Shown here: positions 1 through 64,000 of the stretch, piece after piece
How the letters are laid out: every line of letters begins with the position of its first letter
Numbering within the stretch: the first letter of the stretch is position 1
From: an uncultured Oleispira sp.
Lineage (GTDB): Bacteria > Pseudomonadota > Gammaproteobacteria > Pseudomonadales > Oceanobacteraceae
Reading direction: 5' to 3'
Assembly: GCA_913061415.1 (NCBI GenBank)
Contig: CAJXUD010000002.1
Coordinates: 310,001-374,000 of the forward strand
DNA length: 64,000 bases
The notes under the pieces: generated by a model
What the model saw: only the letters and a program-made list of their open reading frames with translations
The model's database searches: none
Told to the model about the DNA's origin: nothing
Made by a program: the position numbers and the translations under genes

Positions 1-172
1 AAACGTTTTTGCCAACTGAATGTCCATTACACCCCCTATATCGAATAACTACCGCTAAACACCCTATTTATATCAATATATATGCTTTTAAACTTCATTA
101 AGATTAATTATACAGAAACCTATCGCACCATTAGAATGCACCCTGCTTAAAATCGAACCATAAAGAAGCAAT
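1..172. other. left-edge non-coding stretch
   Basis: AT-rich sequence before the first gene. A purine-rich AAGAAGC lies just before the ATG at 173 and can serve as its ribosome-binding site. I see no convincing gene, repeat or terminator here. Confidence 0.5.
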
Positions 173-1018
173 ATGAAACATTTTATCCAAGAGTGCATTA
201 AGACCTTGGGAGTCGAAAAAAACACGACCTCCCACAGTGAAAAATATATATCAGCCATCGGTGTTTTCATCAGTATGGCGGGCTGCTATATGATTACTCA
301 GTATTCTCTGTCTGACGAAAGCGCTCATTTATTTGTGGCATCAATGGCGGCCAGTGCAGTCTTGTTATTTGCCATACCCCATGGCGCTTTGTCACAGCCT
401 TGGCCATTAATTATGGGTAACATTTTATCTGCCATCATTGGGGTTACTTGCTATCAATACTTAGGTAGTACCCTGCTTAGCGCCTGTATTGCTACGAGTG
501 TTAGTGTTTTAGTTATGTATTACTTAGGCTGTTTGCACCCTCCTGGCGGCGCTACCGCTTTCTTTGCCGTAACCTCAGGAGCCGATGCTCATGCGCTTGG
601 CTTTGATTTTGTATGGATGGTCATTGCCGCGAATATCGCCTGCCTGTTGACTGTAGCGGTACTGTATAACGGCCTATTTCATTGGCGTCGTTATCCTGCG
701 CATCTCTTCAAGATGATGGATGAAAAGACTAATAATGTATCTGCAGTCAACCTAGCAGACAGTGAGCCAAGCTTCGGTATTTCTGAAGAGAACATTATTG
801 CGGCCCTACAGCAGACCAATTCTTTCGTTGATGTAGCGCCCGAAGAATTGATCGCTATTTTTGAATCGGCCTCTCAGCATGCTGAAACGGCTCGCCTTGA
901 AAAAGAAGCCTTAATGCAAAGAATCCTGCAAAAGCGCAATCAAAAAATTAAAAGCCTTAAGCGAAAAAAGATAGCCGGTAGAATTCCTTTCAATCGCTCA
1001 CTAAGTAAAGCGAGTTAA
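173..1018 (+). CDS. HPP family integral membrane protein
   Basis: A 281-residue protein. The first ~180 residues hold about four or five hydrophobic segments with the family hallmark CLHPPGGATAF near residue 120 and an IPHGALSQPW stretch near residue 68, as in HPP-family membrane proteins (some members of which have been linked to nitrite transport in plastids and cyanobacteria). The C-terminal ~100 residues are soluble, acidic then strongly basic (RNQKIKSLKRKKIAGR) and probably cytoplasmic. The ATG at 173 has a purine-rich ribosome-binding site. The gene stands alone; the next one begins 122 bp downstream. The transported substrate cannot be told from sequence. Confidence 0.85.
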   Translation: MKHFIQECIKTLGVEKNTTSHSEKYISAIGVFISMAGCYMITQYSLSDESAHLFVASMAASAVLLFAIPHGALSQPWPLIMGNILSAIIGVTCYQYLGSTLLSACIATSVSVLVMYYLGCLHPPGGATAFFAVTSGADAHALGFDFVWMVIAANIACLLTVAVLYNGLFHWRRYPAHLFKMMDEKTNNVSAVNLADSEPSFGISEENIIAALQQTNSFVDVAPEELIAIFESASQHAETARLEKEALMQRILQKRNQKIKSLKRKKIAGRIPFNRSLSKAS

Positions 1019-1053
1019 CCACCTCATGTCGCTTAATGCTGAATCACTTAATT

Positions 1054-1088
1054 TAGGGGCGCTTAATGTAGGGGCGCTTAATGTAGGG
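1054..1088. repeat. 15-bp tandem repeat, 2.3 copies
   Basis: The unit TAGGGGCGCTTAATG occurs at 1054-1068 and 1069-1083 and begins again at 1084 (TAGGG). Looser relatives (GTCGCTTAATGC, AATCACTTAATTTA) lie just before it. It sits between the HPP gene and the MaoC-type gene and may carry upstream promoter sequence, but I see no other function. Confidence 0.75.
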
Positions 1089-1140
1089 TCATTCGATACT
1101 TTCTGATAAACTCGCGACAACTATTAGAAAGGATTTAGAC

Positions 1141-2043
1141 ATGACGGCCATCAATCTTGAATTTCACCAAGCCCCAGGAATCGCTAGCGCGATGGTTAAG
1201 GCTTTATTCCTACGCCGCAAAGGTTTTAATGCCAAAGTTGGTATGCCAGAAATCAATGCCAGCTGGTTTGGTGCTCAAGCCGATCAGGGGGCATTAAAAG
1301 AGTATTGCGAAACGCTAGACATCAAAATGACCGACACCTTGCCTGTGCTTTATCCACACGTTATGGCGGGTGGCATGCATATGCACATGCTAACGCATAA
1401 GGTTTTTCCGATTGGTTTATTGGGCGCAGTCCATCTTAAAAATACCATCACTCAGCACAAAGCCATCGCCATTGGCGACAAGATGGATATTCATGCGCAA
1501 ATGGGCGGCTTCCGTTTAACCGCAAAAGGCGTTGAGTTTGATTTTACGACTCAGGTTAAAATTGCTGATGAAGTCGTTTGGGAAGAGTTAAGTATTTATT
1601 TTATGGCCGGTAAATTTGGTGGTAAAGAAAACCCATCCACTGAAACCAGTTTTGAATTAGCAAGCCTAGACCAGATGTCGGATATTGCCTCTTGGTCTGT
1701 GCCAAAGAATCGCGGTAAAAAATACGCCAGCATCAGTGGTGACTACAACCCTATTCATACCTCTAAGTATTTGGCTAAGTTGTTTGGCTTTAAGCGCGAT
1801 ATCGCCCACGGTTTTGGTATTTTGGCACAAGCGGTTAATCAGTCTGAGTTGGCCAATAAAACCCACATTTCAGCGGGTAAATGCCAAGTCGATGTGATTT
1901 TTAAAGGGCCACTGTATTTGGAAAATGATGCAAGCTTGAAGCAAGCTGCCGATGCCGAAGATACAAGCAAAAACCAACGCTTTGATTTGTTTTCTGGCTC
2001 AAATCCTAAGCCAAGCATTTGTGCGAGTTTGATCGCGCTTTAA
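1141..2043 (+). CDS. MaoC-like acyl dehydratase / enoyl-CoA hydratase 2 family
   Basis: A 300-residue protein with a C-terminal MaoC hot-dog domain. The hydratase-2 signature reads YASISGDYNPIHTSKYLA around residues 196-213, with the catalytic Asp and His in GDYNPIH. The N-terminal half is likely a second, degenerate hot-dog fold, as in two-domain (R)-hydratases. The family hydrates trans-2-enoyl-thioesters in beta-oxidation, PHA supply or fatty-acid synthesis; the precise substrate is unknown. An AAAGGA ribosome-binding site precedes the ATG at 1141. It stands alone and converges on the MocR gene. Confidence 0.85.
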   Translation: MTAINLEFHQAPGIASAMVKALFLRRKGFNAKVGMPEINASWFGAQADQGALKEYCETLDIKMTDTLPVLYPHVMAGGMHMHMLTHKVFPIGLLGAVHLKNTITQHKAIAIGDKMDIHAQMGGFRLTAKGVEFDFTTQVKIADEVVWEELSIYFMAGKFGGKENPSTETSFELASLDQMSDIASWSVPKNRGKKYASISGDYNPIHTSKYLAKLFGFKRDIAHGFGILAQAVNQSELANKTHISAGKCQVDVIFKGPLYLENDASLKQAADAEDTSKNQRFDLFSGSNPKPSICASLIAL

Positions 2044-2096
2044 AATATGCCTAGAAAACAACTGATGCCTTTCTACTCATTCTTTAAAAAAGATAA

Positions 2097-3578
2097 TTAG
2101 CTAAGCATCAGTTGCTCTGTCATTTCTCCTAATCGAATCAACGCCGCACGCACATGATCATTCCAAGGCACTGCGCAATTTAATCGAATGTAATTTCTAA
2201 ACTGATCACTGTTCGAAAAAATATCACCCGGAATAATACAAATCGATTCCGCTTGCGCCAGATGCAGTAAATCAATAGAGCTGACATTATCGGGCAAACA
2301 AATCCATAAAATAAATCCTCCTGACGGCACCGATAATCGTGTTCCTTTTGGGAAGCAATATTGCACGGTTTGAGAAAATGATTTTATATTTTCACTAATC
2401 ATCAGTCGTAAACTACGCAGGTGTTTATCGTAATGGCCATTTTTCAAATACGACGCCATAGTTAATTGTGGCAAGCTACTCGTCGCCATGGTGCTGAACC
2501 TTTGCGCTTGTATAACGGCCTTTTTATTTTTTCCGGGAATACACCAGCCAATGCGCAATCCCGCACCAATCGTTTTTGAGTACGAAGAGCAGTACATCAC
2601 ACGATCATCGGTATCGTGAGTTTTTATGACAGTATTAATCGCTTGTTTTTCCCCACTTTCACCACCTTTAGATAATACCGAACTGTCGATGGGCATTTCA
2701 CCATAAATATCATCTTCAATTATTTGGCAATCAAATTGACGAGCAAGTTCAACTAGACGCTTTTGTTTCTCGCTATTAATACTACCGCCCGTTGGATTAC
2801 TGTATCGGCTGGTCAGTATGATCGCGCTGATCGACCATTGTTCCAATGCCAGTTTTAACGCCTCGATACTAATGCCATGAGCCGGATCAGTAGGGATCTC
2901 AATGACTTTTAATCCGCGCAACTTCGCCATTTGTAAAAAGCCATAATAACAAGGTGTCTCCACGGCGATAATATCCCCACGCTGAGTGGCGCTGCTTAAG
3001 CACAAGTGCAAAGCCTCAGAACAGCCCTGAGTAATCACAATGTCATCGGCGTGGCAGCGCAAGCCAACATCACGCATGCGCAAGGCAATTTGTGAACGTA
3101 AACTTTCTAGCCCAGGAGAAAATTGATAATTAAACACCTCCTCCATTTCAAAACGTGTCACTTTCTGCATGTGCGTTTGCAGTGAGCGATAAGGTAAAAA
3201 GGAATAATCAGGAATCGCACAGCCCAAGTTCACGCTGCCTAGGTTCTCACTGCTTCTTTCATTCGCATACGCAAGAATGTGATTAATTAAATCTATCTTA
3301 GTTACTGCCTTTGGCTCAGCCCCTTGTGACAAAGGCGGCGGCACAGGCTCGTCATTTGCACCTTGACGAACAAAATAACCTGCCTGAGGTTTAGCACGAA
3401 TCAACCCCTGATCTTCTAGTAGCGCATAAGCTTGGTTAACAGTGGAGATACTGACCTGCAGTTGTTTACTGAGTTTACGCACGCTCGGAATTTTTTGATC
3501 GGCCAGGTAAACCCCTTGCTCAATATCTTTTGCTACATCTGATGCCACTTGGCGGTAGAGCGTAGAATGACTGCTCAT
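2097..3578 (-). CDS. MocR-type GntR/aminotransferase transcriptional regulator
   Basis: A 493-residue protein with an N-terminal GntR winged helix (residues ~5-70, IPSVRKLSKQLQVSISTVNQAYALLEDQGLI) and a class-I aminotransferase-like domain (residues ~115-480). The PLP lysine lies in the SSYSKTIGAGLRIG motif, so PLP binding is expected. MocR proteins usually act as effector-dependent activators or repressors of a divergent gene. Here the divergent neighbour is an EamA transporter, and the intergenic region holds three copies of one 10-bp motif. The regulated metabolite (an amino acid or a B6 vitamer) cannot be told from sequence. Confidence 0.92.
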   Translation of the reverse strand: MSSHSTLYRQVASDVAKDIEQGVYLADQKIPSVRKLSKQLQVSISTVNQAYALLEDQGLIRAKPQAGYFVRQGANDEPVPPPLSQGAEPKAVTKIDLINHILAYANERSSENLGSVNLGCAIPDYSFLPYRSLQTHMQKVTRFEMEEVFNYQFSPGLESLRSQIALRMRDVGLRCHADDIVITQGCSEALHLCLSSATQRGDIIAVETPCYYGFLQMAKLRGLKVIEIPTDPAHGISIEALKLALEQWSISAIILTSRYSNPTGGSINSEKQKRLVELARQFDCQIIEDDIYGEMPIDSSVLSKGGESGEKQAINTVIKTHDTDDRVMYCSSYSKTIGAGLRIGWCIPGKNKKAVIQAQRFSTMATSSLPQLTMASYLKNGHYDKHLRSLRLMISENIKSFSQTVQYCFPKGTRLSVPSGGFILWICLPDNVSSIDLLHLAQAESICIIPGDIFSNSDQFRNYIRLNCAVPWNDHVRAALIRLGEMTEQLMLS

Positions 3579-3624
3579 CTTCTCGATTCCTTCAAGTCTG
3601 TCTATTACAGAATACTAACAGCCT

Positions 3625-3698
3625 AACTGTACTGCATTACAGCACAGTTATTTCTATTTAAAGCAGTACAGTTGGTATTTTATTGCCACTGTACTGCT
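3625..3698. promoter_or_regulatory. candidate MocR operator array
   Basis: ACTGTACTGC occurs exactly at 3626-3635 and 3688-3697, and as its exact reverse complement GCAGTACAGT at 3663-3672. A degenerate inverted half (AGCACAGTT, 3641-3649) follows the first copy. The two plus-strand copies are 62 bp apart, about six helical turns. This lies between the divergent MocR and EamA genes, the usual place for MocR binding. Confidence 0.7.
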
Positions 3699-3786
3699 AA
3701 TTATTAAAAGCGTTGCTTCTCTTCTCCCTTCTTAATTTGATTCACACTATTTGAGTTCCAGAAAATATTTTAAAGAGAGTAAGAAA

Positions 3787-4755
3787 ATGACTAATTTGAA
3801 CCCGCAAATACAGACCTCAATTTCCACCTCATCAGGTTTCACGCCCATCTCGACATCTACTGGTGTAATGAAAGGGATCTTTGCGGTTGTATTATTCGCC
3901 CTAACCGTACCGATGACCAAAATGGCTCTGCCATTATTTAGCCCTGAATTAATTGCGGCCAGTCGTGCGACTTTCGCAGGGCTACTTGCACTCATCGTGA
4001 TCAATATTAACGGTTGGACGCTGCCCCATAAAAAGACCCTAGTTTGGCTAGTACTTGCAGGAACTGGCATTGTGATTGGTTTTCCATATTTACTAAGCTA
4101 TAGCCTAATCAACTTATCCGCAGCCAATATGGGAATCGTTCTCGCTGGGTTACCCATTATCACCAGCGTATGTGCGGCCTTAATTATGGGTGAACGATAC
4201 ACCCTAAGATTTTGGCTGTCTTCAGGAGTCGGGGCTGGTTTATTAGCCGTCTACTTTATCAATGGCAGTCAGTATTCTGGTTGGGATCTAAAAACACTGG
4301 GTATATTAATAGCAGTACTCGCGTTTGGCGGATTGGGCTATAGCGCTGGCGCAAAAGCAGCTAAGAGTATTGGCGGTTGGCAAACTATCTGCTGGATATT
4401 GGTTTTGTACCTCCCCTTTTCCGCAATTTCCTTTGGGTATTATGCGGGCGATGAAATTTTTATTATTGAATTTACTCAGGCAATGAATAACCCTGAAGCA
4501 CAATACCGGTTTTGGCTGCCCATACTGGGCTTGGTGTATTTAGCCGTTATTAGTCAATGGTGGGGGTTTCGTTTTTGGTATCAAGCAATGGCTGAAGCGG
4601 GCGCTGGACGTATTAGTCAGATTCAATTATTACAGCCGTTTTTCACCCTATTTTTTGCTGCGGTGTTTTTGACCGAAGTATTAGAAATTGAACATCTAAT
4701 ATTTGCTGGGTTAATTGCACTGGCTGTGTTTACTTCTCTTCGTGCCAAAAGTTAA
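3787..4755 (+). CDS. EamA/DMT family transporter
   Basis: A 322-residue inner-membrane protein with about ten hydrophobic segments in two EamA repeats (first VVLFALTVPMTKMALPLFSPE, second after about residue 175). Members export amino acids, metabolites or drugs. I chose the ATG at 3787, preceded by AGAGAGTAAGAAA, over an upstream in-frame TTG at 3751 with no good ribosome-binding site. Divergence from the MocR gene, with shared repeats between, suggests that MocR controls it, perhaps in response to the exported compound. Confidence 0.88.
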   Translation: MTNLNPQIQTSISTSSGFTPISTSTGVMKGIFAVVLFALTVPMTKMALPLFSPELIAASRATFAGLLALIVININGWTLPHKKTLVWLVLAGTGIVIGFPYLLSYSLINLSAANMGIVLAGLPIITSVCAALIMGERYTLRFWLSSGVGAGLLAVYFINGSQYSGWDLKTLGILIAVLAFGGLGYSAGAKAAKSIGGWQTICWILVLYLPFSAISFGYYAGDEIFIIEFTQAMNNPEAQYRFWLPILGLVYLAVISQWWGFRFWYQAMAEAGAGRISQIQLLQPFFTLFFAAVFLTEVLEIEHLIFAGLIALAVFTSLRAKS

Positions 4756-4813
4756 AACGCTGATAATGCTTAAGGATTCAAATATAAAATTCAATTGACA
4801 TGTATTTGTTAGT

Positions 4814-4846
4814 ATTTCACCAACAGCTATTAACTGTCGGTGAAAT
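4814..4846. terminator. bidirectional stem-loop between convergent genes
   Basis: Arms ATTTCACCAACAG (4814-4826) and CTGTCGGTGAAAT (4834-4846) pair at 12 of 13 positions around a 7-nt loop. The element lies between the converging EamA and hydroxylase genes. There is no strong T-tract, so termination efficiency is uncertain. Confidence 0.6.
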
Positions 4847-4896
4847 CACTACTTTAGCGAACTCAACAAACAACTATCTGAATTCATACCAATATT

Positions 4897-6078
4897 TCAT
4901 GAATTATAGATTGTCCTTTTAGCTGCTTCGATAAAAGCAGGCACTCCCGAATTTAAATTCGCTTGTTTAGCCAAGATCAACTCTTCTTTTGAAGCGTATT
5001 TTTCATCCCAAGCAAGTACCTTAGGTACCATTAAATAATGCCATAGTGGAGGAATAAGTGTCACAAGAATTGTCGTCAAATACCCATTTATCATCATTGG
5101 GGCACCTTCATAAGGACGTAAGTCTTGATAAGGCACATTACCATCAGCATGATGATGAGAATGGCGGGTAAGATTAAACATAGCCCACGAACTAATGCGC
5201 TTATTAGTATTCCATGAGTGTCTCGGTTGAACAGGAACTTTAGGGTTACGTACCATGCCATAGTGCTCCATATAATTAACGATCTCTAATAGAGCTTTTC
5301 CAAACAGTGCACAAGCCGTAAAAAATAAAGCACCTACTAAGCCACCAATAAAATAGGCAAGAATGACTAATACAACACTCATCAAATGACCACGAATAAC
5401 ACCATTAGAAAAAGAAAAAGACCCTTTTCCAAATTTTGCTAAGCGTTCCTTTTCTAAATGCCAAGCACTGATATTACCTTTGACGGTAGACGCTAAAATA
5501 TGGAAGTACACATTGCGTCCTCGCGGAGCTGTCGCTGGATCATTAATCGTCGATACATAACGGTGATGTCCATATACATGTTCAATTGAAAATATCGTGT
5601 CAAAGCTGAACGCTAATAACCAGCGACCAATAAACATCGAAATGGGATCCCAAGTGCGGTGTGTTAATTCATGCGCAGTAATAGTTCCCATCATTCCAAT
5701 CATTAAGCCCACGATAATGAAAGTTGATACGCTATGAATAATCGTAGATGTTTCGCGTTGAGCAAGCAAATCATACCCAATAATGCCGGATAGATATTCT
5801 CCAAAACCCATTACATCAGTAGTGCTCACACTCCAGATTGATACAAATACGACTAGCGATAATAATGGCAGCGCTAGCCATAACTGAAAAGTGAGAATCT
5901 CTGGTTTCTTAAAATCTGGGGTCGCAATATCGTCCCCACCCAATGCGTCTCCTAGAATGTAAGCCAATAAAATAGCGAATAGACCAAAAATGATATAAGA
6001 ACCTCCTGCCAAAATGGCGACTAAGGCTAGAATGCCAATAATGTGAAATAAAAAATATTTTGAATAATGGAATAACAT
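4897..6078 (-). CDS. AlkB/XylM-type membrane diiron hydrocarbon hydroxylase
   Basis: A 393-residue membrane protein with about six hydrophobic segments. All histidine clusters of the AlkB/XylM family are present: HELTH at 136-140, EHVYGHH at 166-172, NYMEHYG at 268-274 and RHSHHH at 305-310. They bind the non-heme diiron site that inserts oxygen into unactivated C-H bonds of alkanes or alkyl side chains of aromatics. The reductase gene lies only 12 nt upstream in the same operon. A ferredoxin-fused reductase without a rubredoxin gene is the XylM/XylA (xylene or cymene monooxygenase) arrangement rather than classical AlkB/rubredoxin. AAGGATTTTTT precedes the ATG. Family assignment is firm; substrate (alkane or alkylaromatic) is open. 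Confidence 0.9.
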   Translation of the reverse strand: MLFHYSKYFLFHIIGILALVAILAGGSYIIFGLFAILLAYILGDALGGDDIATPDFKKPEILTFQLWLALPLLSLVVFVSIWSVSTTDVMGFGEYLSGIIGYDLLAQRETSTIIHSVSTFIIVGLMIGMMGTITAHELTHRTWDPISMFIGRWLLAFSFDTIFSIEHVYGHHRYVSTINDPATAPRGRNVYFHILASTVKGNISAWHLEKERLAKFGKGSFSFSNGVIRGHLMSVVLVILAYFIGGLVGALFFTACALFGKALLEIVNYMEHYGMVRNPKVPVQPRHSWNTNKRISSWAMFNLTRHSHHHADGNVPYQDLRPYEGAPMMINGYLTTILVTLIPPLWHYLMVPKVLAWDEKYASKEELILAKQANLNSGVPAFIEAAKRTIYNS

Positions 6079-6090
6079 AAAAAATCCTTA

Positions 6091-7125
6091 CTATTTTGAG
6101 TTAACAATAAAACGGTCAGCGAACATTTCAGAGGAGGGGATGCCCATAGACGATAATGTATTTATACAGTCATCAATCATTAATGGTGGGCCACATAAAT
6201 AAACTTGAGAGCTGTACGTTGCAAAGGATCTTAAATGCTCTCCTAAGTACCCTCTTGGTCCTTGCCATGAAGAGCTCTCAGGCTCCTCTGACAAGACTTG
6301 TTCGAACTCAAACGAAGCGGGCCAGTTTTTACTAATTTTTAATATCTCTTCTAATCCGTAAATATCAGCTTGGGTTCTAGCGCCTAGTATTACTGTCACC
6401 GCTCGCTGGCAATTCTGTTCTTTAGCCTGCTCTAAAATTGACAATATGGGGGCTAATCCACTACCACCAGCAATCAATAACATATGATTGTCAGAGTCTC
6501 GTAAAAAGAAATCACCAAACGGCCCTTCCAATTCAATACTTTTGTTGACTAAATCCTCCCTTTTAACCAAACCAGAAAACTCACCATTAGGCACATGGCG
6601 TACAATAAATTTTACACGTGTATTTTCAACATTAGGTTTTGATGCAAAAGAATAGGCTCTTGTTACCCCAGGTAGACAGTCAAGACTTAACTTAGCATAT
6701 TGCCCTGCCTTAAAAATCGGCACTTCATCCAGTTCAATTTCTATCGCAGTAATGTCGTGAGTTAATTCTGTTTTACCGACTATTCTTCCTCGATTTATGC
6801 GTTTCTTAGCTCGACTCAGGTCGACCTCAACTTCAACATCATCCGTTTTTGGTACGCTCTGACAGGCGAGTATATAACCAGATTGGACTTCTTCTGCCGT
6901 TAAGAGATAACTTGCATCAGTAAACTCTTTTACCTTACCTTTGATTAGTTTGCACTTGCATTCAGCACAACCACCAACTTTACAGCTATAGGGAAAATTA
7001 ATTCCGTTCCGCAAAGATGCACTGAGCACTGTCTCTTTTTTTTCTAAAGAAATAGCGAGTTGATTCACCCGCATCCCTTCGGGGCTAGCGCTAGAAAATA
7101 TAGACTTGATAAATGACCGCATCAT
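6091..7125 (-). CDS. XylA-like ferredoxin-NAD(P)H reductase, electron donor to the hydroxylase
   Basis: A 344-residue protein. A plant-type [2Fe-2S] ferredoxin domain (residues ~18-105) carries Cys48, Cys53, Cys56 and Cys88 (CX4CX2CX31C). It is followed by an FAD domain with RAYSFAS and an NAD(P) domain with GGSGLAP and CGPP. It passes electrons from NAD(P)H through FAD and the iron-sulfur cluster to the diiron hydroxylase 12 nt downstream. I chose the ATG at 7125, preceded by AAGGAA at 7-nt spacing, over an upstream in-frame start at 7167. Fused ferredoxin and reductase in one chain is the XylA/CymAb design. Confidence 0.9.
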   Translation of the reverse strand: MMRSFIKSIFSSASPEGMRVNQLAISLEKKETVLSASLRNGINFPYSCKVGGCAECKCKLIKGKVKEFTDASYLLTAEEVQSGYILACQSVPKTDDVEVEVDLSRAKKRINRGRIVGKTELTHDITAIEIELDEVPIFKAGQYAKLSLDCLPGVTRAYSFASKPNVENTRVKFIVRHVPNGEFSGLVKREDLVNKSIELEGPFGDFFLRDSDNHMLLIAGGSGLAPILSILEQAKEQNCQRAVTVILGARTQADIYGLEEILKISKNWPASFEFEQVLSEEPESSSWQGPRGYLGEHLRSFATYSSQVYLCGPPLMIDDCINTLSSMGIPSSEMFADRFIVNSK

Positions 7126-7186
7126 TAGGGGTTTCCTTTTTATTATGTACATCCAGTTTAAAGCCAATGCATATATTGGTAGGCGG

Positions 7187-7242
7187 CATATTCTGACAAG
7201 TCAGGGTCATATTTTGACAAGCAGGAGTCACATATTGACAAC
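7187..7242. promoter_or_regulatory. three 21-bp-spaced direct repeats, likely AraC operator
   Basis: YTGACAA motifs begin at 7193 (CTGACAAG), 7214 (TTGACAAG) and 7235 (TTGACAAC), exactly 21 bp apart. CATATT precedes the first and second copies at the same distance, and the third in shortened form. Two-turn spacing of direct repeats is typical of AraC-family activator sites. The array lies between the reductase gene and the divergent AraC gene. Confidence 0.75.
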
Positions 7243-7317
7243 CCCTATTTTCTAAACGATGCTAATAATCAAAATAACAAAAGCGCTCCCTATGATAATT
7301 CTGAAGCAGGCCTCTTG

Positions 7318-8322
7318 ATGATTCACACAAACGCAAAAATACCTGGAGTGTACTTACTCGCCGTAGCTGAATGCATGGCAGACTTTGGCATCAATCAAAG
7401 AAAGTGGTTAGATGGGAGCCCATATCAAGTCATTGATGCAGGCATGCTTGATGCAACGGTTAGCTATGAAGCACTTTATGACTTGGTTATTAAAGCCGTT
7501 GAACTATCGAACAATACTGCGATAGGTGTGATGGTTGGACACCGATTAACATTGCAGTCTCACGGTATACTTGGCTACGCCTTAATGAACTGTGAAGATT
7601 TAGTATCAGCCGCTAAATTACTTGAGCAATATATATCATTACGCTTTCCCCTTATTGACATATCAACTCGGTATAACGATTCAGAATTCATCATCGAACT
7701 TAATGAAAAATTCCCGCTCAATGAAATACGAAATTTAGTATTAGAAGCGATACTGGTTACGATTAAGTCGGCTCTCGACCAATTAACACCTAAAATAAAA
7801 AAAAGCCTGACGATTAGTTTTCCCTATGCTAATAATCAAACAAATGCTTATCATAGTTTGACGGATTGCAAACTCATATTTAATGCACCCTGCGCAAGTA
7901 TCAGTATTACAAAAGAATTAATGCTAGAACGAATTCCACTTGCCAATTTAGCCGCTTATAAAGAGGCAGAAATTTTATGCGCGAAAGAATTAAAAATCAT
8001 TAATCAAGAAAGTAGCTATAAAAACAAAGTTAAACAAAAAATTCTGGCAAACAGTGAAAATTTTCCGACACAAGCAGTGATGGCATCATGGTTTAATATG
8101 ACCTCAAGAACTTTGCACAGAAGGCTTGTCAGTGAAGGTGTGTCTTACCGTGAAATTTTGGAAGATGTAAAAAAAACGCTAGCCATTTCTTATCTTAAAA
8201 ATACCGAGATGACGATTAAAGAAATTAGCTATTTTTTAGGTTATGAGGATGATCGAAATTTCAGCCGTGCTTTTAGACGCTGGCAAGGCATTTCACCGTC
8301 AAGGTATCGTTCTGAATGTTAA
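7318..8322 (+). CDS. AraC-family transcriptional regulator (arabinose-binding-like sensor domain)
   Basis: A 334-residue regulator. The N-terminal ~190 residues match the sensor domain common in OruR/ArgR-type AraC proteins (LQSHGILGYALMNCEDLVSAAKLLEQY). The C-terminal ~90 residues form the two-helix-turn-helix domain, with the second helix in MTIKEISYFLGYEDDRNFSRAFRRWQGISPSRYR. The ATG at 7318 follows GAAGCAGG; a TTG directly before it at 7315 is less likely. Divergence from the hydroxylase operon and the 21-bp repeat array between them suggest that it activates hydrocarbon oxidation on substrate. Confidence 0.9.
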   Translation: MIHTNAKIPGVYLLAVAECMADFGINQRKWLDGSPYQVIDAGMLDATVSYEALYDLVIKAVELSNNTAIGVMVGHRLTLQSHGILGYALMNCEDLVSAAKLLEQYISLRFPLIDISTRYNDSEFIIELNEKFPLNEIRNLVLEAILVTIKSALDQLTPKIKKSLTISFPYANNQTNAYHSLTDCKLIFNAPCASISITKELMLERIPLANLAAYKEAEILCAKELKIINQESSYKNKVKQKILANSENFPTQAVMASWFNMTSRTLHRRLVSEGVSYREILEDVKKTLAISYLKNTEMTIKEISYFLGYEDDRNFSRAFRRWQGISPSRYRSEC

Positions 8323-8385
8323 TGTCGATTAATGAAAAAGCGCTGCATAAAGAAAAGCAATTGAATGCCTTTACAGCATGCAGTT

Positions 8386-10416
8386 TTAACTTTTTATCTT
8401 TTTGGCGTACTTTCTAGCAGGCGGCTTGCGAGCGCTAGGTTTCCCGCCACTTGATTTCTTCGCGCCCTTTTTTTTGAACCCAGCACCTTGCCCCTTTAAT
8501 CCCTGCAATGCAGTCGGTATGTACTGCTTAGCCTGTTCAATCAGCGCCAACAAATGATGATTCAGCGGTTGCATAAATCCTTGGTAGTTAAGCTCGCGCT
8601 GGCTGATCGCGTTCAGCTGCTGTTCCCACAAAGCCGTCATATCAGGCGTAATGGCCGATTCAGGTAAGCTGTTGATTAAGCCCCTACCAATATCCGTACT
8701 GCGTATCTGCTTGCCCGTGCGCTGTAAAAAGTTACGCCTAAAAAGCAGCTCAATGATTCCCGCTCGCGTTGCTTCAGTACCAAGACCGTCGGTTTCTTTT
8801 AACGTCTTGCGAATTTCAGCGCTGCTGACATAACGAGCAATGCCGGTCATTGCCGCCAGCAAGGTGCCGTCGTTAAAATATTCGGGCGGTGTGGTTTGTT
8901 TTTCTACTAAATTGGCGTTATCGCAAGTCCAAGCAAACTTTCCGTATTGCTTGTCATTTGAGTCTAGGGTGATGGGCGGTAAAGACTGCCCAGTATCTAT
9001 TTTGTTAACGTGCTGACCACCCGAGCCGTTTTTATTTCCATACAGTACTTTCCAGCCTTGCTTCAGTGGCTGCTTGGCTTGAGTCTTAAACTGGCCACCC
9101 GCAATAGTCGCTTCGACTTTGGTTTCGGCATATTGATAGGCTGGGAAAAACTGCATCAAATATTGGCGCGCGATATGACGATACACTTTTTGTTCAAACT
9201 GGTTCAATTTTGAAAACTGTTCAGCCGATATTGATTTTTCACTCGGCACAATCGCATGGTGTGCTTCTACTTTGCTATCGTTAAAGGCTTTGCTTTTTAA
9301 ACTCGGTTGCGCTTGTTGGGCATATTCTGTCAGCGGCTGGCAGTTTTGACCAATTGCGCTAATTACCTGCGGGGCAAGGTTATGCTGCTCATTGGGTAAA
9401 TGACGGCTATCGGATCTTGGATAGGTAATAAGTTGATGGCGTTCATACAGACTCTGACAGGTATCTAATACTTGCTGGGCGCTCATCGAGAAAGCTTTCG
9501 CCGCTTCGATTTGTAAAGTGGATAAATTAAACGGCAGCGGCGGTGGCTGTTGCTTCTCTTTTTGTTCGAGCTTGGTAATTTCAGCAGGCTGGTTGGTGAT
9601 GCGCTGGCAGACATTTTCTACCAAAGGCTTGTGTAAAACTCGGCCCTCTTCATCTTGATACGGCTTGCAGGCTTCGCTGGGCTGCCACTTTAATAAAAAG
9701 GATTCATTCGCCGTATTGTTTAAACGTGCTTCGACTTGATAAAAATCGCGGCTTACAAAGTTTTCAATGTCTTCATCGCGCTTAACCACTAAGCCTAATA
9801 ACGGCGTTTGTACACGGCCAACCGACAGTACACCTTTATAACCCGCCTTCTGCCCTTGTAAGGTATAAGCCCGTGTCATGTTCATGCCATATAGCCAATC
9901 AGCGCGCGAACGGGCTAAGGCCGAAACTGACAGAGGCACGAATTCTTGATTGCTGCGCAGGTTTTGCAAAGCACGCTTCACCGCGGGTGGATTCAAATCA
10001 CTAATTAAGCAACGCTCGGTCGTCTTTCTTTTATGGGCACTGATTTTTAGGTGACTTAATACTTCATCAACTAATAGCTGCCCTTCGCGATCGGGATCAC
10101 CGGCGTGGACAATATGGTCGGCCTGCTTCACCAGTTTACGTAATACGGTTAATTGCGCCCGGGTCTGAGACTTGGCTTTTAACTGCCACTCTTGCGGCAC
10201 AATGGGAAGGTGTTCGAGCTTCCAAGATTTAAACGCTTCGTTATACGCGTCGGGTTCTGCTTGCTCTAATAAATGACCGATGCACCAGCTCACCACATCG
10301 CCATTAGCCAGCTCGATATAACCTTGCTGTTTGCGATGGGGTTTATTTAAAATGCTGGTTAAGCCATCGGCAATGGCTCGCCCAAGACTGGGCTTTTCGG
10401 CGATATACAGTTTCAT
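8386..10416 (-). CDS. topB: DNA topoisomerase III
   Basis: A 676-residue type IA topoisomerase. The Toprim domain starts with MKLYIAEKPSLGRAIADGL and has the acidic AGDPDREGQ motif. The catalytic tyrosine lies in ITYPRSDSRHLP near residue 325. The C-terminal ~40 residues are rich in Lys, Gly and Ser (KKKGAKKSSGGKPSARKPP), a likely DNA-binding tail. Topoisomerase III decatenates replication and recombination intermediates through a single-strand break. I moved the start to ATG 10416 because family members begin at M(K/R)LxIAEKPS; an upstream in-frame ATG at 10467 would add 17 unrelated residues. The gene after yejK's promoter region is divergent. Confidence 0.96.
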   Translation of the reverse strand: MKLYIAEKPSLGRAIADGLTSILNKPHRKQQGYIELANGDVVSWCIGHLLEQAEPDAYNEAFKSWKLEHLPIVPQEWQLKAKSQTRAQLTVLRKLVKQADHIVHAGDPDREGQLLVDEVLSHLKISAHKRKTTERCLISDLNPPAVKRALQNLRSNQEFVPLSVSALARSRADWLYGMNMTRAYTLQGQKAGYKGVLSVGRVQTPLLGLVVKRDEDIENFVSRDFYQVEARLNNTANESFLLKWQPSEACKPYQDEEGRVLHKPLVENVCQRITNQPAEITKLEQKEKQQPPPLPFNLSTLQIEAAKAFSMSAQQVLDTCQSLYERHQLITYPRSDSRHLPNEQHNLAPQVISAIGQNCQPLTEYAQQAQPSLKSKAFNDSKVEAHHAIVPSEKSISAEQFSKLNQFEQKVYRHIARQYLMQFFPAYQYAETKVEATIAGGQFKTQAKQPLKQGWKVLYGNKNGSGGQHVNKIDTGQSLPPITLDSNDKQYGKFAWTCDNANLVEKQTTPPEYFNDGTLLAAMTGIARYVSSAEIRKTLKETDGLGTEATRAGIIELLFRRNFLQRTGKQIRSTDIGRGLINSLPESAITPDMTALWEQQLNAISQRELNYQGFMQPLNHHLLALIEQAKQYIPTALQGLKGQGAGFKKKGAKKSSGGKPSARKPPARKYAKKIKS

Positions 10417-10663
10417 TCTTAAACTGTATAGATAAACAGTGATATTTTCAAGATGAGCTTTATACACATGTTTATAAAAGTCAGCTTATCTGTGTATTAC
10501 TTCACCCTGTCAATTTTTTATAATGTATTAACCGTCAATTTAATAACTTGATTGTCGCAGCATGTCTGAAAAAAAGTTATTTAACGTGCAAAAAATCATC
10601 ATATTGACCTGACATGAGTGGTAGCAAGGCCTCACTATAGTTTCAACTATCTTATACCCAGTC

Positions 10664-10686
10664 TTATCCACAACTTCTGTGGGTAA
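10664..10686 (+). promoter_or_regulatory. 23-bp element with DnaA box, copy 1
   Basis: Begins with the consensus DnaA box TTATCCACA, continues into the shared core ACAACTTCTGTG and ends with TGTGGGTAA, which is a one-mismatch DnaA box on the other strand. The element is therefore an imperfect palindrome of facing boxes. Confidence 0.6.
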
Positions 10687-10923
10687 GATTATGATAAGTA
10701 TTCAAATTAATTCGTTTTTATTGAAAATCAAGACTTGCTTTGCATTTTTTTCAATTATTTTTAGCGCGTATTTTGTCCAATATATTTTTTCATTTTTATC
10801 GCTCAAAGCATTGACAACAGTGGCTTTCAGAGAATTTCGAGCACTGATCAAAAAACAAACAATCTGACTGCAGCCTAGGTAAGTCGCGGTCAAAATAGAG
10901 TTATATTTAGATTACACACAGAG

Positions 10924-10946
10924 TTATACACAGAAGTTGTTAATAA
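10924..10946 (-). promoter_or_regulatory. 23-bp element with DnaA box, copy 2 (inverted)
   Basis: On the plus strand it begins with the DnaA box TTATACACA and contains CACAGAAGTTGT, the exact reverse complement of the core in the copy at 10664-10686. Another near-match box (TTACACACA, 10912-10920) lies beside it. Confidence 0.6.
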
Positions 10947-11229
10947 ACTCTAATTAAACTAATTATTGGCATTTTGTGGGTATTTTATTAACTTTCTCAG
11001 CAGTCTTCTGTGTCAATTAATCCACTAAATGATCGTTTAACGATAACGGCGTACAAGGGTTGTATTCAATCCAATTTTTACTCATATACTTAATCGGTTG
11101 TCATGCCTCATTGAGCCATGACATCACAAGCAAGATGCCAGACAAGGTGCTAGAATAGTTGTGTTCAAAATAGACGAATTACAAAATAGTCGAATTCAAC
11201 GCTCCTTTTCTATTGTCAGCGGATACACC

Positions 11230-12327
11230 ATGCCAGTCACTCATTTCATTACTCATCAAATTAATAAAGAAGCACAAAAGCCGGCGGCGATCGTCACGAC
11301 GACTGCCAATGAAGCCGAGATTGATGATTACTGCCACTTAGTAATGAGCCAACTGAAAGGCATCTTTGTGCAGCGCGCCAGCAAACGCTATGGTTGCTTT
11401 AATCCAGAAGTGACTCGTGTTAAGGGTCTTACTCTTAATTGGTTGAACGACCAGCAAAGCTTTTTATCGTGGACCAAGAAGATCAGCGAGCAATTCGCCG
11501 ATATGATGGATAATACCGAGTTGGAGATTGATGGTTATCTTGCCTTCGCGACGGAAGAGCTGGCCGATACCGATAAACTGTATATTTTCCATTTGCGCGA
11601 AAAAAGTAACATCTGCTTAACCGCCGATATGCAATTAAGCGAAAGCCGCGTACTCGACTTTTCTAATACCGGCTTTGGTCTCTGTATTGATACCGCTGCA
11701 TTAAAGAAAGAGCAGGAAGAAGGCAAGCGCAGTGAAGAGAAGTACTTCACCTTTAGCTTTGGCCGAGGTGATAAGCCGATTCAAAAATTGTTTTCTGACT
11801 TTGCCGGTTTTATCGATACTTTAGATACCGAGCAAGAAACTCAAGAGTTCTTAAAGATTGTCGAAGAGTACGCCTCTTCGCTACCAGAAGATCAATCGGC
11901 CGAGACTAAGACCAAGGTCATTGAGTATTGCGTTGAACAAGACAAGCAAGGGGAAGCGGTTGAGTTTAAAACGTTGTCTGGCCAACTCGATAGCAGCGCG
12001 CCCGAAAAGTTTGAACAATTTGTCGCGCTTAAAAAACGTGAATACCGCCAAGTACGTCCTCGCAGTGAATCTACGATGAACGACCCTGAGGCTTCAAACG
12101 AGCTAGCGCATGGCGAGTCAGTGGTTAAAACAGAGCTTATTCCTGATCGTAAGAGTTTAAAGAACTACTTACGCTACAGCGGTAAAAACAAAGAAGTAAC
12201 CCTTAGTTTTGCAGCAACGGCACTGGGCACGGATATTAGCTTTGATGCTAGCGAGAATACGTTAACCATTAAGAACTTGCCGAGTCGCTTATTAAAGCAG
12301 CTTAAACCTGAAAATAAATCTGAGTAA
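11230..12327 (+). CDS. yejK: nucleoid-associated protein YejK/NdpA
   Basis: A 365-residue member of the NdpA family (E. coli YejK is 335 residues), found on the nucleoid and known to interact with topoisomerase IV in E. coli. Family features include the start PVTHFITHQI, the stretch ASKRYGCFNPE and C-terminal DKKLYxxHL-like strands (LYIFHLREKSNICL). The ATG at 11230 fits the family N-terminus; a GTG at 11161 would add 23 unrelated residues. It is divergent from topB, and the region between them carries DnaA boxes, so two DNA-topology genes share one control region. Confidence 0.88.
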   Translation: MPVTHFITHQINKEAQKPAAIVTTTANEAEIDDYCHLVMSQLKGIFVQRASKRYGCFNPEVTRVKGLTLNWLNDQQSFLSWTKKISEQFADMMDNTELEIDGYLAFATEELADTDKLYIFHLREKSNICLTADMQLSESRVLDFSNTGFGLCIDTAALKKEQEEGKRSEEKYFTFSFGRGDKPIQKLFSDFAGFIDTLDTEQETQEFLKIVEEYASSLPEDQSAETKTKVIEYCVEQDKQGEAVEFKTLSGQLDSSAPEKFEQFVALKKREYRQVRPRSESTMNDPEASNELAHGESVVKTELIPDRKSLKNYLRYSGKNKEVTLSFAATALGTDISFDASENTLTIKNLPSRLLKQLKPENKSE

Positions 12328-12341
12328 CAAGGTCTATTTCT

Positions 12342-12659
12342 ATGCTTAAAACAGTGCATCGATGGTTATTAAAAAGAGCTGACCGCCAGGCGGATAATAT
12401 TTGGATATTCACCTTAGGTGCCGTTGGTTTCTTTTTTGGTATGGGGATAATTCTTTATGCTGAAAATGCCCTCGCAGCCTCTGTGGGCCAAGAAATCATT
12501 GTGTTATTAGGATTTATTCTAGCGATAATCGGAGGCATTGCCGCTATAATAGGTTATCTATCTTTAAGTTTATTACGCTTTTTAAGCTTCGCTAACCGCG
12601 AACGTGTTAAAACCCCTACTCTTGAATCTATTGAAGTCGAAGAAGAAAAATCACCATGA
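12342..12659 (+). CDS. small two-helix membrane protein, unknown
   Basis: A 105-residue protein I do not recognise. Two hydrophobic helices (residues ~21-43, IWIFTLGAVGFFFGMGIILYA, and ~50-80, IIVLLGFILAIIGGIAAIIGYL) are flanked by a basic N-terminus and an acidic C-terminal tail (ESIEVEEEKSP). It starts 14 bp after yejK with AAGGTC upstream, and its stop overlaps the next start by 4 bp (ATGA), so it belongs to a yejK operon. Confidence 0.8.
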   Translation: MLKTVHRWLLKRADRQADNIWIFTLGAVGFFFGMGIILYAENALAASVGQEIIVLLGFILAIIGGIAAIIGYLSLSLLRFLSFANRERVKTPTLESIEVEEEKSP

Positions 12660-13021
12660 GCGAACGTTTTCCTGATATTGAAGTTTACCTAATCAAAGCA
12701 GAAGCCCAAGAAGTTTACGATTGGCTTTGCACGCAGTTCTCACAAGTAGAAGAACAAAAGAGCAGCCCTAAATCGGTACAGTGGCTGGTTGATGGCAAGC
12801 AAGTGTTATTAACACTTAACAGCAATAAGAACTTTGCCAGCTTGTGGTTCAAAGAAAATACCACCCCTTGGGATAACGACCTAGACTGCGGACGCGCTTT
12901 ACATACTGCCCTAGGTAAAGAAGTTCGTTGCTCTAATGCGGCTTGGCAAGAAACCGATGAAGGCCCAGCTTGGACTAAGTTGATTCATGGTGAAGAAAAA
13001 GATTTTGATTGGGACAAGTAG
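12656..13021 (+). CDS. conserved hypothetical 121-residue protein
   Basis: A soluble acidic protein with no signal peptide and a Trp-rich C-terminal half (SLWFKENTTPWDNDLDCGRALHT, FDWDK at the end). It overlaps the previous gene by 4 bp and the next start by 1 bp (TAGTG), implying translational coupling. I do not recognise the family. Its position between the membrane gene and the sigma-54 activator suggests that all belong to one transcript. Confidence 0.8.
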   Translation: MSERFPDIEVYLIKAEAQEVYDWLCTQFSQVEEQKSSPKSVQWLVDGKQVLLTLNSNKNFASLWFKENTTPWDNDLDCGRALHTALGKEVRCSNAAWQETDEGPAWTKLIHGEEKDFDWDK

Positions 13022-14532
13022 TGTCCAATAATATTCTGCCGCTTAAACACCTTTCATTAAAAGACTTACAGCAGCGCTACTTGCGCTTGCTAGAAGCTAT
13101 GTCTGAAGGTGTTTATGGCTTAGACGCTGACGGTTTAGCCACTTTTGTAAATCCCGCAGCTGAGCGCATTACCGGCTGGTCGTCAGAAGATATTCTCGGT
13201 AAAAACATTCACCAGTTTCATCATCATAGCCACGCCGATGGCCGTCCTTATCCCGATACCGACTGCCCTATTTATAAAACTCGCCTCACCGGTGAAAGCG
13301 CTCATTGTGAACACGAAGTATTTTGGCGCAAGGATGGTAGCTGCTTTCCGGTCGAATATTCCAGCACGCCTATCGAAGAAGATGGTCAACGCCTTGGCGT
13401 AGTAGTTGTCTTTAAAGACATTAGCGAACGCTTAGTTCAGCAGCAAAAATTGCAAACCGCTTTGCTACACGTTGAACGTTTAAAAGAACAACTGGTTGCT
13501 GAGAACCATTTGCTCAAGCAAGAAATTCAGCTGCAATCTCAGCAAGAACTCATTGGCCAAAGCGACATAATGGCGGCCTTAGTTGAACGTATCGGTCAAG
13601 TAGGCCCAACCGATGCTTGCGTACTTATTCAAGGCGAAAGTGGCACCGGTAAAGAACTCATCGCCCAAGCCTTACACGCTGCGAGTCAGCGCAAAGATAA
13701 GCCGTTAGTGAAAGTAAATTGTGGAGCAATTGCTGAAAGCCTGATTGAAAGTGAGCTATTTGGCCACGAGAAAGGCGCTTTTACTGGGGCAACTCAGCGC
13801 CGCTTAGGGCGCTTTGAGGTTGCTGATAGCGGCACGCTGTTTCTTGATGAAATTGGCGAATTAACCCCAGCCGCACAAGTGAAATTATTACGGGTATTAC
13901 AAGAACAAGAGTTCGAACGGGTGGGCAGTAGCCATACAGTGAAGGTCGACGTACGTATTATTGCCGCAACCAATCGTGATTTACAAAAACTGGTTGAGCT
14001 AGGCGAGTTTCGCGCAGACTTGTTTTATCGCCTTAATGTCTTTCCTCTTTGGGTGCCGGCACTGCGCCAAAGAGCCAGCGATATTCCGTTACTAGCGAAT
14101 TATTTCTTAGCCAAAATTCAACGCCATATCGGACGTTATTGCGAAGGTTTTACGCCGCTGTCATTACAAAAAATGATGCAATACGCTTGGCCAGGTAATG
14201 TCCGTGAATTGTATAACGTGATCGAGCGCTCTTTAATTCTTCACTCGGGTGATGGCTTGTTGATGTTGCAATTAGATGCCGAACTGGCATTCGATAAAAA
14301 TCCCCCTTCACAGTCATCTCAGCCCCAGACATTGAATGATGCCCCTATATTAGCTTACTCAGAAAGCAGTGAAATATTAACCTCTGCTGCTGCCGAGAAA
14401 CTGCATATTTTACAGGTATTGGAAATGTGTAATGGCCGCGTTTCTGGGAATAAAGGCGCGGCTGAATATCTCGACTTGCCCGTTTCAACGCTGCGTTCGC
14501 GTATGAAGAAACTCGACATACGATCCAAATAA
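13021..14532 (+). CDS. PAS-containing sigma-54-dependent enhancer-binding activator
   Basis: A 503-residue activator. A PAS domain (residues ~20-140, ending in [11 protein letters not shown]) leads into a short coiled coil, the AAA+ domain (Walker A GESGTGKE; sigma-54 contact loop GAFTGA; AATNRDL) and a C-terminal Fis-type helix-turn-helix ([22 protein letters not shown]). The PAS domain has several Cys and a HHHSHAD stretch that could hold a metal or cofactor (inference). The start is taken as GTG 13021, overlapping the previous stop; an in-frame TTG at 13009 is the alternative. A 12-bp palindrome follows the gene and a sigma-54 promoter precedes ccoG, so ccoG is the likely target. Confidence 0.9.
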
Positions 14533-14533
14533 G

Positions 14534-14563
14534 CGACATATCACTCTTATAAGTGATATGTCG
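14534..14563. promoter_or_regulatory. perfect 12-bp palindrome, likely activator-binding site or stem-loop
   Basis: Arms CGACATATCACT (14534-14545) and AGTGATATGTCG (14552-14563) are exact reverse complements around CTTATA. A smaller palindrome CGATATATCG follows at 14577-14586. No T-tract follows. Its centre lies ~118 bp upstream of the start site expected from the sigma-54 promoter at 14640, the usual distance for an enhancer-type site. It could also end transcription of the preceding gene. Confidence 0.65.
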
Positions 14564-14639
14564 TCACTAGAATAATCGATATATCGCTAAATTTATTATG
14601 AATTCTAAATAACCCCAGTAAATACAACGACTTAAACAT

Positions 14640-14655
14640 TGGCCCAACGATTGCT
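14640..14655 (+). promoter_or_regulatory. sigma-54 promoter of ccoG
   Basis: TGGCCCAACGATTGCT matches the -24/-12 consensus TGGCACG-N4-TTGCW, with GG and GC separated by exactly 10 nt and an intact TTGC. It lies 36 bp before the ccoG start codon. Confidence 0.75.
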
Positions 14656-14691
14656 ATCCAGCCTCATGCTATTTAACGATATGAGAGCTTT

Positions 14692-16092
14692 ATGAATAAG
14701 TTAATCGCCACCTCCCAACAACCACAGTCCTCTGGATTACGCCAATTCCTCAGCTTTTTCAAAGCGAACTCACTGACCCATAGAGTCCGTCTTATTTCCG
14801 GTCGTTATCTGACGCTGCGCCGTATCATAAGCTGGCCGTTATTATTACTCTGCTTCCTCACACCTTGGTTCAGCTGGAACGATCTTCCTCTGGTACATTT
14901 TGACTTAGTCGCTAAACAGTTTCGCGTAGGCTCTGTAATATTTTGGCCGGAGGACCTTATGGTGCTGACTTGGGCGATGCTCGCAGGCGCCTTTGGTTTA
15001 TTCTTTGTGGCCATGGCATCGGGCCGACTCTGGTGTGGCTTTAGCTGCCCACAAACGGTCTGGACCTTTCTATTTATTCGCTTAGAAGAGCTGATTGAAG
15101 GCTCGCGCCATAAACGTTTAAAAATGGACCGCACGCCGTGGAATGCTGAAAAAATTCTACGTAAATCTGCCAAGCACTTCAGCTGGCTCAGCTTGAGCTT
15201 ATGGACCGGCCTTACCTTTATTGCTTACTTCTACCCACTTGAAGCGATGGCGAATGATTTAAGCCAAAGTGATTTAGCGGGTATGGGACTATTTTGGATT
15301 CTATTTATTGCCGCCATGACTTACTTAAACGCCGGCTTTTTGCGCGAGCAAGTGTGTACTCATATGTGCCCTTATTCACGCTTTCAATCGGTAATGTCAG
15401 ACAAGTCCACTTTAGTGGTGCAATACGATGAGCCCCGCAACGACTGCATAGATTGCCAAGTTTGCGTGCATGTTTGCCCTACCGATATGGATATTCGTGA
15501 TGGCATGCAGCTTTCTTGTATCGCTTGTGGGGCTTGCGTTGATGCTTGTGACAGTATTATGGAGAAGATTAACAAACCTACTGGGCTCATTGCTTTTCGC
15601 CCGGGAGAGGTGACGTTCAATGAAGCTTTGAACCTCAAGCAGCGACCTCGCTTGGTCGGTTATGCCTTCGCCTTTGTCATATCCGTTTTACTCATCGGGA
15701 TTGAGGTTAGCAGTCGCGACATCATTCAAATCAGCCTCGAACGCGATCGCAATAGTCTGTACCGCATTAATGCAAATGATGAGATCGAAAACAGTTTTTC
15801 ACTAAAATTTCATAACAAAACTCAGCAAGACATGCCGATTCGCCTGCGCATTGCCGATAACCTGTATGGCTTTGAAATCAGTCAGCCTTACTTCACGATT
15901 GCTGCAGGCCAACGCCAGCAATTCCCTTTATTAATTTCTCTGGCACTGCCTGATCCAGATTCACATGCACAAAAACTATCTAATAGAACAGCGATTCATA
16001 TTGAAGTGTTATCAGCCGAGTTTGATGAACCTATTAATGATATGAATACCTCTTTCTTCATGCCCAGCGTGGACGAAATTAATCCACTGTGA
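14692..16092 (+). CDS. ccoG: cytochrome c oxidase accessory protein CcoG (polyferredoxin)
   Basis: A 466-residue membrane iron-sulfur protein of the CcoG/RdxA/FixG family. Several membrane helices (near residues 38-60, 90-110, 160-180, 195-215, 322-342) alternate with cysteine motifs: CGFSCP, CTHMCP, CIDCQVCVHVCP and CIACGACVDACD, enough for two [4Fe-4S] clusters. The C-terminal ~110 residues form the periplasmic Ig-like FixG domain. CcoG takes part in copper reduction and delivery for cbb3 oxidase assembly. Here it is separated from ccoNOP and ccoHIS and has its own sigma-54 promoter, which is unusual; oxygen control through FNR is more typical. Confidence 0.95.
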   Translation: MNKLIATSQQPQSSGLRQFLSFFKANSLTHRVRLISGRYLTLRRIISWPLLLLCFLTPWFSWNDLPLVHFDLVAKQFRVGSVIFWPEDLMVLTWAMLAGAFGLFFVAMASGRLWCGFSCPQTVWTFLFIRLEELIEGSRHKRLKMDRTPWNAEKILRKSAKHFSWLSLSLWTGLTFIAYFYPLEAMANDLSQSDLAGMGLFWILFIAAMTYLNAGFLREQVCTHMCPYSRFQSVMSDKSTLVVQYDEPRNDCIDCQVCVHVCPTDMDIRDGMQLSCIACGACVDACDSIMEKINKPTGLIAFRPGEVTFNEALNLKQRPRLVGYAFAFVISVLLIGIEVSSRDIIQISLERDRNSLYRINANDEIENSFSLKFHNKTQQDMPIRLRIADNLYGFEISQPYFTIAAGQRQQFPLLISLALPDPDSHAQKLSNRTAIHIEVLSAEFDEPINDMNTSFFMPSVDEINPL

Positions 16093-16215
16093 ATAAAAAC
16101 CTTCGATTGGGGATAAGTAAGCTCCAATTCTCAATTTTTGCCTATACTTAACAGCATAGCTCGAATTTACACCTCATAAAATTCGACCATTAGGCTGTTA
16201 TTTAAAGGCAATTCT

Positions 16216-17196
16216 ATGGTATCTCGTATTCGTCTGTTCCTACTCTCTAGCGTAATTAGCGCCCTCTCTCTTATTGCACCTGCTATTAGTCATAGCCAAG
16301 AACCCATAAAGATCATCACCAATAACTGGACTAGCCAAGTCGTTTTATCTGAGATTACGGGGCGTATCTTTCAATCCATGGGCGCCAAGGTTGATTTTTT
16401 ACCAAGCTCTATTTCAGACCAGTGGGGCGCACTCGCTTATGGTGTTGGGCACATTCAGATCGAAGTGTGGGAAGGTACCATGCCTGAACAGTTCAACCGC
16501 ATGGTCGCCGACGGCTCCATTGTTGATGCAGGGACCCACACAGCAACAACCCGGGAGGATTGGTGGTATCCCAAGTATGTAGAAGAGCTATGCCCTGGCC
16601 TGCCAAGTTGGAAAGCCCTAAAGGCTTGTGCTGACCTATTCAAGCGGCCAGGCTCTGAAGGCGAAGGCGTCTACTTTTCTGGCCCTTGGGAAAAACCCGA
16701 TGAGGCTAGAATAAGAGCATTGGAAATGAATTTTCGCGTGAAAACCTTATCAAAAGGTGATGATATATGGGTAGAGCTAGAAAAATCGTACAGCAAAAAA
16801 CAGCCGATCGTAATATTTAATTGGAGCCCAAACTGGGTAGAGTCTCGCTATTCAGGGACATTCGTCGAATTTCCACAACATGCAGCCGCCTGTGAAACAG
16901 ACCCAGAATGGGGCCTTAATAAGACATTAATTTATGATTGTGGTAATCCCAAAAGTGGCTGGCTCAAAAAAGCGGCAACGGTTAACTTTAAACAAAATTA
17001 TCAATGTGAATTTGAAACCTTAAAAAATATCAATTTCAACAATCATCAAATTGCATCACTATCCGCAAGAGTTGATGTCGATAAATTAAATTTTCAAGAA
17101 GCAGCGGAAGAATGGATTAATAATAATCACTCGCTTTGGAAAAGCTGGATTCCTCAAAACTGCATAGACAAAAATAGTCATCAGGAGGCGTATTAA
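16216..17196 (+). CDS. periplasmic glycine-betaine/proline-type substrate-binding protein
   Basis: A 326-residue protein with a signal peptide (MVSRIRLFLLSSVISALSL, cleavage near SHSQ-EP) and an OpuAC-type binding fold: KIITNNWTSQVVLSEITGRIF, the aromatic-rich IEVWEGTMPEQF and IFNWSPNWVESRY. Trp residues in these stretches would form the quaternary-ammonium cage known in this family. No ABC permease or ATPase is nearby. The stop is directly followed by the ATG of a sensor kinase, so the protein probably presents ligand to the kinase rather than to a transporter. Confidence 0.88.
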   Translation: MVSRIRLFLLSSVISALSLIAPAISHSQEPIKIITNNWTSQVVLSEITGRIFQSMGAKVDFLPSSISDQWGALAYGVGHIQIEVWEGTMPEQFNRMVADGSIVDAGTHTATTREDWWYPKYVEELCPGLPSWKALKACADLFKRPGSEGEGVYFSGPWEKPDEARIRALEMNFRVKTLSKGDDIWVELEKSYSKKQPIVIFNWSPNWVESRYSGTFVEFPQHAAACETDPEWGLNKTLIYDCGNPKSGWLKKAATVNFKQNYQCEFETLKNINFNNHQIASLSARVDVDKLNFQEAAEEWINNNHSLWKSWIPQNCIDKNSHQEAY

Positions 17197-18729
17197 ATGA
17201 GCAACGCCTTAAATGCTGATAACTCCTTAAGCCGCCAGTTATTCAAGTCGATTTTTGGACTTTATTGTCTGATTGCAATCAGCGTAACCGCCATTCAAAT
17301 TATTCAAGAATACCGCTATACACAGATTACTATTAGTGAAGAATTAAAAAATTACGAAAAAATTTTCGGACCAGTGCTTGCTAAAGCCCTTTGGAACTTA
17401 GACCGAGAACAGGTGAATGACATTACCAGAGGGTTTACTGAAGTTCCTATTATTGTAGCCGTCAAAATTGAACATATAAAAAATAACCAACTCGTCCCCT
17501 ATGCTAATCGAAATTCTGATAATAGCAGTACTGAGAATAATAAACAGTTCTCTTATACCTTTCCTATTAACTATCACATCGGCAGCGCTATTCACCCTCT
17601 AGGGCAAGCAACACTCTACTCGGACTCTTCTATTGTCATGGCACGAGTTAAGCTTGGATTTATTTTCTTAATTTTAAATGCGCTAATCAAAGGTATTTTC
17701 TTATGGTTCATTTTTTGGTGGGTAAGCAAGAAATTATTGATAACCCCTCTAAATAAGCTTATTGAAGCGATTAGTAATCTTAAGTTTAACAATTTATCCT
17801 CTTTTAACATTGACCTGAATATTAAGAATAAAAATGAGCTGTCGGTTATTGAACAATCTTTTTCTGACATGGTTTCTGAATTAGCAAGAGCAGAAAAAGG
17901 CGTTAGTGATTTTAATGCTCGCCTAGAACAAGAAGTTCATAAAAGAACCTTAGAACTCGAACAAGCAAAAAATGAAGCGGAAGCTTTAACCCATGCCGCC
18001 GAATCAGCTACGCAAGCTAAAACAACGTTTTTGGCTAATGTCAGCCATGAGTTACGCACGCCAATGAATGGCATTCAAGGCATGCTTCACCTTATAGAAA
18101 GTAGTGAACTGGATGAAAAACAAAAACAATATACTGAAGTTGCCTCAGCAAGTGCTGATCGACTATTAACCCTTATTGACGAGATAATAGATTTATCAAA
18201 GGCCGAATCAGGAAAGTTTACAATAGAAGAAACAGTATTTGATATTCACCCGATATTCGATGACCTTGCACACTCCTATAATTTATTAGAACTAAAAGAT
18301 AAACCTATCGAGCTACGCTTAAATGCCAATAACATTCAGAATCTACAAGCCGTTGGCGACCCGACTCGCTTACGTCAAATTCTCATTAATTTAATTGGCA
18401 ATGCGATTAAGTTTACTGAAAAAGGCCATATCATCATATCAACACTGATCAACGATGATGTTGATTCTAATAATAATCATTTTTATTTAACCGTTTCCAT
18501 TCAAGATACAGGCATCGGTATTGATGAAGACAATCTTGAATACATTTTCGATAGTTTCTCTCAAGGAGATTCATCAATAACAAGAAAGTATGGCGGCAGT
18601 GGTTTGGGTCTGAGTATTTGCAAGCAGCTCTGCGAACTCATGGGAGGCAGTATTACCGTTAGCAGCCAACTCGAAGAAGGAAGCTGCTTTCAATTCACGA
18701 TTAGACTCGGAAAAGTTGGAGTCGATTAA
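17197..18729 (+). CDS. membrane sensor histidine kinase coupled to a binding protein
   Basis: A 510-residue kinase. Transmembrane helices near residues 13-35 and 152-175 flank a ~115-residue periplasmic domain. A HAMP-like linker, a coiled coil (~235-275), the HisKA phosphoacceptor box ANVSHELRTPMNGIQ and a HATPase domain with DTGIGI and GGSGLGLSIC follow. There is no receiver or Hpt domain, and no response regulator gene is adjacent, so its partner is elsewhere. AGGAGG lies 8 nt before the ATG. It begins on the base after the binding-protein stop, and the periplasmic domain likely docks that protein. Confidence 0.92.
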   Translation: MSNALNADNSLSRQLFKSIFGLYCLIAISVTAIQIIQEYRYTQITISEELKNYEKIFGPVLAKALWNLDREQVNDITRGFTEVPIIVAVKIEHIKNNQLVPYANRNSDNSSTENNKQFSYTFPINYHIGSAIHPLGQATLYSDSSIVMARVKLGFIFLILNALIKGIFLWFIFWWVSKKLLITPLNKLIEAISNLKFNNLSSFNIDLNIKNKNELSVIEQSFSDMVSELARAEKGVSDFNARLEQEVHKRTLELEQAKNEAEALTHAAESATQAKTTFLANVSHELRTPMNGIQGMLHLIESSELDEKQKQYTEVASASADRLLTLIDEIIDLSKAESGKFTIEETVFDIHPIFDDLAHSYNLLELKDKPIELRLNANNIQNLQAVGDPTRLRQILINLIGNAIKFTEKGHIIISTLINDDVDSNNNHFYLTVSIQDTGIGIDEDNLEYIFDSFSQGDSSITRKYGGSGLGLSICKQLCELMGGSITVSSQLEEGSCFQFTIRLGKVGVD

Positions 18730-18738
18730 TGTCAATAT

Positions 18739-18775
18739 GATTAAGCTCAATAAGATTAAGCTCAATAAGATTAAG
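18739..18775. repeat. 15-bp tandem repeat, 2.5 copies
   Basis: GATTAAGCTCAATAA occurs at 18739-18753 and 18754-18768 and starts again at 18769 (GATTAAG). It follows the kinase stop codon directly. The rest of the 18730-19032 gap shows no gene or clear terminator. Confidence 0.75.
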
Positions 18776-19032
18776 TATGCAGAATGATTTCTCTTCATAC
18801 CATTGAGAATCACTAACATTTCAATTCCTAATTGCTTATAAAAATCATTAGCGCAATTAAGTCTCTAGGACAGCCTTAATTAAGTAAAAACCCTTCATTT
18901 TCCTACGCCTTAACTGTATCTATCCAGTGACAAATGGTATGTTAGCAAATCAGTACGCATTCAATAATAGTGTTTGTTAATCAATAACTAATTTGAATTC
19001 ACAAACTCTCATTTAGAAAGATAGGTGGCTAC

Positions 19033-19503
19033 ATGAAAGGCAATACCAACGTCTTACGCACTCTTAATCAAGTTTTGACCACAGAGCTTACTTCTATCAA
19101 CCAGTTTTTTCTACATGCCCGCATTTTCAAAAACTGGGGCTTAGAAGAATTGAATGAAAAAGCCTATAAAAAATCCATTAAAGATATGAAGCAAGCGGAT
19201 CAACTGATCAACCGCATCTTATTTTTAGAAGGACTGCCAAATTTACAACAGCTGGGCAAACTGCAGATTGGTGAAGATACCCAAGAAATGCTGCAGTGTG
19301 ATTTCAACGTAATCTCTACTCAATTAGTAGAATTACGAGATGCGATTGAGCTATGTGAAGCTGAAAATGATTATGTTAGCAGAGAGCTGCTACAAGAAAT
19401 TCTAGAATACGAAGAAGACTATATCGATTGGATCGAAACTCAGCAGTTGCTGATTACCAACCTCGGTATTGAAAACTATCAACAGACAATGATGGAGAGC
19501 TAA
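19033..19503 (+). CDS. bfr: bacterioferritin subunit, heme-binding, ferroxidase-degenerate
   Basis: A 156-residue bacterioferritin that aligns without gaps to E. coli Bfr. The heme ligand Met52 is present (SIKDMKQAD). Ferroxidase positions are altered: Glu18 and Glu127 remain, but position 51 is Asp, 54 is Gln, 94 is Ile and 130 is Tyr. It should bind heme at the subunit interface but be poor at oxidising Fe(II). AGGTGG precedes the ATG. The second bacterioferritin gene starts 1 bp after its stop and has the opposite pattern of residues, so mixed 24-mers are expected. A function in electron transfer for iron release fits its residues. Confidence 0.93.
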   Translation: MKGNTNVLRTLNQVLTTELTSINQFFLHARIFKNWGLEELNEKAYKKSIKDMKQADQLINRILFLEGLPNLQQLGKLQIGEDTQEMLQCDFNVISTQLVELRDAIELCEAENDYVSRELLQEILEYEEDYIDWIETQQLLITNLGIENYQQTMMES

Positions 19504-19504
19504 G

Positions 19505-19981
19505 ATGAAAGGCAATACAAAGATCATCGATCTACTAAACAAACAGCTGACACTCGAATTAACTTCGATGGATCAATATCTAGCTCATGGCAAATTATAT
19601 GAAGATTGGGGCATCAATAAACTTCATAAGCAGCTCGTGCATGAGCATGAAGAAGAGCTAGATCATGCATCACGCATCATTGAACGAATTATCTTCCTAG
19701 ACGGAAAAGCCGATACTGCATCACGCGAGCCGCTGTTGATCGGTGATAACGTTGAACAAATGCTGAAAAACGACCTAGCAGCTGAATACAGCGTAGCCAC
19801 CAGCTTACGTAAAATCATTGCTGTGTGTGAAGAAGAACGCGATTACGTGACTCGCGCGCTCTTACAAGAGCTGCTAAATGATACTGAAACTGACCACATC
19901 TACTGGTTAGAGCAGCATTTAGGCCTGATTGAGAAGATTGGTCTGCCTAACTATATCCAGAGCCAGATGGGCGCGGTATAG
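19505..19981 (+). CDS. bfr: bacterioferritin subunit, ferroxidase-active, lacking heme Met
   Basis: A 158-residue bacterioferritin. The ferroxidase ligands are complete: Glu18, Glu51, His54, Glu94, and the C-terminal Glu128/His131 pair (one-residue insertion relative to E. coli numbering 127/130). Position 52, the axial heme methionine in E. coli, is Leu, so this subunit should not bind heme. It pairs with the heme-binding subunit encoded 1 bp upstream. Similar two-subunit bacterioferritins are known in Neisseria and Pseudomonas. Confidence 0.93.
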   Translation: MKGNTKIIDLLNKQLTLELTSMDQYLAHGKLYEDWGINKLHKQLVHEHEEELDHASRIIERIIFLDGKADTASREPLLIGDNVEQMLKNDLAAEYSVATSLRKIIAVCEEERDYVTRALLQELLNDTETDHIYWLEQHLGLIEKIGLPNYIQSQMGAV

Positions 19982-20067
19982 CCTGTCTAATAGCCCGCAT
20001 AAGTGGCTACTGGGTAAAGATTAAGCAAGTTTATTGAATAATTCTCAATTGATTCAAAATCTTGTTT

Positions 20068-20086
20068 GATAACTGTTATCATTAGC
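20068..20086. promoter_or_regulatory. candidate Fur box upstream of bfd
   Basis: GATAACTGTTATCATTAGC matches the 19-bp Fur consensus at 14 of 19 positions. It lies 44 bp before the bfd start, consistent with iron repression of bfd, as expected for an iron-mobilising protein. Confidence 0.55.
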
Positions 20087-20129
20087 GTTAAGATAGAGCT
20101 ATATTATCGATCTCGCTAGTGGTAACGCC

Positions 20130-20324
20130 ATGTTTGTATGCATCTGTCACGGAATTAACGAAAAGGCTATTCAGAAAGCAGTATCTGAAGGCGCTAAAAA
20201 CGTACGCGAAGTACGCAAAACTCTGAATCTTGGTTCTCAGTGTGGACAATGCGTGCGTCAAGCTCACGAAGTCATTGAGCAAGCAAAAGCCAGCGCACAA
20301 AAAGCTCAGTTTTACGCTGCTTAA
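20130..20324 (+). CDS. bfd: bacterioferritin-associated ferredoxin
   Basis: A 64-residue [2Fe-2S] protein with the Bfd cysteine pattern Cys4-X-Cys6 ... Cys38-X2-Cys41 (FVCICHGIN; GSQCGQCVRQ). Bfd docks on bacterioferritin and passes electrons to the interface heme so that stored iron is released. It follows the two bacterioferritin genes but has its own promoter region with a Fur-box-like sequence, which would separate storage from release. Confidence 0.95.
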   Translation: MFVCICHGINEKAIQKAVSEGAKNVREVRKTLNLGSQCGQCVRQAHEVIEQAKASAQKAQFYAA

Positions 20325-20344
20325 GTCTTTGGCTGTCGTTACTT

Positions 20345-21010
20345 TCAGCCCGCAATAAAAACTTCATCAAGCGTATAATATTCGATTTTTGTATTAGAGG
20401 TATTTTTAGGACTTGTTGAAGCAACCTGTGCCATTTTAGTAGCAACTTCAATACCCTTTATAGGACGGTACTTTCTTAGTACTGGGATGCAAGATAATAA
20501 CGGCATCACTTTTCCAGCAAAAAACTCTCCTGGTCGCTTATCTTCTCTTTCACCCATTAATAATGACGGTCTAAAAATCACACACCGCTTAAAATCCAGC
20601 GCGATCACTTTATCTTCTAACTCACCTTTCATTTTTAAATAGGCTGACACGCTTTTAGCATTAGCACCACTGGATGATACTAAATAATATTCATCAATAC
20701 CTTGCAGACGACCCAGCTTGGCTGCGTTATATTGATAATCTACATCGACTCGACGCTGAGCCGCAATAGACCCCACATTTTTCTTAGTCGTTCCCAAACA
20801 CGAAAATAAAGCATCCGCTGACAATAGCTCGGAATAGTCTTCTAGGTGCTCAAAGTCGACAATATGATTTTCAAATTTTTCTGAAGTAATGCTTAACGGC
20901 TTTCGGGTTAACGCCACCACCTTAGAAAAACGAGGCGAGGCTATAAGCTCATCGACAAGATGCCGTCCAATTAACCCTGTTGCACCCATCACAATTGCTG
21001 TTTTATTCAT
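20345..21010 (-). CDS. NAD(P)-binding atypical SDR oxidoreductase
   Basis: A 221-residue Rossmann-fold protein that starts MNKTAIVMGATGLIGRHLVDEL, the glycine-rich nucleotide loop of atypical short-chain dehydrogenases (HTATIP2/YbjT-like). An SSSGA stretch near residue 110 and IFRPSLLMGER near 150 match the family. The substrate is unknown. ATG 21010 has AGGAA at suitable spacing; a TTG 18 bp upstream is the alternative. It lies downstream of modC on the same strand, with a 44-bp gap, and may be read with it. Confidence 0.82.
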   Translation of the reverse strand: MNKTAIVMGATGLIGRHLVDELIASPRFSKVVALTRKPLSITSEKFENHIVDFEHLEDYSELLSADALFSCLGTTKKNVGSIAAQRRVDVDYQYNAAKLGRLQGIDEYYLVSSSGANAKSVSAYLKMKGELEDKVIALDFKRCVIFRPSLLMGEREDKRPGEFFAGKVMPLLSCIPVLRKYRPIKGIEVATKMAQVASTSPKNTSNTKIEYYTLDEVFIAG

Positions 21011-21054
21011 TTTCAAATTCCTAGGCAAACTATTTTAGTATGCGATGTAAACGT

Positions 21055-22170
21055 TTATTGAATTAAAGCCGCTGATTTTACTTGCGCCCATACGTTTTGC
21101 CCCACACTTAATGCCAATCGATCAACGGACCGCTGGGTGAGTTTTGCGCGTAATATCGATTCACCTAAGGCAAGCTGAAGCATTAACAAACCATGCTGTA
21201 ATGGCTCAATACTGATAATCGTTACCGGTAGAATATTACTGATGCTGGTATCTTCGTGATGGCTCAACGATAAGCTGACATCGCTGGCTAAAATATTCAG
21301 TCGTACTTCTTGGCCTGCGCTAAGATCGCATTGCTGCAACCATAATGAGTGCTCATTAAGCTTCTGCCCTACTACTGGGTCAGTAAGCTCTTTCAGTGTA
21401 AACCGAGTAAGCCCCCATTGTTCATTATGCTCCATCACCTTACATTGTAATAAACTACTAATATGTTCTTGCTGAGAAATAGGAAAATCGGGGCTATTAA
21501 TCGCTTCTAAAAAGTTTTCTGATTTAGTGATACGCCCAGCATCTAACATGACGATATGATCGGCTAATAAAGAAACCTCCCATAACGAGTGACTAATATA
21601 AATCACAGGCACATTATACTGGTGGCAGATACGCTCTAAATAAGGCAATAATTCTTGCTTACGCGCATGGTCTAACGACGCAAGAGGCTCGTCCATCAGC
21701 AATAAATCGGGATTAATTAATAGCGCCCGGGCAATCGCTACTCGCTGACGCTCTCCACCCGATAGCTGATCTGGAAACTGATCTAAAAGCTGAGCTAATC
21801 CTAATAGCTCAACGACCTCTTCTAACGTTGCTAAAGGCTTTCCTGGATTCGCACGTTTTAATGCATAGTTTAAGTTGTCAGCCGCACTAAGGTGAGCCAA
21901 TAAGCTCGCTTCTTGAAAGACATATCCAATCGCACGCTGGCGGGTCGGAACAAAGTGCTTTGCGCTTTGCCATACCTGATCGCGAAAACTTAACGTGCAG
22001 TGCTTGACTTTTTCTAAACCCGCGATACATCGAAGCAGGCTTGTTTTACCAGAACCAGATGGGCCATAAATAGCGGTGACGCCTTGAGCAGGAATTTTTA
22101 CATCAAGGTCTATATTAATACTCTTTCTAGGCCACTTTAAGACTAAGGATATCTGATTGTTATGATCCAT
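21055..22170 (-). CDS. modC: molybdate ABC transporter ATP-binding protein
   Basis: A 371-residue ATPase. Walker A is YGPSGSGKTSLLR, the ABC signature LSGGERQRVAIARAL and Walker B LLLMDEPLASLD. The C-terminal ~80 residues form the MOP/TOBE oxyanion-binding domain (PVTIISIEPLQHG). It powers molybdate import through ModB. It starts on the stop codon of modB (TAATG), which implies translational coupling. Confidence 0.95.
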   Translation of the reverse strand: MDHNNQISLVLKWPRKSINIDLDVKIPAQGVTAIYGPSGSGKTSLLRCIAGLEKVKHCTLSFRDQVWQSAKHFVPTRQRAIGYVFQEASLLAHLSAADNLNYALKRANPGKPLATLEEVVELLGLAQLLDQFPDQLSGGERQRVAIARALLINPDLLLMDEPLASLDHARKQELLPYLERICHQYNVPVIYISHSLWEVSLLADHIVMLDAGRITKSENFLEAINSPDFPISQQEHISSLLQCKVMEHNEQWGLTRFTLKELTDPVVGQKLNEHSLWLQQCDLSAGQEVRLNILASDVSLSLSHHEDTSISNILPVTIISIEPLQHGLLMLQLALGESILRAKLTQRSVDRLALSVGQNVWAQVKSAALIQ

Positions 22171-22871
22171 TAGTTAATAACCCGAATGCTTTTCTGTTTT
22201 TGATTAAAACCATATAGCAGTAGTAATACCACAAACGAGAAGATAATCATTGCTGCCGATAGGCTGTGTGCCTGAGCATACTGCAAGCTTTCGACATGCT
22301 CATAAATAAGCACAGAGATCACCTGAGTTTCTCCTGGGATATTCCCCCCTATCATTAGGATTACCCCAAATTCACCTACTGTGTGCGCAAACCCTAAAAT
22401 GGTTGCCGTTATAAATCCGGGTTTGGCCAAAGGTAAGATCACGGTAAAAAAAGTATCTAAGCGCGAGGCTCTTAAGGTTGCTGCAACTTCTAACGGCCGC
22501 TTACCCAATGCTTCGAATGAATTTTGTATCGGCTGAACGACAAAAGGAAAAGAATAGATGACAGACGCAATCACTAAACCGGCAAAGGTAAAGGGTAACG
22601 TACCCAAGCCAAGGCTTTGTGTGAACTCTCCCACAGGCCCACTAGGCCCCATAGCAATGAGTAAATAAAAACCAATCACTGTTGGTGGTAATACCAAAGG
22701 AAGTGCCACAAGAGCGCCTACAATCGGTTTTAGCTTAGAACGTGTTGTAGTCAACCACCACGCAACAGGCGTCGCGATAACGAGCAAAATAATCGTCACT
22801 AAAGTCGCAAGCCGAAGTGTTAAAAATATAGCCTGCCAATCTTCTGGGGTTAAACCTAAGACCTGATCCAC
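22170..22871 (-). CDS. modB: molybdate ABC transporter permease
   Basis: A 233-residue permease with about five or six membrane helices and the permease-ATPase coupling motif [25 protein letters not shown]. It lies between modA and modC in the usual order and overlaps the modC start by one base. [15 protein letters not shown] stretch is typical of ModB. Confidence 0.95.
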
Positions 22872-22888
22872 GGATAGAACTTCCTATG

Positions 22889-23692
22889 CTAGCGAGTATA
22901 AATAGATGACGCTGGGGAAACCTGATAACCATAGTCTTGGATAATGACCGCCGCCGCAGGGGATTGCAAATATTCAACCAATTCAAAGACTGCTTGCTTA
23001 TCTTTTGCTCGATTTAAGACGACTGCATCTTGCTGAATAGGCTGATGCAATGCTTCAGGAATCAACCAGCCAGAGCCTTGACCTTGCCATTGAGAAGCCG
23101 CAATAAAGCCATACCGTGCATTTTGACTGGCCACAAATTGATAAGTCTGTGAGATGTTTTCTCCTACGACCCATCTTGAACGCGTCGCTTTCGCTAAACC
23201 GAGCTGGGTTAATACTTCTTTGGCTGCTTTGCCATAAGGGGCCAGTTTTGAATTAGCAATGGCTAAATGCGTAAACTCTGCATTTGATAGCGTCTTTTCA
23301 TTCACGACCTGCCCAGCCTCTGCCGTCCATAATACTAAACGGCCATAGGCATAAGTAAATAAATTGCTGGGCAGTGCGAGGCCATCGTTAATAAGCCGTG
23401 CAGGTTTATCACTATCGGCAGAGAGCAGTAAGTCGAAGGGAGCCCCATGACTTATCTGCGCATAAAAGCGCCCCGATGACCCCGATACTAGCGTTATAGA
23501 ATGTTCACTTTTCTGCTCAAAGTCAGCGACCAATTTTTGCATAGGGGTAATAAAGTTTGAAGCAACTGCGACGGTTACTTCATCTGCAAAAGCTGGCGAA
23601 TAGCCTAGCGAAAGTCCTAAAAAATAGGCAAATAGGTTGCGGCCAAACAAGATAAAACTCGAACGAGAGTGTGAAATAAGATTCTTACCCAT
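22889..23692 (-). CDS. modA: molybdate-binding periplasmic protein
   Basis: A 267-residue binding protein with a signal peptide (cleavage near SPAFA-DE) followed by VTVAVASNFITPMQKLVADFE and LVSGSSGRFYAQISHGAPFDLLLSAD, the family's oxyanion-binding segments with conserved Ser. It delivers molybdate to ModBC. It is the first gene of modABC; I do not see a clear ModE operator upstream. Confidence 0.93.
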   Translation of the reverse strand: MGKNLISHSRSSFILFGRNLFAYFLGLSLGYSPAFADEVTVAVASNFITPMQKLVADFEQKSEHSITLVSGSSGRFYAQISHGAPFDLLLSADSDKPARLINDGLALPSNLFTYAYGRLVLWTAEAGQVVNEKTLSNAEFTHLAIANSKLAPYGKAAKEVLTQLGLAKATRSRWVVGENISQTYQFVASQNARYGFIAASQWQGQGSGWLIPEALHQPIQQDAVVLNRAKDKQAVFELVEYLQSPAAAVIIQDYGYQVSPASSIYTR

Positions 23693-23822
23693 AATGAGAA
23701 AAACGAAGCGATCTTTAATTCAACATTAAACCTTAGACAATCCCTAGGTTCAAGATTACCGACACGGGAAGTTTCCAAGCCAATACTTGACAGTAAGCGC
23801 TAATCTGGATTAATCTTTATAC

Positions 23823-23835
23823 TGTAAACTTTACA
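23823..23835. promoter_or_regulatory. 13-bp palindrome in the promoter of the flavoenzyme gene
   Basis: TGTAAA-C-TTTACA is a perfect inverted repeat 45 bp before the start at 23881, inside TATACTGTAAACTTTACACT. A site for a repressor such as the nearby TetR protein is plausible but not shown. Confidence 0.45.
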
Positions 23836-23880
23836 CTGTATAGTTAATTGAATAATAATAGAGAAAATGCAGAGGCTTAT

Positions 23881-25443
23881 ATGACAGATTTTGATGCCAT
23901 CGTGATTGGCGCTGGGAATGCAGGCTTAACCGCCGCAACAGCCCTACAAAGAGGCGGGGCTCGCACCTTATTATTAGAGCGCCATAATATTCCAGGTGGC
24001 TGCGCGACCTCCTTTGTCCGCGGTGAATTCGAATTTGAAGTCGCACTGCATCAGCTGAGCGGTATGGGAACTAAGAAAAATCCTTTTATTATGCGTAAAA
24101 TTTTCACTGACTTAGGCATTATGGACCAGCTTAATATTGTGGAAGAACGCGAGCTGTATCGTCTTGTTTTACCCTCAACCGAAAATTCTGAGCATGAGAT
24201 AGACGTTACACTGCCAGCCAACATTAAAGCCCTTAAAAAAACGCTGATCTCTCACTATCCAGAAGAAGCTGACAACATTGAAGCGTATTTAACGCTGTGT
24301 GAAAAACTGTCTCTTGAATGCTTTATGGCATTGCCCAGAGCACAAAAGATGGGCGATCAAAAAGTATTAGAATCCAGCTGCCCAAATTATTTAAAATATG
24401 GGTTAACACCCTCAAAAGATGTTCTAAATGAATTCTTCGAAAACAAAGACCTAAAAGCGGTTATCGCTGCATATTGGTGCTACATAGGCTTGCCACCTAA
24501 AGACATTCCATTTTGTGATTTGGCCGTGATGATCTATGCCTACGCGGCATTTAAACCTAGCCATGTTCAAGGAGGTTCACAAGCCATTTCCAGTGCTTTG
24601 TTAGAATCCTTTTTAAACGCTGGCGGTAAAGTATTGTTTAATACCGGTGCCGCAAAAATCATTACTGAAAACGAGAAAGTTAAAGCTGTGCAAACCGAAC
24701 ACGGTGATATTTTTAGTTGTGATCACGTTATATCAAATACAAGCCCGCAACATACATTCAATGAACTGTTGGATATTGCTACCCCAAAAAAAGCGGCCGA
24801 TGATATGAAATCTCGTCGCTTAGGCACCTCAGCATTTGTACTCTACCTTGGCTTAGACTGCATACCAAAAGAACTAGGAATAACAGCGGCATCGAATTTT
24901 ATTATTGATGATAGAGATGAAGAAGTAGCCTTTGAGACAATGAAAGGAATACACAATCCGACTCATACCATGCTCACCTGTTACAACCATGATGATCCGA
25001 GTTTTGCTCCCGAAGGGAAATCATCTTTGTCCCTACTTTGTCTGCAATACGGCCAGGCATGGCAAGATTTAGCGGTAGAGGATTACGCCAAAGCAAAATA
25101 TGATTTTGCAGACAAACTGATCGAACATGCCGAGCGAGTATTTCCTAATATTCGAAAAAATATCGAAGAAGTTGAAGTAGCGACACCCCTCACCATGATG
25201 CGTTATTTGAATACTCCCGGCGGTGCTATTTATGGCTTCCAACAAAATACCCAAGACGCCGTTATGTTTCGTGAACGCATCGATACTATCTCTGGTTTGC
25301 ATATGGCAGGCTGCTGGAATGGCATGGGTGGTTTTCAACCAACGTATATGATCGGTGAAAGCACAGCACGAGCCGTATTAAAAAAGATTAAAAATACAGT
25401 ATCTCAATCAGAAACCATTAAGCAGGAGTCGTCTCATGCCTAG
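23881..25443 (+). CDS. CrtI/retinol-saturase-like FAD-dependent oxidoreductase
   Basis: A 520-residue flavoprotein. It opens with the dinucleotide-binding motif DAIVIGAGNAGLTAATALQRGG and an ERHNIPGGCATSF segment, and ends with the FAD motif GLHMAGCWNGMGGFQPTYMIGESTARAV, as in phytoene desaturase and all-trans-retinol 13,14-reductase relatives. The substrate is unknown; no carotenoid genes lie nearby. ATG 23881 follows AGAGG; a TTG at 23848 is the weaker alternative. The stop overlaps the next gene by 8 bp. An adjacent ferredoxin-type reductase may supply it with electrons (inference). Confidence 0.85.
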   Translation: MTDFDAIVIGAGNAGLTAATALQRGGARTLLLERHNIPGGCATSFVRGEFEFEVALHQLSGMGTKKNPFIMRKIFTDLGIMDQLNIVEERELYRLVLPSTENSEHEIDVTLPANIKALKKTLISHYPEEADNIEAYLTLCEKLSLECFMALPRAQKMGDQKVLESSCPNYLKYGLTPSKDVLNEFFENKDLKAVIAAYWCYIGLPPKDIPFCDLAVMIYAYAAFKPSHVQGGSQAISSALLESFLNAGGKVLFNTGAAKIITENEKVKAVQTEHGDIFSCDHVISNTSPQHTFNELLDIATPKKAADDMKSRRLGTSAFVLYLGLDCIPKELGITAASNFIIDDRDEEVAFETMKGIHNPTHTMLTCYNHDDPSFAPEGKSSLSLLCLQYGQAWQDLAVEDYAKAKYDFADKLIEHAERVFPNIRKNIEEVEVATPLTMMRYLNTPGGAIYGFQQNTQDAVMFRERIDTISGLHMAGCWNGMGGFQPTYMIGESTARAVLKKIKNTVSQSETIKQESSHA

Positions 25444-26680
25444 CAATCATTCTAATAGCCACGACAATACTCGTTCCGACAAAAAGAATACTATTTTACA
25501 TGCAGTGAATGGTTACCAGAATGCGCTAGATCATCAGCGAGAACTGGTTAAAACAGGCACAGATTTTAACGAAGAAAATGGTTTGGTCGCTCGCACGATT
25601 GCAAGCTTGCACCCTAAGCGTTTGACGTTAATCGTTAGCGAAGTGATTGAAGATACCGCCAGTACAAAAACATTGCGCTTTAAAGCTGAAGATAATTTTC
25701 TACCTCCGTTTCAAGCGGGGCAGTATATCAACCTGTTTGTTAATATTGAGGGGACTGAAACTGCACGCCCTTATGCGATATCTTCTGCCCCACAAGAAAG
25801 AGGATTTTATGACCTAACGATTAAGCGTGTTGCAGATGGATTTGTCTCACATTTTTTATTGAATGATGTAAAAGTCGGTGATCGCTTTCAAAGCACAGGC
25901 CCTATGGGGACGTTTTATCATAACCCGTTATTTCATGGTGATGATTTAGTATTTCTTGCAGGCGGCTCAGGCATTGCTCCGGCCAGAAGTATGATTCTTA
26001 ACATGATTGAGAATAGACGCGCCTTAAATACAAAAACAGCGCCCAAAATGCATCTTATTTACGCTTCAAGTTACGAAGCAGATGTCATTTATGAAAGTGA
26101 ACTAAAACAGCTAGAGAAAGCGCACGAATTTTTAACCATTACTTGGTTGATTTCTCGGCCGACAAAAAACTATAAAGGCCGCACCGGGCATGTAAATGCA
26201 GAGTTGCTAACAGAGCTATTAGGAAATGACCTAGATACACTACAAGCCAAAATGTTTTATATCTGCGGCCCTACCAGCTTTCATGATTTTTGTGACGGGC
26301 AGTTAAAGCAGCTAAAAGTCAAAGCAAGACGTGTTCGTATTGAATGTAATGGCCCACCTAAACATCCTGAAAAATTATCAGGCTGGCCTGAGAATTTGAT
26401 TACAACGGATAAAGTAAAAGTAACTATTCATAAAGCCGATGGCAGCCAAGGTGTATTTGAAGCGAGAGTAGATGAGCCATTATTAAACAGTATGGAACGT
26501 CACGGCTATAGCGCTGAGAATGCTTGTCGATCGGGAGAGTGCAGTTTATGCCGGGTTAAAGTATTGAAAGGTTCGGTATTCAATCCTGCCGAAGCACGCT
26601 TACGCTCTACCGATGAAGCCTATGGTTGGTGTCACTCTTGTGTTGCTTTTCCGACCAGTGATGTCGAGTTGTTGGTGTAG
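25436..26680 (+). CDS. FAD/NAD(P) reductase with C-terminal [2Fe-2S] domain
   Basis: A 414-residue protein with an unassigned ~65-residue N-terminal extension, an FAD domain (RPYAISSAP), an NAD domain (LAGGSGIAPARSM, CGPTSF) and a C-terminal plant-type ferredoxin (ACRSGECSLCRVKV ... CHSC). The domain order FAD-NAD-[2Fe-2S] is that of phthalate dioxygenase-reductase relatives and opposite to the XylA-like protein at 6-7 kb. It overlaps the flavoenzyme gene by 8 bp, which suggests that it is that enzyme's electron partner. Confidence 0.87.
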   Translation: MPSNHSNSHDNTRSDKKNTILHAVNGYQNALDHQRELVKTGTDFNEENGLVARTIASLHPKRLTLIVSEVIEDTASTKTLRFKAEDNFLPPFQAGQYINLFVNIEGTETARPYAISSAPQERGFYDLTIKRVADGFVSHFLLNDVKVGDRFQSTGPMGTFYHNPLFHGDDLVFLAGGSGIAPARSMILNMIENRRALNTKTAPKMHLIYASSYEADVIYESELKQLEKAHEFLTITWLISRPTKNYKGRTGHVNAELLTELLGNDLDTLQAKMFYICGPTSFHDFCDGQLKQLKVKARRVRIECNGPPKHPEKLSGWPENLITTDKVKVTIHKADGSQGVFEARVDEPLLNSMERHGYSAENACRSGECSLCRVKVLKGSVFNPAEARLRSTDEAYGWCHSCVAFPTSDVELLV

Positions 26681-26734
26681 ATAACTGGTGTAGATACAGG
26701 TATGGACCTGCGAGCTTAAAGAGCCATAGCAATA

Positions 26735-27391
26735 CTAAAATGAATCTTTAAACTGGTCCGCAAGAGGTGTGGCAGCGGCTAAGAAGTGCTTAAAGCTGGT
26801 TCCTTCAGGAACTTGAATATGGCCTTCAATTACCAGCGCTGCCATACCATGCACCATTGACCATGCGCCTAACGCTTGCGCTTTTACGCGTTCATCTGTA
26901 TCACCGCGCAATGCAAATGCCTCACGCAATAAAATAAAAGGCTTTTTACTGCTTTCTATAAAAGGGCTATTAACAGCATTTGCCTTAACATTAGATTCGG
27001 CCTGCGTATCACCCTTCTTATTCTTACGCCCTGTGGTTTCGACCTGACCTAACATCAATCGGTATAATTGAGGATTGCTAGTCGCAAACTCTAAATAGCT
27101 TGCGCCATACGCCAAAATTAATTCTCCGGCTGATACGGTCTTCTTTGCGGTTAGTTCATGCGCTACTGCTTCCATGGTATCGGCCATTTGCACAAAACCC
27201 GCTTCCGCAATACTGCTTATAAGTTCTTTTTTGTTTTTAAAATGTGCATAAGGGGCCATGTGAGAAACGCCCACCTCTGCTGCAATGGCTCGAAGAGATA
27301 GAGCGTCAGCACCATCACGCAGTAATATTGTATTGGCCGCTTCAATCAACGAAACTTTTAAGTCGCCATGATGGTACTGTTTAGAGCGCAT
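26735..27391 (-). CDS. TetR-family transcriptional regulator
   Basis: A 218-residue regulator. The N-terminal helix-turn-helix reads DALSLRAIAAEVGVSHMAPYAHFKNKKELI. The C-terminal domain resembles the WHG-type ligand domain (SYLEFATSNPQLYRLMLG). It converges on the flavoenzyme/reductase operon and lies upstream, on the same strand, of the ODP-like gene. An inverted repeat 19 bp before its start suggests autoregulation. Confidence 0.9.
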   Translation of the reverse strand: MRSKQYHHGDLKVSLIEAANTILLRDGADALSLRAIAAEVGVSHMAPYAHFKNKKELISSIAEAGFVQMADTMEAVAHELTAKKTVSAGELILAYGASYLEFATSNPQLYRLMLGQVETTGRKNKKGDTQAESNVKANAVNSPFIESSKKPFILLREAFALRGDTDERVKAQALGAWSMVHGMAALVIEGHIQVPEGTSFKHFLAAATPLADQFKDSF

Positions 27392-27409
27392 AGCAGAATA
27401 GATCCAAAA

Positions 27410-27434
27410 AGGTATAAATAGTGAAAGTATACCT
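27410..27434. promoter_or_regulatory. candidate TetR autoregulatory operator
   Basis: AGGTATA (27410-27416) and TATACCT (27428-27434) are exact inverted arms separated by 11 bp, directly upstream of the TetR start. Arm spacing suits a TetR dimer. Confidence 0.55.
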
Positions 27435-27470
27435 CAAACACCCTACTGCGTAATATTAAGCCCGTGAATA

Positions 27471-28211
27471 TTAGCTATTGATTGCGGAACCCACCTCTAA
27501 CGCCTCGAACCAGTCGAAGAACTGTTCGATTTCTTTACCTCTAAAGATACGCCCATGTTGAGGTAACATCATATCGATATCCAGCTTACGAACACGATTT
27601 AGCCAATTCATTTTAGCCGCATTACTGGGCATCCAACGCTGGTGAAAAAATCGCATTTTATCGCAATGGCTATCAAAGTCTTCAATGTATAACGAGCTAT
27701 CTTGTGGCTCTAATGCCGCGCCAATATCACCAGAAAATAAAATTTTAGCAACCGGATCGTACACATTAAAGTTAGCTGAAGAGTGCATATAATGGGCTGG
27801 AATAAACTGCAAAACGGTATCACCAATGGTTAACTGACCACCGCCATCTTCGATGCCGCAAAACTCAATATTCTCGCAACCAAAATGACGAATAAACCCT
27901 TCCCATAAATTAGGGGTATACAGTTTCGCATTTGGAATAACCTGATCCCACATACCTAAAGATGAAATGATATCGGGGTCTTGGTGCGAAGCAAATAGAT
28001 GCGTGACTTGCTCGATAGGGATAAATTTTAAAATGGTAGATAGCATCGATGAAAATATTTCTATGCCGCCAGGATCTAATATGACCGATTCGTTGCCACT
28101 CACGACCATATACTGATTGGTATCAATTATTTTATCGGGCTTAGTCGGGTCTCTAGCAAAGACATACCACTGGTGTTTATCATCAAATAAGAGTTTAGCT
28201 TCCATATACAA
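27471..28211 (-). CDS. ODP-type metallo-beta-lactamase-fold diiron protein
   Basis: A 246-residue stand-alone metallo-beta-lactamase-fold protein. Metal ligands can be seen in SHQDPD (in place of HXHXDH), PAHYMHSSANF, LFSGDIGA and LPQHGRIF. The acidic HXDXD pattern is that of diiron, oxygen-reactive members (flavodiiron proteins, ODP), not hydrolytic zinc enzymes. It lacks the flavodoxin domain. ODP proteins are known oxygen sensors for chemotaxis in spirochetes. The next gene downstream encodes a chemoreceptor-like coiled coil 26 bp away, so the two are probably partners. Confidence 0.82.
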   Translation of the reverse strand: MYMEAKLLFDDKHQWYVFARDPTKPDKIIDTNQYMVVSGNESVILDPGGIEIFSSMLSTILKFIPIEQVTHLFASHQDPDIISSLGMWDQVIPNAKLYTPNLWEGFIRHFGCENIEFCGIEDGGGQLTIGDTVLQFIPAHYMHSSANFNVYDPVAKILFSGDIGAALEPQDSSLYIEDFDSHCDKMRFFHQRWMPSNAAKMNWLNRVRKLDIDMMLPQHGRIFRGKEIEQFFDWFEALEVGSAINS

Positions 28212-28237
28212 CTTCCTTTAATGGATAATCGAATTAT

Positions 28238-28840
28238 TTATGACTGTAATAATCGATCGATATAATTCTTAGCACCAATGACATGCTGTTTTATTTTTTC
28301 TGAAAAGACGTCAATATTATCGGCCATGTCGTCTAATATGCCTTGATACTCGTCAGTTTGTGTTGCTTCTAAGCGAAATGAAACCGCGATGACCCGGCTG
28401 GCCTGCATGTATTGTTGAATCTCTTCCAGCTGGCTTTCCAGCTTTCTTATTTCAACATTAAAGCGGTTATTTAATTCAAGCTGATGTGTTTGGATATCTT
28501 GAACAATCTGTTCAACATTATCATTGGCATTTTTTTCTTGGCTATCGAATAAGTGCCCTATTAAGGTATTAAGACGCCAGCGCTCTACGGCCATTTGGGA
28601 GATATCTAACGAGATAGTATTAATGTCTTCGGCGAGTTTGATGGTTTTTAAGGCAAGGTCGGCAAAGTATTCTGAGATGACTTTTAAGCCAGCAACGCGG
28701 CTTCCTGCACGATGAACGACCGCTTGAGAATTTTTAGCCGCCAGTGATAATTGCCGAGCAATTAGACTGGCGCGATAAAGCTCTCCCGCGACCTGCGACG
28801 CGGTAACAGCTGATTTGACAGGGCTGTATTCTTTAACCAT
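28238..28840 (-). CDS. coiled-coil chemoreceptor-like protein, partner of the ODP gene
   Basis: A 200-residue soluble helical protein without signal peptide or membrane segment. It consists mainly of heptad-rich helices (SRVAGLKVISEYFADLALKTIKLAEDINTISLDISQMA). It resembles the signalling helices of methyl-accepting proteins but lacks the canonical E(F/I)xxxVxxLAxxT hairpin tip, so it may not contact CheA/CheW directly. ATG 28840 is the likely start, two codons inside a longer frame. It precedes the ODP-like gene by 26 bp on the same strand. Confidence 0.65.
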   Translation of the reverse strand: MVKEYSPVKSAVTASQVAGELYRASLIARQLSLAAKNSQAVVHRAGSRVAGLKVISEYFADLALKTIKLAEDINTISLDISQMAVERWRLNTLIGHLFDSQEKNANDNVEQIVQDIQTHQLELNNRFNVEIRKLESQLEEIQQYMQASRVIAVSFRLEATQTDEYQGILDDMADNIDVFSEKIKQHVIGAKNYIDRLLQS

Positions 28841-28920
28841 AAGCAAGGCTTCATAAAGTTATGTGTTTACTATCAAAAAGCATAGTCGACATAACTAATG
28901 AACTTATGTTTATTTAACCA

Positions 28921-29559
28921 CTACATCATTTCTTTAACCGTACCAATGGCGCTGCCAACACCTACTTTTAGCTTAAGCTTAAACAGCTCATAAGATTCAC
29001 CTGCGCTAAGTTCTTCGTTATCGCTGCAGCGAGGATCGGTTCGTTGAATCAAATCAATCACTTCTTTGGTGATTGGAATGGTTTCGCAGCCGTGGGTATC
29101 TTCACAGACCATATCCCACTGAGGCTTAGCTTGAATGTGGCAAGCAAAGCAATTGCCACCAAAGCGGTTCACAACATCGGCAAAGCCACGCTTTCTGATT
29201 TCAGATCCTTCCTCCGAAACATCCAACTCAAAGAACTCCCAGTCTTTAGTTACAGGGCTATAACCAACTTCATGTTTAACCATCACTTCACCTGGCACTA
29301 GCTGGACTACAGATCCAGGGGGGTAAATACCACCTGTTTCAGAGTTCGCGACGGCTAGAGTAGCCTCAAGATTTCCTTTTAAATTATCCACATAAAAGCC
29401 ACGCACTTTCGTCATGTCACGTATGCAGGTAAACGCTTCACTTGTAACCGGAAGTTTACCAGGCTCCAATAACACCTCGTCTGGAGAGGCAACCGCCGTT
29501 AAGGTACTTCCTACCGAGAATAAGAGAACCGCGAGCCCTTTGTTAATCAGAAATTTCAT
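28921..29559 (-). CDS. periplasmic cytochrome P460-like c-type heme protein
   Basis: A 212-residue exported protein with a signal peptide (cleavage near AVAS-PD), one heme c motif CFACH near residue 139 and an upstream region (YPPGSVVQLVPGEVMVKHEVGY ... WEFFELDV) that resembles the cytochrome P460 / cytochrome c'-beta fold. Family members oxidise hydroxylamine or bind NO; nothing here decides between these. It may be the first gene of the minus-strand run towards the MCP-like gene, but an 80-bp gap separates them. Extra Cys pairs (CEDTHGCE) may form a disulfide. Confidence 0.7.
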   Translation of the reverse strand: MKFLINKGLAVLLFSVGSTLTAVASPDEVLLEPGKLPVTSEAFTCIRDMTKVRGFYVDNLKGNLEATLAVANSETGGIYPPGSVVQLVPGEVMVKHEVGYSPVTKDWEFFELDVSEEGSEIRKRGFADVVNRFGGNCFACHIQAKPQWDMVCEDTHGCETIPITKEVIDLIQRTDPRCSDNEELSAGESYELFKLKLKVGVGSAIGTVKEMM

Positions 29560-29704
29560 ATCAGAATTGCCTTAAATAAGTATTGTTTAAAATTATATTG
29601 CACACAATACAATTAATAGTAAGTTAAGGTCAACCTATACTCTTTAGCCATATCTCGACGATAATGTCTAAAGAGTCAATTCTCTGTATTTCACGCTTAC
29701 TATT

Positions 29705-32700
29705 TTAGCGCTTAAGCCATAACACCGTCTGGAAATAAGCAACAGGCAGTACCAGCAAAGTCAGTATCACCACACTGATCATCCCACCCAACATTGGGGC
29801 TGCAATGCGGCTCATTACCTCCGAGCCAACGCCTGAACCGTACATAACAGGCACCAGGCCTGCGATAGTCGCTAATGCTGTCATCATTACCGGGCGTACT
29901 CTGTGCAGCGCTCCTTCCAGTACGACCTTCTGTAGCACGACCTTCTGCAATACTTGCGGGTTCTCAGACCGATTCCCCAACAATTGGTTGTCTGACAATT
30001 CATGATCCAGCAGCGCTTGTTTAAGATACTGCAGCATAATCACTCCAGTTTCTGCTGCAACACCCGCCAAAGCAATAAAACCAACCCCAACAGCGACAGA
30101 GAAATTAAATTGATAATAGAGCATCATTAAAATTCCGCCGACCAAGCCCATCGGTAAGGTTAATAGAATTAAGGCAACGTCGCGGGCATTGCGGAAATTT
30201 AGATACAGCAACAAAACAATAATGCCGAGAGTGAGTGGCACCACATAACTGAGTTTTTCTTTTGCCCGTTGCATATATTCATATTGCCCCGCCCAACGCA
30301 GGGCGTAACCGGTGGGTAAATTAAACTCGCCGCTAACTATCTTTTCTGCCAAGACATGCTTTGCATTGGCAACATAACTACCAATATCAATAGCGTCTTC
30401 ACCGCTGGTTTCAATATCGATATAGGTCCAACCATTGAGGCGCGCATTTTCGCTCTTGATCATCGGCGGGCCATCTTCAATACGAATATCAGCGACATCA
30501 CCCAAGGTAATGTTATGGCCACCTTTAGTTAGCAGATCGGTAACGATTGGCAAGCGTTGAAGTTTTTCCGGTGAATCGCGGTAGTGTTGTGGATAGCGTA
30601 AATTAATCGGATAACGTTTATCCCCTTCGACCGATTCAGAAATATTCATGCCGCCAATTGCGCTGCTAATAACCTGCTGCACGTCTTTAATGCTCATTCC
30701 ATATTGCGCCGCTTGGCGACGGTTGATATCAATTTTAATATAACGTCCACCCGCTACGCGCTCTGAGTACACCGACGCTGTGCCTTTCACATCACCCAAG
30801 ATCTGCTCTAACTGCTGACCAATGTTTTGAATCACATTTAAGTCTGGGCCCGATACTTTAATACCCACCGGGGTTTTAATGCCCGTTGCTAACATGTCGA
30901 TGCGGGTTTTAATCGGCATCACCCAGGCGTTGGTTAAACCCGGAAACTGTATTAACTGATCAAACTCGTTGCGTAAATCCTGGCTGGTTAATCCTTCACG
31001 CCACTGATCTTTAGGTTTGAGTTTAATAAAGGTTTCTATCATGGTCAGTGGTGCTGGATCGGTCGCGGTATCTGCACGGCCAATTTTGCCAAATACATGC
31101 TCGACTTCGGGCACAGTCGCAATCAACTTATCGGTTTGCTGCAACAGTTCACGCGCTTTACCTACCGACAGCGCCGCATAGGTGGTCGGCATATACATTA
31201 AGTCCCCTTCGTCTAAATCGGGCATAAACTCACTGCCGATTTTCGTCGCTGGATACAGGCTGGCAATCACAATAATTAATGTCACTAGCAAGGTTGTTTT
31301 AGGGAATTTAAGTACTGAGATTAATAACGGTTTATAACCGGCAATTAACAAACGGTTCAGTGGGTTTTTCTTTTCGCTAATGATTTTTCCACGCACAAAA
31401 TAGCCCATTAATATCGGCACTAACGTAATCGCTAAAATAGCTGCCGCCGCCATGGCGTAGGTTTTGGTAAACGCTAACGGCGCAAACATTTTTCCTTCTT
31501 GCGCTTCCAAGGTGAATACCGGTAAAAAGCTGACGGTAATAATTAATAGGCTAAAAAATAATGATGGCCCAACTTCACTGGCGGCTTTGGTGACGAGCTG
31601 CCAGCGATTTGATTCATCAATGTTATTTCCTTGAAGCGTCGATCTTTCAATGTGCTTGTGCATGTTTTCGATCATCACAATCGCACCATCAATCATCGCT
31701 CCCATGGCAATAGCGATACCCGCTAGCGACATAATGTTTGCGTTTAAGCCTTGTAGGTTCATCACGATAAAGGCCATCAAAATACCAATGGGTAAGGTAA
31801 TGACCGCCACCAGCGCCGAGCGCACATGGAACAAAAAGATCACACAGGCCAGCGCTACCATAAGGAGTTCGGCGCTGAGTTTTTCCCATAAGTTATTCAC
31901 TGCTGCGGTGATGAGATCAGAACGATCATAAACCGTAACCAGCTCAACACCTGTAGGTAAACCCGCTTTTAATTGTTCTAACTTTGCCTTCACGCCTTCA
32001 ATGGTTTTTTGCGCATTTTCACCCGAACGCATTACCACAATGCCACCAACCACTTCGCCTTTGCCATCGAGTTCGGCAATGCCACGGCGCATTTGTGGGC
32101 CTTCGATAATGGTTGCAACATCTTTCAAAAATAACGACTGGCCATTCACGACTGATTTACTGTCTAACGAATTGCCCAGCATTCCTAACGGAATATTCTC
32201 TAGGTCTTCACGACTGCTGATGTAACCCGTTGCACGAATCATATATTCCGCTTCGGCCATTTCGATTACCGACGCGCCCACTTCTTGGTTACCTTGCTGA
32301 ATCGCCGTTTGCAATAACGATAACGGAATACCATAAGCGCTCAACTTTTGCGGATCGGCCTGCACTTGATATTGTTTGATCATGCCGCCGACCGCCGCTA
32401 CTTCTGAAACCCCCGCAACGGTTTGCAATTCGAACTTCAAAAACCAATCCTGCAAGGAACGCAACTGAGCTAAATCCAAACTGCCGGTGGTATCGGTGAG
32501 CGCATAAATAAATACCCAGCCGACGCCTGTTGCGTCTGGGCCAAGTTGAGGTTTGGCGCTATCGGGTAAGGTATCGGTGACTTGGCTTAAGTATTCTAAA
32601 ACGCGGCTACGCGCCCAGTACAAATCAGTATCATCATCAAAAATGATGTACACGTAGGAGTCGCCAAAGAAGGAAAAGCCCCGCACCGTTTTTGCACCCG

Positions 32701-32929
32701 GAACCGATAACATGGCGGTGGTGAGTGGATAAGTCACTTGGTCTTGCACGACTTGCGGCGCTTGCCCAGGGTATGAGGTTTTAATAATCACCTGCACATC
32801 AGATAAATCGGGAATGGCATCTACTGCGGTATTTTTTATCGAAAAAGCACCGGCCAAAATAATCAGCGCCGTCATTAATAAAACCCAAACTCGATTGAGA
32901 ACAGACCATTGAATGATTTTAATGATCAT
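29705..32929 (-). CDS. cusA: CusA/CzcA-type heavy-metal RND efflux pump
   Basis: A 1074-residue inner-membrane RND pump. It has the family's two halves with about 12 membrane helices, SGENAQKTIEGVKAKL and the helix IMSLAGIAIAMGAMIDGAIVMIENMHKHIE, typical of metal-exporting RND proteins. Monovalent Cu/Ag or divalent cations are the expected substrates; the CusB-type partner favours Cu/Ag. ATG 32929 lies directly after AAAGGAG, inside the end of the adaptor gene (11-bp overlap). A 15-bp duplication (QKVVLQKVVL) occurs near residue 1015. No outer-membrane CusC gene is present in the window. Confidence 0.93.
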   Translation of the reverse strand: MIIKIIQWSVLNRVWVLLMTALIILAGAFSIKNTAVDAIPDLSDVQVIIKTSYPGQAPQVVQDQVTYPLTTAMLSVPGAKTVRGFSFFGDSYVYIIFDDDTDLYWARSRVLEYLSQVTDTLPDSAKPQLGPDATGVGWVFIYALTDTTGSLDLAQLRSLQDWFLKFELQTVAGVSEVAAVGGMIKQYQVQADPQKLSAYGIPLSLLQTAIQQGNQEVGASVIEMAEAEYMIRATGYISSREDLENIPLGMLGNSLDSKSVVNGQSLFLKDVATIIEGPQMRRGIAELDGKGEVVGGIVVMRSGENAQKTIEGVKAKLEQLKAGLPTGVELVTVYDRSDLITAAVNNLWEKLSAELLMVALACVIFLFHVRSALVAVITLPIGILMAFIVMNLQGLNANIMSLAGIAIAMGAMIDGAIVMIENMHKHIERSTLQGNNIDESNRWQLVTKAASEVGPSLFFSLLIITVSFLPVFTLEAQEGKMFAPLAFTKTYAMAAAAILAITLVPILMGYFVRGKIISEKKNPLNRLLIAGYKPLLISVLKFPKTTLLVTLIIVIASLYPATKIGSEFMPDLDEGDLMYMPTTYAALSVGKARELLQQTDKLIATVPEVEHVFGKIGRADTATDPAPLTMIETFIKLKPKDQWREGLTSQDLRNEFDQLIQFPGLTNAWVMPIKTRIDMLATGIKTPVGIKVSGPDLNVIQNIGQQLEQILGDVKGTASVYSERVAGGRYIKIDINRRQAAQYGMSIKDVQQVISSAIGGMNISESVEGDKRYPINLRYPQHYRDSPEKLQRLPIVTDLLTKGGHNITLGDVADIRIEDGPPMIKSENARLNGWTYIDIETSGEDAIDIGSYVANAKHVLAEKIVSGEFNLPTGYALRWAGQYEYMQRAKEKLSYVVPLTLGIIVLLLYLNFRNARDVALILLTLPMGLVGGILMMLYYQFNFSVAVGVGFIALAGVAAETGVIMLQYLKQALLDHELSDNQLLGNRSENPQVLQKVVLQKVVLEGALHRVRPVMMTALATIAGLVPVMYGSGVGSEVMSRIAAPMLGGMISVVILTLLVLPVAYFQTVLWLKR

Positions 32930-34295
32930 GGTGTTCTCCTTTCGGCTCTGCATGATTCATATTGCTATGATCCATTTTGCTGTGATCCATTTTGCTGTGA
33001 TCCATAGTTGAATGATCCATAGCCGAATGATCCACTTCTGGAGAGCCCGCATCAGATGCTTCAAGTCGCTGTAAATCTGAATCAATATTCGATTCTGAGT
33101 CGATCAAGAACTGCGCACTGGTCACCACGTTATCACCCGCTTTTAAACCGGATAGTATTTCTACTTGATCATTAAAGAATCGGCCTGTGGTGACTTCAAC
33201 AGATTTAAACTTTTTATCTAAAAGGCCACCTTCACCTTTATTATTTAAAGCCATCACAACTCGGGTTTTATTTTCAGTACGGATTAACGCTTGGCTAGGA
33301 ATTAATAAGATTTTTTCCTTGCCCGTAATATCGCCTTTGAGGCTTAACCACATATTCGGTTTTAATAATTTTTCTGAATTATCCAGCAGCAAACGTACGC
33401 GTATTGTTCTTAAGGTTTCACTTAACATCGGGTAAATATAATCCAACTTGCCCTGCCAGTTTTGGCTGGGCATTAAGTCTGAGGAGAGTGTCCACGTAAT
33501 GTCTCCAGGATACTGGCTTAACCAAGCCGCAAGTTGATGCTCTAATTCCACATCAAGTATTAACTGATCCAAGTCGGCTAGCGTCAATAAGGCACTTTCA
33601 GGCTTTACGTACATTCCCTCATTGATATTTAACTGTTCTATATAGCCACTTTGCGGCGCATAGAAGGTGGTAATTTGATTGACTGTTTTAGTCTTCTTTA
33701 ACAGCGCAATGACCTTATTATCGATTCGCAGCGCTTTTAGGCGATTCTTTGCGGCCCGCATAAGGCTATTATTATGGCTATTCAAGGCGCGTAAAAAGTC
33801 CTCTTGAGCATCAATAAATTCTAATGAATAAATGCCATATAAGGCTTGGCCCTTTTCAACGTACTCTCCAATATCACTAACATGAACTTTTTCTACCCAG
33901 CCGCTCGTGCGCGCGTGCAGGTGAGCAAGTCGTTCTTTGGCATAGTTAACTTGGCCGCTGCTATAAAAAAGTAATGTGGGATATTCAAGTTGAGCCTCAG
34001 CGATTTTTATGCCGAGGTTACTGCTCACCGCAGACGATATTGTAACAACCCCAGCGTCTGACCCACCTTGATTGTCATAGACCGGTACGAGATCCATTCC
34101 CATAGGGGATTTACCCGGTTGATCGCGGCGGAAATTGGCATCCATCGGCGCAACCCAATACAGAATGTCTGACTCTGTCGATGGGCTTTCGTCCTTTTCA
34201 TGAGTAACCATTTTTTCGGGAAAATAATGCTGCGAAAGCGTTAAACCCAATAAGGCAATCAATCCGCCAAAGCAGATAAGTAATAAATTTTTCAT
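32919..34295 (-). CDS. cusB: CusB-type RND periplasmic adaptor with Met/His tail
   Basis: A 458-residue adaptor anchored by an N-terminal hydrophobic segment (MKNLLLICFGGLIALLGLTL). An HMBD-like segment (YWVAPMDANFRRDQPGKSPMGMDLVPVY) is followed by barrel-sandwich and alpha-hairpin regions. The C-terminal ~37 residues repeat (M/A)DHS(K/T/N)MDHS, five or six times, ending in HHDH, likely metal-binding. The repeats are encoded by 15-bp tandem units. ATG 34295 has GAGAAAA upstream; an earlier ATG at 34352 would add 19 residues before the anchor. The gene overlaps cusA by 11 bp. Confidence 0.9.
   Translation of the reverse strand: MKNLLLICFGGLIALLGLTLSQHYFPEKMVTHEKDESPSTESDILYWVAPMDANFRRDQPGKSPMGMDLVPVYDNQGGSDAGVVTISSAVSSNLGIKIAEAQLEYPTLLFYSSGQVNYAKERLAHLHARTSGWVEKVHVSDIGEYVEKGQALYGIYSLEFIDAQEDFLRALNSHNNSLMRAAKNRLKALRIDNKVIALLKKTKTVNQITTFYAPQSGYIEQLNINEGMYVKPESALLTLADLDQLILDVELEHQLAAWLSQYPGDITWTLSSDLMPSQNWQGKLDYIYPMLSETLRTIRVRLLLDNSEKLLKPNMWLSLKGDITGKEKILLIPSQALIRTENKTRVVMALNNKGEGGLLDKKFKSVEVTTGRFFNDQVEILSGLKAGDNVVTSAQFLIDSESNIDSDLQRLEASDAGSPEVDHSAMDHSTMDHSKMDHSKMDHSNMNHAEPKGEHHDH
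32953..33042. repeat. 15-bp tandem repeat coding the CusB Met/His tail
   Basis: TGATCCATTTTGCTG and variants recur with exact 15-bp period at 32953, 32968, 32983, 32998, 33013 and 33028. Two copies (32968, 32983) are identical. Each encodes one (M)DHS(K/A/T) pentapeptide, so copy number directly sets the length of the metal-binding tail. Confidence 0.8.
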
Positions 34296-34382
34296 CAGTT
34301 TTCTCAATACACGTAAATCAAGGTAACGAAGGCCAATCAATTCTGACAGCATTCGTCGTATGTAAATTAAATTGAACGTGTA

Positions 34383-34829
34383 TTAGACGATGGGAGGGCG
34401 AAAGAGCGCCGAGTTTACTTGGTTAGGAAAGCCAGGTTGAGAATAATAATCTCGATGCTCACTGTACGATGACGCACTGGTGATATTTTGATTTGAAGAA
34501 GGAAATGATGCCGAGCAACCCTCGTCAGGGCAAGAGCAACTAGAATCGGCCATGGTCGGCGAATCACAACAATCCATCACCCTCTGCTTATCAGGTGAAG
34601 CGTTAAGGTCTTGGCTCATAGTCATGCTCATGCTCATGCTATGGCAAGGCGAAGCGCCTGTCTGTTGAATACTCACACTCTTAGTGAGACCGTCATTCAT
34701 CATGATGCTTTCCGGTTGCGCCATCGTGCAAATATCTGGCAGGGCTACAGCCTGTCCGATAAAGGACAGCAAGAGCGTAATCACCAAACATTTTAGACTA
34801 ATAGACTGCTTGCGCAAAAAGGATTTCAT
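34383..34829 (-). CDS. exported Cys/Met/His-rich protein, CopL-like
   Basis: A 148-residue protein with a signal peptide (LVITLLLSFIGQAVA-LP). The mature part is rich in Met, Cys and His: CHSMSMSMTMSQ, MDCCDSPTMADSSCSCPDEGC. It ends in SALFRPPIV, a C-terminus common in small proteins encoded beside copper efflux genes. It lies 87 bp before cusB on the same strand and probably starts that operon. A role in periplasmic copper binding or sensing fits, but I cannot assign the family with certainty. Confidence 0.7.
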   Translation of the reverse strand: MKSFLRKQSISLKCLVITLLLSFIGQAVALPDICTMAQPESIMMNDGLTKSVSIQQTGASPCHSMSMSMTMSQDLNASPDKQRVMDCCDSPTMADSSCSCPDEGCSASFPSSNQNITSASSYSEHRDYYSQPGFPNQVNSALFRPPIV

Positions 34830-34866
34830 AGCTATTAGGATACCCTAGAATCGCGAAAGTTCAATC

Positions 34867-34899
34867 CACTAAACCAGATTAACCTCATCTGGTTTAGTG
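34867..34899. terminator. 13-bp perfect stem-loop after hmp
   Basis: CACTAAACCAGAT (34867-34879) and ATCTGGTTTAGTG (34887-34899) are perfect inverted arms with a 7-nt loop. It lies between the 3' end of hmp and the start of the Cys/Met-rich gene, so it likely ends the hmp transcript. The following T-run is clear only on the plus strand. Confidence 0.65.
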
Positions 34900-34917
34900 T
34901 TTAGACTTTTCAAAAGC

Positions 34918-34976
34918 GCTAAGCGAAGTGCTAAGCGAAGTGCTAAGCGAAGTGCTAAGCGAAGTGCTAATTGAAG
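34918..34976. repeat. 12-bp tandem repeat, 4 exact copies plus degenerate copies
   Basis: GCTAAGCGAAGT repeats exactly at 34918, 34930, 34942 and 34954; a decayed copy (GCTAATTGAAG) follows at 34966. It sits in the 3' untranslated part of hmp. Copies are contiguous without spacers, so it is not a CRISPR array. Confidence 0.85.
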
Positions 34977-35003
34977 CTCTAACTAAAGGCTTAATAGTAA
35001 AGA

Positions 35004-36230
35004 TTAAAAGCTTTCGTGCGGCCCGAATACTTCATAGTGAATACTATTATTTTCAACACCCAGAGTGACTAACTGCTGTTTCGCAAACTGCATAAAGCCT
35101 ACAGGTCCACAAAGATAAAAATCAGCATCCGATAATGGTAATTGCTCAGCAATCGCACTCACATCCATAAAACCATGGCGCTTAGATTCAACCGTTTCAG
35201 AGTTATACCAAGTATGGTTCATGATCTTCCCTTTTTGTGTCACTTCGTCATGACGCTTTTTAAAGGAGTGTTGAGCGGAGTTCTCACAGGCATGCAGAAA
35301 ATGTATTTCATGTTCTGTATTGGTTTTTTCCTGCTCGTCTAATAAAGTTTCTAGCATTGACTGCATAGGTGTTAAGCCAACCCCTGCAGAAATCAATACT
35401 TTTGGTTTGGGATTATTTTTAAGATGGAAGTCGCCCGCAGGTGGGTACAAGGTCACTTCTTCTCCGAGTCTTAGGCCATCGTGCAAGTAGTTTGAAACAA
35501 TACCGGGCTTACCCTGAATCTCACGCTTCACTGATATACGATAGCTTTCGCCATTGGCTTTATCAGACAACGAGTATTGACGAATTTCGCGGTAAGTTTC
35601 TTCATCCGTTTCACTTCCTGCAGTTTTTAATCCTTTGCTAGGATCAACTTCTATACCAATGTATTGCCCTGGCTGATAGCCAATCACTGGGCCGCCATCA
35701 ACCGGTTCAAAGATTAGACTTTTTACGAGTTCTGATTCGATGCGTTTTTCAACCAATCTAAAGGCTCTGCCACCTTTCCAGCCGCCTACGGTATTACTGC
35801 GCTGGTGATACAAGTCGGCTTCTTTATTAATAAAAACACCGGCGAGTACCTGATACGCTGCGACCCAAGCAGCTTCAATTTCTGAAGTAAATTGTTCAGT
35901 TGCCAGCTCGCGTAACGTTTCGATTAGATGAAGACCCACGATATCGTAATGTTCTGGCTGAATGTTCATGCTGGTATGCTTATGTGCAATACGCTCAACC
36001 ATACCGAGCAAATTTTCTAAATCATCAAGGTGGTATGCATACGCGGCAATCGCCGAAAATAATGCAAACGACTGGCGTCCTGATTTTTGATTGCTCATAT
36101 TAAAAATATGCTGCAACTCAGGATTATGTTGGAACATGCGCTTATAAAAATGCTCGGTGATCGCAGGACCGCCGGCTTCTAAAATTGGAATAGTACTTTT
36201 TACTAAGCGGATTTGTTCTTCATTTAACAT
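35004..36230 (-). CDS. hmp: flavohemoprotein, nitric oxide dioxygenase
   Basis: A 408-residue flavohemoglobin. The globin domain (residues 1-~140) has the proximal histidine region MVERIAHKHTSMNIQPEHY. The FAD domain carries RQYSLSD and the NAD domain SAGVGLTPM and CGPVGFM. It converts NO and O2 to nitrate using NAD(P)H. It is the second gene of a minus-strand pair after the ppyR-like gene, 113 bp apart. NorR sites and a sigma-54 promoter lie upstream of the pair. Confidence 0.97.
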   Translation of the reverse strand: MLNEEQIRLVKSTIPILEAGGPAITEHFYKRMFQHNPELQHIFNMSNQKSGRQSFALFSAIAAYAYHLDDLENLLGMVERIAHKHTSMNIQPEHYDIVGLHLIETLRELATEQFTSEIEAAWVAAYQVLAGVFINKEADLYHQRSNTVGGWKGGRAFRLVEKRIESELVKSLIFEPVDGGPVIGYQPGQYIGIEVDPSKGLKTAGSETDEETYREIRQYSLSDKANGESYRISVKREIQGKPGIVSNYLHDGLRLGEEVTLYPPAGDFHLKNNPKPKVLISAGVGLTPMQSMLETLLDEQEKTNTEHEIHFLHACENSAQHSFKKRHDEVTQKGKIMNHTWYNSETVESKRHGFMDVSAIAEQLPLSDADFYLCGPVGFMQFAKQQLVTLGVENNSIHYEVFGPHESF

Positions 36231-36343
36231 CTGTCGGTTTCTCTTTCTTTGCTGTGTTTAGTTCTGTGTTCAGGACTATCTATAATCTTTTATGAATTTT
36301 TTTATGCTGCTCGTCTTACGCCTTAACTCTCAAATGCAGATAC

Positions 36344-36613
36344 TCACAGTTCCTCTCCAAAACCTTTCAGGGCAATGCAACGCAGGATGTACCCAAACTT
36401 AATCGATACTGCGAATAACAACATTGAAATATGCCCTGCGACTTGCGACATTAAGCTGAAATAGTCATCAAAGACGTAACATACCTCAATCGTAAAGACT
36501 GTTCCGGCTAGTCCTAATAACATAAGCCAGTTGCCCATAACTAAAAGTCGCTGCAGATGGTGTGCATCTGGAACCGCAGGCAGTCGGTTTGAAAAATGAA
36601 AGTTTGAATACAT
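36344..36613 (-). CDS. ppyR: small membrane protein, PpyR-like
   Basis: An 89-residue protein with two hydrophobic helices (VMGNWLMLLGLAGTVFTIEVCYVF and QVAGHISMLLFAVSIKFGYILRCIAL). The pattern L-D/E-YxSLxxQVxGHxxxLxxxxIKxGYxxR fits PpyR as I recall it; in Pseudomonas aeruginosa ppyR adjoins fhp and fhpR, as here. ATG 36613 has GAGG upstream; an ATG at 36643 is the alternative. It is first in the operon with hmp under the NorR-type promoter. Function here is unknown. Confidence 0.65.
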   Translation of the reverse strand: MYSNFHFSNRLPAVPDAHHLQRLLVMGNWLMLLGLAGTVFTIEVCYVFDDYFSLMSQVAGHISMLLFAVSIKFGYILRCIALKGFGEEL

Positions 36614-36676
36614 GGCTGAAAACCTCGATTTAATGACATTCATAATCTAGCTAATGGATTAGCCTAATCAGACTAT

Positions 36677-36692
36677 TGCGAAGAGTGTGCCA
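36677..36692 (-). promoter_or_regulatory. sigma-54 promoter of the ppyR-hmp operon
   Basis: On the minus strand TGGCACACTCTTCGCA matches TGGCACR-N4-TTGCW with one mismatch (TCGC for TTGC) and exact GG-N10-GC spacing. It points toward the ppyR-like gene and hmp. Confidence 0.8.
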
Positions 36693-36701
36693 ACTTCAAA
36701 A

Positions 36702-36715
36702 TTGACATAGATCAA
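36702..36715. promoter_or_regulatory. candidate FNR/Anr box
   Basis: TTGACATAGATCAA matches TTGAT-N4-ATCAA at 9 of 10 positions. It lies between the sigma-54 promoter and the NorR sites, suggesting that low oxygen also controls NO detoxification. Confidence 0.5.
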
Positions 36716-36745
36716 GACATTTAGAGACACCCAACGCCAATTAGA

Positions 36746-36801
36746 GTCATATTGACTCACCTACAATGGGAGTCATAACGACTCAATCATGCTATATTGA
36801 C
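36746..36801. promoter_or_regulatory. three NorR-binding sites
   Basis: GTCATATTGAC (36746-36756) is a perfect GTCA-N3-TGAC NorR site, GTCATAACGAC (36772-36782) has one change, and GCTATATTGAC (36791-36801) is weaker. Triple sites are the known NorR enhancer layout. They lie about 80-135 bp upstream of the start site expected from the minus-strand sigma-54 promoter. Confidence 0.82.
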
Positions 36802-36854
36802 TAATTATTAAAACGAATAACGCTTGCTACTCTCCATTTTTAATAACGAATGCC

Positions 36855-38498
36855 ATGGCCAATACTATGACCCGTGTTATGAACAATATTTCATATTCAT
36901 CCCTCATCGAGCTGGCGATTGATCTAAGCAGCAGCTTAATCAACAAAGACCGATTTGAGCGCTTATTAACCACCGTGCAAAAAAACATTCCTTGTGATGC
37001 GGTTGTCTTACTCGCTCGGCAAGGAGATAGCCTTAAGCCATTAGCCCTAAAAGGTTTAAGCCCTGATCTTTTAGGCAGACGCTTTGAAATTGATCAGCAC
37101 CCACGCTTTCAAAAGATTAGCCAAAGCACGGCACCGGTCAGGTTTGAAAGCAATAGCCCACTGCCAGACCCTTACGATGGTTTAGTACTGGCGATGGAAG
37201 GCGATTTACCCGTTCATTCGTGCATGGGTTTCCCCTTGCTATTTGAAGGCGCCTTAATTGGTCTATTAACGCTGGATAGCCTCACCCCAAATAGCTTCGA
37301 TGACATTCCTCAGCGCACCCTCGATATTATCTCTGCCATGTCAGCCGCATCGTTAAAAACGGCACTGACCTTAGATTTATTAGAGCAACACGCTTCCCAC
37401 AGTAAACAGCTGGTTGCCGAGCTCACTCACGAAGCCTTGATCAAAGATGGTGGCGAAATTATCGGCAATAGCCCGGTGATGAATAAATTAAAGAAAGAAA
37501 TTCAAATCGTCGCGCAATCGAATTTTACGGCCTTGATCTCAGGCGAAACCGGCGTCGGTAAAGAATTGGTCGCGCGTACTCTGCATCAACAATCCAGTCG
37601 CAGTGATGGTCCTTTGGTGTATGTGAACTGTGCGGCCTTGCCAGAAAATTTAATTGAGAGTGAGTTATTTGGTCATCGCAAAGGCGCGTTTACCGGCGCC
37701 AACGAAAATCGTTCTGGCAAATTTACCATTGCCGATGGTGGTACATTATTTCTCGACGAAATTGGAGAAATTCCGCTTGCAGTGCAAAGTAAGTTATTGC
37801 GTGCATTACAAAGCCGAGAAATTCAAGCCGTCGGGCAAGACAAAACTCATACCGTTGATGTAAGAATTATCGCCGCAACCAATAGGGACTTAGCGAAAGA
37901 AGTTGAGTTAGGGAACTTTCGTTCTGACCTTTATCATCGCTTAACTGTCTACCCTATTCTGGTTCCTTCATTAAGAGAGCGTGATAATGATATAGCGCTG
38001 TTAGCGGGTTATTTTATTGAACAAATTCGTCGTAAACTGGGTATACAACAAATAAAATTCGCCTCTGGCGTAACTTACTATTTAAGACAATATGACTGGC
38101 CAGGTAATGTTCGTGAACTAGAACATACTATTAATCGTGCAGCGTTAAAGGCAAAGAGTCATAAATTGGATAGCAATTTTTCTGAAAAAAATGTGGTGAC
38201 TATTGAGCTGTCTCATATTGGTCAACTGACCAATACCTTAGATATTCATAATGTGAATTTTGTTCGAGATATAGAGGAACAAGTCAGAACTGAAGAATCG
38301 AGCTTAAATTATCCATCCCCTGGCCTTGGTATAAAGTCAGCGACAGAAGACTTTCAACGCCAAATTATTACCAGTGCATTAAACCGACATGATAATAATT
38401 GGTCAGCCGCCGCCAGAGAGCTGAAAACAGATCGAGCTAACCTAAATCGCATGGCGAAACGCCTCGGGATTAGTATTATCAAAACAATACAAAACTAG
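36855..38498 (+). CDS. norR: NorR/FhpR nitric-oxide-responsive sigma-54 activator
   Basis: A 547-residue activator. The N-terminal GAF domain (residues ~15-180) aligns with E. coli NorR through [23 protein letters not shown]-like LPDPYDGL and CMGFPL, where NorR binds a single non-heme iron that senses NO. The AAA+ domain has GETGVGKE and GAFTGAN; the C-terminal Fis-type helix-turn-helix is [23 protein letters not shown]. Divergent hmp and ppyR are the targets. The linker between AAA+ and DNA-binding domains is long (547 residues against 504 in E. coli). Confidence 0.95.
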
Positions 38499-38636
38499 CT
38501 TCGCAATAATTTTTTATTCTTGTTTAGTTTATTCAAGCCTAATATAGTGATTTTTTACCCTTTAATTGAGTAGTAATTAATACCCTCTTTTCGAAGATAT
38601 AAGTAAAGTATAAGGTTTGAATAAATTAAATAGAAT

Positions 38637-39185
38637 CTAACATGAAGGAAGATCACTGCGCTGGCCGCAGACAACAACAGAACCATCACGGGAGTCATAT
38701 TTAATCACGAGCAATCCCGAATTTTGATTACCATTGTCACCACTACCCCGATAAACATAACTGCAAATTTTATTACCCGTATGTCGATAAGATCGATATT
38801 GCTGATTGTTGTTATTATGAGAAACACTGGGGGCCTGCGCTAATACGCCATCCCAAACACCGACACAACCGTTATTATTCCGCCCAATATTTTCATTCCC
38901 ATTGCCTTTATCAATTCCGATAGGGTAGCCAATATTGTTGGTATCGATCGTACCATCACCATAACCGTCTAAGTTTTGGACCCTTACAGAGTGTCCTTGG
39001 CTTCGAAACAACGCTTTAACAGTTAATACACCTGAACTCAAAGCACCTGCAATACCTTGCACCTGAGCCAGTTCTGCTTCTTCAGACAAGTCCGATAAGC
39101 GTGGTAAAGCAAAGGCGGCAAGTATCCCTATAATTACTAATATTATAACTAACTCAATGAGTGTGAAACCTTGTTTATCTAGAAT
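38637..39185 (-). CDS. type IV pilin-like protein with apparent ATT start
   Basis: A 182-residue prepilin. The frame reads M(I)LDKQG^FTLIELVIILVIIGILAAFALPRL, a 6-residue leader, the PilD cleavage site G^F, Glu at mature position 5 and the hydrophobic N-terminal helix. The C-terminal head is Gly/Asn-rich and closes with CGQRSDLPSC, a probable disulfide loop. Between the in-frame stop at 39225-39227 and the leader there is no ATG, GTG, TTG or CTG; the codon at 39183-39185 is ATT, 7 nt after AAGGGA. A start here at ATT, as in infC, is the simplest reading; a sequencing error is the alternative. Related to MSHA/PilA-type minor pilins. No other pilus gene adjoins. Confidence 0.82.
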   Translation of the reverse strand: MLDKQGFTLIELVIILVIIGILAAFALPRLSDLSEEAELAQVQGIAGALSSGVLTVKALFRSQGHSVRVQNLDGYGDGTIDTNNIGYPIGIDKGNGNENIGRNNNGCVGVWDGVLAQAPSVSHNNNNQQYRSYRHTGNKICSYVYRGSGDNGNQNSGLLVIKYDSRDGSVVVCGQRSDLPSC

Positions 39186-39248
39186 GTATAAATCCCTTAA
39201 TTCATAATCTATATAAATATTAGCTCAATTCATTAGAAGGTGAGTTAC

Positions 39249-39791
39249 CTATTCATAAGTTAAATACTGTAATACTTGCATGCGCTCCGGCTGTGCGTTT
39301 AACCATTCACGAATTCTATCAGCCTCTTCGGCGACATCAGCTCCTACTGATTCTATAAATCGCTGGCGTCGAGCGTTTTCAGTAACTTGATCCCGTACTT
39401 GCTTTTGCCATTGCTCGGTAAAGACCAGTGGCATTTTAGAACCCAATTTAAGTGACTTTAATAAAGACCATTCTCCCTTATCTAACCAAGCCTCATCACA
39501 ATTAGTACACAAGTCTAAACGATTATCATGCTCACTCGAAACCCGATACTTAGTCATCATACGGCTGCACTTAGGGCAATTCATTGCGCTGTGCGTATTA
39601 TCAACGTCTTCGATATTAATATCTTCAGCTTGCTCACCTTCTGCTGAATCACCTAAAAAACGCTCTGCCCAATCACGATAATAAAGAAGAGATACAAAGA
39701 CACCAGCACAATCATTGCACCCCATTCCTGACAGTCCTTGCTCTAGCTTTGTCGGGTATAAGTCAGCCGTTTTACATTTTGGGCATTTCAT
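39249..39791 (-). CDS. TFIIB-type zinc-ribbon protein
   Basis: A 180-residue soluble protein with two zinc-ribbon modules: MKCPKCKTADL ... GMGCNDCAGVF (residues 1-31) and MNCPKCSRMM ... LDLCTNCDEAWLDKGEW (about 70-110), each with four Cys. The C-terminal third is helical and charged. It starts 15 bp after the AAA+ gene and has AAGGAA before its ATG, so it is the last gene of the PspA/flotillin/AAA+ block. Function unknown; protein or nucleic-acid binding is possible. Confidence 0.8.
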   Translation of the reverse strand: MKCPKCKTADLYPTKLEQGLSGMGCNDCAGVFVSLLYYRDWAERFLGDSAEGEQAEDINIEDVDNTHSAMNCPKCSRMMTKYRVSSEHDNRLDLCTNCDEAWLDKGEWSLLKSLKLGSKMPLVFTEQWQKQVRDQVTENARRQRFIESVGADVAEEADRIREWLNAQPERMQVLQYLTYE

Positions 39792-39806
39792 ACTGATATT
39801 CCTTAT

Positions 39807-42800
39807 CTACTTTTTCATTCTATATTCGGTTTCTAAAGCTCTTAACTGCGTTGAAATTTCTTTCATTTTGTCATGGGTTTTTAAGTCAATATCAATTTTT
39901 CGATCCATTGAGCGTACCATTGGAAAAATGCTATTTTCCATAGTATCCGCCAAAGCTTTCAATATTTTATCTAAACCTGGAACAGGCTGATTAATCACTT
40001 CTACTTTCGGTACTTCTTTTTGAGAAGACTGTTGAGCAATATATTTCATTCCAGCTGAAACAACCGATGTGAACTGACTCAGCGATTGATTCAACCCTTG
40101 TAGCTGCTCAATACTTGCAGCTTCATAAGGTTGCTCTTCACTACGACGAAGAGCTTCCGATTCTAAGCGCTGTAATTTGTCTTGCTCTCGTAATTGATTT
40201 GACTGCTCAGCATTTTCACTTAAAGACTTTACTCCACCAACCAAATCAACCAACTGTCCAATAACTTTGCCACCGACATCAGCATCATCACCCCCCATCG
40301 CTTTATTACGCAAAAAGTCGGATTTGATTTTCGTCCAGCGTGCAGACTCTTCATCCGTCATTTCACCGCGTAATTCAGCCAGCTTTAATAAGTTTTCTTC
40401 TGAGCCGTTGGTTAATAGCTGAGATTCACCCACATAGTGATCAGCAATCATCTGCATTAACTCGCCATGATTCATAACCGACGATACTTTTTCGGCCATT
40501 TTATTCATGTTTCGATAACTACCCTGCAATCTGAATGACGGCTCAGTGCGGTAATCATCTGATTGTGCAGCAGAAGCAATGTATTGCTGATTAATTTTCA
40601 ATACTACGTCTTGAATCACAAAGAGCTTCTTCAATACTTCGGTTATTTCATTCAGTTCTGCACTGCTGTATTGATGGCTTAAATCGGTTGTTGCAATATT
40701 TTCGCCATTAATCATACGTACAATTTTATACAGGTCGTTTAAATCCCGTGTCGCCAATGGCGCTAATACGGAATTAGAGGTCATGCAGTTTTCTACATAA
40801 CTCAATGCAAACTGCTCATCCATACCACCCAGAATATCCCCTAAGTTATAAATATCAGCACGGTTTGCTAGCATGTCTGGAACCTGAAATGCTTCACCGG
40901 TTTCGGTATAAGGGTTACCCGCCATCACCACGCAGAATTTTTTACCGCGCATGTCGTAGGTTTTTGTCTTACCTTTCCAAATACCTTCAATGCGACGTGT
41001 GCCATCACATAAAGAAATAAACTTTTGCAAAAACTCAGGATGTGTATGCTGAATATCATCCAGATACAGCATCACGTTACTGCCCATTTCTAGGCCCAAG
41101 TTTAACTTCTCTAATTCTTGTCTTGCGGTAGCGTTAGGCGCTTGTTCTGGATCTAACGATAAAACGTCATGCCCTAAAGAAGGACAATTAATTTTCATAA
41201 AGATCAAACCCAAACGACTCGCGACGTATTCCATCAGAGTCGTTTTACCGTAACCCGGTGGTGAAATCATCATCAACAAGCCCATCAAATCAGAACGCTT
41301 GCTATCGCCCAACGTTCCCATCTGCTTGGCTAAGTTATCGCCAATCAAGGGCAGATAAGATTCATTAATTAAGCGGTTACGAACAAACGAACTTAGCGGC
41401 TTTGGTTTAAACGACTCCAAGCCTAATAAGGCTCGCTCTTCTTCGATAATGCCTTGGCGCATCGCATGGTAATGATGGAAGCCCACAACAACACGATGCT
41501 TATGATCATCTAAACGCTGTAAAAATTCATCAATCGCTAGAGTGATGACTTGCTTATCAATTCGTGGATGATCTCCTAACAAACCGCTAATGGTTAATTC
41601 GGTATCCACTTCGGTAGGACGGCGCTCGATTCTGCCCTCGGCATTAATCATCGCCACCGCTTCCGGAATATATCGGGCTAGAGTTGTTAACCCTTTTCCA
41701 TCAACCAGCGCCGTTAACCAAGAATGCGTAAGATTCCAACGCTGCGCAACCTGACCAACCAACTTATCTAACGTCGCATGCAGCTTGCGCCATGAAGAAT
41801 CATCTAATGAATGTTTAAGCTCATCCACAAGTTGCTGGGCGTATTTACTGGCAATAAATTCAACTCGATCACGGCTCAATTCATGGACAAAATAATCCGC
41901 ACTGCGATTGATATCACTGGCGGCAATGGCTAATTCATAATGCGTAAAGAAATCTGTGAATGCTTGGTTTATCTCTCTGTGCAATAACTGAATAGCTTTA
42001 TTGTTATTAAAAATTTTCTTCATCTGAAACGCTGATTGTGCGCGTTCATGCCAGCTGTCTGCTTGCTGATGCAGTGCCAACAAGTTGCTTGCAGCATCTC
42101 TTTCTAAATGCTGAATATTGGCCCAAAAGACTTGAGCTAAACCACGACTCAGTGGATCAAATTTTAACTGGTCAGCACTGTCGATTGCGGGTAATAATTT
42201 TTGCAATAATAAAACTGCATCGTGATCGTGTATGCCTTTTTCATAACCTTCTTTATAACGAGGGTTCGCAAAATCACGGACCAGATCACGCAGTTTATTT
42301 TCATCCAACAAGGCTTGCTGCAGCAAGTCGTTATTTAGATCGTCAGTATTATTGTCGGCGGCCTCGATAATTAACGAGACCAAATATTCACTGCGATAAA
42401 CCTCAGGACTTTCCGACTCAAGTGCCATTTCCCAAAAAGGTCTTAGCTCTAATAAGTCGGTGCGAGTGAGCTGTTCAAAATAGTCCGTTCCGGTTAAGTG
42501 AATGTTTAACTCACCTTCACGCGGCACAATGGTTAAATCCAGCTCTTGGGTATTAACACTGAACTTATGACGAGGGCCAAGCTTAATGACATTGCCGCCG
42601 TTTTCATAAATTTCGGTCTTATCTCTTAAAGAACGTAACGCTTGCTCTTTAATCGACTTAAAGCGAGATTCAATATCATCCGCTTTTACCGCATTTTCCA
42701 GATCACGTAAGCGCTCAACCATATCCGCGGTTTTTAGCACTAATGAATCAGACGCAAAATATGTATTCAGATGTTCAGCGTCGGTGAACTTTAATGAACG

Positions 42801-45236
42801 ACGCTCAATACTGCTTAATATTCGATTCGCGGCATCCGTAACGGACTGAGCTTTACGTAAGCGCTCATCCAACAATTGCTGCTTATGGCTTTCGAAAGAT
42901 TGATAAACTTCGTCCCTTTTCGCCATAATGTCACTAAGAAATTCTTCAAAATCACTGAACTGACTTTCAAGTTCTTCTAACTGCACCAGCAAGCGCGATA
43001 GCTGTTCATCACAACGCTCTGGCGTAGTCGACATCCCAAGCGCATTAGTAATACTTTGCGAGAATAATTTAAACTGCGCACTAAACTGCGCGATGGCTTC
43101 TTCTGAACCAACGGATTTTTGTTTATGTTTAGCGGCGGCTTTACTCTGATTAAGCTTTGAATAGACTTCTGAAATAGCATCAATAATACGTGTGCGCACA
43201 GTCGCATCATTAACTTTTAAAGAAGACATCAGCTCAGATAATAAATCCAGGCCTGATGCTGTTTCTTCTATCTGCTCAATAATGGGCGCTAGCACGGCAA
43301 TTGTTTCTGCTTTACTAACTTCATCATCAAAGGTTTCTATTTTATCAAAATACGGAGAGAGCGCAGCGTCTTGTGATAAAAACTCAACCGTTTTTTCGCT
43401 TAGCTTTTCTTGTGTTTGAATAAGATGCTGATCCAATTCGTCTAGACGGACGGTATCGATGTAGCGGTTTTCTTTAATCGTTGCGAGGTGACCACGTTGC
43501 TGACGTAAAGCATTCAATGCAGCAACAAATTCTTCTGCGACTTGCCAGTTTTCAGGGCGTATAGAAGCGATGAGTTTTTGTTGTTGTTCTTCTGCGTTCG
43601 ACATTGCATGCTGAGACTGCTGCCGAATACTCTGAACTTTCTCAAATTCATCAATCACCAGTTCAGAGGTTTTCGATATTTGCTTAATCAAAGAAGCAAT
43701 TGAATTATTGGGGTCGATTAAAACTTCTTGGCTATTTGAATATTCTTCGATCCAGTAATGGGAGTCAAAAAAGCGATTCGCCGTTTTACTGAGCTCTTCG
43801 TAAATTCTTGCCGATACAGTTTGGTCGGAAATCATGCGATGCAAGCTGAATAAATCAGAAACCCCTCGCACTAACGATGCATTACCTATTTTGCCAAAGA
43901 AGCTCTGACTCACATCCGCACGACTGGCATAATCGTCACTAACAAAAGACGTTTGCCAAATTTGCATGGGATGAATACGCGTCGGTTCGTTCTCGGCAGA
44001 AAAAATAACCAAAATACCATTATCAGAGAGTGCATAACCGTGACCATAGATAGGGTTTTGCATCGACTTACTAATTAGATTATAGGAAAAAAGTCCAAAT
44101 AGTCCTTGCTCTGGTTCGTAAAAAACAAACAGTACATCTTCACCATTAGGTGACTTGATCATGCGTTTGAATTTAAGGGATTGACCGTCTTCTAGTGACG
44201 CTAAAGCATCTCCTTCAAAGGTTTTCATTTCACCGGTTTGCAAATAATAACCACCGGGGAAAATAATACCGTGATCTTCAGGCAGTTGAACACAAGACTG
44301 ACCAATGTCATCAATTTTAACCACTTCATCGGTTAACGTATTAAAAACAAAATAGCGCCACTGCTCTTCTCTGTAGGGTAATATTTTTAATAGTACCAGT
44401 GCGCCTACACTGGCGTAAAAAAACTGGCCGTCATCTAGGGATTGAGTTTTATCCTCAACCGGCTCGCTATAAACACCTTGACCATTTTCGGTATTGTTTT
44501 CGATTTTAATGGTCAAATCGCCATTAATCGTTTCTACAAATACTTTATCAAGAATATTGATATGAGAGTGGCGGCCATGCTCGGTATCTTCACGATCGGT
44601 GGCTATCCATTCAAAATCGTAGGCGTTTGGCAGCTGAATATCACGTTCACCACGATTATCAATGTAGGTAATGTCTTTGCCATCGGCAGAAACTGACCAA
44701 CGAAAAACACGAATGTCTTCTAAGCGTTCGCCAATTTGAAAGCCCGCTAATAACTTGCCATCTTTTACCGTTAGCTGTACCAAGCGCGTTTGTTTGTAAT
44801 AACGATAGAGCTCGATAAAATCGCTTTGAAATGATGGCGAAGCTAAAAAGCTATCGTCATAACTGGCGGTTTCAAGACTGTAACTTTCCCCATCATTATT
44901 GAGTTTAAATAATGAAAACACATCTTCAACAACGGTTTCTTTTTTTAGACCAATAAAGACGTTATAGCCAAAAAGAAGATAATCACCGATTTGCACCATG
45001 TCTCGCGCTACACAGTTATTTTCTGTGCGTACACGGACTCGCGAAATAACACTCAAATCTGAACTGCCAAATTCAGATAATCGTGCTTCATTTAAAGCTC
45101 GAGCTTGTTGGTTTAATAGTCGCCCTTGCTCAACTAAGCGCTTACGAATAACGTCATAAGCACCACCTTCGGCAACGGCATTCTCTACTTGATTTTCGAC
45201 TTGGTTTTCGACTTGAGTGTTTTTTTGCTCAGCCAT
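39807..45236 (-). CDS. giant coiled-coil AAA+ ATPase (DUF3686/'DNA repair ATPase' family)
   Basis: A 1809-residue protein without signal peptide. Residues 1-~25 hold a VENQ repeat. Residues ~30-480 are beta-rich and propeller-like. Residues ~490-920 are coiled coil (HAMSNAEEQQQKLIASIRPEN ...). The AAA+ domain (~1300-1560) has Walker A PPGYGKTTL near residue 1325, Walker B MLYLDDIQ near 1392 (Asp-Asp in place of the usual Asp-Glu) and sensor-1 VVMAGNP. Coiled coil returns at the end. Databases label this family a DNA repair ATPase, but context (flotillin, PspA, YqiJ) points to the membrane. AAGGATCTCGCT precedes the ATG. Confidence 0.85.
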   Translation of the reverse strand: MAEQKNTQVENQVENQVENAVAEGGAYDVIRKRLVEQGRLLNQQARALNEARLSEFGSSDLSVISRVRVRTENNCVARDMVQIGDYLLFGYNVFIGLKKETVVEDVFSLFKLNNDGESYSLETASYDDSFLASPSFQSDFIELYRYYKQTRLVQLTVKDGKLLAGFQIGERLEDIRVFRWSVSADGKDITYIDNRGERDIQLPNAYDFEWIATDREDTEHGRHSHINILDKVFVETINGDLTIKIENNTENGQGVYSEPVEDKTQSLDDGQFFYASVGALVLLKILPYREEQWRYFVFNTLTDEVVKIDDIGQSCVQLPEDHGIIFPGGYYLQTGEMKTFEGDALASLEDGQSLKFKRMIKSPNGEDVLFVFYEPEQGLFGLFSYNLISKSMQNPIYGHGYALSDNGILVIFSAENEPTRIHPMQIWQTSFVSDDYASRADVSQSFFGKIGNASLVRGVSDLFSLHRMISDQTVSARIYEELSKTANRFFDSHYWIEEYSNSQEVLIDPNNSIASLIKQISKTSELVIDEFEKVQSIRQQSQHAMSNAEEQQQKLIASIRPENWQVAEEFVAALNALRQQRGHLATIKENRYIDTVRLDELDQHLIQTQEKLSEKTVEFLSQDAALSPYFDKIETFDDEVSKAETIAVLAPIIEQIEETASGLDLLSELMSSLKVNDATVRTRIIDAISEVYSKLNQSKAAAKHKQKSVGSEEAIAQFSAQFKLFSQSITNALGMSTTPERCDEQLSRLLVQLEELESQFSDFEEFLSDIMAKRDEVYQSFESHKQQLLDERLRKAQSVTDAANRILSSIERRSLKFTDAEHLNTYFASDSLVLKTADMVERLRDLENAVKADDIESRFKSIKEQALRSLRDKTEIYENGGNVIKLGPRHKFSVNTQELDLTIVPREGELNIHLTGTDYFEQLTRTDLLELRPFWEMALESESPEVYRSEYLVSLIIEAADNNTDDLNNDLLQQALLDENKLRDLVRDFANPRYKEGYEKGIHDHDAVLLLQKLLPAIDSADQLKFDPLSRGLAQVFWANIQHLERDAASNLLALHQQADSWHERAQSAFQMKKIFNNNKAIQLLHREINQAFTDFFTHYELAIAASDINRSADYFVHELSRDRVEFIASKYAQQLVDELKHSLDDSSWRKLHATLDKLVGQVAQRWNLTHSWLTALVDGKGLTTLARYIPEAVAMINAEGRIERRPTEVDTELTISGLLGDHPRIDKQVITLAIDEFLQRLDDHKHRVVVGFHHYHAMRQGIIEEERALLGLESFKPKPLSSFVRNRLINESYLPLIGDNLAKQMGTLGDSKRSDLMGLLMMISPPGYGKTTLMEYVASRLGLIFMKINCPSLGHDVLSLDPEQAPNATARQELEKLNLGLEMGSNVMLYLDDIQHTHPEFLQKFISLCDGTRRIEGIWKGKTKTYDMRGKKFCVVMAGNPYTETGEAFQVPDMLANRADIYNLGDILGGMDEQFALSYVENCMTSNSVLAPLATRDLNDLYKIVRMINGENIATTDLSHQYSSAELNEITEVLKKLFVIQDVVLKINQQYIASAAQSDDYRTEPSFRLQGSYRNMNKMAEKVSSVMNHGELMQMIADHYVGESQLLTNGSEENLLKLAELRGEMTDEESARWTKIKSDFLRNKAMGGDDADVGGKVIGQLVDLVGGVKSLSENAEQSNQLREQDKLQRLESEALRRSEEQPYEAASIEQLQGLNQSLSQFTSVVSAGMKYIAQQSSQKEVPKVEVINQPVPGLDKILKALADTMENSIFPMVRSMDRKIDIDLKTHDKMKEISTQLRALETEYRMKK

Positions 45237-45355
45237 AGCGAGATCCTTCTGTTCTAACGATTATCCCAAAGATGGCTGTTAAAGCCTCCTTTAAAACGAA
45301 GAGTCAGAGAGCGTAATTGCTACGCCCCCTGTATTAGCTTAAATACTCAATCGTA

Positions 45356-47335
45356 TTAACTATTCGTCGTCGCTTCGTTACTAGCCGTCACTTCGCTATC
45401 AGCAGCTGTTTTTTTCTTGCTTTGGTTATCCATTACCGTCGCTAATAATGCACCCACAGTACTGCTCTTCTGAGCAACACCATCAATCGCTTTACCTAAC
45501 GACAAAGATTTAGAGAAGGTGTCGAAGAAATGGCCTTCACCACCCACAATATCGATTTTCGCTTTCTGCAGAGCCGTCGATAGAACTTCTGCATTATCAC
45601 GCGCAATTTCTTTACCCGCATCCAACGAAGCAATCGCTTCTTTGAAGGCTGTCTCTAGGCTCATACGGAACTCTTCGTGGTCACGAGCTTGTTCGCTCAT
45701 GCCGCCCATAGCATCGAACTTCTCAACCAGACCTTCGGCTTCGGCTTTAAAGTGTTCGCGCGTAACATCGGCTTCAGCAAGACCGACTTCTTTCGTTGCG
45801 GTCGCATTTGCGCTGCCTTTAGCACTGATTACTTCAGCATCGGCTAAACCTGTTTCACGCAACGCCTTACCTTCTGATACGCCTTTCGCAGCAACAACCG
45901 CCGCTTCAGCTAGACCTTCTTTCTCTAAGGCATCCGCTTTCGCTTCTTGTACTTTTGCTTGTGCTAGCCCAGGTGCCGCTTGCTCTGCTTGTGTACCTTC
46001 CGCCAGTTTCTTCTTCGATTCCGCTTCTTTCGAAGACGCATCTAGATTTGCTTGAGCCAGCGTCGTAATTTCTACGGCTTTGAATTTGGCTGCCTGCTCT
46101 TCAGCTTCGGCCGCTTTCACTTGCTTAACCTTTAACTCATCGGCATCGCCTTCGGCCGCCAATACTTGAATCTGCTTCAGACGATCAGCTTCAGAAACTT
46201 CACGTACTTCTTTAATACGCTCTTCTTCGATCGCAACCGTTTTATCAACCACAACACGCTCACGGATAACGTTAGCGATTTCTTTCTTTTCGATCTCAAT
46301 GGCTTTTTCAGCTTCAATCGTCTGCAAGTCAACTTCACGTTCACGGGCAACGATCTCTAAATCTTTAGCGCGGGTCACTTTTTCAACTTCAATCACAACC
46401 GCACGCTGGCGATTCTGTTCGGCGACTTCGATTTCACGTTTTTGATTTTCAGTTTGAACCGCTAGGTCTTGCTCAACCTGAATACGAGTTGCTTCTGATC
46501 TGCCACGTTCTTCTTCTTGTACTTTTAACGTTTCAGCTTCTTCACGAGCACGAATGGTCGCAACCTCTCGTTCTTGCTTCGCTTCTGCATCAGCCTGCTG
46601 ACGCTCTAACTCAAGCATGGCTTCACGTGTTTCTACATTCTTCTTTTTAATGGCTAGATTTTCGTTTTGCTCTAGCTCATTGGTAATCACATTCTGGCTA
46701 GCGGTTAGCTGTGTGATTTTTTTGATACCCTCAGCATCAAGAATGTTATTAGAATCCAATGCGTGTTTTGGTGTTTGCTCTAAATAATCAATGGCAACAT
46801 CTTCTAATACATAACCGTTCAAATCGTCACCAATTACTTCTACGATTTTTTCACGGAACTGTAGACGATTTTCAAATAGCTGAACAAATTCGATCTGCTT
46901 ACCCACGGTTTTCAAGGCTTCAGAGAATTTAGCAGCAAAAAGATCATAAACAGCCTCTTTATCGGATGCGCGATCAGCACCAATCGACTTAGCAACGCGT
47001 AATACATCTTCTGGGGTTTCATTCACTCGTAAGTAGAAAGCAACAGTGATATCTGCTCGCATGTTATCCAGGCAGATCAAGCCGTCTTTACCGCGACGAT
47101 CGACTTCTAAAGTGATCAATGAAACTTTCATTAATTCCTTTTTGTAGATAATCGGATAGACCAATGCGCCAGTGAAGTGCACCTTAGGGGTTGAGCTCAT
47201 GTCGTTTACGATCAACGCTGTGCCTTGTGCTACCTTGATGTAAAAGGCTTGGAATAACATCGCAAGCCCCATCAGGATAATAATAAAAATTCCCAAGCCG
47301 GTTAAGATCGGCATTAATACTGATAAATCAGCCAT
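45356..47335 (-). CDS. flotillin-like SPFH protein (YqiK type)
   Basis: A 659-residue membrane-anchored protein. One N-terminal helix (residues ~8-30) leads into an SPFH/Band-7 domain (~30-210, ALIVNDMSSTPKVHFTGALVYPII). A very long Glu/Ala/Lys-rich coiled coil (~210-560) includes repeated EAxxKxEGL-like units typical of flotillins. Flotillins oligomerise on the inner membrane and mark ordered lipid zones. GGAG lies 8 nt before the ATG. The YqiJ-type gene lies 72 bp upstream; this YqiJ/YqiK pairing is known in E. coli. Confidence 0.9.
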   Translation of the reverse strand: MADLSVLMPILTGLGIFIIILMGLAMLFQAFYIKVAQGTALIVNDMSSTPKVHFTGALVYPIIYKKELMKVSLITLEVDRRGKDGLICLDNMRADITVAFYLRVNETPEDVLRVAKSIGADRASDKEAVYDLFAAKFSEALKTVGKQIEFVQLFENRLQFREKIVEVIGDDLNGYVLEDVAIDYLEQTPKHALDSNNILDAEGIKKITQLTASQNVITNELEQNENLAIKKKNVETREAMLELERQQADAEAKQEREVATIRAREEAETLKVQEEERGRSEATRIQVEQDLAVQTENQKREIEVAEQNRQRAVVIEVEKVTRAKDLEIVAREREVDLQTIEAEKAIEIEKKEIANVIRERVVVDKTVAIEEERIKEVREVSEADRLKQIQVLAAEGDADELKVKQVKAAEAEEQAAKFKAVEITTLAQANLDASSKEAESKKKLAEGTQAEQAAPGLAQAKVQEAKADALEKEGLAEAAVVAAKGVSEGKALRETGLADAEVISAKGSANATATKEVGLAEADVTREHFKAEAEGLVEKFDAMGGMSEQARDHEEFRMSLETAFKEAIASLDAGKEIARDNAEVLSTALQKAKIDIVGGEGHFFDTFSKSLSLGKAIDGVAQKSSTVGALLATVMDNQSKKKTAADSEVTASNEATTNS

Positions 47336-47407
47336 AACAATTACTCCATTTGTTTTTAAGTTTCGTTTTTTAAAGTTCTAAGTTTCGTTTTTTTTAATTT
47401 CAGTTTT

Positions 47408-48100
47408 TTAATTCAAGAAGTCGGTTTCGGAGATCACCCGATACGCATGCTGATCTTTTAGATATTCCAATAAGACTACTCGATCGCCTTTTTTAAAGGT
47501 TTCATCACCATGGGTACGTGCTTTAAATATTAAGCCCGCACCACCGTCCGCTAATAGCACTTCACCAAAAGAAGCGTCTAGGCGCAAAGAACGCACAATA
47601 GCGGTTTGGCCAAGCACATTTTTTATCGAATTTTTATACATATTGGCGAAGAAAGGCTTGAGTGGTTTTATGACCTGCGCCGTCATTAATATTGATATAG
47701 CGAGGGAACCCAAAAGAATCGGTAAGCCGACGATATACTCTATTATTTCATTCGGAATAAATGGAAAGATAAAATGAACCGCGAAGTAACAGATTAACCA
47801 GCCAAATAAAGATAAGAAAGAAAGACTGACTGTTAATGGCACACCATTAAGACCCAGTTTTAATAGCAAACCTGCGACAGCATTGGCACCTGTGCCAGTA
47901 TCGTTAGTAAGGTCACCATTAATTTCGAGATCGCCTTCTGGAATATCCATATCTAAGATATCCAGGTCTACCACGCCTAGCACCGCACTCAACCAATATA
48001 AGGTCGTTAGGGCTAATAAGAGGGTAAAAAACAGCGTCGGGAAGGAAGCAATATTTTGATAGAAGGGATCCATCTTATCACTTAACAATATTGCAAACAT
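47408..48100 (-). CDS. yqiJ: YqiJ-type membrane OB-fold (NfeD-like) protein
   Basis: A 230-residue protein with about three membrane helices (residues ~20-40, ~95-115, ~125-150) and a C-terminal OB-fold (GQTAIVRSLRLDASFGEVLLADGGAGLIFKARTHGDETFKKGDRVVLLEY), the module of NfeD-like flotillin partners. ATG 48100 has AAGGA 7 nt upstream; a GTG two codons earlier is the alternative. It precedes the flotillin gene, as yqiJ precedes yqiK in E. coli. Confidence 0.82.
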   Translation of the reverse strand: MFAILLSDKMDPFYQNIASFPTLFFTLLLALTTLYWLSAVLGVVDLDILDMDIPEGDLEINGDLTNDTGTGANAVAGLLLKLGLNGVPLTVSLSFLSLFGWLICYFAVHFIFPFIPNEIIEYIVGLPILLGSLAISILMTAQVIKPLKPFFANMYKNSIKNVLGQTAIVRSLRLDASFGEVLLADGGAGLIFKARTHGDETFKKGDRVVLLEYLKDQHAYRVISETDFLN

Positions 48101-48155
48101 GTGCACATCCTTGTCTTAAATTTATATCAATACGAATCCGCGTACTTTCATATGG

Positions 48156-48201
48156 CGCACCTTATATACAATTTATCTTTCAAGACAAAATATAAGGTGC
48201 G
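48156..48201. promoter_or_regulatory. inverted repeat between pspA-like and yqiJ genes
   Basis: CGCACCTTATAT (48156-48167) and ATATAAGGTGCG (48190-48201) are exact 12-bp inverted arms with a 22-nt spacer. It lies in the 176-bp gap inside the block. It could be a stem-loop that adjusts downstream expression or the operator of an internal promoter. Confidence 0.55.
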
Positions 48202-48276
48202 TTATATTAACGATTTTTAACGTCGTTAACAGTCGCTTCTTCTCATTTAAACCATAAAACAAACAATTAATTTAAA

Positions 48277-48963
48277 TTATTGTTTGTTTTTTAACCGCTC
48301 CAATACATTACTGGCCTGCTGCCCCTGGTTAGCTATACCTGCCTGCTGTAATTTCTCTTGAAGTGATTGCTCAGCAGTAGAACCTTGTAGTTCTTCAGCC
48401 GCTTGTAGCTTGGCAGCGGTTAACGTCTGCTTTTGCTTGATACGCTCTAAAGAATCCATGGCAGTTTGCAGTTTGGTATTAGAGCCTGCATACCGCTGAG
48501 ATACTGATTCTTGTGCACGCTGTACGCTTTCAGTCGCTTTCACTGTATCGATTTGCTGCTTCAAACGCTTGATATTATTATCGGCGGATGCAATCGCGGC
48601 TTTTAAACGGGCGGCACTTGTAGAAAAACCATTAACGGCCTCTTCTTCAAAGCCTTTTTGGTTTTCTAGCGTGGCAATTTTTTCAGCAATTTCTAATGCC
48701 AGTGCTTCATCTTTTTGCTCTAGAGCTTTCAGTGCATAACCTTCGTACTCAGTAATGCTACCGACTAGCGCTTCGACTTTTTGCTCGGCGACTTTTTGCT
48801 GAGCAATAATCGCGACCAAACTTTCTTTTGAAAGCTTTAGCTCAGCAGATGCGTCGCGTACTTCCTGATCTAAAATCCGCAGAGCCTGTGTATCCACAAC
48901 CGCCTCTCCTGCTTCATTCATTCCACCACGTAATGCCGTTAACATTTTTGACCATAAGTTCAT
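48277..48963 (-). CDS. PspA/IM30 family protein
   Basis: A 228-residue helical protein of the PspA/IM30 family (YjfJ-like). It opens with an amphipathic helix (MNLWSKMLTALRGGMNEAGEAVVD) and continues as long coiled-coil helices; QALRILDQEVRDASAEL matches the family helix 1-2 region. PspA proteins belong to the ESCRT-III superfamily and polymerise on stressed inner membranes. AGGAG lies before the ATG. The DUF2170 gene lies 26 bp upstream. There is no pspF/pspBC nearby. Confidence 0.9.
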   Translation of the reverse strand: MNLWSKMLTALRGGMNEAGEAVVDTQALRILDQEVRDASAELKLSKESLVAIIAQQKVAEQKVEALVGSITEYEGYALKALEQKDEALALEIAEKIATLENQKGFEEEAVNGFSTSAARLKAAIASADNNIKRLKQQIDTVKATESVQRAQESVSQRYAGSNTKLQTAMDSLERIKQKQTLTAAKLQAAEELQGSTAEQSLQEKLQQAGIANQGQQASNVLERLKNKQ

Positions 48964-48989
48964 GATTAATCTCCTAGATCTAAGGGTAT

Positions 48990-49637
48990 TTAAGCCGTTT
49001 CAGGCGTGGTTTGAAAAGTAAGAAACTCGGCGTAGGCTTGAGTTGCTTGAATGACGTTATTGGCCAACATATCGATTTCTAATAATATGTTCGATAATAA
49101 TGAAGACGCACTCAAGGCCCCAAACATGTGGTAAACCGATTCGCCATTCGCCATGGTATCTAAACTAATGGTCGATAATGGAAAGTACTTGTGCGTTCGC
49201 AATACTGCATCATTGAAGCCTGCAATATCGGCAACGTCATTAACCGACCACAATACCGACTCAACAATGATTTGCTCACCGACAACGGTTAAGAAAACCG
49301 GCAAATCACCAAAAGCCTTCATTTCTATATAGATCGAGGCATCAATACCATCAATCAGTTCGATACTGGCTTGATTCGTTGTAAATAGAGGCTCTTGCTC
49401 TAATGCCGCCTTTAAGCTCTGGCTTGTCCATAGCTCGGGTAATTCTTGTAAGTTTGCCATAACAAACTCTCCTTCCTTTATTGTTTCAACCAAATTTGGT
49501 TCACGTAACGTTTTCTCCGCCTGAGACAGCAGTCGTGCGTTCTCTGGGCGAATCCAAACTTCCTTTTTTACCAGCCCCTGCTCTCTTAAGCGGCGGCGGA
49601 ATTCTCTTTGATAGTGTGCTGATGTTTTTTGTGTCAT
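48990..49637 (-). CDS. yjfI: YjfI-like DUF2170 protein with N-terminal RHH-like segment
   Basis: A 215-residue protein. The N-terminal ~35 residues (YQREFRRRLREQGLVKKEVWIRPENARLL) resemble a ribbon-helix-helix DNA-binding segment. Residues ~75-210 match the DUF2170 domain found in YjfI, adjacent to a PspA homologue (YjfJ) in E. coli. It is the first gene of the minus-strand block, and the three palindromes upstream suggest that it binds its own promoter (inference). Confidence 0.75.
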   Translation of the reverse strand: MTQKTSAHYQREFRRRLREQGLVKKEVWIRPENARLLSQAEKTLREPNLVETIKEGEFVMANLQELPELWTSQSLKAALEQEPLFTTNQASIELIDGIDASIYIEMKAFGDLPVFLTVVGEQIIVESVLWSVNDVADIAGFNDAVLRTHKYFPLSTISLDTMANGESVYHMFGALSASSLLSNILLEIDMLANNVIQATQAYAEFLTFQTTPETA

Positions 49638-49651
49638 AACTAACCATACTC

Positions 49652-49707
49652 ATTACATGTAATGCCGTCAAGCATCACATGTAATAAAATAATGACTTAC
49701 ATGTAAT
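49652..49707. promoter_or_regulatory. three 12-bp palindromic operators at exact 22-bp spacing
   Basis: ATTACATGTAAT (49652-49663), ATCACATGTAAT (49674-49685) and CTTACATGTAAT (49696-49707) share the palindromic core ACATGTAAT and begin exactly 22 bp apart, two helical turns. They lie just upstream of the yjfI start and are likely to control the whole block. Confidence 0.8.
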
Positions 49708-49751
49708 ATTTTAAGAAGGACACAAGACCAAGGTTAGATAGGAATATAACG

Positions 49752-49817
49752 GTGAGTAAATATCCTAATTCGAAGAAAAAGCAGGAACAAGCTAGAAAAG
49801 CTAAAAAGGAGAACTGA
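49752..49817 (+). CDS. possible 21-residue Lys-rich peptide
   Basis: A GTG-start frame encodes MSKYPNSKKKQEQARKAKKE plus one Asn, strongly basic. AGGA lies 9 nt upstream. It sits between divergent yjfI and the end of the GH13 gene. Length and lack of recognised relatives leave it uncertain. Confidence 0.25.
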   Translation: MSKYPNSKKKQEQARKAKKEN

Positions 49818-49835
49818 TCAGTCTCTTAGGTCACA

Positions 49836-51653
49836 TTAAGAATTACTAATCCACAAGGTTTGATAAGGCACCAGCTGAACCAGCATTTCTTGGCGGGTCA
49901 ATTTATTACCCGTTATCAAGTCAGACCAGTTGTATGTACAGTCTAGATTTATGTCTGACAACATAAACTCTTGCGGCTGATCGCTAATGTTACTAATGCA
50001 AAAGATACTTTGAGTCTTATCGATCGACTGCCTCCAATAAGCAAAAATGGCATCCCCCAAATGCAAGGTGTACTGCAGCGCATTGGGATGAAACGCTTTC
50101 TGCTGTTGACGAATAGCTAATAAGCTTTTCAGTTGAGTGAAGACTGTTTTGTGGTGGCTGTCTGATGTACCTAACGCTGATGTGCCTAACGCTGATGCAG
50201 TTAACGCAGATGAGCTTAAAAGCATCTGAAGCTCGTCGTATTGCCATTGATGGCGATTGATTGAGCGATTGTGCCCGGTATTTTCCATACGCTGATAATC
50301 ATTACCCGTTGCTAATAAGCTGTGCACATAAATCCCGGGAATACCTTCTAAGCCCAACATAATGGCATGAGCACAAACAAAGCGATCAATGCCGTTATCA
50401 TCTTCACCGTTAATGGTTCCTTTTAAGGCATCAAATAAGGCGATGTTCACTTCATAGGGCTTTTGAATACTTTCACCCAGCTCGCTTTCTAATGCCCGCC
50501 AAGAAATTCGCCCGCCAAAACCTTGCAACGTTTCGACCAATACTTGAGTTTCTTTATCGCCTAAAATGCCTTCTACCGGTCTTAATCCCAAGCCATCGTG
50601 TGAGGCAATAAAGTTAAAATACGTGGTCCCTAATTGCGCGGGCGGCATGCTCATTAACCAGAGTTTTAAATGATGACTATTACCGGTTAACAAAGTATTA
50701 ATTAATAGCGGCGGCAAGGCAAAGTTATAAACGCAGTGGGCTTCATTGGCATTACCAAAGTAAGATAAATTTTCGCGATTAGGAATATTGGTTTCGGTAA
50801 TGATCACCGCGTCCATTTGCGCATGCTCGATCAATAATCGTAATAGTCGCACAACGTTGTGTGTTTCTTCTAAGTTGATACTTTGCGAACCGGCTTTTTT
50901 CCATAAAAACGCAATAGCATCTAGCCTAAAGATACGCACACCCATATCGAGATACTGGCGTATTATTGTTACGAACTGCAATAACACCTCTGGGTTTCTA
51001 AAGTCTAAATCAACCTGATCATGACTGAACGTACACCAAACATGCTGCAGACCTTTTGGGGTTTGAGTCGCTCTTAATAATTCACTGGTTCTTGGCCTAA
51101 CCACCTGAGATAAGTCTGAATCAGGAGATTCGGTATAAAAGTAATCATGCCCTGGGCCTTCGCCTTTTATGAAGTTTTGAAACCATAAGCTACGACTGGA
51201 ACAATGGTTAATCACAAGATCGGCCATTAGGCGATAATCGTGACTAATACTTTGAATATCTTCCCAACTTCCTAATGCTTCATTAATACTCGAAAAATCC
51301 ATCACAGCAAAACCATCATCAGAACTGAAGGGAAAGAACGGCAAAATATGCACGCTATTAATCAGTCCTTCGCAGTGCTCATCTAAGAAATGCTTTAAGG
51401 TGATGAGCGGTTTTTCGTTAGGCGATAAAAAACTATCACCATAAGTGATCATGATCGTTGATGATTGATCCCACAAATCACAGGGGTGCAGCGAGTCATG
51501 GGAAGCGCCATCATAACGACTACCCCCTAGCCGCATTGTTTCTAAAAGATTTTTCGCCAAAACACCTGTGGGGACATCAATATGGGTTTCATGATAAATC
51601 ATATCTAACAAGTGCTGACAACGCTGTAATAATGCAGAATCGAATAAGCTCAT
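49836..51653 (-). CDS. GH13_18 sugar phosphorylase, likely glucosylglycerate phosphorylase
   Basis: A 605-residue alpha-amylase-superfamily enzyme of the sucrose-phosphorylase group. Catalytic residues can be placed in [12 protein letters not shown] (nucleophile Asp), [16 protein letters not shown] (acid/base Glu) and [12 protein letters not shown] (transition-state Asp). Known GH13_18 members include sucrose phosphorylase and glucosylglycerate phosphorylase (E. coli YcjM). The neighbouring GT, phosphatase and glycerate kinase genes favour the latter: glucosylglycerate + Pi gives glucose-1-phosphate + D-glycerate. The start overlaps the GT stop (ATGA). A 15-bp tandem duplication codes for the [11 protein letters not shown] loop near residue 490. 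Confidence 0.82.
50163..50207. repeat. 15-bp tandem repeat inside the GH13 gene
   Basis: TGATGTACCTAACGC, TGATGTGCCTAACGC and TGATGCAGTTAACGC follow each other with 15-bp period (50163, 50178, 50193). They encode a Ser/Ala/Leu/Gly/Thr-rich surface-type insertion near residues 482-497. Confidence 0.75.
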
Positions 51654-52876
51654 CGTGACATAAACTCCTTATTATCTTCTTCAACAGCCTCGTATAAACG
51701 TTCTAAAATATCAGGTTTAGCGCTAATAACGCGATTCCAGCTTGGAATAAAAGGCGTTTCCATCGGTTTATCTAAAAAAGCTTCCCCTGCCTTCATAATA
51801 TTCTGAGCAAATAATTCAACGGCTTTTTCTTCAGAGTGAATATCCAAAGTTAAGCCATTCATTACTGCATCGTTATGATACGTTTCGATAAAATCTAAGG
51901 CGATACGATAGTAAGTTGCTTTAATCGAGCGGAAGGTTTCGGTATTGAATGTTTTGCCATGAGTGGCGAGTTTTCTAAAGAGTGCTTTAGAAATATCAAT
52001 CGACATTTTTGATAAACCACCTTGATCGTTATCTAAAGATAAGTCTTGGTGCTTATGATCATACACATCTGCGATATCAACTTGGCATAAACGATTATTG
52101 GCATAGTTTCTGTGCATTTCAGATAACACACCAATTTCTAACCCCCAATCACTTGGAATACGAATATCATTTAAGACATCTTTACGAAATGAAAACTCCC
52201 CGGCTAATGGATAGCGGAAGCTGTCCATAAACTGTAGGTATTCCATTTCACCAAATATTTTTTTGAGCGCTCGTAATAGCGGCGTCACTAATAAACGACT
52301 GACTCGGCCATTAATTTTTCCATCGGCAACACGGGCATAAAAGCCTTTGCAAAACTCATAATTAAAACGAGGGTTTGCAACGGGATAAATCAATCGTGCT
52401 AGCAGTTCTCTATCGTACGTCACGATGTCGCAATCATGTAAAGCAACGGATTCAGAGCGGTTAGATGCTAAGGTATAGCCCATGCAATACCAAACATTTC
52501 GGCCTTTACCTAACTCTTTAGGTGCTAGATCTAATGCTTGTAGCTCGGCATCTAATGCTTGTAATCGCGGGCCTTCATTCCATAATACGCGATGATGTTG
52601 CGGTAGCTTGGAAAAGAAAGTTAACGCATGTCGATACTGCGCTTCATCAGCGCGGTCTAAGCCAATAACGATTTCATTAAGATAATCTGCACCTGTTAAA
52701 TGGTTTACGATATTGGGCAACGCATCGCCTTCTAGCTCCGAGAATAAGGATGGCAAAATTAATGACATCGGTCGTTTTTTGCTAAAGATTCTCAGCTCTT
52801 CTTCAAGCGCCTCAATAGGGCGATGAGCTAGGTTATGTAATGTGGTTACGATACCATTTTGATAAAAGTCAGCCAT
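51650..52876 (-). CDS. GpgS-like glucosyl-3-phosphoglycerate synthase (GT-A glycosyltransferase)
   Basis: A 408-residue GT-A fold enzyme. [11 protein letters not shown] opens the nucleotide-binding half; [18 protein letters not shown] gives the metal-binding DxD-like motif, and [11 protein letters not shown] and [26 protein letters not shown] match the GT81/GpgS family. Expected reaction: NDP-glucose + 3-phospho-D-glycerate gives glucosyl-3-phosphoglycerate. The next enzyme, an MpgP-like phosphatase, is encoded 35 bp upstream. A mannosyl version (MpgS) is a less likely alternative. Confidence 0.82.
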
Positions 52877-52911
52877 GATAATTCCTTATAAATAAAATTA
52901 GATTAATAACG

Positions 52912-53745
52912 TTATAAAATCTTTCGTAAGCCTGAATTCCAGCCTACCGGCCCAAACTCTTCTGAGATAAAAAAGCCACGCACTCGTTTTAATTTTGGCG
53001 GAGCGTGTACTGGGGATCGAATGATTAAGGCGAGGTCAGCCGCTTCGAGCATTGCGACATCGTTATCACTATCTCCTACGGCAATTGTTTTTAGCGCTGG
53101 CGCTGTGCATTCTTTTTCATATTGCTTGTTATATTCTTCCGCCAGCCAGACTAATGCTTTTCCTTTGTCACAAAAGCCACTTAAATGCAGAAAGCGTCCA
53201 CCTTGTAATACGTGCCCGCCCTGCTCTTCTAACCATTGGATAAAGACTTGTTTAGCGCTTTCTACTCCCAACCAAGAAATGGGCTCGCCGTATTCACGAG
53301 TATTCGCCTGCAGCGCTTGCTGTTGAGATAGCCCAGTGACTTGCGCAATCACTTCTTCTTTCATCGCAGAAAAATGACTAAAGCTATAAGGAAATATTTT
53401 CTTAGCGTTATCCAGTATCGAAAGCCAATGACTGCGTGGCTGAGAAAAGCTATAAACCCAAAAACCATCGCGCTCAATACAGCCTTCTGGCTTGCTTTCA
53501 AAATAGCCTTGTGGGATATAAACCGCCGCACCATTTTCGGTAATAAACGGGTGCCTATTATTTAACTCTACTCGTAAGGCTTCGACTTCTGCCCGAGTTT
53601 TACTGGTGGTTAATATGACTGGGATTTCATCTTGATCTAGCTTTGCGAGTAAAGCATCAGCCGCGGCATGACTGTATGTATCATGATCTAAAAGCGATCC
53701 ATCAAGATCACTGAATATTAACCATTTATTATTGGGACTAACCAT
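52912..53745 (-). CDS. HAD-IIB mannosyl/glucosyl-3-phosphoglycerate phosphatase
   Basis: A 277-residue HAD phosphatase. The nucleophile motif is FSDLDGSLLDHDTYS; motif II is LTTSKT and the metal-binding motif IV AVGDSDNDVAML. FITENGAAVYIP is typical of the MpgP/YedP group. It removes phosphate from the glycosyl-3-phosphoglycerate product of the adjacent synthase, giving glucosylglycerate. It overlaps the kinase gene by 8 bp. Confidence 0.87.
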   Translation of the reverse strand: MVSPNNKWLIFSDLDGSLLDHDTYSHAAADALLAKLDQDEIPVILTTSKTRAEVEALRVELNNRHPFITENGAAVYIPQGYFESKPEGCIERDGFWVYSFSQPRSHWLSILDNAKKIFPYSFSHFSAMKEEVIAQVTGLSQQQALQANTREYGEPISWLGVESAKQVFIQWLEEQGGHVLQGGRFLHLSGFCDKGKALVWLAEEYNKQYEKECTAPALKTIAVGDSDNDVAMLEAADLALIIRSPVHAPPKLKRVRGFFISEEFGPVGWNSGLRKIL

Positions 53746-54763
53746 TAGCAGGTCCTTCTAGTGCAGAGTCGAACGTCATATCCTGCAAACCAAATCGTGG
53801 GTCATTAGGTAAAGGATTTGGCGCTTGATAGGCCGCAACTTGTCGTTTCGACGATAATTGAAATAAATGCTGACATACTTTCGGTAAGTACTTCAAACTA
53901 TGGCGCGTTAACCGTTCATAATGTTGAATAAAGGTTTTAACTTGCTCTGCACTCATAATGTGATGATCTGCGAGGTTGTGTTTTTTATTTCCCCCCGCAC
54001 TACTGCTCAGTTGCTCGGCCAACTTCTGCTCTTGCTCTAATCGCCACTGGTAAACACAACTAAAACTCGGCGCTTGCAGCATGATCAAGCGATCAATGAG
54101 TTGCCACAGTTCGGGATAATTACTCACCAATTGCTGATTAATAAAACTGCGCCATTGACCATCAGGGTCTTGCAAGGACTCCAGTTCATTAATCGGCGCT
54201 AATAGTGCGCCTTCTGCTTCTGCGGTAATCCCTACGCACCAGCCTTCTAGAATGATGATATCGAGAGGGGTTTCAGGTTCCTCTGGCCACTGTTCTTGGG
54301 GAAAGCGATCATCCTGCGCTTTATTGAACTTCGGGACTCTTACTGCACCACTGTTGGCAGATAGCTGATGCAAGGTATCTAAAGCTAGCTCTAAATCATG
54401 AGTGCCTGGCACTCCTCTAGTCGATAAAAGTGGATGCACTTCTAAGGCAAGCTGCTGCCTTTGCAGCCGGGTTAAGTAGAAGTCATCAATAGAGATAGCC
54501 GTGACCTTCAGCCCTCTGTCTTTTAGACGCGTACACAAATAATCAGCAAGCGTTGTTTTGCCTGACCCTTGGCAGCCATTGATACCCACAATTAAGGTGC
54601 GTGCTGGATTAGGCCGTCCTAGATTAGCTCGTCGCGCACCGTTTTGGTGCTCTGTATGATGCTCAATCAAGGTTTCAACAATGGGGTCAAACCAGATGGA
54701 AGCTTGCTGTAAATAATGCTCGGGCAAGCTATTCCTTGTGATAAATCCACGTATTCCGCCCAT
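53738..54763 (-). CDS. D-glycerate 3-kinase (GLYK-type P-loop kinase)
   Basis: A 341-residue P-loop kinase. Walker A is INGCQGSGKTTLADYL; AISIDDFYLTRLQRQQLA and HPLLSTRGVPGTHDLELAL match plant-type glycerate kinases and their bacterial relatives, and ILEGWCVG follows. It would return D-glycerate, freed by the phosphorylase, to 3-phosphoglycerate, the substrate of the synthase encoded in the same operon. ATG 54763 follows AGAGG; a GTG 6 bp upstream is the alternative. Confidence 0.87.
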   Translation of the reverse strand: MGGIRGFITRNSLPEHYLQQASIWFDPIVETLIEHHTEHQNGARRANLGRPNPARTLIVGINGCQGSGKTTLADYLCTRLKDRGLKVTAISIDDFYLTRLQRQQLALEVHPLLSTRGVPGTHDLELALDTLHQLSANSGAVRVPKFNKAQDDRFPQEQWPEEPETPLDIIILEGWCVGITAEAEGALLAPINELESLQDPDGQWRSFINQQLVSNYPELWQLIDRLIMLQAPSFSCVYQWRLEQEQKLAEQLSSSAGGNKKHNLADHHIMSAEQVKTFIQHYERLTRHSLKYLPKVCQHLFQLSSKRQVAAYQAPNPLPNDPRFGLQDMTFDSALEGPANG

Positions 54764-54879
54764 AACCACCTCTAAAAATCGTTTGCGCAGCGCTTTAAGA
54801 GCCCCGCTTTACAAGAGGTAGAGCAGGAACCGTACCCTTTTTATAATTTCAGCAAAAATTCTTTAAATATTCACATTTC

Positions 54880-54897
54880 CTGTCATATTTCTGTAAC
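54880..54897 (+). promoter_or_regulatory. Pho box upstream of pstS
   Basis: CTGTCATATTTCTGTAAC is a near-consensus PhoB site: CTGTCAT, a 4-bp AT spacer, CTGTAAC. It ends 99 bp before the pstS start and lies between divergent pstS and the glycerate kinase gene, so it could also affect the solute operon. Confidence 0.85.
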
Positions 54898-54996
54898 ATT
54901 GTTCATGGATACTCCTCATCACTAAATAACTATTCGACCAAATACTTCTTACTTAGAATGGTCTAAATAAGAATGACTATTAAACAGGAAATGATG

Positions 54997-56040
54997 ATGA
55001 AAAATATTTTAGCCCTTAGTGCTGCACTTGCAGCTTCTGCAATCAGCATGTCAGCCAACGCACAGCGTGATTACATCAGCATTGTAGGTTCTTCAACTGT
55101 TTACCCATTCTCAACAGTGGTTGCAGAACGCTTCGGTAAGTCGACTAAGTTCGCAACACCTAAGGTTGAATCAACGGGTTCTGGTGGTGGTTTGAAGTTA
55201 TTTTGTTCTGGTGTTGGTAGTGCAACCCCTGATATTACAAACGCTTCTCGTGCTATTAAGAGTTCAGAAGTTGAGCTTTGTGCTAAAAACGGCATTAAAG
55301 ACATCATCGAAGTAACCGTGGGCTATGACGGTATTGTATTAGCGAATACTACCGCCGCTAAACAGATCTCTTTAACACGTCGTGAAATATTCCTAGCACT
55401 TGCTAAGAACATTCCTAACCCAGATGGTAGCGAAACGTTAGTTGAAAACCCATACCAGACGTGGAACGAAATCAACCCTACGTTGCCAAAATCTAAAATC
55501 GAAGTATTAGGTCCACCACCAACATCTGGTACTCGTGATGCATTTGCTGAGCTTGCTTTAGAAGGCGGTTGTAAGACTTTCCCTTTCATTAAAGCAATGA
55601 AGAAGCAGGACAAAAAGAAGTATAAAGCAGTTTGTCACGCGGTTCGTGAAGATGGTGCTTATGTTGAAGCAGGCGAAAACGATAACCTGATTGTACAAAA
55701 GCTAGTGGCTAATCCGACAGCATTGGGTGTATTTGGTTATAGCTTCTTAGAGCAAAACTCTGAGAAAGTTCAAGGTTCATTGATCGATGGTAAGTTACCG
55801 ACTTTCGATGCGATTGCAGACGGTTCATACCCTGTAAGCCGCTCTTTATTCTTCTATGTTAAAAAGGCTCACATCGGCGTAATCCCTGGTATTGAACAGT
55901 ACCTTGCAGAATTTACTTCAGAGAAAGCCATGGGTGAATACGGTTACCTTGCCGAGAAAGGCATGATCCCAATGACAGATGAAGAGCGTGACAACGTACT
56001 GAACACAGTGAAGAACTTAATACCTTTGACTAAAAAGTAA
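54997..56040 (+). CDS. pstS: phosphate-binding periplasmic protein
   Basis: A 347-residue binding protein with a signal peptide (cleavage near SANA-QR). SIVGSSTVYPFSTVVAERFG and ESTGSGGGLKLFCSGVG carry the Ser/Thr/Gly phosphate-binding residues of PstS; a GTRDAFAEL stretch also fits. It feeds PstCAB. AGGAA lies 6 nt before ATG 54997; earlier in-frame ATGs (54973, 54991, 54994) are possible. A Pho box upstream indicates PhoB control. Confidence 0.92.
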   Translation: MKNILALSAALAASAISMSANAQRDYISIVGSSTVYPFSTVVAERFGKSTKFATPKVESTGSGGGLKLFCSGVGSATPDITNASRAIKSSEVELCAKNGIKDIIEVTVGYDGIVLANTTAAKQISLTRREIFLALAKNIPNPDGSETLVENPYQTWNEINPTLPKSKIEVLGPPPTSGTRDAFAELALEGGCKTFPFIKAMKKQDKKKYKAVCHAVREDGAYVEAGENDNLIVQKLVANPTALGVFGYSFLEQNSEKVQGSLIDGKLPTFDAIADGSYPVSRSLFFYVKKAHIGVIPGIEQYLAEFTSEKAMGEYGYLAEKGMIPMTDEERDNVLNTVKNLIPLTKK

Positions 56041-56146
56041 GTCATACTAGTTAATAGCACACAATACCGGGGCTTATTCTGAAAAAGAATGAGTCTCGGT
56101 TTTTGCGTATTTAAAAGAAAACCATAACGAGTAATCAAAAAAGAAT

Positions 56147-57520
56147 ATGAACTTTAGTAGCCTGCTCATCATCGTCATCATTGTTCTGGGAGGTGCCTAT
56201 TTTTTAGGTAGAAACCGCGCCCGAGCAATCTCCAATCAAGGTGTGCGAATGCACTCCTTGCCCGATCACTACGGTACGTTAATGGCCTTATGGACCGGTG
56301 TACCCGCCCTTATTTTATTACTGACATGGCATTTATTAGAAGGCCCTGTTATTAACCATTTATTAGTTGCTCAACTTCCAGCTGCTATTCAACAAGCAGA
56401 TTCTTCAACCATTCAGCTGACTATCAGTAAAGTTTATAATCTAGCTTCAGCTTCTGGTATTGCTGCAGACCCTAGTTTGTTGCCCGCAGTAGAACATCTA
56501 ACGGCATTGAACGAGCGCACACTGATATTAAACTCGGGCATCGCATTAAGTTTATGCTTGGTGTGCTTTGTCATTACCTTTCGCCGCATTAAACCTGAAT
56601 TGCGCGCTCGCTCAGAAATGGAGCGTATTGTTAATCTTCTATTACTTTCTAGTTCTGGCATTGCGGTATTAACCACGGTTGGCATTCTTGCTAGTGTCAT
56701 GTTCGAAGCTTGGATGTTCTTTCAGCAAGTCAATCCACTAGAATTTTTATTTGGTACCACTTGGTCACCGCAAGTCGCTTTACGGGCTGATCAATCTGGT
56801 TCCTCAGGCAGCTTCGGAGCGGTACCTTTATTTGCTGGTACGCTTTTAATTTCATCCATTGCAATGATTATTGCAGTGCCCGTTGGTTTAATGGCGGCAA
56901 TCTATCTATCTGAATACGCCAGCAGTAATGTGCGCAAATACGCAAAACCGGCCTTAGAAGTATTGGCAGGGATTCCAACCGTTGTTTACGGTTTTTTTGC
57001 CGCACTCACCGTTGCACCCTTTATTCGAGCATTAGGCACGGACTTAGGCTTAGAAGTATCTTCCGAAAGTGCACTAGCCGCTGGGCTAGTAATGGGCGTA
57101 ATGATCATCCCTTTTGTTTCTTCGCTATCCGATGATGTGATTAACGCCGTACCGCAATCATTACGTGATGGCAGCTTCGGTTTAGGTGCGACTAAAAACG
57201 AGACGATTAGACAGGTTGTTATTCCTGCTGCACTGCCTGGTATCGTAGGTGCCGTTATGCTTGCAGTATCTCGAGCAATTGGTGAAACCATGATCGTAGC
57301 GATGGCCGCAGGCTTAGCTGCGAACTTAACCGCCAACCCTCTAGATAGTGTGACTACCGTAACCGTTCAAATTGTAACCTTGCTGGTCGGCGACCAAGAG
57401 TTTGATTCACCAAAAACACTAGCGGCTTTTGCTTTAGGCTTGGTGCTTTTCTTAGCAACCTTAATCTTAAATTTTGTTGCAATAAAAATTGTTCAAAAAT
57501 ATCGAGAGCAATATGACTGA
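56147..57520 (+). CDS. pstC: phosphate ABC transporter permease PstC
   Basis: A 457-residue permease. An N-terminal helix pair and a soluble segment (~residues 75-125) precede the six-helix permease core; the coupling motif is DGSFGLGATKNETIRQVVIPAALPG. The N-terminal extension is typical of the longer PstC of marine and pseudomonad gammaproteobacteria. It lies between pstS and pstA and overlaps pstA by 8 bp. Confidence 0.94.
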   Translation: MNFSSLLIIVIIVLGGAYFLGRNRARAISNQGVRMHSLPDHYGTLMALWTGVPALILLLTWHLLEGPVINHLLVAQLPAAIQQADSSTIQLTISKVYNLASASGIAADPSLLPAVEHLTALNERTLILNSGIALSLCLVCFVITFRRIKPELRARSEMERIVNLLLLSSSGIAVLTTVGILASVMFEAWMFFQQVNPLEFLFGTTWSPQVALRADQSGSSGSFGAVPLFAGTLLISSIAMIIAVPVGLMAAIYLSEYASSNVRKYAKPALEVLAGIPTVVYGFFAALTVAPFIRALGTDLGLEVSSESALAAGLVMGVMIIPFVSSLSDDVINAVPQSLRDGSFGLGATKNETIRQVVIPAALPGIVGAVMLAVSRAIGETMIVAMAAGLAANLTANPLDSVTTVTVQIVTLLVGDQEFDSPKTLAAFALGLVLFLATLILNFVAIKIVQKYREQYD

Positions 57521-58865
57521 TATTAAAAAGAATGATTCACATGAAAAAAAATCAAATACATCAACTGAGTCGAACACTATGACAACGACACAGCTAACAA
57601 CCCGTGAAAAGGTTGAACTGAGCTTAGGCCGCCGCCGTGCAGCTGAAACACGCTTTCGCTTATATGGCATGGCGTCTGTTTTCTTTGGTATGTTATGCCT
57701 AGTGGTTTTATTTACGGATATCGCTAGTAAAGGTACTGGGGCGTTTAAGCAAACCAGCCTAACCACCGAGATCGTATTAGACAGCGACTACTTAAACCTG
57801 AATAAAGAGAGCACCATCGATGAAATTCGCTTTGCTAACTTTGACGGTTTAATTAAGCGCCATTTTGCGAAAATGCTAAAGCCAAAAGGCCGTAGTGCAA
57901 AGCGCGAACTCTTCAAACTGATCAGCCCTGGCGCTTCTTGGCAATTACAAGAATTGCTACTGGCTAACCCAGACGCTATCGATACAAGTGTGAGCATCGA
58001 ACTATTAATGGACGATGATGTTGACCAGTGGTTTAAACACGATCGCGAACTCGCCGAAGGTCATATGAATGACCGTCTATCCGACCAACAGTTAGTCTGG
58101 CTCAATAGCTGGATTGAAGAAGGGAAGTTAGATACGCATTTTAATACCCTGTTTTTCACTAACGGTGATTCTCGCGAGCCTGAATTGGCTGGTATTCATG
58201 GTGCTATTAAAGGGACGCTTTTAACCTTAATGGTTACGCTCATTCTATCTTTCCCAATTGGCGTTGCCGCAGCGATATACTTAGAAGAGTTCGCACCGCG
58301 TAATCGCATGACTGAAATTGTAGAAATCAATATTAATAACCTAGCCGCCGTACCTTCGATTATTTTTGGTTTATTAGGCATGGCCATCTTTATTAATATT
58401 TTTGGTGTCTCGCGTTCAACGCCTTTATTAGGCGGCTTGGTATTAACCCTGATGACACTGCCGACCATTATTATTTCAGCTCGTGCGGCCATTAAATCGG
58501 TACCACCTTCTATTCGTGAAGCCGCTTATGGTTTAGGCGCATCAAAAAACCAAGTGGTTTTTCATCACGTTTTACCTTTGGCAATGCCGGGTATGCTGAC
58601 GGGAACTATTTTGGGGATGGCACAAGCTTTAGGTGAAACTGCCCCACTATTAATGATTGGTATGGTAGCGTTTGTCGTTGACGTTCCTGGATTTATTAAT
58701 GATCCTTCAACGGTTCTACCGGTGCAAATTTTCTTATGGTCGGATAGCCCAGAGCGCGCTTTCTTAGAACGCACCTCGGGAGCTATTTTAGTTCTATTAT
58801 CCTTTTTAGTCGTGATGAATACCACGGCGGTTATTTTACGTCGTCGCTTAGAACGCCGTTGGTAG
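57513..58865 (+). CDS. pstA: phosphate ABC transporter permease PstA
   Basis: A 450-residue permease. It has a DUF3333-type N-terminal part with one helix (~52-72) and a ~150-residue soluble region, then the permease core with coupling motif EAAYGLGASKNQVVFHHVLPLAMPG. ATG 57513 lies inside the end of pstC (8-bp overlap) with GAGAG upstream; an in-frame TTG at 57489 is less likely. It forms the membrane channel with PstC. Confidence 0.94.
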   Translation: MTDIKKNDSHEKKSNTSTESNTMTTTQLTTREKVELSLGRRRAAETRFRLYGMASVFFGMLCLVVLFTDIASKGTGAFKQTSLTTEIVLDSDYLNLNKESTIDEIRFANFDGLIKRHFAKMLKPKGRSAKRELFKLISPGASWQLQELLLANPDAIDTSVSIELLMDDDVDQWFKHDRELAEGHMNDRLSDQQLVWLNSWIEEGKLDTHFNTLFFTNGDSREPELAGIHGAIKGTLLTLMVTLILSFPIGVAAAIYLEEFAPRNRMTEIVEININNLAAVPSIIFGLLGMAIFINIFGVSRSTPLLGGLVLTLMTLPTIIISARAAIKSVPPSIREAAYGLGASKNQVVFHHVLPLAMPGMLTGTILGMAQALGETAPLLMIGMVAFVVDVPGFINDPSTVLPVQIFLWSDSPERAFLERTSGAILVLLSFLVVMNTTAVILRRRLERRW

Positions 58866-58952
58866 ATCAAAATCAAATCGATTGAGACTGTTTAAATCAA
58901 ACAGTCTTTAAAAAGAATTTAAAAGCGAAAGCTTGAAAGAGAAATATTGAAT

Positions 58953-59768
58953 ATGAATACAAGTATGCAACATATTGAAAACCACATAACGACAGGTATT
59001 CCGTTAAGTGATAAGCCTAAACTGTCAGCACGTAACGTTGATGTTTTCTATGGCGATAAGCAAGCCATTCATGATGTAACGTTAGACATCGGCGCCAATG
59101 AAGTTATCGCTTTAATTGGTCCATCGGGTTGTGGTAAGTCGACTTTTTTACGTACCTTAAACCGCATGAACGATACCATTGATATTTGCAGCATTAAGGG
59201 TGAAATTTTACTCGATGACGAGAATATTTATGGCCCAGATGTGGACACTGTTCCATTACGTGCCCGCGTTGGTATGGTTTTTCAAAAACCAAACCCTTTC
59301 CCAAAATCCATTTATGATAACGTTGCTTATGGCCCTCGTATTCACGGACTTGCCCAATCGCGCGTTGAGCTAGATGAAACGGTAGAAAAAAGTTTGCAGC
59401 GTGCTGGCTTATGGAATGAAGTTAAAGATCGCCTTCACTCTCCAGGTACAGGGCTTTCAGGTGGCCAGCAACAGCGTTTATGCATTGCTCGTACGATTGC
59501 GGTTGATCCAGAGGTTATTTTAATGGATGAGCCATGTTCTGCACTTGACCCTATTGCGACGGCTAAAATTGAAGAGTTGATCGATGACTTGCGTGAAAAA
59601 TACACCATCGCTATCGTAACTCACTCTATGCAGCAGGCTGCTCGTGTTTCACAACGCACCGCTTATTTTCACCTAGGTCAGTTGATCGAAGTGAACCCAA
59701 CCAAACAAGTTTTCACGACCCCTCAGCACGAGTTAACGGAAGCTTATATCACTGGCCGCTTCGGATAG
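58953..59768 (+). CDS. pstB: phosphate ABC transporter ATP-binding protein
   Basis: A 271-residue ATPase with Walker [13 protein letters not shown], signature [16 protein letters not shown] and Walker [32 protein letters not shown] is a PstB hallmark. ATG 58953 is preferred over a TTG 6 bp upstream. It powers phosphate uptake with PstCA. Confidence 0.97.
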
Positions 59769-59786
59769 AGCACTAATAAGGATAAA

Positions 59787-60524
59787 ATGATGGACATGAA
59801 TTTTAATCAACACATCTCACAGCAGTTCAACGCAGATCTAGAAGGCATTCGTAATCAAATGCTTGCGATGGGCGGCTTAGTACAACGCCAAGTTGCTGAT
59901 TCAATCGAAGCTATTTGTAGTGGTGATACCAGCTCGGCCGATAAAATTATTCAGCGTGAAGATGACGTTGATGCAATGGAAGTGAAGATCGACCAAGAAT
60001 GTACGCACATTCTTGTTCGTCGCCAACCCGCCGCATCGGATTTACGCATGGTACTTGCGGTATCTCGAGTTGTACGTGACCTTGAGCGCATGGGTGATGA
60101 AGCGGCAAAAGTTGCGATTCACGCCCTTGAAGTGGCTAATGGTAACCAAGCGGCATCGAAAATGTGCAACCAGTCTATTCATCATATGGGTAACGCGGTT
60201 GTAAAAATGACGTCCGACGCGCTGGATGCATTTGCACGCCACGATGTTAAAGGCGCTATTGAAGTGGTGCGCAGTGATAAAATGGTTGATGAACAGTATG
60301 CATCAGCGATTCGCGAACTCAGCACTTATATGATGGAAGATCCTCGCTCTATTGGCCAAGCCATTAATATTCTTTGGATCTTACGCGCCATTGAGCGTAT
60401 TGGCGATCATGCTCGTAATATAAGTGAGCAGGTAATCTACCTAGTAAGTGGTACAGATGTACGTCACAGCTCTCTTTCTGAAATGGAAGAGCAAGCCCAG
60501 TCTGACCTACCTGACAATACTTAA
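59787..60524 (+). CDS. phoU: phosphate signalling protein PhoU
   Basis: A 245-residue all-helical protein of two PhoU repeats, each with an acidic metal-binding pattern near ExxxxD (VRDLERMGDEAAKVA and RAIERIGDHARNISEQ). PhoU links Pst status to PhoR and prevents Pho induction in phosphate excess. It closes the pstSCAB-phoU operon; AAGGATAAA lies before the ATG and a terminator follows. Confidence 0.96.
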   Translation: MMDMNFNQHISQQFNADLEGIRNQMLAMGGLVQRQVADSIEAICSGDTSSADKIIQREDDVDAMEVKIDQECTHILVRRQPAASDLRMVLAVSRVVRDLERMGDEAAKVAIHALEVANGNQAASKMCNQSIHHMGNAVVKMTSDALDAFARHDVKGAIEVVRSDKMVDEQYASAIRELSTYMMEDPRSIGQAINILWILRAIERIGDHARNISEQVIYLVSGTDVRHSSLSEMEEQAQSDLPDNT

Positions 60525-60575
60525 GTACTCGTTAATGTATGGGTGATTAAATTCACTCATACATATTATTAGTTT

Positions 60576-60599
60576 AAAGCCCACTTAAGTGGGCTTTTT
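60576..60599 (+). terminator. rho-independent terminator after phoU
   Basis: AAAGCCCACTTAAGTGGGCTTTTT: a perfect GC-rich palindrome followed by T residues, 52 bp after the phoU stop. Confidence 0.92.
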
Positions 60600-60708
60600 A
60601 ATGTCTAAAATAGTACTCAAAGTCATAATTGGTCCTTATAAATTTTTGGCTAAATTTAGAATAATGATCTATAAAAAATTGATATTGATTTAAATATTTG
60701 AAATATTA

Positions 60709-60733
60709 CTGTCATATCGTCATATTTCTGTAA
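60709..60733 (+). promoter_or_regulatory. overlapping Pho boxes upstream of the porin gene
   Basis: CTGTCAT at 60709-60715 starts one site, and CGTCAT-ATTT-CTGTAAC (to 60733) gives a second that matches the box before pstS in its last 11 bases. They lie 80 bp before the porin gene, suggesting PhoB control. Confidence 0.8.
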
Positions 60734-60813
60734 CATTTATAAAACATAATCAACTCGAAATTTAAAACAACATTAAATATAGCTTTATACAAAACAACGA
60801 ACAGGATATTAAA

Positions 60814-61743
60814 ATGAAAAAGACAGCACTTTCTTTAGCCATTGCAGCAGTATTGCCAACTTTCGCCAATGCAGAAAAAGTTGAAGTTGAAATGCCTGAG
60901 TTTTACGGCAAGGTCAATGTATCTGTACAGAATACTCAAGAAGAAGGTAAAGGCAGTATTTCTGAACTTGTTTCTAATGCTTCTCGCTTAGGTGTTAAAG
61001 GTAAGATCGAACTGAAGCATGGTCTAGAAGGTATCTACAAGCTTGAATATGAAACTCAGGTTGATGACGGCGACAAAAGTGGCCAAACATTTGCTCAGCG
61101 AAATATTTTTGCTGGCATCAAAGGTGGTTTTGGTCAGGTTATCGTAGGTAAGTTCGATACTCCATTTAAGAAAGCACAGAGCAAAATCGACCTTTTCAAC
61201 GATCTTGAAGGCGACATCAAAAGCGTAATTTCTTCACACGACAATCGCAAATCAAACACTATTCAATATAGCACGCCTAAGATGTCTGGCTTAGTGGCAA
61301 CAGTGGCCCACATTGCTTCTGAAGTTGAAACAGTAAACGACGGTACTTCAAGCTCGTTAACGTTCTCTCAAAAGAATATTTACGCAGCCATTGCTTATGA
61401 TACTGATGTAGAAGCAGATACCGATGCATTACGTCTTGTTGCTCAGTATTCTGTATCAGATTTCACATTCGGTGCTTTATGGGAACAAGATAATACTGCA
61501 GGTTCTGATAACGACAAAGAAGGTTGGGTTTACTCAGCTGCTTATAAGTTAAATTCAGATGTTAAATTGAAAGCTCAGTATGGCGAATCTGACATTGTGA
61601 AAGATAACGCTGAAACTTACAGCCTAGGTGCTGATTATAAGTTGGGTAAAGGTGCTAAAGCTTACGCATTTGTAACTGACGAAACGTATGATGAAAACAA
61701 AAGCAACCAGTATTACGGTGTTGGCTTAGAATATAAATTCTAA
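60814..61743 (+). CDS. outer-membrane porin, phosphate-starvation-linked
   Basis: A 309-residue general porin with a signal peptide (cleavage near ANA-EK). Alternating beta strands are typical of 16-stranded porins (FYGKVNVSVQNTQ, RLGVKGKIEL, NIFAGIKGGFGQVIVGKFDTPFKKA) and the chain ends in YKF, the outer-membrane assembly signal with C-terminal Phe. Pho boxes upstream and the pst/phoBR context suggest that it admits phosphate or phosphate esters, but it is not an obvious OprP homologue. An AGGA ribosome-binding site precedes the ATG. Confidence 0.85.
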   Translation: MKKTALSLAIAAVLPTFANAEKVEVEMPEFYGKVNVSVQNTQEEGKGSISELVSNASRLGVKGKIELKHGLEGIYKLEYETQVDDGDKSGQTFAQRNIFAGIKGGFGQVIVGKFDTPFKKAQSKIDLFNDLEGDIKSVISSHDNRKSNTIQYSTPKMSGLVATVAHIASEVETVNDGTSSSLTFSQKNIYAAIAYDTDVEADTDALRLVAQYSVSDFTFGALWEQDNTAGSDNDKEGWVYSAAYKLNSDVKLKAQYGESDIVKDNAETYSLGADYKLGKGAKAYAFVTDETYDENKSNQYYGVGLEYKF

Positions 61744-61770
61744 TTCAGATACAAACTGTTAGCTAAATCA

Positions 61771-61808
61771 AAAAACGCCTCTAGTTGAAAAACCAGAGGC
61801 GTTTTTTT
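61771..61808 (+). terminator. rho-independent terminator after the porin gene
   Basis: AACGCCTCT and AGAGGCGTT arms with a T7 tract follow the porin stop by 28 bp. The A-run on the left arm allows it to work for the converging phoR transcript as well. Confidence 0.9.
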
Positions 61809-61891
61809 GTGCCTAAATTAATGATATGCATTAATGGCCTAAATTAATGTCCTAAAGTTCATACTGTTGATGCTTTAAATTATCTAAAGAG

Positions 61892-63253
61892 TCAAACACT
61901 GCCTTTCATACGAATGCGTTCATTAGGTATTACAAAACTAAATCGACTTCCTTCTCCTAGGACCGATTCAATTTTGAGCTGAGCATCATGATGATCAAGT
62001 GCATGACGCACAATCGCAAGACCTAATCCAGACCCCCCTACGGTCGACTCCCTTGATTCATCAATACGATAAAAACGTTCTGTCAGACGAGACAGATGAT
62101 TAGATGCAATACCTTCTCCTTGATCTGTCACTGCAATTTCAAGCCCTTCATCTAGGGTATCAATGGTCACTTTAACCTCTGCCGCCAGCCCCTCTTTATG
62201 CCCGTATTTAATGGCGTTGGTAATCAAGTTGATCAGTACTGAACTGAACTCTTCAGAAAAACCAAGAATTTCTATACCAGAAACGCAATCGCAGCTTAGA
62301 GTGGCTTCTGGAAACTTCTCGCCTGTTAGCGACGTCGGTCTATATGCCCGCAACTGATCAACACTGATTGCACATAAAGATTGTAATTCAAACCAGTCAT
62401 TACCGATTCCTGCATTATCACTTTCTAGCTTTGATAAATGCAATAAGTCATTAACGAGGCTTTTCATGCGCTCATTTTGGGTACTCATTTGCTTAATAGC
62501 ACGACTGATCCCTGGGTTTAGATCTGCATCTTCTAGCATTTCTAAATAGCCATTAATCACGGTTAGCGGCGTGCGTAATTCATGTGAAACATCTGCAATA
62601 AAGGTTTGCCGCATTTTTTCGACACGCTGTCGTTCTGTCACATCTCTGACCACAATAACTTTCTGATCAATGCCAAATTGAGCGACTTGTATTTGTACCG
62701 TAATATTTGAACGATGAGGGCTTTCTAGCTCAATAACATCGCTATAATCCGCTTGTTTAAAATAGCTAACAAAACGAGGAGCACGTATCAAGTTGGTAAT
62801 GTGCTGCCCCATATCCGTATCGGCTCTTAAGCCCAATAGATGACAAGACGCTCGGTTAAACGACGTCATGCATCCCGCTTGATTAACAATAAGAACACCA
62901 TCTTTTAATGATTCAATACCTTCTGCGATACGCTTAAGCTGCTTACCTTGCTTATCAATTTTTTTATTTAACGAACGCTCTCGTCGAACTAGAATGTCGA
63001 CACTATAGCCAACTAAACCGCCGTCTTGTGGTGCTGACCCTTGGTTATTGCTCCAGCGGTAAAGTTCATTTAATCGTTTTAACATCAACACTTGCGAAAC
63101 GATCAACCCCAGAAAGGCACCCCAGAAAGGTTGCTCAAATGACATGCCTGTGGCCGTTGCCAAGGCAACAATTATTACGATGCGTAAAAGCTCACGCTGC
63201 CAAGCTATTTGTTGCAAAATTTTATTCCCAGTGTTTTGTGAATAGACAAACAC
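61892..63253 (-). CDS. phoR: phosphate regulon sensor histidine kinase
   Basis: A 453-residue kinase. Two close N-terminal hydrophobic stretches (~24-60) anchor it without a large periplasmic domain, as in PhoR. A PAS domain (~105-190, GIESLKDGVLIVNQAGCMTSFNRASC) precedes HisKA (FIADVSHELRTPLTVINGYLE) and HATPase (DQGEGI, GGSGLGLAIVRHAL). The start is GTG 63253; a TTG at 63217 with GGGA upstream is possible. phoB lies 30 bp upstream. Confidence 0.94.
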   Translation of the reverse strand: MFVYSQNTGNKILQQIAWQRELLRIVIIVALATATGMSFEQPFWGAFLGLIVSQVLMLKRLNELYRWSNNQGSAPQDGGLVGYSVDILVRRERSLNKKIDKQGKQLKRIAEGIESLKDGVLIVNQAGCMTSFNRASCHLLGLRADTDMGQHITNLIRAPRFVSYFKQADYSDVIELESPHRSNITVQIQVAQFGIDQKVIVVRDVTERQRVEKMRQTFIADVSHELRTPLTVINGYLEMLEDADLNPGISRAIKQMSTQNERMKSLVNDLLHLSKLESDNAGIGNDWFELQSLCAISVDQLRAYRPTSLTGEKFPEATLSCDCVSGIEILGFSEEFSSVLINLITNAIKYGHKEGLAAEVKVTIDTLDEGLEIAVTDQGEGIASNHLSRLTERFYRIDESRESTVGGSGLGLAIVRHALDHHDAQLKIESVLGEGSRFSFVIPNERIRMKGSV

Positions 63254-63282
63254 GACTCTGATTTAAGGTTTGAATTAAGGTC

Positions 63283-64000
63283 TTATTTAACGGCGTCAGA
63301 ATGATTAACATTAGATTGAACAACGTCAGACTTAAAGTCTTTCGAGGAGAATAGATAACCCGCACCACGGACGGTTTGTATCAAGGCATCATGATCTAAA
63401 ATTGAAATATTTTTACGTAAACGACGAATGTGTACATCCACGGTTCTATCTTCAACATGTACATTACCACCCCAAACACGGTCGAGTAATTGTTCGCGAG
63501 AGTATACGCGGTCGGGGTGTAACATGAAAAATTCTAGTAGACGGAACTCTATAGGACCTAAATTAATCGCTTCTTGCGCAATACTGACTTTTTTGGCTGA
63601 ACGATCTAATACAAGTTTACCTGCTGTTAATCCGTCAGCCTCTGTATCAGGATTACCACGACGTAATACGGCTTTTATACGAGCGATTAATTCTCGCGGT
63701 GAGAAAGGCTTAACCACATAATCATCGACCCCGGCATTGAAGCCATTAATTTTATCGTCTTCATCCGATTTTGCTGTTAATAAAATAATGGGGATTTCTG
63801 CAGTACTTGCGTCCCGCTTTAAGCGTTTGGTTAATTCGATACCCGACATCATCGGCATCATCCAATCGGCAAGAATAAGGTCAGGTCTTTCATCGAGTAC
63901 CATTTGATGGGCAAGCTCACCATTAGCCGCTCTTTTAGCCTGATAGCCTGCCATTTCTAAACTGGTGATGATCATGTCGGCAATGGCTTGTTCATCTTCT
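63283..64000 (-). CDS. phoB: phosphate regulon response regulator (5' end beyond window)
   Basis: The C-terminal ~238 residues of PhoB. The frame continues to the window edge as EDEQAIADMIITSLE, corresponding to the start of the receiver domain, so only the first ~10 residues are missing. The phosphorylated Asp lies in LILADWMMPMMSG; VKPFSPRELIARIKAVLRR closes the receiver. The OmpR-type winged helix (~140-225) has SREQLLDRVWGGNVHVEDRTVDVHIRRLRK. It binds the Pho boxes before pstS and the porin gene. Confidence 0.97.
   Translation of the reverse strand, partial: EDEQAIADMIITSLEMAGYQAKRAANGELAHQMVLDERPDLILADWMMPMMSGIELTKRLKRDASTAEIPIILLTAKSDEDDKINGFNAGVDDYVVKPFSPRELIARIKAVLRRGNPDTEADGLTAGKLVLDRSAKKVSIAQEAINLGPIEFRLLEFFMLHPDRVYSREQLLDRVWGGNVHVEDRTVDVHIRRLRKNISILDHDALIQTVRGAGYLFSSKDFKSDVVQSNVNHSDAVK

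Follow-up and report, generated by a model that had tools for sequence, protein, structure and literature searches.

What controls the six-gene block around a PspA gene in an uncultured Oleispira sp., and on what does its giant AAA+ protein act? The block lies on the minus strand of the window, by which we mean the whole 64,000-nucleotide stretch of DNA that was analyzed, and its features are listed in Table 1. A sequence-only reading had described six open reading frames behind one operator array; all six genes were found in the claimed order and on one strand, and the three operator sites are present, but the last gene, encoding a two-zinc-ribbon protein, is only an occasional neighbour. As for control, bacA itself, the first gene, probably encodes the repressor of its own operon, a point that this reading had missed.

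Table 1. Features of the bac-type block in the window (positions are those of the window)
Feature	Position	Strand	Basis
Operator site 1, TTACATGTAA	49697..49706	.	exact palindrome; arrays conserved in relatives
Operator site 2, TTACATGTGA, 22 bp from site 1	49675..49684	.	palindrome
Operator site 3, TTACATGTAA, within 17-bp promoter spacer	49653..49662	.	exact palindrome; placed similarly in relatives
Sigma-70-type promoter TTGACG-17-TATGGT, predicted	49643..49671	-	transcript predicted to begin at the bacA ATG or adjacent to it
bacA (DUF2170/YjfI family), long product, 215 aa	48990..49637	-	ORF; Pfam DUF2170, 1.4e-47
BacA head, residues 1-46, predicted DNA-binding, MazE-like antitoxin-like, helix-ribbon-helix	49500..49637	-	hhalign, model, coding conservation
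Internal Shine-Dalgarno region (GGAAGGAGAGTT)	49465..49476	-	start-signal scan
Predicted short bacA product, 156 aa, internal ATG (residue 60), CesT/Tir-fold domain only	48990..49460	-	equivalent to content of crystal 8q8o
pspA/bacB	48277..48963	-	ORF; Pfam PspA_IM30, 9.9e-43
yqiJ/NfeD-like membrane protein, bacC position	47408..48106	-	YqiJ_N below cut-off; conserved neighbour
Flotillin/SPFH-like protein, 659 aa, bacD position	45356..47335	-	relatives annotated SPFH/flotillin
AAA+ protein, 1809 aa, bacE position	39807..45236	-	Pfam DUF3686, DUF7902, AAA
Two-zinc-ribbon protein, occasional neighbour	39249..39791	-	Pfam Zn_ribbon_TFIIB in two stretches

The window has the gene order bacA-pspA-yqiJ-flotillin-AAA+ of the bac type, and the block is an operon of the Pseudomonas aeruginosa bacA-F type, which is already known. 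The role of a membrane-stress module that had been proposed for it is supported and already in print (Ravi 2024, Mace 2008, Wallart 2024). The bacA product scores 299.4 bits against the NCBIfam model NF050185 (BacA; cut-off 300), and the protein in the bacC position matches Pfam YqiJ_N at 16.7 bits against a cut-off of 23. A Pfam search with the flotillin-like protein gave no match, and the name flotillin is used because relatives carry SPFH or flotillin annotation. The AAA+ protein consists of DUF3686 (residues 41-494; 7.5e-200), DUF7902 (625-708), and an AAA module at about 1320-1580. Searches against the PADLOC defence families gave only weak matches in the window, the best at 0.0046.

Among 80 related bacA loci, YqiJ/NfeD was found in 77 and an SPFH gene in 75, as expected of a flotillin-NfeD module, and the AAA+ gene was present near pspA in 73. 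Of the seven loci lacking an AAA+ match, five end at a contig edge (L048, L058, L059, L099, L107), and the other two (L065, L071) also lack yqiJ and flotillin. The zinc-ribbon gene was found by tblastn near bacA in 5/80 loci and was dropped as a core part; a looser CxxC pattern gave 11/66, several of them plainly unrelated in sequence. The six genes of the window are presumably co-transcribed, and RT-PCR has been reported for the PA14 bac genes (Wallart 2024, PMC10948618).

The operator consists of three 10-bp palindromes with a start-to-start spacing of exactly 22 bp, and this array is more than chance. At least two operator-like sites were found in the 200 nt upstream of bacA in 55/80 related loci, compared with 0/15,243 random windows from the same loci and 1/8,000 shuffled upstream regions, and at least one site in 78/80 loci, compared with 14/15,243 random windows and 81/8,000 shuffles. 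The operator core is absent at L166 and present only with one mismatch at L104. The spacing varies among relatives: an interval of 22-24 bp occurs in 8/13 long forms, and the others range from 15 to 40. A search of 194 genomes with a strict definition of tandem sites found them in eight genomes at ten places, each just upstream of a long bacA as judged by coordinates. The NorR-like regulator encoded nearby (36855-38498) was rejected as the owner of the operator, the sites tracking bacA in relatives. A wider regulon was likewise rejected: elsewhere in the source genome one further exact copy of the palindrome was found (C6:26822), which stands alone ahead of a gene that looks SRPBCC-like by eye and was judged a chance occurrence, and palindromes with one mismatch number 214/215 in the whole genome, about as many as in a reversed control (225/209).

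The proximal operator site sits between the -35 and -10 elements of the predicted promoter. The promoter scan taken alone is not above chance (score 9/12 in the window; shuffles give 1.0 by chance), and the call is supported by the register in relatives, where the -35 and -10 elements flank the proximal operator site in a fixed 17-bp arrangement in 64/73 cases; the window is one base off this register with an identical 17-bp spacer. A Shine-Dalgarno sequence precedes bacA in 3/81 cases, compared with 76/78 for pspA, and the bacA mRNA looks leaderless.

The long form of BacA begins with a head that resembles the heads of MazE-like antitoxins and is predicted to bind DNA. An alignment of 97 heads matched the seven sequences of the MazE-like antitoxin family PF11455 in hhalign at 88.4% over 26 columns, with a maximum of 1.26 in 30 column-shuffled controls. 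Single heads gave weaker results: none reaches the PF11455 gathering score of 22 bits (best 15.3 bits, E 0.021, at L065), 6/12 heads gave Pfam matches below the cut-off (best E 0.035), and in a second set of eight, one head matched at 0.13 and five gave no family match. No relative of the head was found in the PDB. A monomer model, in which a ribbon-helix-helix fold was looked for, predicts helices at residues 6-19 and 31-45, with the ribbon at pLDDT below 50. The codon-position mismatches in the head (0.37/0.26/0.59) are like those of the chaperone domain, and the head is therefore kept as protein. The C-terminal part has the CesT/Tir fold (Foldseek: 8q8o, 1.9e-16; SigE, 5.3e-4; ExsC-ExsE, 1.1e-2). 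The crystal structure 8q8o covers the equivalent of residues 68-207 in the window's BacA and lacks the head. The P. aeruginosa BacA that has been studied is a headless chain of 146 residues (PMC10948618), and the best match to the crystallised sequence among the 398 presumed Pseudomonas genomes searched was 77%.

To compare head and operator, 44 places with DUF2170 were located, and 30 loci were analyzed. At least two TTACATGTAA-like sites (at most one mismatch, 250 nt upstream) were found in 13/14 long forms and in 0/16 short, headless forms; the fourteenth long form has two CACGCGTG palindromes instead. In a larger set, in which many genes come from close Pseudomonas relatives and are hence non-independent, the ribbon residue in K-x-E agrees with the operator core in 141/145 genes. 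A lysine goes with CATG (92 genes, plus one with none), an arginine also with CATG (17, plus one with none), and a histidine with CGCG (32, plus two mixed). The match between histidine and CGCG comes mostly from one clade and therefore represents few independent events. Genome G491 has a headless bacA with two CACGCGTG sites, the type that goes with the intact H-type bacA at another place in this genome (L173); the one headless exception with sites, L228, has the operator type of a headed paralogue. These sequence comparisons support an operator that is specific for bacA and matched to the type of head, and the ATTACATGTAAT array is the predicted target of long BacA.

An internal start signal of bacA is also supported. 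A Shine-Dalgarno sequence ahead of a linker methionine was found in 135/144 bacA genes, compared with 22/578 control methionines, with the best methionine scored where a linker has several; seven of the 144 genes have no scored linker methionine and two more have no Shine-Dalgarno sequence, three of these nine being due to a linker rule that stops early. Short-form genes start at about the equivalent of the internal ATG, by eye, which would be expected if this start were the unused remnant of an older short gene. We consider a remnant improbable, since the Shine-Dalgarno sequence is kept although the linker residues that it encodes vary (KEGE, EKEEG, KGES, MEEG). Both bacA starts are presumably used.

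Our favoured explanation, which we regard as likely, is that BacA is a direct, antitoxin-like autorepressor of the bac-type PspA operon with two products. The operon would be controlled by its first gene, from which two proteins are made in one frame. Long BacA, translated from leaderless mRNA, would combine the antitoxin-like head with the CesT/Tir-type chaperone domain; its dimers would bind the palindromes, which in the window lie two helical turns apart with one of them between -35 and -10, and bound long BacA would shut the operon off. Short BacA, made from the internal Shine-Dalgarno start, would consist of the chaperone domain alone, able to bind its client or partner but not to repress. 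The proposed ligand of this domain is PspA, whose free or membrane-assembled state would then set the occupancy of the operator; with the switch open, PspA would coat or repair the membrane. A bacA mutant shows a rise of BacB-F by 6.1- to 13.5-fold (PMC10948618, section 3.4), which fits this proposal, and a BacA-BacB interaction is mentioned there as unpublished. A further reading, that the PspA system is wired like a toxin-antitoxin pair, with long BacA reading how far PspA has assembled, the headless short form as anti-repressor, and the balance between leaderless and Shine-Dalgarno translation setting the switch, is put forward more tentatively, at somewhat less than even odds.

Alternatively, the palindromes could serve an unlinked regulator, with BacA being a chaperone only and controlling the operon indirectly. 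Wallart 2024 (PMC10948618) casts BacA in this way, acting through protein-protein interactions by analogy with ExsC; the CesT fold of the crystal points in the same direction. An unlinked regulator is not expected to track the BacA head, and the agreement between head and operator core therefore counts against it, as do the restriction of strict tandem sites, in the 194 genomes, to places before bacA and the lack of sites at the 16 headless forms, the one exception elsewhere, L228, having the operator type of a headed paralogue. We judge this alternative unlikely and retain direct autorepression by BacA.

The second question concerns the substrate of the AAA+ protein, for which the sequence-only reading had suggested PspA or flotillin, by analogy with Vps4. 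PspA is a relative of ESCRT-III, and the AAA+ gene is a frequent neighbour of pspA at bacA loci. A survey starting from the AAA+ gene covered 8/9 genome matches outside the window (G191 was left out) and 12/12 matches from a plasmid collection, including the near-duplicates L197 and L207, with hosts among the Pseudomonadota, Deinococcus, actinomycetes, and Hymenobacter. Beside the AAA+ genes of the 21 loci, flotillin was found in 21 and YqiJ in 20, and PspA in six of the fetched flanks, which in plasmid loci reach about 2-3 kb past YqiJ, so that distant PspA genes may be missed; the pQBR103 PspA gene lies farther upstream and was seen only in a wider flank. At L187, one small ORF lies between the flotillin and AAA+ genes. 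The pairing with an ESCRT-III/PspA gene is thus not constant, and action on PspA in the manner of Vps4 is not supported as stated: the AAA+ gene usually occurs without PspA in these flanks and never without flotillin. Its constant neighbours being flotillin and YqiJ, we agree that "DNA repair ATPase" is a poor label.

Disassembly of PspA polymers by the AAA+ protein, as Vps4 does with ESCRT-III, would fit the ESCRT-like complexes suggested in Ravi 2024. Against it, 15/21 AAA+ loci lack PspA in the fetched flanks, all seven bacA-pspA pairs examined of the fluorescent-Pseudomonas type lack an AAA+ gene within about 6 kb downstream, and genome G147 has no such AAA+ gene at all. We give this explanation little credence, though PspA encoded elsewhere might still be acted on in trans. 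The AAA module itself matches Pfam AAA (3.1e-6) and the dynein-related AAA_5 (3.5e-6) about equally; its low-confidence model (pLDDT 66.9) finds MoxR-type NorQ in ranks 1-5, and an archaeal Vps4 follows at rank 14, each of them with a low TM-score. No MIT domain, which binds ESCRT-III tails, is among the Pfam matches of the protein at E 0.1, the full protein has no PDB relatives by sequence at 0.1, and a profile search of the PDB gave two matches covering the P-loop only. Remodelling or loading of flotillin/YqiJ assemblies, a separate claim within the favoured explanation, appears the better half of the earlier idea. Resting on gene neighbourhood, it has about an even chance of being right. 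YqiJ, flotillin, and the AAA+ motor would then form a second sub-machine, with the AAA+ protein acting most likely on flotillin assemblies. DNA binding by BacA, the use of both bacA starts, the leaderless mRNA, PspA as the signal, and flotillin as the AAA+ substrate are the inferred parts of this scheme.

Our findings suggest a candidate sensor-repressor for PspA systems outside the enterobacteria, with a defined operator and two predicted products. If correct, this would explain the published rise of the other Bac proteins in the bacA mutant and why crystallised BacA, which lacks the head, shows only a chaperone fold, and gene starts would have to be corrected where the short form alone is annotated. 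The giant "DNA repair ATPase" family would be redirected towards flotillin. What appears new is bacA as a candidate self-regulating switch with a long and a short product; no paper on a bacA operator or a DNA-binding BacA was found in the openly licensed literature searched, and the terms "ribbon-helix-helix", "DNA-binding", and "palindrom" are absent from the main text of Wallart 2024 (PMC10948618).

Several known systems resemble the block in part. The P. aeruginosa bacABCDEF operon likewise begins with the DUF2170 gene, followed by PspA, NfeD/YqiJ, SPFH (PA14_16180, PaFlo3; PMC13086221), and two more genes, and loss of BacA raises the other Bac proteins; it differs in that a sigma-54 promoter (Mace 2008, PMC2587700; Wallart 2024, PMC10948618) and a chaperone-type regulator have been proposed, whereas a sigma-70-type promoter is predicted in the window. 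Ravi 2024 (PMC11237479) records a CesT/Tir-PspA-band7-YqiJ-AAA+ neighbourhood with a gene set like that of the window, as well as shortened flotillin-YqiJ-AAA+ operons, and calls the AAA+ protein, with its beta-propeller and coiled coil, novel; its account of the neighbourhood describes no regulator-operator circuit, and the RHH factor there is the separate last gene of a different operon. In the flotillin-NfeD pairs YqiK-YqiJ and FloT-YuaF, NfeD/YqiJ adjoins the SPFH protein (PMC2636767, a Hinderhofer-type survey), and the window adds the giant AAA+ gene.

Type II antitoxins have a DNA-binding head, a partner-binding tail, and an operator of their own, and the N-terminal segment of the MazE-like family (PF11455) is similar to the BacA head; BacA differs in having no toxin, a C-terminal CesT fold, and PspA as its proposed partner. 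In the E. coli psp system (PspF-PspA), expression of a PspA operon is also tied to the state of PspA, but PspF is a sigma-54 activator, whereas in the window a repressor is proposed to act at a sigma-70-type promoter.

The claimed order and sizes of the six minus-strand genes of the window were confirmed, and the block matches a known operon, bacA-bacF of Pseudomonas aeruginosa, which was reported as a single operon by RT-PCR (Wallart 2024, PMC10948618). For a bacA mutant, the same report gives a rise of 7.2-fold for BacB, 7.9-fold for BacC, 13.5-fold for BacD, 8.9-fold for PA14_16190, and 6.1-fold for PA14_16200. The same gene set, with a suggested ESCRT-like role, was also described by Ravi 2024 (PMC11237479). 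Because the operon is already in print, neither the gene block nor the membrane-stress idea of the sequence-only reading is new; that interpretation was supported in part and had largely been published before. Features flanking the block are listed in the table. The osmolyte-like cluster is of interest since PA3731 reportedly accumulates on osmotic shock (Mace 2008, PMC2587700), and the flavohaemoglobin-like/NorR-like pair is probably an independent nitric-oxide response.

Features adjoining the block, identified by eye
Position	Strand	Feature	Remark
35004-36230 and 36855-38498		flavohaemoglobin-like gene and divergent NorR-like GAF/sigma-54 activator	adjoin the block
49825-49809	minus	palindrome GAGACTGATCAGTTCTC with a trailing T-run	just past the upstream gene; not reported by a rule-based terminator scan
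49836-53745	minus	sucrose-phosphorylase-like, glycosyltransferase and HAD-type phosphatase genes	upstream neighbours; resemble a glucosylglycerate-type osmolyte cluster

An order-wide search yielded DUF2170 matches in 39 of 194 genomes, at 44 places, 30 of which were examined (14 long bacA forms, with the N-terminal head, and 16 short forms). At least two TTACATGTAA sites with at most one mismatch were found upstream of 13 of the 14 long forms, spaced 22-24 bp in eight and 15-40 bp in the others, and upstream of none of the 16 short forms, four of which have a single two-mismatch match. The fourteenth long form, which comes from a Pseudomonas and whose head is divergent, is preceded by palindromes of the TCTCACGCGTGAGA type. 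Among 80 further named loci, 200 nt of upstream sequence held at least one site in 78 and at least two in 55; the corresponding counts were 14 and 0 among 15,243 windows drawn at random from these loci, and 81 and 1 among 8,000 upstream regions after shuffling. When the core was relaxed to YACATGTR, at least two sites lay within 160 nt in 79 of 81 regions, and 79 of 85 intervals measured 21-24 bp. The strict tandem pattern occurred in 8 of the 194 genomes, at 10 places, each directly upstream of a long bacA by coordinates, and its backwards control gave none; the six long-form genomes lacking it show a mismatch, a different spacing, or the other operator type.

In the window's BacA, only residues 68-207 have a counterpart in the BacA crystal structure 8q8o, and the predicted model agrees with the crystal's fold. 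Conservation is strong over the first 46 residues (KxSAHYQRxFRxRLREQGLVKKEVWILPEHA...), and the head is maintained as protein, since its mismatch rates by codon position (0.37/0.26/0.59) are near those of the chaperone domain (0.32/0.22/0.53; 3,000 pairs). Profile comparison of the head with MazE-like antitoxins gave a probability of 88.4% across 26 columns, whereas none of 30 column-shuffled controls exceeded 1.26%, which supports the view that the head may work like an antitoxin head. Single-sequence Pfam matches to this family were weak and did not reach the cut-off: 6 of 12 heads matched, the best at 0.035, the head of L065 gave 0.021, and in a further set most heads had no match. Since the family cut-off was not reached, we make no claim of membership.

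Head type and operator type vary together. The divergent-head clade has CACGCGTG-type operators in 30 of 30 loci, and intermediates were also seen. Across 145 long bacA genes, the middle residue of the ribbon K-x-E sorts with the operator core: lysine with CATG in 92 genes (one without), arginine with CATG in 17 (one without), and histidine with CGCG in 32, two further histidine genes having one site of each kind; because these genes are related, the match represents few independent changes. In one genome (G489) the two kinds of bacA occur together, each preceded by the operator type proper to it (L172, L227). In another (G491), a bacA that is headless save for a remnant judged by eye to be decayed (L228) lies downstream of two CACGCGTG sites with a 24-bp interval; operators of this type serve the intact H-type bacA at another place in the genome (L173), possibly a natural regulator take-over. 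Neither L174 nor L229, two other head-less Pseudomonas genes, has an operator site.

The core site lies within 32 nt of the bacA start in 73 of 81 upstream regions. In 64 of these 73, the site falls in a 17-bp spacer, flanked in a constant register by the TT of a -35 box and by a TAnnnT -10 box; the window's boxes are off that register by one base, the spacer likewise being 17. As the core begins 26-27 nt upstream of the ATG in 67 of 73, RNA would start at or adjoining the bacA ATG, and we infer a leaderless mRNA. Shine-Dalgarno-like sequences precede bacA in 3 of 81 cases, versus pspA in 76 of 78. A sigma-54 promoter has been proposed for P. aeruginosa (Mace 2008, PMC2587700; Wallart 2024, PMC10948618); a sigma-54-like pattern was present in only 2 of 81 bacA upstream regions, which speaks against such a promoter in the window's relatives examined.

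The linker after the head contains a Met codon in 137 of 144 distinct bacA genes, the best one being scored where there were several. A Shine-Dalgarno sequence at the right distance was found in 135 of the 144 genes (4-mer) or 131 (5-mer), and at 22 or 13, respectively, of 578 other in-frame Mets. The predicted short product, 156 aa long in the window and 144-145 aa long in 91 of the 137 genes, is similar in size to the P. aeruginosa BacA that was crystallised (146-residue chain).

The sequence-only reading suggested that the AAA+ protein may remodel PspA or flotillin assemblies, as Vps4 does ESCRT-III. A search irrespective of PspA showed its family (PF12458) to be rare, occurring in 4 of 229 genomes at class level and in 8 of 398 at phylum level, the window's own counted in both; its C-terminal third matched 12 more plasmid-collection records, and matches from that collection include Deinococcus, Streptomyces, Nonomuraea, and Hymenobacter. 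Among 21 loci (20 plus the window), flotillin adjoins the AAA+ gene in 21 and YqiJ in 20; PspA, within the limited flanks fetched, was near in five, and in a sixth, on plasmid pQBR103, it lies more distantly upstream but within the one run of genes. The AAA+ gene is present in 73 of 80 named bacA loci, and five of the other seven end at a contig edge. No flotillin or AAA+ gene was found within about 6 kb downstream of the seven fluorescent-Pseudomonas-type bacA-pspA pairs examined, and a genome with such a pair (G147) has no PF12458 match genome-wide. We read these patterns as two cassettes, bacA-pspA and yqiJ-flotillin-AAA+, joined in bac operons, and this makes flotillin a likelier substrate of the motor than PspA. 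Pfam AAA and AAA_5 give the AAA+ module similar scores; with its model, of modest quality (pLDDT 66.9), NorQ ranked first and a Vps4 fourteenth, all TM-scores being low.

Individual loci vary in composition. The run on the large plasmid pQBR103 (L196/L230) comprises long bacA, pspA, rhomboid, DUF2491, DUF350, DUF1190, glutathionylspermidine synthase, YqiJ, SPFH, and giant AAA+ genes. In G665 (L185), yqiJ-flotillin-AAA+ is preceded by a divergent DUF2170-like gene, with no PspA detected by profile. The two-zinc-ribbon gene is also near other AAA+ loci (L183, L187, L202), in opposite orientation. Two Streptomyces plasmids (L199, L204) carry an actinomycete flotillin-AAA+ pair, YqiJ being weak or not found and PspA not found in the fetched flanks.

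The operator, its specificity, its match to the head, and the internal start signal rest on sequence comparison; DNA binding by BacA, use of both starts, and a PspA signal are what we infer. Long BacA dimers, perhaps cooperative across adjoining sites, would obstruct RNA polymerase when bound at the spacer site. The short product, a chaperone domain that lacks the DNA-binding head, would either bind clients or enter inactive mixed dimers. CesT-type domains bind segments of their clients. For this reason, and because a strong BacA-BacB interaction is stated as unpublished (Wallart 2024, PMC10948618), PspA would be the likely partner of BacA, as co-repressor or inducer. The new element is this proposed autoregulatory circuit of bacA, a variant on the known control of PspA operons and on antitoxin-style autorepression.
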